DNA of 33,753 nucleotides from a virus, in IMG/VR virus record IMGVR_UViG_3300037508_000873, positions 1-33,753 of that record; one strand, written 5' to 3'. The notes beneath the pieces are model-generated. The model did no database searches. It worked only from the letters and a program-made list of their open reading frames with translations, and had not been told where the DNA came from. How positions within the stretch are numbered: position 1 is the stretch's first letter; each line of letters starts with the position of its first letter. Below are positions 1 to 33,753 of this stretch, piece after piece. Both the position numbers and the translations under genes were made by a program.

Positions 1-132
1 GGCGGCAGCCCTTATCAACCTTATAAAGCCCCGCCGATGCCCGCCCCTTCTACCCCACCAGGCGGCTGGGAGGACTTCAAGAAGAAATATCTACCAAAAC
101 AAGCATCGACAAAGAAACCCCAGATTGCATGA
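1..132 (+). CDS. C-terminal end of an unidentified protein (5' truncated)
   Basis: Frame 1 is open from the first base to a TGA at 130-132, giving the last 43 residues of a protein whose start lies outside the window. The tail is rich in proline and glycine (PPMPAPSTPPGG), then becomes lysine-rich (FKKKYLPKQ). It looks like a flexible linker plus a short basic end, not a folded domain. The first 120 bases contain 66 G/C (55%), with C and G at many third positions, as expected of coding DNA in this G+C-richer part of the window. It converges tail-to-tail with the minus-strand gene at 269-856 and probably shares the hairpin between them. The protein cannot be identified from this fragment. Confidence 0.6.
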   Translation, partial: GGSPYQPYKAPPMPAPSTPPGGWEDFKKKYLPKQASTKKPQIA

Positions 133-212
133 GATCTTATATTGAAATTCGTTATCAGGAACTCTCTTATATTCTGATTACTCTTATCGAACTGCTAAAA
201 ATTTTTATTGTT

Positions 213-249
213 ACAAAAAAATCCCCAGGAAAAAAATTCCCAGGGATTT
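213..249 (-). terminator. Rho-independent terminator of the minus-strand gene, possibly bidirectional
   Basis: A hairpin lies at 219-249. Outer stem AAATCCC (219-225) pairs with GGGATTT (243-249). A symmetric CA/CA internal loop follows, then inner stem GGAA (227-230 region) pairs with TTCC (237-240) around an A-rich loop. Read on the minus strand, the hairpin runs straight into a T-rich tract (complement of the A run 214-220). It sits 20 bases past the stop of the minus-strand gene. On the plus strand only a loose T-rich stretch follows (TTTGATTGTATT), so termination of the upstream plus-strand gene is possible but weaker. Confidence 0.8.
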
Positions 250-268
250 GATTGTATTGGAGGTTTTA

Positions 269-856
269 TCAGATTGGCTTGACGCCAGGGAAGCCGTTTG
301 GATAAGGCTTCAGTTTATCTAAGGCTTTTCTGGTCTTATTGAGATCATCCGCCATACCATAAGAACCTCTTCTCTGGTCATCAACGGCAGCGGCGGCTCT
401 TTGTGCAAGAGCGGACTGTTCGACGATCTCTTGAATCTTATCAGCGGACATGACCATCATGATTTTATCTGCGGACTCAACATCCTTGGCATAACCCTCT
501 GACATAAGATAGTCAAGAACAACATCATAGGCTTCATCAGCTTGTTTTACAGGCTTACAATCTGGAACTTCCTTACCACCCTTCATCTTGGTTCCTCTGG
601 CAACTTTGCCGGGCCAACACTTTGATGCGCCAACGTTCTTGCGAGCTTGCTTGAGACCTTCCTCGATCTCATTCTCCTCAACGTTCAGAGTCTTTGGATA
701 TCCTTTCTCACCTGGCTTTGCAGGGCGCTCACCACGCTCTCTCTTTGCATGGATGTTATCCCATAAGCCTTTTTTCTCTTCCAGTTCTTCTGCATCTTCT
801 GAGGCATACATTTCATTGTATGACTCTATTAATGATCTGAGTGTTGGATCGTCCAT
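269..856 (-). CDS. Conserved T4-like cyanophage protein of unknown function (195 aa)
   Basis: This is the only minus-strand gene in the window. The 195-residue product is hydrophilic and mostly helical-looking. Three recognisable short motifs occur in order: KKGLWDNIHAKRERGERP (residues 28-45), a Cys/Lys-Gly patch with KMKGGKEVPDCKP (90-102), and an acidic helical segment DEAYDVVLDYLMSEGYA (107-123). Similar motifs recur in small structural and head-associated proteins of marine T4-like phages, so a virion or assembly role is plausible but not shown. No catalytic motif, signal peptide or membrane segment is seen. It starts at the ATG complementary to 854-856, giving MDDPTLRSLIESY. It is divergent from the glycosyltransferase gene, with a 110-base shared upstream region, and ends before a strong hairpin terminator. 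Confidence 0.8.
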   Translation of the reverse strand: MDDPTLRSLIESYNEMYASEDAEELEEKKGLWDNIHAKRERGERPAKPGEKGYPKTLNVEENEIEEGLKQARKNVGASKCWPGKVARGTKMKGGKEVPDCKPVKQADEAYDVVLDYLMSEGYAKDVESADKIMMVMSADKIQEIVEQSALAQRAAAAVDDQRRGSYGMADDLNKTRKALDKLKPYPNGFPGVKPI

Positions 857-881
857 CTGTAATCTTATAGTTCTTATAAGT

Positions 882-889
882 TATTTAGT
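882..889 (-). promoter_or_regulatory. Possible late promoter box for the minus-strand gene
   Basis: On the minus strand this reads ACTAAATA, two mismatches from the T4-type late box TATAAATA. It lies about 26 bases before the ATG of the minus-strand gene, the same spacing as the better late boxes in this window. The match is imperfect and the region is A+T-rich, so this is tentative. Confidence 0.3.
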
Positions 890-913
890 GTTAACCGCCT
901 TTTATGCTCATTC

Positions 914-942
914 TTGACACGGATAAATAACTCTGTTAGAAT
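914..942 (+). promoter_or_regulatory. Sigma70-type promoter before the glycosyltransferase gene
   Basis: A perfect -35 hexamer TTGACA (914-919) is followed after exactly 17 bases by TAGAAT (937-942), one mismatch from the consensus -10 TATAAT. It predicts a transcript start near 949, about 17 bases before the ATG at 967. Early and middle genes of cyanomyoviruses are read by host sigma70-type polymerase, so this gene cluster may be read early or by unmodified host polymerase. A late-type box lies inside the spacer. Confidence 0.6.
922..929 (+). promoter_or_regulatory. Late promoter box inside the sigma70 spacer
   Basis: GATAAATA matches the T4-like late box (TATAAATA; NATAAATA in cyanophages) with one mismatch at the variable first base. 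It is 37 bases before the glycosyltransferase ATG. It overlaps the spacer of the TTGACA/TAGAAT promoter, so both promoters could serve the same cluster at different times. Confidence 0.45.
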
Positions 943-966
943 TCATTCGTAAACCATTGGTTTGAT

Positions 967-1713
967 ATGGCAAAAGGATTTAGTGTACAAGCGGCTGAGC
1001 CGCCAAAGCCTCAAGATGAGTTTGATCCTGATCAGGCACGAGAGATGATCAAAGGCAAGTCGATTGTCTTTTGTTTGCCTGGACGCGGTTGCTCATATAC
1101 ATTTCTCAAAAACTTTGTGCAGATGTGCTTTGATCTAGTGCAAATGGGCGCTAGCATTCAGATCTCACAAGACTATAGCTCTATGGTTAACTTTGCCCGT
1201 TGCAAGTGCCTCGGTGCAAACGTTCTGCGCGGGCCTAAGCAAGTTCCTTGGGATGGAAAGCTGAACTATGATTATCAGCTTTGGATCGATAATGATATTG
1301 TATTCAACACGGAAGCTCTAATGCGTCTGGTTGTGATGGATCAGGACATTGCTGCTGGTTGGTATGCTACGGAAGATGGTCACACCACCTCTGTTGCACA
1401 TTGGCTGTCCGAGGAAGAGTTCAAAAAGAATCGTGGTGTTATGAACCATGAGACCGTTGAATCCATGCAGAAGCGCAAGAAGCCCTTCACAGTCGATTAT
1501 ACTGGCTTTGGTTGGGTTCTGATTAAGAAAGGCGTATTTGAATCACTCACCTATCCTTGGTTTGCTCCTCAGATGCAAGTCTTTGAGTCTGGTGAGGTTC
1601 AGGATATGTGTGGTGAAGACGTTTCGTTCTGTCTTGATGCCAAGAAGGCAGGTTTTGAAATTTGGTGCAACCCACTCATTCGTGTCGGACATGAAAAAAC
1701 CCGAGTCATCTGA
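967..1713 (+). CDS. GT-A type glycosyltransferase-like protein
   Basis: The 248-residue protein looks like a phage glycosyltransferase of the GT2/GT-A fold. Supporting motifs are a beta strand with SIVFCLPGRG (residues 32-41), the DxD-type metal and nucleotide-sugar site WIDNDIVF (106-113, D108 and D110), a GFGWVLIKK segment in the acceptor region, the acidic GEDVSFCLDAKKAGF motif near the C-terminus (E217/D218), and a late His in VGHE (H242). In this fold these residues bind the metal-sugar-nucleotide and supply the catalytic base. The acceptor is unknown: a virion protein, phage DNA or host surface sugar are all possible. The N-terminal 25 residues are Pro/Asp/Glu-rich and look disordered. 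No clear Shine-Dalgarno lies before the ATG. The 3' end overlaps the next gene by 23 bases. Confidence 0.75.
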   Translation: MAKGFSVQAAEPPKPQDEFDPDQAREMIKGKSIVFCLPGRGCSYTFLKNFVQMCFDLVQMGASIQISQDYSSMVNFARCKCLGANVLRGPKQVPWDGKLNYDYQLWIDNDIVFNTEALMRLVVMDQDIAAGWYATEDGHTTSVAHWLSEEEFKKNRGVMNHETVESMQKRKKPFTVDYTGFGWVLIKKGVFESLTYPWFAPQMQVFESGEVQDMCGEDVSFCLDAKKAGFEIWCNPLIRVGHEKTRVI

Positions 1714-1894
1714 TCGTTTTGCGATCTTTATTAAAGAACAGTTACATGCCGACAACCTCTCCTATGAGGAGATGGGAAACATGCTATTAGATCTGGCTCA
1801 AGATTATTATACAGATGGAGAGCCAGATCCCAAAGATATTGAAGTGAAAGTTAAATTAGGAGATTCTTATGGCAAAACGTCCTTCGCTGACTAA
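1691..1894 (+). CDS. Small acidic protein of unknown function (67 aa)
   Basis: The reading frame is open well upstream inside the glycosyltransferase gene, but I place the start at the ATG at 1691. This gives MKKPESSDRFAIFIKEQL, a 67-residue acidic protein with a predicted helical segment (residues 8-40) and no cysteine. An earlier ATG at 1538 would give a 51-residue extension that is only an out-of-frame reading of the glycosyltransferase. The gene overlaps the glycosyltransferase by 23 bases and the next basic protein by 26 bases, so the three are probably translationally coupled. I do not recognise a domain. Confidence 0.65.
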   Translation: MKKPESSDRFAIFIKEQLHADNLSYEEMGNMLLDLAQDYYTDGEPDPKDIEVKVKLGDSYGKTSFAD

Positions 1895-2009
1895 TAAACT
1901 TGTTATCGAACATAAGCCCAAAACGACACGTCAAGGGCGCAGCAAAAACACCAAATGGGCTGCAACATCACGTAATAAAGCTAAAAAACGCTATAGAGGT
2001 CAAGGATGA
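1869..2009 (+). CDS. Small, strongly basic cyanophage protein (46 aa)
   Basis: An ATG at 1869 opens a 46-codon frame ending with TGA at 2007-2009. Fifteen of 46 residues are Lys or Arg and only one is acidic; there is one Trp (W30). The N-terminus MAKRPSLTNKLVIEHKPKT and the C-terminal KKRYRGQG resemble a short basic protein that I recall as recurrent in T4-like cyanophages, usually annotated as hypothetical. A good ribosome site, AGGAG at 1858-1862, sits six bases before the ATG. The gene overlaps the upstream 67-residue gene by 26 bases and shares ATGA with the downstream gene. Charge and size suggest nucleic-acid binding, but that is inference. Confidence 0.75.
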   Translation: MAKRPSLTNKLVIEHKPKTTRQGRSKNTKWAATSRNKAKKRYRGQG

Positions 2010-2464
2010 CAGAAAAAGAGAAGCATATAAGGGACTGGATTATCGAAGTTTCTAAAAAAAGACCAGAATTAGGTCATTTTGCGATCTGTCCCTTTGCTTC
2101 TTCTGCAAATTTTAAGATTGTTGAGTGTAATATTGACGACGTTGAGCCCATTGATGGTGCTGATGTCGTCATTTTTATTGTAGAAGATAGCTTAACACTT
2201 GAAGACATCAATCAGTGGATAGATATATATTGTAAAATCTATAAACATTGGGATTTTTTTGAGGATTGTGGGTCTTATGAGACCTTCATTTCTGGTGTTC
2301 AGACAAATAATGGCAGGTATAACCTGATTTTAGCTCAACCAAAGGAGAAATTAAAGGAATTCCGTAAAAAACTAGCCCAAACTGACTATTACAGCTATTG
2401 GTCTGACGAATATTTAAGAGAAATACTCGGTGAAGACTACGAAATTGTGAAAAAAACGGGATAG
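2006..2464 (+). CDS. Conserved protein of unknown function with a CPFA motif (152 aa)
   Basis: The 152-residue soluble protein starts in an ATGA overlap with the preceding stop. Visible motifs are an N-terminal helix with WIIEVSKKRPELG (residues 11-23), then HFAICPFASSANF (24-36) with a single Cys before PFA, then a hydrophobic strand GADVVIFIVEDS, a helix with aromatic residues (YCKIYKHWDFFEDCG), and a Tyr/Trp-rich segment DYYSYWSDEYLREILG near the end. The layout of a W-containing helix followed by a CPFA strand faintly recalls DUF1415, but the similarity is too thin to assign. No membrane or signal segment is seen. Confidence 0.7.
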   Translation: MTEKEKHIRDWIIEVSKKRPELGHFAICPFASSANFKIVECNIDDVEPIDGADVVIFIVEDSLTLEDINQWIDIYCKIYKHWDFFEDCGSYETFISGVQTNNGRYNLILAQPKEKLKEFRKKLAQTDYYSYWSDEYLREILGEDYEIVKKTG

Positions 2465-2504
2465 AAACCCCGTAAAAAGTTCTAGAAACTTTTATGGAGG
2501 TAAA

Positions 2505-2726
2505 ATGGGACACCCTAATCATCTTGATGGCTCCGTTGATAAAGGAGATGACTTTATTAATAGCGGAATGACCCTAATTACAGAGGTCGAGTCCGAAAAA
2601 TGGCTTAAAAAATCTAAAAAAATCAAACATAACGAAGAATTATACCCAATTCCAGAAGATCGTACAAGTCGTCCTTGCGGAGGAGCTGGCGGTTTTGATG
2701 ATTTTGTAGAATGGTGGGCTGATTAG
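2505..2726 (+). CDS. Small hypothetical protein (73 aa)
   Basis: The start is supported by a strong ribosome site GGAGG (2496-2500) four bases before the ATG. The 73-residue product begins MGHPNHLDGSVDKGDD and ends with a glycine-rich then aromatic-acidic tail, CGGAGGFDDFVEWWAD. The middle is lysine-rich (KWLKKSKKIKH). No domain is recognised. It is the last gene before the late promoter that opens the baseplate operon, and is separated from the upstream gene by 40 bases containing two weak hairpins. Confidence 0.65.
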   Translation: MGHPNHLDGSVDKGDDFINSGMTLITEVESEKWLKKSKKIKHNEELYPIPEDRTSRPCGGAGGFDDFVEWWAD

Positions 2727-2728
2727 GC

Positions 2729-2736
2729 TATAAATA
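2729..2736 (+). promoter_or_regulatory. T4-type late promoter before gp25
   Basis: A perfect TATAAATA box, preceded by C as in the T4 late consensus, lies 22 bases before the gp25 ATG. In T4-like phages this box is read by host polymerase carrying the phage late sigma factor gp55. It would start a transcript near 2743 and drive gp25, gp6 and gp7. Confidence 0.8.
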
Positions 2737-2758
2737 ATCTAAAAGTCTGTCTATATCA

Positions 2759-3163
2759 ATGTCAACGATAAAAATCTCAAGGGCTTTTAAGGACATCAGT
2801 TTATCATTTAAGAGACACCCAATCACCAACGATATTGTAGTTTTAAAAAATGAAGCTGCGATTAAAAATTCTGTAATTAATTTGGTTAGAACTATCGTTG
2901 GTGAGAGATTTTTTAATAATCGCTTAGGCACACAAATTGAAAATTCATATTTTGAATTACAGACTCCCGAAATACAAATTGAACTTGAAAACGAAATCTC
3001 ATCAACTTTAAATAATTTTGAACCAAGAGTTGCGTTGAGAGATGTGAGAGTTAGATTCCCAGCAGATTCTAATGATTTAGAAATTGGTGTAGTTTATGAT
3101 ATTGTCGGGTTATCAGTTCCTGTACAGGATATCACGTTTATCCTACAACCAACAAGGGTATAA
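2759..3163 (+). CDS. gp25: gp25, baseplate wedge subunit
   Basis: At 134 residues the protein matches T4 gp25 (132 residues) and the GPW/gp25 family. In this family a small alpha/beta protein sits at the inner end of the wedge and contacts gp6 and the sheath-initiating part of the baseplate. Diagnostic segments are the N-terminal ISRAFKDISLSFKRHP, the central NLVRTIVGERFFNNRLG (residues 42-58, with the conserved GERFFNxxLG pattern), and FEPRVALRDVRVRF (88-101). It is first in the late operon and its TAA stop overlaps the gp6 start by one base, so translation of gp25 and gp6 is coupled. The assignment is strong from sequence and gene order. Confidence 0.95.
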   Translation: MSTIKISRAFKDISLSFKRHPITNDIVVLKNEAAIKNSVINLVRTIVGERFFNNRLGTQIENSYFELQTPEIQIELENEISSTLNNFEPRVALRDVRVRFPADSNDLEIGVVYDIVGLSVPVQDITFILQPTRV

Positions 3164-5055
3164 TGGCATTTACTCAATTTACAAATCTAGATTTCGATCA
3201 AATTAAAACATCGATCAAAGATTACATCAGGTCGAATAGTGAGTTTACTGACTATGACTTTGAAGGATCTAATCTATCTTTGTTAATTGATACTCTTGCC
3301 TATAATACCTATATTACTGCATACAATACTAATGCAGTCGTAAATGAAGTTTTTCTTGATAGTGCTGTTCTCAGACAAAATGTTGTCTCCCTAGCAAGAA
3401 ATATTGGCTATGTACCCCAGTCTAAAAAGGCTGCTAGGGCGGTTGTATCCATGTTGGCTAGCGTACCTACCAGCGGAATTACAAGCACCACGCCGACGCT
3501 TACAATGAAGGCTGGCGTCGTTGCTACAGGTGCTGCAAATGATTTAAATTACTCATTCTGTATTCCACAAGACATCACAGTTCCCGTATCAGATAGCTTA
3601 GGATATTTTGAAAACATCAACGTATATGAGGGTGCATTTGTAAAAACCACATTTACTGTTGATAATTCACAACCAGATCAAAAATTCATCTTACCAAACT
3701 CTGGCGTTGATCTTTCATCGTTAATTGTTAAAGTCAGACCAACAGAAGGCGATGAAATATCAGAAGAGTATACAAAGGTAGATAATATTGTTGGAGTAAC
3801 GACTACATCTAAAAAATATCTTGTACAAGAAGTTTCTGGTGAAAAGTATGAGATTATTTTTGGTGATGGAATTATTGGCAGGAAATTAGATAATAACAAT
3901 TTTATTGAAGCTACTTATATTGTCACAAATGGAAAAGAAGCTAACGGTGTAACTAATCTTTCGTTTAATGGCGTTATTCTTGATAGTAACAACATATTTG
4001 TACCACAATCAACATTAGTTGTAAACACCGTAGAATCAGCTTCTGATGGCGCTGAGATTGAATCCATAGCATCAATTAAGAATTATGCCCCAAGACTGTA
4101 CTCATCGCAGTATAGAGCTGTTTCTGCAAATGATTATGAAGCGATCATTCCAATGATCTATCCAAATGCAGCGTCTGTATCTGCATACGGTGGAGAAGAA
4201 TTAGATCCTCCTCAGTATGGTAAAGTCTTTATCGTCATCAAACCTAAGAGTGGATCAACAATTTCACTTTTCAGTAAAAAAGAAATCCTAAGTGATCTTA
4301 AAAAATATAGTATTGCTGGTATTGTTCCTGAAATTATTGATCTCAAATATCTTTACGTTGAATTAGATTCATCAGTTTATTACAATCCCAATTCTGTCTC
4401 TGATGTTGAAAATTTAAAAACTCAAGTCATATCATCTCTAACTCAATATTCCAACGATAAGGAAACAAATCAATTTGGTGGAAGAGTAAAATATAGTAAA
4501 GTCGTTGGATTGATTGATGATACTAGTAATGCAATAACATCAAACATTACCAAAATTAAAATTAGAAGAAATCTGAACGCAGCGATTAATTCTAATGCTC
4601 AGTATGAATTATGTTTTGGTAATCAATTCCATGTACGTTCCGATGGATATTCTATTAAATCCACAGGATTTAAAATTTATAATAATCCACAAACTTTATA
4701 CTTAGCTGATTATCCAACATCTGCAACTAGTGGAAGAATATTTTTCTTCTATCTGGATTCTGTTGGCAATCCAGTCGTTGTAAATAATAGTGCAGGAACT
4801 GTTGATTACGTTAAAGGTGAAATACTTTTAAATAGTGTAAAAATTGTATCCACCGTAAAGGCAAATAACATTATTGAAATTCAAGCAATACCAGAGTCTA
4901 ACGATATTATAGGTTTAAAAGATTTATACATAAGTCTAGATATTGCATCTAGTAAATTTACCATGATTAAAGACATTATGAGTTCAGGTGATAATGTTGC
5001 TGGAACAAGATTTACATCAACCTCAAGCTTTGTAAACGGAAATTATACGAGATAA
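3163..5055 (+). CDS. gp6: gp6, baseplate wedge subunit
   Basis: The 630-residue protein is close in length to T4 gp6 (660) and follows gp25 as in T4. In T4, gp6 dimers link neighbouring wedges into the inner baseplate ring and the fold is related to the baseplate J family. Diagnostic parts are the N-terminal FTNLDFDQIKTSIKDYIRSN, the segment DYDFEGSNLSLLIDTLAYNT, the hexamer-forming helix SAVLRQNVVSLARNIGYVPQSKKAA broken by a beta domain, and the central FGDGIIGRKL (typical FGDGxxG loop of J-like proteins). The C-terminal third (after about residue 480) is beta-rich. No frameshift or truncation is seen. The stop is six bases before the next ATG. Confidence 0.92.
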   Translation: MAFTQFTNLDFDQIKTSIKDYIRSNSEFTDYDFEGSNLSLLIDTLAYNTYITAYNTNAVVNEVFLDSAVLRQNVVSLARNIGYVPQSKKAARAVVSMLASVPTSGITSTTPTLTMKAGVVATGAANDLNYSFCIPQDITVPVSDSLGYFENINVYEGAFVKTTFTVDNSQPDQKFILPNSGVDLSSLIVKVRPTEGDEISEEYTKVDNIVGVTTTSKKYLVQEVSGEKYEIIFGDGIIGRKLDNNNFIEATYIVTNGKEANGVTNLSFNGVILDSNNIFVPQSTLVVNTVESASDGAEIESIASIKNYAPRLYSSQYRAVSANDYEAIIPMIYPNAASVSAYGGEELDPPQYGKVFIVIKPKSGSTISLFSKKEILSDLKKYSIAGIVPEIIDLKYLYVELDSSVYYNPNSVSDVENLKTQVISSLTQYSNDKETNQFGGRVKYSKVVGLIDDTSNAITSNITKIKIRRNLNAAINSNAQYELCFGNQFHVRSDGYSIKSTGFKIYNNPQTLYLADYPTSATSGRIFFFYLDSVGNPVVVNNSAGTVDYVKGEILLNSVKIVSTVKANNIIEIQAIPESNDIIGLKDLYISLDIASSKFTMIKDIMSSGDNVAGTRFTSTSSFVNGNYTR

Positions 5056-5061
5056 CGAAGA

Positions 5062-8000
5062 ATGATTGATAAGCAAATTCAAAGAATACAAATTAATCAG
5101 ATCATTGGTACACAACTACCAAAATTTGTAGTCGAAGAAAATCCACTTTTTACTGAATTTTTAAAGCAATATTACATTTCTATGGATCGCCAAGGAGGCG
5201 CTGTAGATCTTGCTGAAAATATCGACAGGTATTTAAACTTTGAAAATTTCCAGGAAACTGCTTATCTTGATGGATCCACAATATTAATAAACAATATTGA
5301 ATACTATGATGATGAGATTGAGGTAGACTCCACCGATGCATGGCCCCAATCTTATGGTCTATTGAAAATTGGAAATGAAATTATATCTTATACAAGTAAA
5401 GACGCCACTAAATTTTATGGGTGTATTCGTGGATTTAGTGGTGTAGAATCATTACACAAAACAAACAATCCAGAATACTTAGTTTTTACTGAGACTAACG
5501 CATCTGCTCATGTTGCTAACGATACTGTATATAATTTAAGCAATCTTTTCTTAATTGAATTCTGGAATAAATTGAAGTATCAATTTTTACCAGGATTTGA
5601 GGGAAGATCTTTTACCGAGAGTTTAAATAACGGAAAATTTTTAACCTTTGCCAGAGATTTTTATAAATCTAAAGGTTCTGATGAGTCTATCAAAATTTTA
5701 TTCAAGGTTTTATACGGCGAAACTAACGCAGAAATTATAAAACCACAAGATTATCTCATTAAACCATCAAATGCAGATTGGTTAGTAACCAAAAATCTTA
5801 TCGTTCAAAAAATTGATGGTGAAATTTCCAATCTTAAAGGACAAGCCATTTTCCAAGACAATCCTCAGGCTTCTAGTTATGTTTATGATGTTCAAGTTGT
5901 CAATTTAGAAAACGGTGGATTCTATCAAATTAAATTAAGTTTAGAATCTACAGTTGGTGATTTTTCAGTATGCCCAAGCACAAAAACAACAAAATCAGTT
6001 TCTCAAAACGATTCAACAATCACCGTCGATTCTACAGTAGGATTTAATGATTCTGGAGAACTTTTTATTAATAGTGGTATTGTAACATATACATCAAAAA
6101 GCAGCACACAATTCTTCAATTGTGTTGGACTAACTACAAGTCTTAACATATATGATGATATTTTCCAAAATAATTTTGTATATGGATATGAAAATGGTGA
6201 CGAAGATAAGAAAGTATTAGTACGTGTAACAGCACAATTAGATAAAAATGTTACGTTAGCAGAAAATACAAGGTATCTTTCAGTTGGAGATGAAATTAGA
6301 GTTAAAACTTTAGGTGAAGAGGTAGAGATAGGAAGTTATAATCAAAAATTTGATTATTGGCTGTACAATCAAACTTATGAACTTGATGCACAACCAAGAC
6401 AATTTGGTGTGCTAAGCACTACTTCTCCAGCTATTATCAATACAGTACAGCAGCATGATTTTAAAGTTGATGATAGTGTTACCTTGATAGATACTCAAAG
6501 TTCACAAACAGTTGATGGTACTGTAATACAAGTAAATGCTGCGGATTCTTTTACTTTACAGTTTTCAGGAACATTATCACAAACATCTTCTTATGTTGTA
6601 AGGAAGAACATTAAATATGCTGCTGGTGTAGGAACTTCTTACGAAGAAATATCCAAGGTTGTTTCTAATATTCAAAACACATATATTGATAAGAAAAAAG
6701 AAAATTTATATGTAACTACATCTGGTCTACCTTCTTATGATATTACAGCTGGAACTAATATTCTTTCTAGAAAGAAATATTTTAGTGTAGGAGCTGGTTA
6801 TACTGATGTTGTTAATATAGTAAATCATGGTTTTTACTCTGGAGATAAAGTTGTCTTCAATCCAAATGGAAACCCAATTTCGGGAATTGCAACAGGAATA
6901 TATTTTGTAAACAAAATAAGTAATGATGCATTTAAACTTGCTTTTAGTCCATCAAGAATTTTTATTAGTGATTTTATTTCTTTCCAAGATGGTAACGGGA
7001 CATCAAATTATATTATTTCAGATGCTGCACAATCAAATAGAACATTAGGAAATCAAAATTTATTAAAGAGAATTCCAATAACCCCAAAGAAAAAACAACC
7101 AAACAGACCACTACAAACTGGCGCTGTTGGTATGTTTTTAAATGGTGTTGAAATAATATCAAATAAATTCTCAGACGCAGTTTTTTATGGACAAGTTGAA
7201 TCTATTGATGTTTTGAATAGTGGTGATAACTATGATGTTATTAATCCTCCACGTCTAGCTTTATCAGATTCTGTTGGTTCTGGAGCTACTGGTAACGTAT
7301 TTGTATCTGGAAGTTTAAAAGAAGTTATTGTAACAAATCCTGGATATGATTATAAAATTACTCCCTCCATTACAATTAGTGGTGGAAATGGTTCTGGAGC
7401 GACAGCAGAAGCAAGATTACGTTCAATTTTAACATCAGTTAAATTTGATTCTAAAGCAGGTGTAGATACTTCATCCAATATAATTGGGTTTGGAACTTAT
7501 CATAATTTTATTAATGGCGAAGAAGTTGTATATAAAACTTTAGGAAATACTGGTATTGGAATCGGCACTAGTGGTGGAAACGCAATTACTGGATATTTGA
7601 TTAATGATGCAAAATACTATATCATAGCAAATACAAACTCATCACTATCTTTAGCTGAAAGAAAATCTGATGCTCTTGCTGGAATTAATACTATCAATTT
7701 AACATTTACTTCTTCAGGAACCCATCAATTAGTATCTACAACAGTAAGAAAGGTAATTGATAAGATTGTTGTTACCAATCAAGGTTCCAATTATAGGAAC
7801 AAGATAGTAAGTGTTCCATCACAAGCGTATCCTCCTCTAGATTTTACACAAATTAAAACATCTATTGTAGGAATTAATACTTTAGACAATTATATTTTTG
7901 CAAAAAATCATGGATTTGAATCTGGCGATCATGTAGATTATGTGGCTACAAATACTCCAATAACAGGATTATCTACACAAATACAATATAAAGTTTTAAA

Positions 8001-11000
8001 ATTAGACTCTGATCGTTTCAGATTAGCATCTATTGGAATTGGAAGCACTTCTTCCTTAGAAAATTATAATACAAAAAATTATGTTCGTTTAGATAATTTT
8101 GGAATTGGGACTCACTCATTTAAATATCCAAATATTGTAGTATCAATTTCTGGAGTTCCAAATTCTTCCAATGTAAGTGGATTTGCTACAGATTTTGTTA
8201 GTAACTATAGCACATCTCAAGCAACCGCTATTCCTGTAGTTACTGGAAAAATAGATGGAGTATTTGTAACAGAAGGTGGTTCTGGTTATGGTTCTGAAAA
8301 CATTTTAAATTTTGATAGAAAACCTAATGCTACAGTTACTAGTGGTTCAGGAGCTGTTATATCGCCAATCATTGTAAATGGTGGCATTGACCAAGTTTAC
8401 GTTTTAAACCGTGGTTCAGGTTATACTTCAACTCCAGAAATTGTAGTAAGTGGTACAGGAAATTATGCAAAACTTTTGGCTAATGTAGTTGATGGTGAAA
8501 TTGATTCTGTTACTATAATTAATTCTGGTTCTGGATATACTGAAGCGACGACTGAACTTACAGTTACAACAAAAGGATCTGGTTGTATTTTATCACCTAA
8601 TGTTCAAAAATGGAATGTTGATACTTACAAAAAACATGAACACATTTTAACAAATCCAAACAATCGTGATGATTTAATTATTGTTGAACCATTTAATAAA
8701 AATAATGTAAATAATCAGGCAGTTTCCGTTACTGCCCCAAGATATCTAAGATACTTATTAGAAGATAATATTAATTCTTCATTGGTAGAAGTTGGAATTA
8801 ATACGGCACACTCACCTATACTTGGATGGGCTTATGATGGCAACCCAATTTATGGACCTTATGCGTCAAAAAATCCAAAAGGATTGAATAATGTTAGTGA
8901 ATTACAATCTAGTTATATTTTAGTCACTAAACCAAATAGACCAAATTTCCCTTCAGGATTTTTTGTTGAAGATTATGAATATAGTGGAGATGGAGATTTA
9001 GATGTTAATAATGGTAGATATTGCATAACTCCAGATTTTCCAGACGGTACATATGCATATTTTACAACTAAAAATAATTTTCCATATGTATTGAATGGAT
9101 TTAGAAATGACATAGATGATTTTAATTATGATTTTTCAAAATCACAAGACATTTTAAACACATTACAAGACGATATTTTAAGAAATACCACTCCATATAA
9201 ATTAACTACACCAAACGCCAACTATTTTGCAGCTCCACAGGTTAAAGAAACTAGAGAAAGGGCAGAAATAACTTCAATATATTCTGCGGGCATATCGTCG
9301 GTAAGAATTCTTTCTGGTGGGCAAAATTATAAAGTTGGCGATAGAATTGTATTTAATAATAATGGTACTAGTGGTTCAGGTGCAGACGCTGAAGTTTCAC
9401 ATATTTCTGGTAAAGATATTTCATCTGTTGGATATTCTGTTACAACATTTGATGGTACAGAATTTATCTATAGTCAAGAAAATGTTACTGGAATTACATC
9501 TATTCCACATAAATTTTCAGATGGAGATATAGTTAAAGTATCGGGAATTAGTACTTATGCGTTTAAATCATTTGAAGGTTCTTATAGAATTGGTGTTTCT
9601 TCGATAACAACTACTTTAGAAGTTGGCATTGGATCTACAGTAGTCACTGGAATGACTACTGACATTTCACTATTAGAAAAATCATTTACGGACAGAATTA
9701 AAATAAATGACATTATAGGAATTAACAGTGAAAGATTCTTAATTTTAGATGCAGATAAAGTTACAGGAAGATATAGAGTTCTTCGTCAATATAATTCAAC
9801 TCCAGGATTAGTTCATGCTGCAAATAGTGGTGTATCTCTCGATTCTCGTCGTTTTACATATACTGTTTCTGGTCTTAGTACTAATAATCCCCTTTCAGAG
9901 AATAAAACAAAATATTTTGATCCTCAATTAACAGTTGGTGTTGGAACTACTGCAATTGATAGATTTATTGGGTATGGAGTTTCGACAATTTATGTTGGTG
10001 TCCAAACTGGTCAAGGTTCATACACAAGAATTAATTTTACCAATAATCCATTTACGATAGGTGATTATATTGAATCTACTATTGGAGTTGGGGTTACAAT
10101 TACTCAAGCTGTTGTGGTGTCTGCCTCCACAACTTCTATACTAGTAAATTATAATAGCACGTCTGTTGTTGGAGTTGCGACAACTGGAATTGTTAGACTG
10201 AAGAAATACTATAAAGTTAACCCAAGAAATATTTTCCTCCCTGGTCATGGATATCAAAATGGACAAAAATTAAAATATTCATTTGTTGCTGGTGCTGGAT
10301 TAACTTGTTCGTCAAGCACCTCACTAACACCAAGCTTTACATTATTGAATAATCAAATAGTATATGCAGTAAAAGTTGATGATGATAATATTGGCATTGT
10401 TACATCTTTGGCAGGTATTGGTAGTACTTCAACTAGACTATACTTTACTGGCATTTCTACACAACAAGGAACAACTCATTCCTTAACAGCTATAAAAACT
10501 GAAATTATCGGATCAGTATCAAGAACTAGAGGGCAAGTTAATACTATTGAAAATCATGGATTAGAAATCGGAGATGAAATAACTCTGGATGTTGTTGCAA
10601 ATAATTCATCAAATGTGATCTTAAAATATAATGATTGGAACGCAAAATTATTAGTCAATCCAGTAAGTTTTGGTTCAACACAAGTTGGGGTTGGATCTAC
10701 TGTTTCTACAATTAAATTACCTTCTCATGCATTTAATACTGGGGATAAAGTTTTATATGAAGCTTCTTCTCCAATATCCAATTTAGAAAGCACCAGAGAA
10801 TATTTTGTTATAAAATTAGATGATAATACTATTAAACTTGCTAATTCATATTATAATGCTACTAAAATAAATTACAATAATGTTTCTTTAGGTTCCTCAG
10901 GTTCTGGAACTCATACACTATCTCCAATAAATCCTAAATTAAAATTTGTAAGAAATACTATTGTTGGATTTGCAGTATCCGACCCCTCATTACAAAATTT

Positions 11001-14000
11001 AAAATTAGAATTTTATGATAATGAAGATTTCACTAATCAAAACTATGAGGCAAATGTTACTAGAACAGGTTCTCCTGGTGATGGTAACATCAATACAAAG
11101 GTATCTTTACGAATCGATGAATCTATTCCAGATACATTCTATTATAAATTAATCCCTGTAGGTATTTCTAGTATTACAAATAATGCCTTAGGATTGACTG
11201 TTGACAAAGATAATTTTGATGGCGGTAAGATTGAGGTTATTAATAGTGGCTATAAGGGAAATCATACTTTAGTATCTGTTGGAAATAGTGTATTTTACTT
11301 CAATTTAAATCAACCACCAGAAAGTTCTTCATATTTGCCTACTGGTGTTGCCACGGCATTTTATGTCACTTCATCTACAGCAGCTTCTGCTTCTGGTGCA
11401 ATTTCAAATATTAAAGTCAATTATCCTGGAGTTGGGTACAGACTCATACCTGGAATTACAACTGTAACAACTTCTTCTGGTTCTGGAAGTATATTGAGAG
11501 CCTATTCAGATACTATTGGTAAAATTAAAACTGTAAGTCTTGCTTTATCTGGTTATGATTATCCAACAGATAAAACTATCTCAGCAAAAGCAGACACTCC
11601 AATTCTTGTAAGAGTTAAAAATAATAATAGAATATCTAATGTAAGAATTGTTTCTGGTGGTAAAAATTATACAACTCCACCAAAATTAATTGCAGTTGGG
11701 TACGATAATTTACTTCTTAGTGCAAATTTAAGTGGCAATTCAGTTTCATCTGTTGATGTTTTAAACAATGTAGGCGGTTTAACAGAAGTTGGACCAACAA
11801 TCGTTCCAGTTTATAACAGCAATGGTGTCAGGATAATTGATGGATCTAGCTCTGGAACAGATGTAACTTTAAGTTTAAAAGCGCCTACAAATGGATTTAC
11901 AGTATTTCCATTTAATATTGGTGATCAAATTTTTGTTGAAGGTATTGTTGGTGTTGGAAGCACTGGATCTATTGGTGATGGTTATAATTCAGCAGATTAT
12001 GGTTATAAGAATTTTACTGTAACCCAAAGAGTTACAACTCTTGGAGCTGAAACTATTACATATTCAATTGCTGGAATTGGAACAACTGCAGGTACATTTG
12101 ATGTAGCAAATAGTGCTGGTAGAGTTATTAAAACATCAGATTTAGCATCTTTTGCATTAGATACTGAACAAACAGAATTTTATAGTAATGAAAAGGTTAT
12201 TGTCAATGAAAAAACCACTAAAGTTTTAACAAATGGGTGGGATAGTACTAGAAAACTTTTAAAAATTTCTGGTAAAGGAGTTAATCCTAAAGTAGGTGAT
12301 CTTATTACTGGTGCTTTGTCAGGTTCAATTGCTGAAATTGAAGAAGTCATCATTAATGATTCAAATTATAGCACAAGTTCTTCAGTCACTTTAAATTCAC
12401 AATCTACATGGTTAAGTAACTCTGGCGTTTTAAATGATTCTTTACAAAAAATACAAGATGGTGATTATTATCAAAACTTCTCATATTCAATTAAGAGCAC
12501 TGTTCCAAAGAGCACTTGGGAAGAGCCAGTTAATAGTTTAGTTCATTCAGTAGGATTTAAAAACTTTAGTGATTTAATCTTAAATAGCAGACCAGAAAAT
12601 CAAAATCTTAAAGTTGCAATCGGATCTTCTGATCTTACAACTACAGTAGCAATTGATAATGTAGTTTCAATGTATACAAAGTATAACTTTGATTTTGTCA
12701 GTGAAGAAGTAACTAATCAAGGAATTTCTAAATTTGTTAATTTTGAAAATACTAAATTAACTGATTATTCGATATGTAACAGTAACAAAGTTTTAAAAAT
12801 TGATGATATTAGCTCACAATTTACTGGAATAGGTAGTTTTGGAAACATAGTTGGGGTAACATCTTTCCCAATAAACAGTGGTGGAAATGTATTATTAAAG
12901 AAAACATTTAATTCTACAAATCTTTCAGTTGTTTCTGCTGGAAGTAGTATTCTTAATATTCCAAATCATGACTTTAATACGGGAGAGGAGTTAATTTACA
13001 ATCCAGGACCAGGTGGAAGTTTCATTTCAATTGCTTCAACTAATAGAACAGTTACTGGTGTTTCTACTACAAGATTACCTGTGACTGTATTTGCTTATAA
13101 AGTTGACAATAATAGAATAAAACTTTCGGGTATCAAAACAGATGCAACAACAAATAATATTTTCTTCTCATTTACAGCACTTTCTGGTATTGGGTCTACT
13201 GTAGGAGCTGGGCAAACACATTCATTAGCAACTTCATATGAAGTTGCCAATACTCGTGCATTAATTACTATCGATGGCATTATTCAAAGCCCACTTTATA
13301 GAAAAGCAGTTTCAACAGGATTAGCCAATATTGTTGGTGCAGCAGATACAACAATTAAACTTACTGGCATTACATCTATTGCAACAAATACACTATTCCA
13401 AATTGAAAGTGAAATTTTACAAGCACAGGTGGTTGGTTTAGGTTCTACTAATGTTGTTTCTGTATCTAGAGGTTTATTTGGCACTCCAAAAACTTCTCAT
13501 GGTGTTGGTGTTGCTGTAACTGTATTAGGTGGCGACTATAGTATTAGCGACGGTACAATTTATTTTGTAGCTCCTCCATATGGACCAGTCGGTGTTAATA
13601 CTTTACAGCCTGGAATTTCTACAAATTCATCTTTTGCAGGAAGAATATTCTATAGATTAAATTATAAAGAAAACTTCATATTTGACGATATTTCAAATCA
13701 ATTTAATGGAACTAAGAAAGTCTTTACATTACAATCAAATAGTCAAGATGTAACTGGTATCATAACTAGTGGAAATGTTAATTATGGAATTGTGTTGGTT
13801 AATAATATTAATCAACAACCAACAATTGATTATACTCTTGCTCAGAGAGTTTCTCCAGGTATCGGAGCATCAATTACATTTACTGGAACTGATATAGAAT
13901 CAATTCCTAGAGGTGGTATTATTGATGAGGTTGTAGCTGGATTTGGTTCGGCTTATCAACCATTGCAACAAGCAACAGCATTCTGTTCTGTTTCTGCTGG

Positions 14001-16830
14001 AGGAACAATTCAATCAATTGGAATTGGCACATCGGGATCTGGTTACAGAACTGCTCCAATTGTAAGTATTGCTAGCACAGTTGGTGGAAGTGGTGCAGTA
14101 ATTACGGCTACAGTTTCAAATGGAGTATTAAGTGGATTGTCAATTACAAATGGTGGTTCTGGATACAGTCAAACAAGTCCACCTATTATTACTGTAGGTA
14201 TCCCAACCGCTTACGCCAATTTAGAATTAGTTGGTGGATCAGGAGCTGGTGCTAGAGTAAACGTACAAGTTGGTTCCGCTGGAAGTGTAACACAATTTGA
14301 TATTGTTAAAAGAGGTTATGGATATAAGCCAAATGAAGTATTAACAATCACTGGTGTTCCTACTAGAGTCGGCATCGCTACGAGTGCATTCACACTCACT
14401 GTAAGATCCACAATTAATAATGAATTTTCTGGTTGGAGTTTTGGAGCGTTAGATAGACTTGACGACATTTCTCAATATTTTACAGGGCAAAGAAAAACTT
14501 TTGGTATTACAAAAACAGTTGTTACTACAAATCCATACAGTATTGATGCTGCAGCTGGTAGTGGTTTAGAAGTTCAAAACAATCTATTGATATTCATTAA
14601 TGACATTCTTCAACAGCCTGGAAGAGATTACATATTCACTGGCGGTACTCAAATTACATTTACAGAAGCTCCTAAATCTGGAAGTAAATTCCAAATGTTA
14701 TTCTATAAAGGTTCTGATGTTGATGTTGTTGATGTAGATATTCTTGAAACTATTAAAGAAGGTGATTTTATTAAATTATTATCCAGTTCTCCATATCAAG
14801 AACAATCTAGAAGAATTGTTGAAGAAATTACTAAGAGAGATCAAGTCCAAACAAACTTTTATTTTGATGTTGGCATTTCAACTTCTCCAGAAACAACTAG
14901 ATTAGTAAATTGGACAAAACAAACATCAGATTTAATTATTAATGGTGATGTTGTGTCAAAAGCAAGAACAAATTATGTTGCAAATGTAAAACCAACGTCA
15001 AGAATTATTAAAAATATTAGTGCATCTGATTCCCAAATTTATGTTGAAAATGCATTCCCATTCTTCAGGCAGCTAGATAACTATCTTCAAGCCGATAACA
15101 AAATTATTATTGTAGATGAAGTTGATACTGCAGCAGCTACAGCATCTGCAACAGTGTCTGCTGCGAGCACAATCGGCTCTGTGACAATAACCTTTGCTGG
15201 ATATGGTTATACCACATCAACATCTCCATTAGTAAGTTTTGCTTCTACAACACGTCAAATAAAAGAGATCGGAAGAACTTGGACTGTTGGAATTATAACT
15301 AGCACAGCATTACCATATAAATCAATTGCTATTAAAGATGGGATATATGTTGCCGTAAGTGATGCTGGGTATATTTCAACATCTACTAATTTAACCACAT
15401 GGTCTACTTACAATCAAGAGCCTTATGATTTTACCGCTGTTGGTGTTGGTAGCACTTCAATAGTTGTTGTTGGTCATAATGGAACAGCTATTAGATCTTA
15501 TTCTGGTGGACAAGGATCTTGGTTTAATTCTCCAGCATTCTATACAAGAAATTTTGCAAGTTTAAGTTTCTCATATACTCCAATTACATCATTCACCCGC
15601 GATTTAAATGGAGTTGCTTATGGAAATGATGCATTTGTCGCCGTTGGAAGTGGTGGAACTGCGATTGTAAGTAATTATGGTTCAAGTGGCATTGGAACCG
15701 CTTGGGTTGTCAGGAGTACACCAATTACGAGCAATTTAAATGCAGTTACATATGCTTTAGGAGGATTCTATGCAGTAGGGAATAGTGGCAGAATACTCTC
15801 TAGTGCGGATGGGTATGTTTGGAATGAAGTTCCAGATTCTGCTATTACTACTACGCAAAATCTTTTAGATGTAAATTATGTTGATAATAAATTAATCGCG
15901 GTTGGTAAAAATGGAACGATCATATATTCAACCGATGGAAGTATTTGGACTCTTGTAACTAGCAACGTGTCTGAAGATTTATATTCAATCGTACATACTG
16001 ATAATGTTTACATAATTAGTGGTTCAAATTCACTTATTTTAAATTCTCTTGATGGTATTAATTGGAACATTAGAAGATCTGCAAGCACAACAACTTTTAA
16101 TAAAATAATTGCGTATCCACAAGGAATTGTAGGTGTCGGATCTACTGCTCAGTATGGATATTCATTCCCAGAAGTTTCAAGAGCACAAGCAACAGCAACT
16201 GTTTCTGCTGCTGGAACAATATCTGCCCTTTCAATTACTGAAGGTGGTTTTGGGTTTAATCCATCATCCCCTGCAATTGTTTTAATTTCTCCACCATCTG
16301 CAAAATATGAAACTGTAAATAATGTTGATGCTGTTGGTGATTTTGGTGTAATTGTTGGTGTAGGAACTAGCTCAACGGGAGTAAGTACAACTTCTCCAAT
16401 GATTAGATTTAATTTTGATTCAGATTCATCTTTAAATGTTGCTAAATATTCCTTTATCGCAAGAAGTGGTATTTCGACTGGTGATTACTTCATTGTTAAA
16501 AATTCTTGTGTTGGTAGAGGAACTACAAGTCTATATTTGGGTCAAACAATTGGAATAGGATCAACGTTTATTGATAATGTCTATCGTGCAGATCAAGTCA
16601 TTAATGATGGAATTTCTGGTATTGTAACTGTACATTCTAATGTACAATCAATTTCTGGAATTGGATCGACAAGTTTTGCTGGTTTAGGTGAATATTCTTG
16701 GGGTAAACTTTACAATTTTGATAATAGAACTTCTCCAAGAGAATTTAAACTTTCTAATACAGGATTGACTGGTGTTTCCACTGCTCCAACAATTTCACGT
16801 ATTAATGCTCTCAAAGAAGAGTATTCATAA
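5062..16830 (+). CDS. gp7: Giant gp7-type baseplate wedge initiator / VrlC-like structural protein (3922 aa)
   Basis: The 3922-residue protein follows gp6 where T4 has gp7 (1032 residues), so it is almost four times longer. The first 250 residues (QLPKFVVEENPLFTEFLKQYY motif split over 15-45, then FLPGFEGRSF and ARDFYKSKGSDESIKILFKVLYGE) are the conserved cyanophage gp7/VrlC-type N-terminus and probably anchor it in the wedge. The rest is a mosaic: GxGY repeats (about 711-788, 1063-1183, 1399-1458, 2113-2235, 2981-3105), HGFxxGDxVxY repeats, DDIS...QQP...DY repeats (2874-2950, 3132-3223), a YHYH-like domain (about 1185-1350) and a beta-propeller-like block (about 3420-3695). It is almost all predicted beta, with few Cys, no signal peptide and no membrane helix. 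One frame is open throughout, with no break. The symbol rests mainly on position and the N-terminus. Confidence 0.85.
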   Translation: MIDKQIQRIQINQIIGTQLPKFVVEENPLFTEFLKQYYISMDRQGGAVDLAENIDRYLNFENFQETAYLDGSTILINNIEYYDDEIEVDSTDAWPQSYGLLKIGNEIISYTSKDATKFYGCIRGFSGVESLHKTNNPEYLVFTETNASAHVANDTVYNLSNLFLIEFWNKLKYQFLPGFEGRSFTESLNNGKFLTFARDFYKSKGSDESIKILFKVLYGETNAEIIKPQDYLIKPSNADWLVTKNLIVQKIDGEISNLKGQAIFQDNPQASSYVYDVQVVNLENGGFYQIKLSLESTVGDFSVCPSTKTTKSVSQNDSTITVDSTVGFNDSGELFINSGIVTYTSKSSTQFFNCVGLTTSLNIYDDIFQNNFVYGYENGDEDKKVLVRVTAQLDKNVTLAENTRYLSVGDEIRVKTLGEEVEIGSYNQKFDYWLYNQTYELDAQPRQFGVLSTTSPAIINTVQQHDFKVDDSVTLIDTQSSQTVDGTVIQVNAADSFTLQFSGTLSQTSSYVVRKNIKYAAGVGTSYEEISKVVSNIQNTYIDKKKENLYVTTSGLPSYDITAGTNILSRKKYFSVGAGYTDVVNIVNHGFYSGDKVVFNPNGNPISGIATGIYFVNKISNDAFKLAFSPSRIFISDFISFQDGNGTSNYIISDAAQSNRTLGNQNLLKRIPITPKKKQPNRPLQTGAVGMFLNGVEIISNKFSDAVFYGQVESIDVLNSGDNYDVINPPRLALSDSVGSGATGNVFVSGSLKEVIVTNPGYDYKITPSITISGGNGSGATAEARLRSILTSVKFDSKAGVDTSSNIIGFGTYHNFINGEEVVYKTLGNTGIGIGTSGGNAITGYLINDAKYYIIANTNSSLSLAERKSDALAGINTINLTFTSSGTHQLVSTTVRKVIDKIVVTNQGSNYRNKIVSVPSQAYPPLDFTQIKTSIVGINTLDNYIFAKNHGFESGDHVDYVATNTPITGLSTQIQYKVLKLDSDRFRLASIGIGSTSSLENYNTKNYVRLDNFGIGTHSFKYPNIVVSISGVPNSSNVSGFATDFVSNYSTSQATAIPVVTGKIDGVFVTEGGSGYGSENILNFDRKPNATVTSGSGAVISPIIVNGGIDQVYVLNRGSGYTSTPEIVVSGTGNYAKLLANVVDGEIDSVTIINSGSGYTEATTELTVTTKGSGCILSPNVQKWNVDTYKKHEHILTNPNNRDDLIIVEPFNKNNVNNQAVSVTAPRYLRYLLEDNINSSLVEVGINTAHSPILGWAYDGNPIYGPYASKNPKGLNNVSELQSSYILVTKPNRPNFPSGFFVEDYEYSGDGDLDVNNGRYCITPDFPDGTYAYFTTKNNFPYVLNGFRNDIDDFNYDFSKSQDILNTLQDDILRNTTPYKLTTPNANYFAAPQVKETRERAEITSIYSAGISSVRILSGGQNYKVGDRIVFNNNGTSGSGADAEVSHISGKDISSVGYSVTTFDGTEFIYSQENVTGITSIPHKFSDGDIVKVSGISTYAFKSFEGSYRIGVSSITTTLEVGIGSTVVTGMTTDISLLEKSFTDRIKINDIIGINSERFLILDADKVTGRYRVLRQYNSTPGLVHAANSGVSLDSRRFTYTVSGLSTNNPLSENKTKYFDPQLTVGVGTTAIDRFIGYGVSTIYVGVQTGQGSYTRINFTNNPFTIGDYIESTIGVGVTITQAVVVSASTTSILVNYNSTSVVGVATTGIVRLKKYYKVNPRNIFLPGHGYQNGQKLKYSFVAGAGLTCSSSTSLTPSFTLLNNQIVYAVKVDDDNIGIVTSLAGIGSTSTRLYFTGISTQQGTTHSLTAIKTEIIGSVSRTRGQVNTIENHGLEIGDEITLDVVANNSSNVILKYNDWNAKLLVNPVSFGSTQVGVGSTVSTIKLPSHAFNTGDKVLYEASSPISNLESTREYFVIKLDDNTIKLANSYYNATKINYNNVSLGSSGSGTHTLSPINPKLKFVRNTIVGFAVSDPSLQNLKLEFYDNEDFTNQNYEANVTRTGSPGDGNINTKVSLRIDESIPDTFYYKLIPVGISSITNNALGLTVDKDNFDGGKIEVINSGYKGNHTLVSVGNSVFYFNLNQPPESSSYLPTGVATAFYVTSSTAASASGAISNIKVNYPGVGYRLIPGITTVTTSSGSGSILRAYSDTIGKIKTVSLALSGYDYPTDKTISAKADTPILVRVKNNNRISNVRIVSGGKNYTTPPKLIAVGYDNLLLSANLSGNSVSSVDVLNNVGGLTEVGPTIVPVYNSNGVRIIDGSSSGTDVTLSLKAPTNGFTVFPFNIGDQIFVEGIVGVGSTGSIGDGYNSADYGYKNFTVTQRVTTLGAETITYSIAGIGTTAGTFDVANSAGRVIKTSDLASFALDTEQTEFYSNEKVIVNEKTTKVLTNGWDSTRKLLKISGKGVNPKVGDLITGALSGSIAEIEEVIINDSNYSTSSSVTLNSQSTWLSNSGVLNDSLQKIQDGDYYQNFSYSIKSTVPKSTWEEPVNSLVHSVGFKNFSDLILNSRPENQNLKVAIGSSDLTTTVAIDNVVSMYTKYNFDFVSEEVTNQGISKFVNFENTKLTDYSICNSNKVLKIDDISSQFTGIGSFGNIVGVTSFPINSGGNVLLKKTFNSTNLSVVSAGSSILNIPNHDFNTGEELIYNPGPGGSFISIASTNRTVTGVSTTRLPVTVFAYKVDNNRIKLSGIKTDATTNNIFFSFTALSGIGSTVGAGQTHSLATSYEVANTRALITIDGIIQSPLYRKAVSTGLANIVGAADTTIKLTGITSIATNTLFQIESEILQAQVVGLGSTNVVSVSRGLFGTPKTSHGVGVAVTVLGGDYSISDGTIYFVAPPYGPVGVNTLQPGISTNSSFAGRIFYRLNYKENFIFDDISNQFNGTKKVFTLQSNSQDVTGIITSGNVNYGIVLVNNINQQPTIDYTLAQRVSPGIGASITFTGTDIESIPRGGIIDEVVAGFGSAYQPLQQATAFCSVSAGGTIQSIGIGTSGSGYRTAPIVSIASTVGGSGAVITATVSNGVLSGLSITNGGSGYSQTSPPIITVGIPTAYANLELVGGSGAGARVNVQVGSAGSVTQFDIVKRGYGYKPNEVLTITGVPTRVGIATSAFTLTVRSTINNEFSGWSFGALDRLDDISQYFTGQRKTFGITKTVVTTNPYSIDAAAGSGLEVQNNLLIFINDILQQPGRDYIFTGGTQITFTEAPKSGSKFQMLFYKGSDVDVVDVDILETIKEGDFIKLLSSSPYQEQSRRIVEEITKRDQVQTNFYFDVGISTSPETTRLVNWTKQTSDLIINGDVVSKARTNYVANVKPTSRIIKNISASDSQIYVENAFPFFRQLDNYLQADNKIIIVDEVDTAAATASATVSAASTIGSVTITFAGYGYTTSTSPLVSFASTTRQIKEIGRTWTVGIITSTALPYKSIAIKDGIYVAVSDAGYISTSTNLTTWSTYNQEPYDFTAVGVGSTSIVVVGHNGTAIRSYSGGQGSWFNSPAFYTRNFASLSFSYTPITSFTRDLNGVAYGNDAFVAVGSGGTAIVSNYGSSGIGTAWVVRSTPITSNLNAVTYALGGFYAVGNSGRILSSADGYVWNEVPDSAITTTQNLLDVNYVDNKLIAVGKNGTIIYSTDGSIWTLVTSNVSEDLYSIVHTDNVYIISGSNSLILNSLDGINWNIRRSASTTTFNKIIAYPQGIVGVGSTAQYGYSFPEVSRAQATATVSAAGTISALSITEGGFGFNPSSPAIVLISPPSAKYETVNNVDAVGDFGVIVGVGTSSTGVSTTSPMIRFNFDSDSSLNVAKYSFIARSGISTGDYFIVKNSCVGRGTTSLYLGQTIGIGSTFIDNVYRADQVINDGISGIVTVHSNVQSISGIGSTSFAGLGEYSWGKLYNFDNRTSPREFKLSNTGLTGVSTAPTISRINALKEEYS
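7192..8610 (+). repeat. First GxGY/HGF repeat cluster in gp7
   Basis: Protein-level degenerate repeats. GxGY units have the form I-x-x-V-x-V-x-(N/G)-x-G-S-G-Y, then P-x-I-x-(I/V)-S-G-x-G, then a G-S-G-A-x-A turn. Clear copies include VTNPGYDYKITPSITISG, VTEGGSGYGSENILNF, VLNRGSGYTSTPEIVVSG and IINSGSGYTEATTELTV. Between them are HGF-type units such as KNHGFESGDHVDYV. DNA identity between copies is low, so these are old duplications under selection at protein level, not recent tandem copies. Confidence 0.75.
8620..9110 (+). other. YHYH-like domain within gp7
   Basis: Residues about 1187-1350 of the giant protein hold HSPILGWAYDGNPIYGPY (1250-1267) followed by GDLDVNNGRYCITPDFPDG (1311-1329) and TYAYF (1330-1334). 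This is the order of the YHYH family: a DGxPIYGPY strand, an LDxxNGR strand, and a PDGxYHYH end. Here the last motif is YAYF, so the histidine that names the family is replaced. It lies directly after a GxGY repeat cluster. Confidence 0.7.
14002..14375 (+). repeat. Late GxGY repeat cluster in gp7
   Basis: Three tandem copies are easy to see at residues 2981-3105: GIGTSGSGYRTAPIVSIAS, SITNGGSGYSQTSPPIITV and IVKRGYGYKPNEVLTITG, each separated by a Gly/Ser/Ala turn such as GGSGAVITATV or GGSGAGARVNVQV. This is the most regular run of the family in the window and is flanked on both sides by DDIS...QQP units. Confidence 0.75.
15322..16143 (+). other. Beta-propeller-like (Asp-box/BNR style) block within gp7
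   Basis: About five to six repeats of roughly 45 residues (about 3420-3695) share the pattern (F/L)xxVxYxxxxFVAVGxxGxIxxSxDGxxW. Clear copies are GVAYGNDAFVAVGSGGTAI, AVTYALGGFYAVGNSGRIL then SSADGYVWNEV, DVNYVDNKLIAVGKNGTII then STDGSIWTLV, and SIVHTDNVYIISGSNSLIL then SLDGINWNI. S-x-D-G-x-x-W is the Asp-box signature of BNR/sialidase-like and Ycf48-like propellers. In phage structural proteins such blocks are candidates for binding host surface sugars or proteins. Confidence 0.7.
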
Positions 16831-16833
16831 CAA

Positions 16834-16841
16834 GATAAATA
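16834..16841 (+). promoter_or_regulatory. Late promoter box before gp8
   Basis: GATAAATA matches the cyanophage late box NATAAATA and lies four bases after the gp7 stop and 19 bases before the gp8 ATG. It would start a transcript near 16848, leaving a leader of only about a dozen bases without an evident Shine-Dalgarno. A second A+T-rich string TATAAAAA directly abuts the ATG and is too close to be the promoter. Confidence 0.65.
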
Positions 16842-16860
16842 AGTAAAAAACTATAAAAAT

Positions 16861-18492
16861 ATGGCAGCTATTATTACTGATCAATTTAGAATATTGAATG
16901 CCGAAACTTTTGTTAAAAGTTTTACGGGTATTGGTACTACTACCAATGTCTATTATACTTTTATAGGATTACCTAATTCAACTGATACTGTAACTGGATC
17001 TGGCACAACTGATTGGAACACAAATGTGCCAAATCCAAAAGATATGTTTAAAGAGCAGAATGATTATTATGATACTATGATCGCTCTGAAACGTGTGAAT
17101 TCTTCTGATTTGAGAAGAATGGTGAGAAAAGTTTCATGGGCTGCTGGAACGACCTATGACATGTACAAGGATACATATAGTTCTTCAAATCCAGCGCCAG
17201 TAACAAATGCAACAAGTTTATATGATTCAAATTTTTATATAGTCAATAGCAATTATAAAGTTTATATTTGTTTAAACAATGGAATGTCACCAGATTTTCC
17301 ATCTGGAAAACCTTCAATTGATGAACCAGATTTTACTGATTTAGAACCAAGAGCTGCTGGAACAAGTGGTGATGGATATATTTGGAAGTACTTATATACA
17401 ATTTCACCTTCTGATATTATTAAATTCGATTCAATTGATTATATGCCAGTTCCTTCCGATTGGGGATCTGGTCAAACTGCAGAAATTAAAAATAACGCAA
17501 TTAATGGAGAAATTAAAACTGTAATTATTGAAAATTCTGGTGCTGGATATCAACCAATTGGCACATCATTTAAAAATGTACCCATTCTTGGTGATGGTAC
17601 AGGTGGTAGAGTAACTGTTACTGTAGATAATTCTGGAAAAGTATCTAACGTTGAAGTCACTAGTGGTGGAACTGGTTATACTAGAGGTAGAATTCAATTC
17701 TATCCAGGTGCTCCTGGATCTGAAATTGGTGGAGCTATTTCTGGGTTAAGTGCTGTTGGGACAGGAACAACTTCTGTTGCATCGTTTGAAGTTATTATTC
17801 CTCCACAAGGAGGACATGGGTATGATGTTTATAAAGAACTGGGTGCTTATCGAGTTTTGGTTTATTCAAGATTTGAAACAACAGCATCAAATCCAGACTT
17901 TATCATTGGAAATGATTTTGCTAGAGTTGGTTTATTAAAGAACCCAACTGTTTATGGAAGTAAAACACAATTGTTAACAGCCTCTGAAGTGAGTGCTGTT
18001 GGTGGAGTCAAGCTAAAGAGTTTGACTGGTGGAAATGTGTCAGATACAACATATTCAGTAGATTCTACAATTACACAAACTACTGGTATTGGTTCAACAG
18101 CAGCTGGTATAGTCGCTGCGTGGGATAATGCTACTGGTGTATTAAAATATTATCAGCCTGTCGGATTAGGTCTTTCGTCTTATGGTTTTAGAGTAACTGA
18201 CTTTACTGATGCTATTGGTTATGGTGGAACTTACATTGTTAGTGGCGCTAGTGTTGGTTCTAATTTGGGAATTGATACTAGTTTTGGTAGTTCAGCAAAT
18301 CCAGGAACTGCTACAACAATTGGTTCTGGTACTAACACAAGATTAGTACCTTTAGGATTAAGATTTATTAATGGCGTTGCTCCACCAGAAGTAGAAAAAT
18401 ACTCTGGAGAAGTCATCTATATAGATAACAGAGCAGCAATTCCAAGATCTTCTACACAAAAAGAAGATATCAAAATTGTATTAGAATTCTAA
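16861..18492 (+). CDS. gp8: gp8, baseplate wedge subunit, enlarged by repeat modules
   Basis: The first 200 residues match T4-like gp8: DQFRILNAETFVKSF near the start, MYKDTYSSSN, SLYDSNFYIVNSNYKVYICL (119-138), and GDGYIWKYLYTISPSDIIKF (170-189). A later HGYDVYKELGAYRVLVYSRF then FARVGLLKNPT also fits. In T4, gp8 dimers bridge gp7, gp10 and gp6 in the wedge. T4 gp8 has 334 residues; this one has 543. Two GxGY repeats occupy residues about 216-285 (NSGAGYQPIG and TSGGTGYTRGRI), and a further beta-rich Gly/Ser segment fills 390-500. The extra length is therefore at least partly due to the module shared with gp7. The stop is four bases before the next ATG. Confidence 0.9.
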   Translation: MAAIITDQFRILNAETFVKSFTGIGTTTNVYYTFIGLPNSTDTVTGSGTTDWNTNVPNPKDMFKEQNDYYDTMIALKRVNSSDLRRMVRKVSWAAGTTYDMYKDTYSSSNPAPVTNATSLYDSNFYIVNSNYKVYICLNNGMSPDFPSGKPSIDEPDFTDLEPRAAGTSGDGYIWKYLYTISPSDIIKFDSIDYMPVPSDWGSGQTAEIKNNAINGEIKTVIIENSGAGYQPIGTSFKNVPILGDGTGGRVTVTVDNSGKVSNVEVTSGGTGYTRGRIQFYPGAPGSEIGGAISGLSAVGTGTTSVASFEVIIPPQGGHGYDVYKELGAYRVLVYSRFETTASNPDFIIGNDFARVGLLKNPTVYGSKTQLLTASEVSAVGGVKLKSLTGGNVSDTTYSVDSTITQTTGIGSTAAGIVAAWDNATGVLKYYQPVGLGLSSYGFRVTDFTDAIGYGGTYIVSGASVGSNLGIDTSFGSSANPGTATTIGSGTNTRLVPLGLRFINGVAPPEVEKYSGEVIYIDNRAAIPRSSTQKEDIKIVLEF

Positions 18493-18496
18493 GAAG

Positions 18497-21400
18497 ATGC
18501 CTCAGAATACAAACCTCAACACAGCACCATATTTTGACGATTTTAGCGAAGATAAGAATTTTAAGCGTGTTCTATTTAAACCTGGAACACCAATTCAGTC
18601 CAGAGAATTAACTACTTTACAATCCATACTTCAAAATCAAATTGAAAGTTTTGGTAAACACTTTTTTAAAGAGGGTGCAAAAGTAATTCCAGGACAAACA
18701 TCATATGATAACCAATATGAATATGTTCAAGTAAATAATACATTTTTTGGCACAGATGTAAGGGATTATATTTCCCTTTTAATTGGAAAAAGTATTGTTG
18801 GGGCAACTTCTGGCGTAACTGCCACAGTAATTAATGCTATTACTGATTCTGATTCAGATAGAAATACTAATACTTTATATGTTCGCTATGTAAAATCTAA
18901 CAGCACTGATTTTACTGGATCTAAATTTGAAAATGGTGAGGAACTAATTACTGAATCTACCATATCTACCGACAACATTTTAATTGAATCTGGTAGTTCT
19001 TTTGCATCATGTATTTCAGAAAATGCAACTGGAATGGCATCTTCTGCTGCAATATCTGAAGGTGTTTATTTTATCCGAGGTCATTTTGTAAAAGTAATTA
19101 GTGAATCTGTAGTATTAGATCAATACGGAAATGCACCTAGTTACAGGATCGGTCTATTAATTAATGAGGAAATTGTTACAGCATTTGACGATGATTCATT
19201 ATATGATAACGCGCAAGGATATTCAAATTATTCTGCTCCTGGGGCAGACAGGTTTAAAATTTCAACAACTTTAGTTAAAAAAGATTTAACTGACTTTAAT
19301 GATGAAAATTTCATTGAATTGATGAGAATTGAAAATGGTATTCTTCAATCATTTGTAAGAGAATCTGTTGGAGATACCATTAGAGATGAGCTTGCAAGAA
19401 GAACATTTGATGAATCTGGAAATTATATTGTAGATGCGTTTGAATTATTTGCGAAAGAAAGTTTAAATGATTATGAAGGTAATGGAGGAATCTATACAGA
19501 ACAGCAAACTACCTCAGAAGGAAATACTCCATCAGATTCACTTGCACTTTTACAAGTATCTCCTGGAAAAGCTTATGTAAAAGGTTATGAAATTGGAAAA
19601 ATTTCTAACACCTTCATTGATATTGAAAAGCCAAGAACTTCAAACACTGTAGAGTCATATTCATTAACTTTTAATTCAACCGCAAAAATTGCAGTCAACA
19701 ATGTCACAGGTTCTGCTCAGGTTGGATTTGGAACAACGACAACACTATTACTTTCAGACTCCAGAGTTGGAAGTAATGGATTAGTTTTTTCTGGCAATGA
19801 AATTGGTGTTGCTAGAATATATGATCATAAATCACAAGATTCAAGATATTCAAGTGATCTTACAAAATATGAACTTTTTGTATACGATATACAGACATAT
19901 ACTAAAGTTTCAATTTCAACAACAATCACTTTAAATACTCCAGCATTTATTAAAGGTAATAGTAGTGGAGCTACTGGATATTTACAATCATCAATTTCAG
20001 CATCTCCAAATTTAACTTTATACTGTAGTAATGGTTCGTTTATACAAGGCGAAACTATTTCTGTAAACGGAATCAGTTCTGCTCCAACTATTGTTTCAGT
20101 TCGTGATTACGATTTTAGTGATGTAAAATCTATTTACTCTCAAGTTGGCATCAACACATTTACTGCCGATTTAGATTTATCACTTGTAAAATTAATTGCC
20201 CCTCAAGGAACTCAATTTACAATTACTAGTGGTGGAAGTGTTACTGTAGGTCTAACATCTGCAGCTTCAGTTGGAATTAAGACTGGAGATATTATTAGAT
20301 ATACTAAAACTGGAAATACAGTATCAACATATAATAGAGTTACTGCGGTAAGTCCATCTACCAATACATTCACAGTCGCTGGAATTACTAGTGTAACTAA
20401 TATATGCGATGGAACTTTACCAGCAGCTAATATTAGTGTCAATGATCTTGTAATTGTTAATCCTGAAATTATTAATGGTGGTAATTCTACTCTTATAACT
20501 CCATTACCACAAAAAGATATTAGTAATTTAGATTTAATATCATCTCAAGTAAAAGTTAAAAAAACATATACTCTTGCAATATCTGGAAGTCAAGCAACAG
20601 TAACAGAAACTGATCTAAATCTATTTTTTGCAGAATTTGATGTAGAAGATTATATATTATCATATTCTAATGGAAATGTAGAGCCACTACGCAGTGGACA
20701 AGTAACATTTACAAATGGAAACAAAACAATTACAATAACGCAATTATCAGTTGCAACTGATTCTAGTGCAAAATTAATTGCATCTTTAAATAAAATTAAT
20801 GCATCATCAAAACAAAAAGTTTTAAATCGTTGTGCTACAGTAACAATTAGCAGATCAACCGCTGGAGGTTCTGGAATAGGAACTTCATCATTAAATGATG
20901 GATTAACTTACAGCACAATCTATGGAACAAGAGTTCAAGATGATGAAATTTCTCTAAATGTTCCTGATGTTTTGCGTGTACATGCTATTTTTGAATCTAA
21001 CGATACTGCAACACCAACTCTTCCACAATTATCATTAGTAGAAATTTCTGGTTCACTTTTAAATGCAATTCAAGGTGATGTAATTGTTGGAACAGAAACT
21101 AAAGCAAGTGCAAGAGTAATTTCAACTACAGCATCAACTGTAAATTTTGTTTATATAACTGAAAAAACATTTAAATTAGAAGAATCTGTAACTTTCAAAA
21201 AATCTGGTATTTTTGCAACAATTTCAAATGTAACAGATGGAGATCCTGAAATTACAGAAAATTATAGTCTTGATTCTGGATCTAGATTAGAATTTTTAGA
21301 TTATGGTAGAATTGTTAGAAAAAGCACTGCACAAACACCAACTCGTCAAATAACAGTAGTATTTGATCATTATACTGTACCTTCTGGCGATGCGGGCGAT

Positions 21401-24400
21401 TTTGTCTCCTTCTCTAGCTATGATTCGGATTTATATTCAAGAGATATTCCATCAATTAGAGATCTAAGATCTACTGATTCAATTGATATTAGACCTAGAG
21501 TTGCAAACTACAATACTTCCACAGATACTTTATCACCATTTGAATTTAAAACAAGAAGTTTTATATCTTCTGGAACTTATTCAAATTATCCAATTTATCC
21601 AAATAGTCAAATAATATTAGGATATTCATATTACTTACCAAGAATTGATAAACTTCTCCTAACCAAAGAAGGATTTTTTGAACTTAGAAAAGGTGTTCCA
21701 TCTGATAATCCAATTCCACCTATTGATATTTCAACATCATTAGATGTTGCTACAATTAGATTGAGACCTTATGTTTATAGTGTCAAACAAGATATTACAA
21801 TAGCGCCTACACAACATAAGCGTTATACGATGGCAGATATTACAAAACTTGAAAATAGACTTGCCAACGTTGAACAATACACAGCACTATCACTTTTAGA
21901 AAGTGATACTTCAAATTTAACAATTAGAGATTCTCAGACTGGTTTAGATAGATTTAAGTCTGGATTCTTTGTTGATAATTTTAAAAATCATATTGGACAT
22001 ATTTTAAGCGGAAAGTCAAGTATTGATACCCTTAAAGGTGAACTACGACCATCACACTATACTACAGGAATTGATCTTTTAATTGGATCACAATCTCTTG
22101 TTGGTGTGGGATCAACTGCTAATCAAAATGCAGATGCTAGATTTGTTGACGATTTACAATCACCTAATTTAAAGAGAACAGGATCATTAATAACACTTTC
22201 GTACACTGAAACTATTGCGGCACAGCAAAGATTTGCAACTAGAACCGAAAATGTAAATCCATTTGCAGTTGCAACTTGGATTGGAAATATTGAATTAGCG
22301 CCTTCATCTGATACGTGGATTGCTGAAAACAGATTAGCAATTAGAAATATTGAAGACGAAGGTTCATTCAACGCATTAATTAATGCTTTAGGTGCTGATC
22401 CAAATACAGGTCTTGCACCTACTGATTGGGGTTCATGGCAAGAAGTTTGGTCTGGACAAACTGTTGTTGGAAATGAACTTGTTAGATCAGAAACAAACAC
22501 ACAACAACTTTCGGACACTGGTTGGACAAATACTGGTGCTAGAAGAGGTAATTGGCCCTTCTTAGAACAGACAAGAACTTCTGCGTTCTTAGATACGACC
22601 ACAAATACAAATTTACTTACAACAAGAACTGATACACGTCTTTCTAGAAATGGAATTAATTTCCAAGTTTCTCCAAGAGTTGATCGTAGATCTTTAGGAT
22701 CATCAGTTGTAAGTAGAGATATTATTCCATTCTTAAGATCAAGAAATATTGAATTTGTTGCAAAACGAATGAGACCAAGAACTCAGTTCTATGCATTCTT
22801 TGATAAAGTTGCTATGACTGATTATTGTGTTCCAAAACTTCTAGAAATTTCTATGGTTAGTGGAACCTTTGCAGTTGGAGAAACTGTTGTTGGTTATCTT
22901 CCTGGAACAACTTTAAGAAATTCAGATAATACATTAATTAGGTTTAGAGTAGCACAATCTAATCACAAATACGGAGCTTATAATTCTCCAACACAAACCT
23001 TTGATTTAAATCCATATGAAGATACTTTAACATTAGCACAAAATTATTCTTCAACGGCTACAGTATTAAATATTGATACATTTAGTCTTGGAGCAACAGC
23101 TGATAGTGAATTTTATGGCAGAGTCGTTGCAGACATGGTTCTTGTTGGACAAACAAGCGGCGCTCAAGCAACTGTAAGAGATATACGTTTAGTTTCGGAT
23201 AGAAATGGCACTTTAATTGGATCACTCTTTATACCAGATCCTGCTTCTCCAACGGAGCCAGAATTTGAAACTGGTAGAAAGACTTTATTATTAACGGCAA
23301 ATAGAAATAATAATCCAATTCCAGGTTCATTTAATAGTCAAGCAGAAGTTGTATTTACTTCTTCGGGTGAACTTAATACAACACAAGAAACTGTTATTTC
23401 TACAAGAAATGCAGATGTTCAAAGAACTCAAGTTACTGATACAACAACAGTTTCACAAACTGTTTCGACATTAACAAGATCAACAACTGCTGAAACAAGA
23501 ACTGTTACCAATCAAAACTGGTATGATCCTATTGCCGAAACTTTCTTAGTTACGGATGACGGTGGCATTTTTGTAACATCTTTAGATGTATTTTTTGCTA
23601 CTAAAGACGATAATATTCCTGTCACTTGCCAAATCAGAACTACTCAAGTTGGTACTCCAACTTCTACTATTATCGCATTCAGTCAAGTTACTCTTGAATC
23701 AAGTCAAGTTCAAACGTCAAACGATGGTAGTGTTGCTACAAGATTTACATTCTCTTCACCAGTATACCTTGAAGGAAATGGTAGAGAATATGCAATCGTT
23801 CTTCTTTCAGATTCCAATCAATATACTGTTTGGATTTCTAGAATGGGAGAAGTTGAAATTGGAACAGCAAATCTATCAGAAAATCAGAGAGTAATTGTAT
23901 CGCAACAACCTTACCTTGGTTCACTATTCAAATCACAAAACGGATCAACTTGGGATCCAAGCCAATTAGAAGACTTGAAATTTGTTCTTAATAAGGCGCA
24001 ATTTACCACAGATCCTGGTGTATTTAAACTATACAATCCTAAACTGGGTGTTGCTAATGGTCAAAGACCAATTTTAAGACCAAATCCAATTCAAACAATA
24101 TCAAAAGAAGTTATTGTTGGTTTAGGTTCAACAGTTCCAACCACATTTTTAACTCCTGGAGTAACTATAACACAACTTAATAATACAAATACCACTGGTA
24201 AACTTTCTAGAGTTACTGGAGCTATTGCAATCAACAATACTCAAGCTCTTCAAGTTAATAATGTTGGTAGTGGATTAACTCCATCTGCAAGTAACTTTAC
24301 CTTTACTGGTGTAAATCTAACGTCAATCAGTGGCGTTGGAACAGGCGCTCAAATGCAAATCACCATTAGTAGTGGCAACATTGGTGTCATTACAGTTACA

Positions 24401-25957
24401 AATGGTGGACGTGGTTATGCAGTTGGTGATGTTTTAACTGCAAGAATTGGTTCAGTAAGCGAGAATGTAAGATTTAATGTGGGTATTGTATCGGCAGCAA
24501 ATCAATTGACCCTAACAAATGTCCAAGGAAACTTTGACACTATTAACCAAATTGCTTGGACAGTTGGTAGCGGTCCTAACGTAGGTATTGCATCAACTCT
24601 TCCTGCAGTTCCATCAACAATTACTAATAATCCAGATAAAACTGGATTGTATATGAAAGTTTCACACAGAAATCATGGAATGCATGGTAGAAATAATAAG
24701 GTGACAATTTCTAATGCAATTTCAGATTTAAGTCCAATAAGTCTTTCTGCTGAATATTTAAATGCAGCAACTACAAACCTTCCAGTTTCTGCTGTAGGAA
24801 TCTTTACAAGTTTTGAAAATGTTGGTGTTTCAAGCACAAATCCTGGTTACATTAAGATTAACAATGAAGTTCTTAGCTACACTGGAACAAATGCAAGTGT
24901 TTCTCCTCAAGTTTTAACAGGAATTTCTAGAGCAATCGATAATACAGTTGCTCAAACACATTCAGTCAATTCTCCAGTAATGAAATACGAATTAAATGGC
25001 GTTTCATTACGAAGAGTCAATACTACACATAATTTTGTCGATGTTGATGTTGCTAATGAAATCGATTTAGATTCTTATTATGTTAAAGTCAATACTGCTG
25101 CTTCTGGTTTAGGAACGGCACGAGATGGTAGTAATGGGCTTCCAATTTTAGCATTCAATAATACAGCACAAGCTGGTGGTAGAAGCGTTAGAGCAACACA
25201 AAATGTACAATTTGAAACGATGACTCCTAACGTTCAGGTTATGCTTCCAACTACTACGCAGATCTCAACAAGAGTTAGAACTGTTAGTGCAACTAGTGTC
25301 GATGGAACTGAAATTTCTTTCCAAGATCAAGGTTATGAGCCTATTAATTTAAATGAGCAAAATAGTTTCACAACTCCTAGAATTATTTGTTCTGAAATTA
25401 ATGAATTGCAGCATCTCCCATCTTTACCAGGAAATAAGTCATTTACAATGGAAATGACATTATCTACCCAAAATAGAAATGTGTCTCCTGTAATTGATCT
25501 AGATAGAATTAACGTCATTACAACTACAAATAGAATCAATCGTGCTGTTACTGATTTTATAGGTGATAACCGAGTAGATTCTGACTTGTTAGATCCTAGT
25601 GCAGCTGTTTATGTAACCAAGAGAATTGATCTTGAAACTCCCGCTACTGCACTTGACGTAAGATTCGCAGCGTTCCGTGACGAAAGTAATGATATTAGAG
25701 TTCTGTACAAGTTATACAGACCTGATGCTCCAGATGGCGATCAGCCATACATTTTATTCCCTGGATATGGAAATCTTTCGGATGGAACTCCAGACAGAAA
25801 CATAGCTTCTAGTAATAATGGTGAATATTTAGATTATAAGTTTACAGCAAATAATCTACCAGAATTTACTGGATTTACAATTAAAGTTGTATTAAATGGA
25901 ACAAATCAGGCTATTGTTCCTAAATTAAAAGAATTCAGAGCCATTGCACTAGCATAA
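18497..25957 (+). CDS. Giant DUF4815-type virion structural protein (2486 aa)
   Basis: The N-terminus is the DUF4815 signature: NTAPYFDDFSEDKNFKRVLF then GTPIQSRELTTLQSILQNQI (residues 8-51) and GKHFFKEGAKVIPG. It continues as a conserved cyanophage structural protein, with VNPFAVATWIGNIELAPSSD (about 1252-1271), a coiled or helical stretch around 1115-1140, and DPIAETFLVTDDGGIFVTSL (about 1677-1697). The C-terminal 600 residues hold a degenerate GxGY copy (NGGRGYAVGDVLTARIG, about 1970), an IxxExLxYTG...RAxDxTxAxxH unit and a final beta-rich domain. Several SGAxAxV modules also occur. It takes the place of T4 gp9/gp10 in the gene order and is probably a peripheral baseplate or fibre-attachment protein; this is inference. 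One uninterrupted frame, no signal peptide. Confidence 0.85.
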   Translation: MPQNTNLNTAPYFDDFSEDKNFKRVLFKPGTPIQSRELTTLQSILQNQIESFGKHFFKEGAKVIPGQTSYDNQYEYVQVNNTFFGTDVRDYISLLIGKSIVGATSGVTATVINAITDSDSDRNTNTLYVRYVKSNSTDFTGSKFENGEELITESTISTDNILIESGSSFASCISENATGMASSAAISEGVYFIRGHFVKVISESVVLDQYGNAPSYRIGLLINEEIVTAFDDDSLYDNAQGYSNYSAPGADRFKISTTLVKKDLTDFNDENFIELMRIENGILQSFVRESVGDTIRDELARRTFDESGNYIVDAFELFAKESLNDYEGNGGIYTEQQTTSEGNTPSDSLALLQVSPGKAYVKGYEIGKISNTFIDIEKPRTSNTVESYSLTFNSTAKIAVNNVTGSAQVGFGTTTTLLLSDSRVGSNGLVFSGNEIGVARIYDHKSQDSRYSSDLTKYELFVYDIQTYTKVSISTTITLNTPAFIKGNSSGATGYLQSSISASPNLTLYCSNGSFIQGETISVNGISSAPTIVSVRDYDFSDVKSIYSQVGINTFTADLDLSLVKLIAPQGTQFTITSGGSVTVGLTSAASVGIKTGDIIRYTKTGNTVSTYNRVTAVSPSTNTFTVAGITSVTNICDGTLPAANISVNDLVIVNPEIINGGNSTLITPLPQKDISNLDLISSQVKVKKTYTLAISGSQATVTETDLNLFFAEFDVEDYILSYSNGNVEPLRSGQVTFTNGNKTITITQLSVATDSSAKLIASLNKINASSKQKVLNRCATVTISRSTAGGSGIGTSSLNDGLTYSTIYGTRVQDDEISLNVPDVLRVHAIFESNDTATPTLPQLSLVEISGSLLNAIQGDVIVGTETKASARVISTTASTVNFVYITEKTFKLEESVTFKKSGIFATISNVTDGDPEITENYSLDSGSRLEFLDYGRIVRKSTAQTPTRQITVVFDHYTVPSGDAGDFVSFSSYDSDLYSRDIPSIRDLRSTDSIDIRPRVANYNTSTDTLSPFEFKTRSFISSGTYSNYPIYPNSQIILGYSYYLPRIDKLLLTKEGFFELRKGVPSDNPIPPIDISTSLDVATIRLRPYVYSVKQDITIAPTQHKRYTMADITKLENRLANVEQYTALSLLESDTSNLTIRDSQTGLDRFKSGFFVDNFKNHIGHILSGKSSIDTLKGELRPSHYTTGIDLLIGSQSLVGVGSTANQNADARFVDDLQSPNLKRTGSLITLSYTETIAAQQRFATRTENVNPFAVATWIGNIELAPSSDTWIAENRLAIRNIEDEGSFNALINALGADPNTGLAPTDWGSWQEVWSGQTVVGNELVRSETNTQQLSDTGWTNTGARRGNWPFLEQTRTSAFLDTTTNTNLLTTRTDTRLSRNGINFQVSPRVDRRSLGSSVVSRDIIPFLRSRNIEFVAKRMRPRTQFYAFFDKVAMTDYCVPKLLEISMVSGTFAVGETVVGYLPGTTLRNSDNTLIRFRVAQSNHKYGAYNSPTQTFDLNPYEDTLTLAQNYSSTATVLNIDTFSLGATADSEFYGRVVADMVLVGQTSGAQATVRDIRLVSDRNGTLIGSLFIPDPASPTEPEFETGRKTLLLTANRNNNPIPGSFNSQAEVVFTSSGELNTTQETVISTRNADVQRTQVTDTTTVSQTVSTLTRSTTAETRTVTNQNWYDPIAETFLVTDDGGIFVTSLDVFFATKDDNIPVTCQIRTTQVGTPTSTIIAFSQVTLESSQVQTSNDGSVATRFTFSSPVYLEGNGREYAIVLLSDSNQYTVWISRMGEVEIGTANLSENQRVIVSQQPYLGSLFKSQNGSTWDPSQLEDLKFVLNKAQFTTDPGVFKLYNPKLGVANGQRPILRPNPIQTISKEVIVGLGSTVPTTFLTPGVTITQLNNTNTTGKLSRVTGAIAINNTQALQVNNVGSGLTPSASNFTFTGVNLTSISGVGTGAQMQITISSGNIGVITVTNGGRGYAVGDVLTARIGSVSENVRFNVGIVSAANQLTLTNVQGNFDTINQIAWTVGSGPNVGIASTLPAVPSTITNNPDKTGLYMKVSHRNHGMHGRNNKVTISNAISDLSPISLSAEYLNAATTNLPVSAVGIFTSFENVGVSSTNPGYIKINNEVLSYTGTNASVSPQVLTGISRAIDNTVAQTHSVNSPVMKYELNGVSLRRVNTTHNFVDVDVANEIDLDSYYVKVNTAASGLGTARDGSNGLPILAFNNTAQAGGRSVRATQNVQFETMTPNVQVMLPTTTQISTRVRTVSATSVDGTEISFQDQGYEPINLNEQNSFTTPRIICSEINELQHLPSLPGNKSFTMEMTLSTQNRNVSPVIDLDRINVITTTNRINRAVTDFIGDNRVDSDLLDPSAAVYVTKRIDLETPATALDVRFAAFRDESNDIRVLYKLYRPDAPDGDQPYILFPGYGNLSDGTPDRNIASSNNGEYLDYKFTANNLPEFTGFTIKVVLNGTNQAIVPKLKEFRAIALA

Positions 25958-25958
25958 A

Positions 25959-26180
25959 ATGAACAATCATTATGATCGGGATTTAATACCCGTAGAAGGA
26001 AATAGTACTTTAAAAAGAGATTCTTATTCATCAGCCATTATCAATACTGATAAATCTGCTTATGAAAAGTATATACTCCTAAAGGAACAAAAAACTAAAG
26101 AACGAGAAGAAATTGATTCACTAAAATCTGAGCTGGCAGAAATTAGAACAATGCTAGCTCAATTAGTTGCCAAGTTATAA
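25959..26180 (+). CDS. Small conserved coiled-coil protein (73 aa)
   Basis: The ATG is one base after the upstream stop. The 73-residue product begins MNNHYDRDLIPVEGNSTLKRD, where the RDLIPVEGN stretch is a conserved feature of a small protein found beside this giant structural gene in cyanophages. Residues 34-73 form a heptad-like helix (YEKYILLKEQKTKEREEI, then LKSELAEIRTMLAQLV), with Leu/Ile at a and d positions. It probably oligomerises or acts as an assembly partner of the DUF4815 protein. Its TAA stop lies inside the next late-promoter box. Confidence 0.75.
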   Translation: MNNHYDRDLIPVEGNSTLKRDSYSSAIINTDKSAYEKYILLKEQKTKEREEIDSLKSELAEIRTMLAQLVAKL

Positions 26181-26183
26181 ATA
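26176..26183 (+). promoter_or_regulatory. T4-type late promoter before the fibre/neck operon
   Basis: A perfect TATAAATA overlaps the stop codon of the 73-residue gene and lies 26 bases before the next ATG. It is the only intergenic gap of this size until gp16, so it likely drives the genes from 26210 through gp13-gp16. A downstream TATAAT at 26193 lacks a properly spaced -35. Confidence 0.8.
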
Positions 26184-26209
26184 TTTAAAGACTATAATAG
26201 TATGCAGGC

Positions 26210-26551
26210 ATGTCTGTACGAGTTGTAAATTTAGTAATACCTCAAGGAACAGATTTTTCAACATCATTTATGCTTGAAGAATATAATGATTTACCTATTG
26301 ATTTAAATGGGTATACAGGCACTTGTCATATTAAAAAACATCCATCAAGCATTACAAAGCATCCGATGGTTGTAACCTTCCCAACTCCTGATTATGGCGA
26401 AATTAAAATTTCAATAGGATCTACAGCATCTTCTTCAATAAAAGAAGGTAGATATCTTTATGATGTTTTACTGACTGAAACAGCAACTGGATTGAAAACC
26501 CGTGTAGTTGAAGGAACAGTAACAGTTACTGCAGGAGTGTCAACCTCATGA
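26210..26551 (+). CDS. Small beta-rich virion-type protein (113 aa)
   Basis: The 113-residue protein looks like a single beta-sandwich domain: VNLVIPQGTDFSTSFMLEE (6-24), a strand with DLNGYTGTCHIKK (31-43), DYGEIKISIGSTASSSI, then GRYLYDVLLTETATG and VVEGTVTVTAGV. The G-x-(D/Y)-F...F-x-L-x-D...L-x-G-(Y/W) layout followed by R-Y-x-Y-D-(V/L) and EGxxxVxxGV is like N-terminal domains of baseplate upper-protein (BppU) type and other short phage structural domains. It is therefore likely a baseplate or fibre accessory protein, though this is inferred from pattern only. Its stop overlaps the start of the next gene (ATGA). Confidence 0.7.
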   Translation: MSVRVVNLVIPQGTDFSTSFMLEEYNDLPIDLNGYTGTCHIKKHPSSITKHPMVVTFPTPDYGEIKISIGSTASSSIKEGRYLYDVLLTETATGLKTRVVEGTVTVTAGVSTS

Positions 26552-26757
26552 CAGAGTTTAATACCAGAATATCCGACCAAAACAGGATAAAAGTTACCAC
26601 AAATTTGAGAGGTGTAACTAATTTACACCAATTAACTAATGTAGATGTTACCAACTTAGCTGACAATTCTTTTTTAGTTTATGATTCTGACACTGGAAAA
26701 TGGACTGCTACTAGTTCAATTTCTGTAGGTGTGCTCCTAGATGGAGGGACCTTCTGA
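26548..26757 (+). CDS. Small fibre-like protein (69 aa)
   Basis: The gene overlaps the upstream stop by four bases and its own TGA overlaps the next ATG. The 69-residue product has TNVDVTNLADNSFLVYDSDT (31-50) followed by GKWTATSSISVGVLLDGGTF. The phrase (S/D)xLVYDSxTGKWxA is common in phage tail-fibre and neck-appendage proteins, where it sits between collagen-like or beta-helical repeats. The final LLDGGTF resembles the start of a fibre repeat cut short. It may be a split-off piece of a larger fibre gene or a small trimer-forming adaptor. The function is not established. Confidence 0.7.
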   Translation: MTEFNTRISDQNRIKVTTNLRGVTNLHQLTNVDVTNLADNSFLVYDSDTGKWTATSSISVGVLLDGGTF

Positions 26758-27902
26758 TGGCTATTGGAGCAACTATTTTAGTTAAAAGAACAGCAGGGGT
26801 TTCTTCTCTTCCCACACTAAGATATGGTGAAATTGCAGTATCCATATCCACAGGAACTTTTGCAAATCAAGGTGGAAGATTGTGGATTGGTGATGAAGTT
26901 GGTAATCCTATTCCTGTTGGTGGTAGATACTATACAAATTTATTGACCGTTGAGCCTGGAATAGCTACTGCTGGAAAAGCATTAATTTTAAATAACAGTG
27001 GGGCGATTGACAATTTAACCATTACTGGATCTTTAAATGTAAGTGGAGTAACAACTTTTTCTTCTGGGAGTGGGTTTACATTAGAAGCAATTGGAATTTC
27101 ATCCAATGTCATTAGCTCAAAGGTAGGAACTGGAAATGTAATATACTTAGATCCATATCCAACTGGAAGTAATGAAGGAAAGGTAGTAATTAAAGGAGAT
27201 CTTGAGGTTTATGGTCAAACAAGCAATATAAATTCTAGAACTGTAACTGTTGAGGAATCTATATTAGCATTAAGTGATCCAACTTCAATACGAAATGTAT
27301 ATGGTTCTGCTGGTATTGGTACAAATGTAATACCTTTAGACTCAATTTCTGGAATTAACACTGGCGATGTTCTTAGAGGAGTTGCTGCATTACCGCTTAC
27401 AGATGCTTTAAGAAGAATTACTTCTTACAATACTGCTAATAAAACTGTAAGTATTGCTGGAACAATTTCTGCTGGAATATCTTCTGGAACAGAAATTACT
27501 GTTGTATATGGATGGGATACTCAAACAAATAGAGGTGTTTCTTTTACATACAATGATGATTCTGTTGGTTTAGGAACAACAGCGTCTTTAACTGGTTTCT
27601 TTGGCTTCCAAGATTACAACAAGAGATTTACTTTTGTTCCAAATGCAACTATTGGTGTCACAACATCTACAGGAATTCGTGGATATGTAAGTGGTACAAA
27701 AGGTTATCTTGATATTAAAGGTATCTACTATCAATTAGAAGACACTAGCACAAATGGTGTTGTATATTTTGATAATACTGGATTAATGAATTCCACAACA
27801 AGTCCTGGTAGCGGAATCACAACATCCAACTATATACTTACAACACAACCAGGAACAAATGTTCCTGTTTGGACTAGCACAATTGATGGTGGAGAATATT
27901 AA
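26757..27902 (+). CDS. Tail-fibre-like virion structural protein (381 aa)
   Basis: The N-terminus (LVKRTAGVSSLPTLRYGEIA, then GGRLWIGDEVGNPIPVGG) is the domain by which phage fibres of this kind declare a count of objects: LPTLRYGEIAVS...RLWIGD. Next come short beta-helix-like strands (IDNLTITGSLNVSGVTTFSS, 84-103), and a GDLEVYGQTSNINSRTVTVE segment (147-166) followed by ESILALSD. This last motif is typical of trimeric phage fibre shafts (L-x-V-x-G...N-S-x-T-V-x-V-x-D-x-I-L-x-L). The C-terminal half is beta-rich, with an end near TTQPGTNVPVWTS. It is probably a baseplate- or neck-linked fibre. It is in the position of T4 wac/fibre genes just before gp13. Confidence 0.75.
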   Translation: MAIGATILVKRTAGVSSLPTLRYGEIAVSISTGTFANQGGRLWIGDEVGNPIPVGGRYYTNLLTVEPGIATAGKALILNNSGAIDNLTITGSLNVSGVTTFSSGSGFTLEAIGISSNVISSKVGTGNVIYLDPYPTGSNEGKVVIKGDLEVYGQTSNINSRTVTVEESILALSDPTSIRNVYGSAGIGTNVIPLDSISGINTGDVLRGVAALPLTDALRRITSYNTANKTVSIAGTISAGISSGTEITVVYGWDTQTNRGVSFTYNDDSVGLGTTASLTGFFGFQDYNKRFTFVPNATIGVTTSTGIRGYVSGTKGYLDIKGIYYQLEDTSTNGVVYFDNTGLMNSTTSPGSGITTSNYILTTQPGTNVPVWTSTIDGGEY

Positions 27903-27904
27903 AC

Positions 27905-28087
27905 ATGAACAGTGAAATTGATATTAATATTTTAGTGAAAACATTTTCAGATAGAATGATGAATTTATATAAAGATAATGCAATATTGGAGGCAAAGTAT
28001 CAAAGTTTACTTCAAGATTATGCAGAGTTGCAAGAGACAAAAAATGAATTGCAAACAGAAATAAACAAAAGTAATAGAGAGCCATGA
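27905..28087 (+). CDS. Small coiled-coil protein before gp13 (60 aa)
   Basis: The ATG lies two bases after the upstream stop. The 60-residue product is almost one helix: INILVKTFSDRMMNLYKDNA (8-27), then ILEAKYQSLLQDYAELQETK and NELQTEINKS with heptad spacing of Leu/Ile/Tyr, so a parallel coiled coil is likely. No other domain is present. It overlaps the gp13 start (ATGA). A short coiled-coil protein at this place could be a chaperone or an oligomerisation partner of the neighbouring fibre, but there is no direct evidence. Confidence 0.75.
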   Translation: MNSEIDINILVKTFSDRMMNLYKDNAILEAKYQSLLQDYAELQETKNELQTEINKSNREP

Positions 28088-28887
28088 AACCATCCAGCAG
28101 ACAACAACTTATTGATTATTGCCTAAGAAGATTAGGTTATCCCGTGCTGGAAATTAATGTAGATGATGATCAAATAGACGATCTTGTTGATGATGCCTTA
28201 CAATATTTTCAAGAACGTCATTTTGACGGTGTTGAAAAAATGTATTTAAAATATAAGATTACTCAAGATGATATTGATAGGGCAAAAGCAAATGATACCA
28301 CTAGTAAAACTGTAGGTGTAACAACTTTCAATTATCTAGAGTCTAAAAATTATATTGAAATTCCCGATAGTGTAATTGGTGTTGAGGGCATTTTTAGATT
28401 TGATGATAGCACATTTTCAAGTGGAATGTTCAATATTGCCTATCAAATTTTCTTGAATGATGTTTATAATTTTACATCAATTGAACTTCTTAATTATGCT
28501 ATGGTTAAAGAATATTTGGAAACTATTCAATGGCTTATCAGTCCACAAAAGAAAATTAGATATACAAAAAGACAGAATAGACTTTATATTGATATGAATT
28601 GGTCAAGTGTTGCTGTAAATAGTTACATTATTATTGATTGTTATCGCATTTTGGATCCTGCAGATTTTCCAAAAGTTTGGAATGACTCATTCTTAAAGCA
28701 ATATTTAACTGCTATGATTAAAAAGCAGTGGGGTCAAAATATGATTAAGTTCCAAGGAGTTAAACTTCCTGGAGGTGTTGAATTGAATGGAAGACAAATA
28801 TATGAAGATGCAATTAATGAACTTGCAGATATTAAATCTAGAATGTCTTCTGATTATGAATTGCCACCTTTAGATATGGTAGGATAA
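28084..28887 (+). CDS. gp13: gp13, neck protein
   Basis: The 267-residue protein resembles T4 gp13 (309 residues), which with gp14 forms the neck that closes the filled head and joins the tail. Diagnostic segments are the N-terminal SSRQQLIDYCLRRLGYPVLE (4-23), then INVDDDQIDDLVDDALQYF (24-42), the EYLETIQWLISPQKKIRYTK stretch, the RLYIDMNW strand, and ECYRILDP-like DCYRILDPADFPKVWND. The C-terminal KQYLTAMIKKQWGQNMIKF and VKLPGGVELNGRQIYEDA are also highly typical of T4-like gp13. It overlaps the upstream coiled-coil gene by four bases and is followed by gp14 after one base. Confidence 0.93.
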   Translation: MKPSSRQQLIDYCLRRLGYPVLEINVDDDQIDDLVDDALQYFQERHFDGVEKMYLKYKITQDDIDRAKANDTTSKTVGVTTFNYLESKNYIEIPDSVIGVEGIFRFDDSTFSSGMFNIAYQIFLNDVYNFTSIELLNYAMVKEYLETIQWLISPQKKIRYTKRQNRLYIDMNWSSVAVNSYIIIDCYRILDPADFPKVWNDSFLKQYLTAMIKKQWGQNMIKFQGVKLPGGVELNGRQIYEDAINELADIKSRMSSDYELPPLDMVG

Positions 28888-28888
28888 T

Positions 28889-30298
28889 ATGGCATTAAAT
28901 CCATATTTTATACAAGGAAATAGAGGAGAACAAAGACTTCTTCAAGATCTCATTAATGAGCAGTTGAGGATGTATGGAGTCAATATTGGGTATTTGCCAA
29001 GATCATATGCTATTGAAGATGGAGTTATTCAAGAAAATATTCTAGCACGTTTTAATGATAATTACTACATGGAGGCTTATGTAAATACTTGGGGAGGTTT
29101 TGGTGGCGGCGGAGATTTGCTATCAAAGTTTGGTGTTCAGGGAAATGATGATTTATCTTTAATTATTTCTAGAGAAAAATTTGAAGATTTTATTTCGCCA
29201 TTTATTGAAGCAGAACTTGTAGAAGAAAATTTAAAAATTAGTAACAGACCTAAAGAAGGTGACTTAATTTATTTTCCTTTAACAGATACTTTATTTGAAG
29301 TAAAATTTATAGAGCATGAAGTAGAATTTTATCAATTAAATGGATTATATGTTTATGAATTAAAATGTGAGCCATTCAAATTTGAAGATGAAGTTATTGA
29401 TACTGGCGCATATGACGTTGACACTTCAGTAGCCGATAAAGGTATTGATGCAATATTAACATTAGTTGGAACTGCAAACACAGCTGGTGCAGGAACAACA
29501 GTAATACCTTTCGGAGCAGTTCAAAAAGTTAATTTGGTTAATGATGGTTGGGGTTATACTAGCACTCCAACTGTCACATTCTCAGCTGCTCCTGCAGGAG
29601 GAAGAACTGCTACTGCGGTAGCAATTACTACAAGTAAATCGATAGTTGGATATACAACCAGTCTTTCTATTGAAAGAATTGTTCTTACAAATCCTGGTGG
29701 CGGATATACTGTTGCTCCAACAATTACAATTAGTGGTGGTGGAGGATCTGGAGGAATAGCAACGGCTTCTCTTGGAAATGGAACAATTTCAAATATTCAA
29801 ATTAATAATGCTGGATCAAACTATTCAAGAAAACCCACAATTACTATTTCATCTCCATCAGGAGCTGGAACTACAGCTACTGCAGAAGTTTTTATTACAA
29901 ACGGAAGCGTGTCAAACATATATGTAACAAACGCAGGATCTGGATATACGTCAACACCAACTATAACACTGTCTCATCCTGGAGTTGGAACAGGAAATTA
30001 CTTATACAATGAAGTAATCACTGGAGAAACATCAGGGACACAAGCTATTGTTAAAAATTGGGATGCTAAGGATAGGCAATTAAAAGTATACAGACTGTCT
30101 GGCAAATTTACTCCTGGAGAGGTTATCGTTGGATCTGCTGGAACTTATCATACTGGTATTGGTTCTACTGGCAGATATATATTTAAATCTGCAAATTATT
30201 TTGTAGATGAAGATTTATATGCTCAGAATACTCAGATAGAAAACGAAGCTGATACATTTTTAGATTTTTCTGAGACTAATCCATTTGGAGAATACTGA
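28889..30298 (+). CDS. gp14: gp14, neck protein with an inserted repeat domain
   Basis: The first 180 residues match T4-like gp14: GNRGEQRLLQDLINEQLRMY (10-29), GYLPRSY, VNTWGGFGGGGDLLSKFGVQ (65-84), LIISREKFEDFI and the EVKFIEHEVEFYQLNGLYVY stretch. The last 30 residues (QIENEADTFLDFSETNPFG) are the usual gp14 end. T4 gp14 has 256 residues; this one has 469. The extra part is inserted before the C-terminal end: four GxGY repeats at about 211-365 (NDGWGYTSTP, NPGGGYTVAP, NAGSNYSRKP, NAGSGYTSTP), then an SGTQAIVKNW...FTPGEVIVG module at about 371-416. So the core neck function is expected, with an added surface domain. The start of gp15 overlaps the stop. Confidence 0.9.
   Translation: MALNPYFIQGNRGEQRLLQDLINEQLRMYGVNIGYLPRSYAIEDGVIQENILARFNDNYYMEAYVNTWGGFGGGGDLLSKFGVQGNDDLSLIISREKFEDFISPFIEAELVEENLKISNRPKEGDLIYFPLTDTLFEVKFIEHEVEFYQLNGLYVYELKCEPFKFEDEVIDTGAYDVDTSVADKGIDAILTLVGTANTAGAGTTVIPFGAVQKVNLVNDGWGYTSTPTVTFSAAPAGGRTATAVAITTSKSIVGYTTSLSIERIVLTNPGGGYTVAPTITISGGGGSGGIATASLGNGTISNIQINNAGSNYSRKPTITISSPSGAGTTATAEVFITNGSVSNIYVTNAGSGYTSTPTITLSHPGVGTGNYLYNEVITGETSGTQAIVKNWDAKDRQLKVYRLSGKFTPGEVIVGSAGTYHTGIGSTGRYIFKSANYFVDEDLYAQNTQIENEADTFLDFSETNPFGEY
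29521..29990 (+). repeat. Four GxGY repeats inside gp14
   Basis: Residues 211-365 of gp14 contain four units of about 40 residues: VNLVNDGWGYTSTPTVTF, IVLTNPGGGYTVAPTITI, IQINNAGSNYSRKPTITI and IYVTNAGSGYTSTPTITL. Each is followed by a Gly-rich turn and an A-x-A-x-V strand. These are closer to each other and to the gp7 copies than to anything in the rest of gp14. Confidence 0.8.
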
Positions 30299-31149
30299 TG
30301 TTAGGAAATTATTTTTACCACGGAATTATTAGAAAAACCATTATTGGTTTTGGTACATTATTTAATAACATCGAAATCAGAAAAGTAGATTCAAATGGTA
30401 GCGTTGCTTCTGTTATGAAAGTTCCCATTGCGTATGGGCCAATTCAAAAATTCTTAGCAAGAATAAATCAACAGCCAGATCTTAGTAAAAAACAAACAAT
30501 TACTCTACCTAGAATATCATTTGAAATGCGAGGAATTTCTTATGATCCTTCTAGAAAAGGTTCAGTAACACAAACCTTTAAAGCGGTAACAGATAATGCT
30601 AGATTACAAAAAGTTTTTTTACCAGTTCCATATAATATAAATTTTCAATTAGCTATCATGTCTAAAACACAAGAAGACATGCTGCAAATTGTAGAGCAAA
30701 TTTTGCCATTTTTTCAACCAGCTTTTAATATCACTATAGACTTAATAGAAACTATTGGAGAAACTAGAGATATACCAATTATATTAGATTCTGTTAGTCC
30801 ACCAGATGATAAGTATGAAGGTGGGTTTGATGAAACAAGGGTCATCATATATACTTTAAACTTCACTGCAAAAACTTCTCTGTTTGGTCCAATTGTTGAT
30901 TCTACAGATAAGTTAATTAAAAAAGTTCAAATTGATTATCACGGAAATACAAACACATCAGCAAAGCGAGAAGTTCGTTATACAGCTACTCCAAAAGCTT
31001 TACAAGATTATAATGATGATGGTGTCATAAATGCTGCCGATGATGTTCTTGTAGAACCTGGAGATGATTTTGGATTTAATGAAGAAGTATCTTTCTTCCA
31101 AGATTTCAAAACTTATAGTCCATCACAACACCAAGATTTAAACTTATAA
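30298..31149 (+). CDS. gp15: gp15, proximal tail sheath stabiliser / tail completion protein
   Basis: At 283 residues it is close to T4 gp15 (272). In T4, a gp15 hexamer caps the tail tube and sheath and docks to the neck. Diagnostic parts are the start MLGNYFYHGIIRKTIIGFGT, then the VPIAYGPIQKFLARI segment (42-56), LPRISFEMRGISYDPSRK (70-87), and VPYNINFQLAIMSKTQEDML with QIVEQILPFFQPAFNI. The C-terminal region contains a dockerin-type loop DYNDDGVINAADD (237-249) followed by the gp15-like PGDDFGFNE end. The gene starts in a TGATG overlap with gp14 and its stop is three bases before gp16. Confidence 0.93.
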   Translation: MLGNYFYHGIIRKTIIGFGTLFNNIEIRKVDSNGSVASVMKVPIAYGPIQKFLARINQQPDLSKKQTITLPRISFEMRGISYDPSRKGSVTQTFKAVTDNARLQKVFLPVPYNINFQLAIMSKTQEDMLQIVEQILPFFQPAFNITIDLIETIGETRDIPIILDSVSPPDDKYEGGFDETRVIIYTLNFTAKTSLFGPIVDSTDKLIKKVQIDYHGNTNTSAKREVRYTATPKALQDYNDDGVINAADDVLVEPGDDFGFNEEVSFFQDFKTYSPSQHQDLNL

Positions 31150-31152
31150 TAT

Positions 31153-31569
31153 ATGAATTCCTTCGATAAAATTGATAAGATCCTAAACATTGAATCTGAG
31201 GTATCTTCTTCGGAAATTGTTTCTGTGGAAAAACCAGAAATAACTCAACCAGATGAACCAAAAAAAGATTACGAATATACTAGGGGTCAATTGTATTCTT
31301 TGATTGAAAAAGGTCAAGAAGCTGTTGATGGAATTTTAGAAGTTGCTACTAGTACAGATCATCCGAGAGCATATGAAGTTGCTGGTCAATTAATTAAGAG
31401 TGTTGCGGATGTAACTGATAAATTGATTGATCTTCAAAAGAAAATGAAAGATCTAGATGCAAAGTATAACGGCCCAACGACCGTCAATAATTCTTTATTT
31501 GTAGGATCTACTGCAGAATTATCAAAATTAATTAAGCAAGGTCTTCTAAATAGTAAAGAAGAAAAATAA
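31153..31569 (+). CDS. gp16: gp16, small terminase subunit
   Basis: The 138-residue protein fits T4-like gp16 (164 residues in T4), the small terminase that regulates DNA packaging by the large terminase gp17. A disordered acidic N-terminus (1-40) is followed by the helical core YTRGQLYSLIEKGQEAVDGI (42-61), the TDHPRAYEVAGQLIKS segment (68-83) and a coiled-coil helix VTDKLIDLQKKMKDLDAKY (87-105). The C-terminus (VNNSLFVGSTAELSKLIKQG) is the usual ending. HPRAYEV and LIDLQKKM are the clearest family marks. It follows gp15, as gp16 does in T4. The large terminase gp17 does not come next. Confidence 0.9.
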   Translation: MNSFDKIDKILNIESEVSSSEIVSVEKPEITQPDEPKKDYEYTRGQLYSLIEKGQEAVDGILEVATSTDHPRAYEVAGQLIKSVADVTDKLIDLQKKMKDLDAKYNGPTTVNNSLFVGSTAELSKLIKQGLLNSKEEK

Positions 31570-31574
31570 AAATA

Positions 31575-32729
31575 ATGCAAGAGCAATTAAAGCCAGCAAA
31601 AACATTATCACAAATTGCAAAAGATGGCAATGTTTCTGTTGCTGCGATTAAAAAGCAGATTGCTATGGGAACAAAAGTAGAGGGTGAGCACACAACTAAT
31701 AAAGCTATAGCAACAAAAATTGCTAAGCAACATGTAGACGAACTTCCAGATTACTACACTAGGCTAAAAAAAATGGAAAAGAAAAAAATTACTGAAGAAC
31801 ATAAAGAAATTGCATCTGGCAAGATCAAAGACGAAGAAGGCTATATGGCGAATGTTGAGTTTGATCAAATTGAAAGATCAATTAACATTTTAAGAAAATT
31901 GGTTAAAAAATCAAATCAACAAATTCCTGCATGGGTTCAATCTAAAATTACTAGAGCTGCTGATTTTATTGATACTGCTGCTGATTATATGCAAAGTGAT
32001 GATAGTGTAACAGAATCAGTTAAAAGAATTCAAACATCTGGTCAATTGTATACTATTATGCTTAATTTTTTAAGCAAAGTTTATACTATCAAGATGTACT
32101 TTCCATCTCCACAAGTTCCATCTCGGGAAGAAGTTAATAGTGCAATACAAAAAGTTTATCCAGGAGCAAAAGTTCTTGCATATTATCCTTGCATGACTAG
32201 TGCTAATTCTGGATATGTGATTGCTAGCGAACAGTCAAATCCCAGTTTTGATATCACGCATTCAATGGCTGATATTAGGAAGGCTGAAAGAGCTAAAAAA
32301 ATTGCTGGTTTAGCCCAAAGAGGTGTTGGTGGAGAACAACAAAATGCTGCACGTAGAGGTATTTCTTTACCTCCTCTTAAACTAGCTGACGAATTTATTC
32401 CTGAAGATGCTTGCAATACTACTTTAGATACCCCAGAAAAGCGTCGTAAAAATTATCTTTTAAATATTGGTGTGATTGGTGAAAGTGCTGCTTGGACTCG
32501 CAAAGAAGGTAAAAATAAAAAAGGTGGACTTAATGAAAAAGGTCGTAAGTCTTATGAGCGTGAGAATCCTGGAAGTGATCTCAAAGCACCATCAAAGAAA
32601 GTTGGCAACCCTCGTAGAGCATCATTTTGTGCTCGTATGAGGGGCATGAAAAACAACTTAACTTCAAAGAAAACTGCTAGTGATCCAAATAGCAGAATCA
32701 ATAAGTCCCTTAGAGCTTGGAACTGCTGA
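31575..32729 (+). CDS. Multi-domain protein: DUF5661-like, middle region, DUF6321-like (384 aa)
   Basis: The start is five bases after the gp16 stop. Residues 9-66 (KTLSQIAKDGNVSVAAIKKQ, then GEHTTNKAIATKIAKQHVDE and LPDYYTRLKKME) are a DUF5661-type helical domain. Residues 91-140 (MANVEFDQIERSINILRKLV, then QIPAWVQSKITRAADFIDTA) form a helical segment frequent in marine T4-like phages. Residues about 167-206 hold a small domain with VPSREEVNSAIQKVYPGAKV. Residues 303-384 are a DUF6321-type, basic domain: AWTRKEGKNKKGGLNEKGRK, NPRRASFCARMRGMKNNL and a terminal INKSLRAWNC. The function of these domains is unknown. The basic C-terminus and the location beside the terminase suggest packaging or head work, by inference only. 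Confidence 0.75.
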   Translation: MQEQLKPAKTLSQIAKDGNVSVAAIKKQIAMGTKVEGEHTTNKAIATKIAKQHVDELPDYYTRLKKMEKKKITEEHKEIASGKIKDEEGYMANVEFDQIERSINILRKLVKKSNQQIPAWVQSKITRAADFIDTAADYMQSDDSVTESVKRIQTSGQLYTIMLNFLSKVYTIKMYFPSPQVPSREEVNSAIQKVYPGAKVLAYYPCMTSANSGYVIASEQSNPSFDITHSMADIRKAERAKKIAGLAQRGVGGEQQNAARRGISLPPLKLADEFIPEDACNTTLDTPEKRRKNYLLNIGVIGESAAWTRKEGKNKKGGLNEKGRKSYERENPGSDLKAPSKKVGNPRRASFCARMRGMKNNLTSKKTASDPNSRINKSLRAWNC

Positions 32730-32730
32730 T

Positions 32731-33051
32731 ATGAAAAGCTTCAATCAATTTCTTTCAGAAAACGTCACGATTAACGGTGACTTTAATGGAACCTTAAATA
32801 TTGGTGGGCAGCCAGAGCCACAACAAGTTGGTGAAGAATTTATTGCCGATCTTGTTTGGAAGGGACAATTCTACAGAATGGAAATGACATCTAAGAATGG
32901 AATTCCATCTAGAGAACAATTAGGTGAACATTTGCAAAGAGAATATCCTGGTGTAATTGTTCAGCAAATTTATCCAGTTCAAGAACAAGATAATAGTATT
33001 AATATTAAAGATTCTAAAAAATATCACTATGCAAAATTAGATTGGGTTTAA
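32731..33051 (+). CDS. Small protein sharing a domain with its upstream neighbour (106 aa)
   Basis: The start at 32731 gives MKSFNQFLSENVTINGDF, the MKSFxxFLSE opening that recurs in many cyanophage structural and head proteins, one base after the upstream stop. An ATG at 32680 in the same frame would add 17 residues that are only a reading of the upstream gene. After a short strand (TINGDFNGTLNIGG), residues 39-83 contain GQFYRMEMTSKNGIPSREQL, then LQREYPGVIVQQIYPV. This matches residues about 167-206 of the upstream protein (VYTIKMYFPSPQVPSREEV, IQKVYPGAKVLAYYP). The function is unknown. Confidence 0.75.
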   Translation: MKSFNQFLSENVTINGDFNGTLNIGGQPEPQQVGEEFIADLVWKGQFYRMEMTSKNGIPSREQLGEHLQREYPGVIVQQIYPVQEQDNSINIKDSKKYHYAKLDWV

Positions 33052-33054
33052 TTT

Positions 33055-33753
33055 ATGGCTATTTGGAATAAAAAGACTCAAGATTTTTTAGATCAAGAAA
33101 GAAGTCTCTTTGAGGTTTATAATATCGCAGACCACTGGGGTAACCAGACAGACTGGAGACCTCAGTTTACCAACAACAACAGATTCAAAATATCTCCATA
33201 CCAAACAGTATTCTTTAACACCTTCCAGTATGGTAAAGAGACTGATGTATGGGATGAAAGAGTAGTTGGAGTTGGAACTGCAACATTTAATGCAAATGCC
33301 AGTAATATTGTAATGCAAGTTGGATCTACTACAGGAAGCAAAGTTATTCGTCAAACCAAGAATGTGATGAGATACATTCCTGGTAGAGGTGCAACTCTTG
33401 CATTTGCAATTCGTCTAGAACAACCACAAGTAGGTATTCGCAGAAGATTTGGATTGTTTGATGAAAATAATGGTGTTTATTTTGAGGATGATGGGGGAAC
33501 ATATTCTTATGTGCTCCGTAGTAGTGTAACTGGAATTGTTACAGAAACCAGAGTATACAGAGATGAATGGAATGGTGAGAAGTTTGATGGTAATGGGTGG
33601 ACTGGAGTAACTGCAGATCCAACAAAACAACAAATGATTTCTATCAATTACGAATGGTATGGTGCAGGTATAATTCAATTTGCTTGGTTAATGAAGAATG
33701 AGACTGTTGCATCCCATACTTTTGAGAACTCAAATACCAATCCAGCAGTTTGG
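33055..33753 (+). CDS. Virion structural-type protein, N-terminal part (cut by window end)
   Basis: An ATG at 33055, three bases after the upstream stop, opens a frame that stays open for 233 codons to the last base, so the gene continues beyond the window. The start MAIWNKKTQDFLDQERSLFE is followed by NIADHWGNQTDWRPQFTNNN and RFKISPYQTVFFNTFQYGKE. The rest is a beta-rich, aromatic, Gly/Asn-containing region with short strands such as VMRYIPGRGATLAFAIRLEQ and VGIRRRFGLFDENNGVYFED. This looks like a beta-jelly or tailspike-like structural domain of the kind found in cyanophage virion proteins. I do not recognise a named gene; it is not gp17 because there is no Walker or nuclease motif. Confidence 0.75.
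   Translation, partial: MAIWNKKTQDFLDQERSLFEVYNIADHWGNQTDWRPQFTNNNRFKISPYQTVFFNTFQYGKETDVWDERVVGVGTATFNANASNIVMQVGSTTGSKVIRQTKNVMRYIPGRGATLAFAIRLEQPQVGIRRRFGLFDENNGVYFEDDGGTYSYVLRSSVTGIVTETRVYRDEWNGEKFDGNGWTGVTADPTKQQMISINYEWYGAGIIQFAWLMKNETVASHTFENSNTNPAVW

Follow-up and report, generated by a model that had tools for sequence, protein, structure and literature searches.

A paired GxGY repeat shared by cyanophage virion proteins, unrelated phages and bacterial surface proteins

Phage Ig-like domains (Hoc and those of tail and capsid proteins) are small beta-domains found in various virion proteins of unrelated phages; as summarised from Fraser et al. 2006 in PMC10385173, close relatives may differ in having them, and they often lie in tandem and are thought to aid weak adhesion. 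Tail sheath proteins may carry additional domains that sit away from the tube, according to a sheath-domain survey (PMC9230969). In T4, domain I of the sheath protein gp18 forms a barrel of six strands that faces outward and binds the retracted long tail fibres, and the gp18 substitution G106S is one of three mutations blocking fibre retraction (PMC3004832). The C-terminal arm of the T4 neck protein gp14 (aa 178-256) lacks order until the tail attaches, whereupon it binds gp15 (PMC12270204). Here we describe a repeat, named GxGY after its signature, which occurs in baseplate and neck proteins of a cyanophage and which, as a pair, is shared with proteins of unrelated phages and of many bacterial phyla.

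The DNA analysed (the window, an IMG/VR stretch of 33,753 bases) carries a cyanophage structural operon of the T4-like kind, encoding gp25, gp6, gp7 (3,922 aa), gp8, a DUF4815 protein (2,486 aa), gp13, gp14, gp15 and the terminase region. The gp14 protein has its nearest relative in Synechococcus phage DSL-LC03 (Kyanoviridae, 53%) and matched the T4 gp14 neck protein family PF11649 with 94.0 bits (gathering threshold 25) over aa 3-172, the N-terminal beta-barrel region. The gp8 protein matched the T4 gp8 family PF09215 (37.8 bits, gathering threshold 25) and shares a C-terminal motif with T4 gp8. The score of gp7 against the baseplate wedge model PF23786 (18.8 bits) was under the cut-off of 27, and gp7 was assigned on the basis of the gp25-gp6-gp7-gp8 synteny and of orthologues annotated as gp7.

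A repeat common to gp7, gp8, gp14 and the DUF4815 protein

A hidden Markov model was seeded with only the four gp14 copies, and 800 shuffled proteins (50 per protein) were used as the null. This model reached 30.6, 21.7 and 12.1 bits in gp7 and 7.1 bits in gp8, compared to 3.0 bits for the best shuffle, and only 1.0 bits in the DUF4815 protein. Once iterated over IMG/VR relatives (null maximum 6.5 bits), it recovered four copies in gp14 (33-39 bits each), 13-14 in gp7, one of 24.3 bits plus a weak one of 5.0 in gp8, and one half of a pair, at 8.4 bits, in the DUF4815 protein. As a non-circular test, a two-repeat profile was built solely from pairs of bacterial and tail-sheath origin (78 in all), leaving cyanophages out. 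Against a null maximum of 7.5 bits, this pair profile gave 65.1 bits on gp14 (E 3e-21), 45.4, 43.0, 42.2 and 36.6 bits on gp7, 21.4 bits on gp8 (E 1.5e-7) and 13.3 bits on aa 1913-1997 of the DUF4815 protein (E 5e-5). With hhalign, the same profile matched the gp14 windows at 99% and the gp8 window at 97%, and eleven non-repeat windows at 0.5% or less. The copies are the following.

7189..7434, plus strand: gp7 pair (aa 710-791), 27.7 and 35.3 bits; pair profile 43 bits
7753..7821, plus strand: gp7 weak single copy (aa 898-920), 6.0 bits; position kept in several relatives
8245..8622, plus strand: gp7 run of three repeats (aa 1062-1187), 20.2, 25.0 and 26.0 bits
9286..9468, plus strand: gp7 copy of the GxNYxVGD type (aa 1409-1469), 16.7 bits; pair profile 8.6
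11395..11832, plus strand: gp7 two clear copies (aa 2112 and 2191), a degenerate partner after each, 21.1 and 15.9 bits; pair profile 11.8 and 9.7
14002..14406, plus strand: gp7 run of three repeats (aa 2981, 3021 and 3074), 21.9, 15.6 and 13.3 bits; pair profile 42
15103..15291, plus strand: gp7 copy at about aa 3370, 17.5 bits
16162..16338, plus strand: gp7 copy at about aa 3718, 11.3 bits
17506..17757, plus strand: gp8 pair (aa 216-299; copy 2 strong, copy 1 diverged), 24.3 and 5.0 bits; pair profile 21.4; hhalign 97%
24233..24487, plus strand: diverged pair at aa 1913-1997 of the DUF4815 protein; 13.3 bits (E 5e-5) with the pair profile, whose null maximum is 7.5
29513..30028, plus strand: gp14 array of four repeats (aa 209-249, 260-297, 298-338 and 339-380), 33-39 bits each; pair profile 65 bits

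An earlier note on this DNA had proposed that one module is common to these four proteins, and the bacterial and sheath profile, which exceeds its shuffled null in all four, bears this out. The scan from the gp14 copies that it suggested, where a lack of hits between proteins was to mean similarity in composition only, placed gp7 and gp8 above the shuffles. Its counts of four copies in gp14, ten or more in gp7 and two in gp8 agree with ours, the single unit it saw as a minimum in the DUF4815 protein is in fact a diverged pair, and the interval it gave (16861-30298) has to be corrected, as gp7 (5062-16830) falls outside. That the resemblance might be mere Gly/Ser/Thr-rich composition, as the apparent masking of the repeats as low complexity could suggest (a tblastn search with the bare pair misses even its own source), was ruled out by the shuffled proteins, which never approached the real scores, and by the profile from unrelated bacteria, which reached the cyanophage copies with E 3e-21 and hhalign values of 97-99%.

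No Pfam or NCBIfam model spans the repeat, either in the window proteins or in the bacterial carriers described below, and no Pfam family of the Ig type matched the repeats of gp7, gp8, gp14, the DUF4815 protein or the bacterial carriers. A sequence search of the PDB with the repeat profile returned chance matches only, the canonical repeat being in no solved structure. The bare pair gave no tblastn matches in phages and plasmids; since its own source record was among the misses, most likely through low-complexity masking, this is not evidence of absence. A description of the repeat was not found by searching the cyanophage literature, nor did literal motif strings occur in the papers covered, a result of little weight given that the coverage omits most subscription papers. 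With so widespread a domain absent from both Pfam and NCBIfam, and apparently masked in BLAST, extensive parts of phage and bacterial surface proteins go without annotation.

By comparison with T4, whose gp14 and gp8 have no GxGY repeats, the insert formed by the gp14 array falls in the C-terminal arm, with the conserved beta-barrel on one side and the C-terminal end on the other, and the gp8 pair has a central position that follows a conserved GDGYxWxYL region. The array makes up about 80% of the excess length of gp14 over its T4 counterpart (172 of 213 aa), and the pair only about 36% of that of gp8 (75 of 209 aa), a correction to the earlier proposal that repeats account for much of the extra length of both. 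In marine cyanophages, the array explains much of the gp14 length beyond that of T4. Exactly four copies were present in all 34 full-length gp14 orthologues; elsewhere, four were found in P-HM2 and two in the more distant syn9. The gp8 pair is conserved in alignment A2, and just 4 of 48 full-length homologues of the DUF4815 protein exceeded 6 bits at the site of its pair. The spacing of the gp7 copies is kept in fragments from relatives with as little as about 40% identity. GxGY also occurs elsewhere in gp8, at aa 170 and 318; these two strings were rejected as repeats because they correspond to conserved T4 gp8 motifs.

A second module of 37 residues, M2, was found in gp14, gp8 and the DUF4815 protein with up to 50 bits (null maximum 5.0) and a consensus of roughly IxGxTSGxxAxVxxWDxxTxxLxVxxxxGxFxxGExI.

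18082..18168, plus strand: M2 in gp8 (aa 408-436), 31.2 bits
19949..20059, plus strand: M2 in the DUF4815 protein (aa 485-521), 50.5 bits
21083..21190, plus strand: M2 in the DUF4815 protein (aa 863-898), 32.9 bits
22829..22888, plus strand: partial M2 in the DUF4815 protein (aa 1445-1464), 15.8 bits
30017..30127, plus strand: M2 in gp14 (aa 377-413), directly after the GxGY array, 49.3 bits

M2 was not among the observations of the earlier note. In the gp14 of syn9, an FTVGEEIVG stretch precedes the GxGY pair and the remainder of M2 follows it.

The paired unit and its insertion into host proteins

Bacterial and archaeal genomes were scanned with one pair from the sheath of Escherichia phage ECOO78 as the query, and at least 236 relatives were obtained, 80 of which fall in Bacteroidota, Verrucomicrobiota, Planctomycetota, Chloroflexota, Pseudomonadota, Bacillota and others. 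Among the matches listed, clusters with an even number of repeats predominated (85 clusters of two, 19 of four, 13 of six, 3 of eight, 1 of ten and 2 of twelve) over those with an odd number (4 of one, 4 of three, 3 of five, 1 of seven and 1 of fifteen). A two-repeat query favours arrays of two or more, which does not explain the evenness above two: 38 of the 47 listed clusters with at least three repeats were even and 9 odd (binomial p = 1.2e-5, relatedness ignored). Even copy numbers were also seen in sheath, tube and gp14, and pairing is imperfect in gp7, with its runs of three and its single copies. The moving unit is a pair of repeats of about 38 residues each, some 80 aa in all.

Among the matches listed, the carriers identified by Pfam included Phage_sheath, Phage_TTP_11, a T4 gp8-like protein, SusD (8 loci), PilY1, a dockerin/glucanase protein and PATR (autotransporter-type) proteins. 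The carriers are virion proteins or members of mostly cell-envelope or secreted families. At least one carrier, an FGE-sulfatase protein, may not fit the envelope and secreted pattern.

Where a solved homologue was available for alignment, the host sequence continued on both sides of the pair. Residues 5-142 and 227-474 of the ECOO78 sheath aligned to residues 2-134 and 135-383 of a solved pyocin sheath, and the 84 intervening aa therefore lie between two adjacent residues. Similarly, the segments flanking the pair in a Pseudomonas tail tube protein (19-121 and 216-267) aligned to residues 1-103 and 113-164 of a solved tube protein, and those of a Niabella SusD protein (42-448 and 533-629) to residues 10-434 and 437-535 of a solved SusD homologue. 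A two-repeat interruption of an otherwise collinear host was thus seen in sheath, tube and SusD proteins, and in gp14 and gp8 when compared with T4. At one and the same sheath site there are no repeats in ZRG1, two in ECOO78 (67% identity to ZRG1 in the part that matches) and four in KA2-1 (80% identical to ECOO78), and among tail tubes of the D3 type, D3 has none and PseuP_224 has two. Because two repeats are gained or lost at a single sheath or tube site, their effect on virions is directly testable in lytic laboratory phages.

Each repeat is laid out as a strand (xVxxIxVTN), a loop with GxGY and TxxP, a short strand, a G-rich turn and a further strand (GATATAxV). AlphaFold models of gp14 and gp8, built from shallow alignments, had mean pLDDT values of 51 and 50 overall; ten-residue means were mostly 62-86 in the gp14 array and about 70-79 in the gp8 pair. 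These models, of modest confidence, support three predicted strands per repeat and six per pair. A fold search of the PDB with the gp14 model gave nothing significant, and the viral fold library returned other cyanophage and phage proteins with a like region whose fold is not named; nothing significant was found with the gp8 model either, T4 gp8 being the best match (E 0.087).

A candidate surface-displayed domain and competing readings

The paired GxGY unit is, in our view, probably a plug-in beta-domain displayed at the surface and used in the manner of phage Ig-like domains. Two repeats of about 38 residues would together form one beta-domain of about 80 residues, with GxGY marking one half, and the ends of the domain would come close together, so that it could be accommodated in a loop of a host protein and leave the host fold undisturbed. 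The domains would then face outward from the sheath, the tail tube, the neck ring (gp14) and the baseplate rim (gp7, gp8 and the DUF4815 protein), an orientation that we infer from what is known of the carriers and not from coordinates. Since the module interrupts sheath, tail tube and cell-surface SusD proteins, display appears the most plausible setting, and to this extent the idea of the earlier note that the module decorates the virion surface may be retained. As for what the pairs do there, we would suggest only tentatively that they provide weak multivalent adhesion to cell-surface glycans, which would be the likeliest gain, or help to steady tail appendages, and that they are dispensable for assembly of the host protein.

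The constant number of four gp14 copies makes a serious rival of the idea that the pairs act as structural spacers or cement stabilising the neck (through the gp14-gp15 contact) and the baseplate of a large virion. The gp14 array lies in the very C-terminal arm that in T4 binds gp15 (aa 178-256; PMC12270204), and its copy number and position are strictly conserved. Nonetheless, the sheath and tube pairs come and go among related phages, which does not suggest an essential contact, and no assembly function of this kind exists for the SusD and secreted carriers of bacteria, so that we regard this role as rather unlikely.

Another reading relates the module, as a diverged form, to T4 gp18 domain I. 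The GSNY motif of that domain aligned to the repeat in hhalign with a score of 19.4, above the maxima of 13.0 for 100 column shuffles and 12.4 for 11 control windows; the alignment covers only 20 columns (E 0.005, probability 7%), and with another tandem profile the margin shrank (17.8 compared to a shuffle maximum of 15.9). Single sheath proteins scored up to 12.1 bits with the pair profile (null 7.5), but T4 itself gave 3.1 bits, below the null maximum, and the Pfam model Gp18_dom_I (PF22639) reached at best 12.6 bits on gp7 (aa 1413-1434), under its cut-off of 27. The six strands of domain I would suit a pair, and G106S, which blocks fibre retraction (PMC3004832), apparently falls within the GSNYxVGD motif. 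Taken together, these sequence comparisons are suggestive only, a lead and not a demonstration of homology, and we judge the relationship unlikely. The broader notion that the GxGY pair represents an unnamed, promiscuous beta-domain superfamily that has moved as a unit among phage virion and bacterial surface proteins in many phyla, with gp18 domain I, where retracted tail fibres dock, as a diverged member, seems more doubtful still; if true, the domain would be a general part for appendage docking or adhesion.

Inheritance of the cyanophage copies and comparison with described systems

The earlier note saw in the presence of one module in baseplate and neck a sign of exchange within the structural operon, and proposed a tree of copies. 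Copies were compared one by one in five phages with gp7, gp8, the DUF4815 protein and gp14 (gp7 of Bellamy being partial). When each gp14 copy was matched to its best partner in another phage, that partner belonged to gp14 in 77 of 80 cases, where 20.4 were expected, and had the same index in 64 of the 80. A tree of 87 copies required 13 changes of protein label, compared to 27.7 in shuffles, which means that copies group by protein; being based on 42 columns, with 50 of its 84 branches unresolved, it does not allow the donor of the gp14 and gp8 copies to be read. The copies are positionally orthologous across Kyanoviridae. This positional orthology, the constant copy number and the grouping by protein indicate that the cyanophage copies are old and vertically inherited within the group.

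Recent exchange within the operon thus finds no support in the gp14 partners or in the four copies of all 34 orthologues, and recent transfer from gp7 to gp14 was rejected on the best-partner and copy-number tests. The reading in which gp7 copies seeded gp14, gp8 and the DUF4815 protein through intragenomic recombination, possibly before these Kyanoviridae arose, would fit four genes of one operon having a module in common, with most copies in gp7. The gp14 copies are nevertheless orthologous by position, always four in number and clustered by protein in the tree, and equally good copies exist outside cyanophages, which makes independent acquisition possible; we therefore hold the seeding from gp7 to be improbable. 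The GxGY module is not a speciality of the structural operon, as it occurs in many bacterial phyla and in unrelated phages.

Among families already described, PHROG 460 (Hc2/gp14), 438 (gp8) and 708 and 2885 (baseplate wedge) contain cyanophage copies, and gp14 of the window matches all four through its repeat region; these are whole-protein families, in none of which the GxGY module is isolated as a domain. T4 gp18 domain I (PF22639; PDB 3FOA) is likewise an insert in a sheath protein, an outward beta-barrel whose six strands would suit two repeats of three strands, and it has a GSNYxVGD motif; it differs in that its second half has no clear motif and in having an alpha-helix. The additional sheath domains surveyed in PMC9230969 are, like the pair, extra beta-rich inserts away from the tube contact; that survey calls most of them Ig-like, and neither the GxGY pair nor its occurrence outside sheaths was found in its passages on repeats and insertions. 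With phage Ig-like domains, as presented in PMC10385173, the pair shares its small size, its distribution over various virion proteins of unrelated phages, its presence or absence in close relatives and its frequent tandem arrangement, but it has no Ig-family Pfam match, consists of two internal repeats of about 38 aa with a GxGY signature, and also interrupts SusD.

Module M2 and other domain matches in the window

Gp14, gp8 and the DUF4815 protein had a 37-residue module in common, here called M2, which is distinct from the GxGY repeat and gave scores that reached 50 bits.

Positions of M2 in the window
30017-30127, M2 in gp14
18082-18168, M2 in gp8
19949-20059, M2 in the DUF4815 protein
21083-21190, M2 in the DUF4815 protein
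22829-22888, partial M2 in the DUF4815 protein

In gp7, a YHYH domain (PF14240, 84 bits; 8800-9096) was flanked by GxGY runs, and residues 3561-3670 (15742-16071), possibly a beta-propeller-like segment, matched the F510_1955 family glycosylhydrolase below the cut-off (E 2.4e-5). The small protein encoded at 26210-26551 also produced a sub-threshold match, to an LtfC-like beta-sandwich domain (E 2.4e-4); relatives are annotated at this position as L-shaped tail fibre assembly.

GxGY repeats outside the window

Within the SusD_RagB domain of a Bacteroidota SusD group (L137, L140, L144, L145, L163, L177, L180 and L214), a GxGY pair was found, of which one half was detected in L163 and L214. The Synechococcus phage DSL-LC03, closest to the window by gp14, carried GxGY repeats (21.7 and 16.5 bits) in a protein annotated as pre-baseplate central spike (L118:35274-37433), and the module is therefore present in one more tail protein in this relative. 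The tail sheath of Klebsiella phage KA2-1 (L216:98-1774) contained four GxGY repeats, whereas that of its relative, Escherichia phage ECOO78 (80% identical), contained two at the same place.
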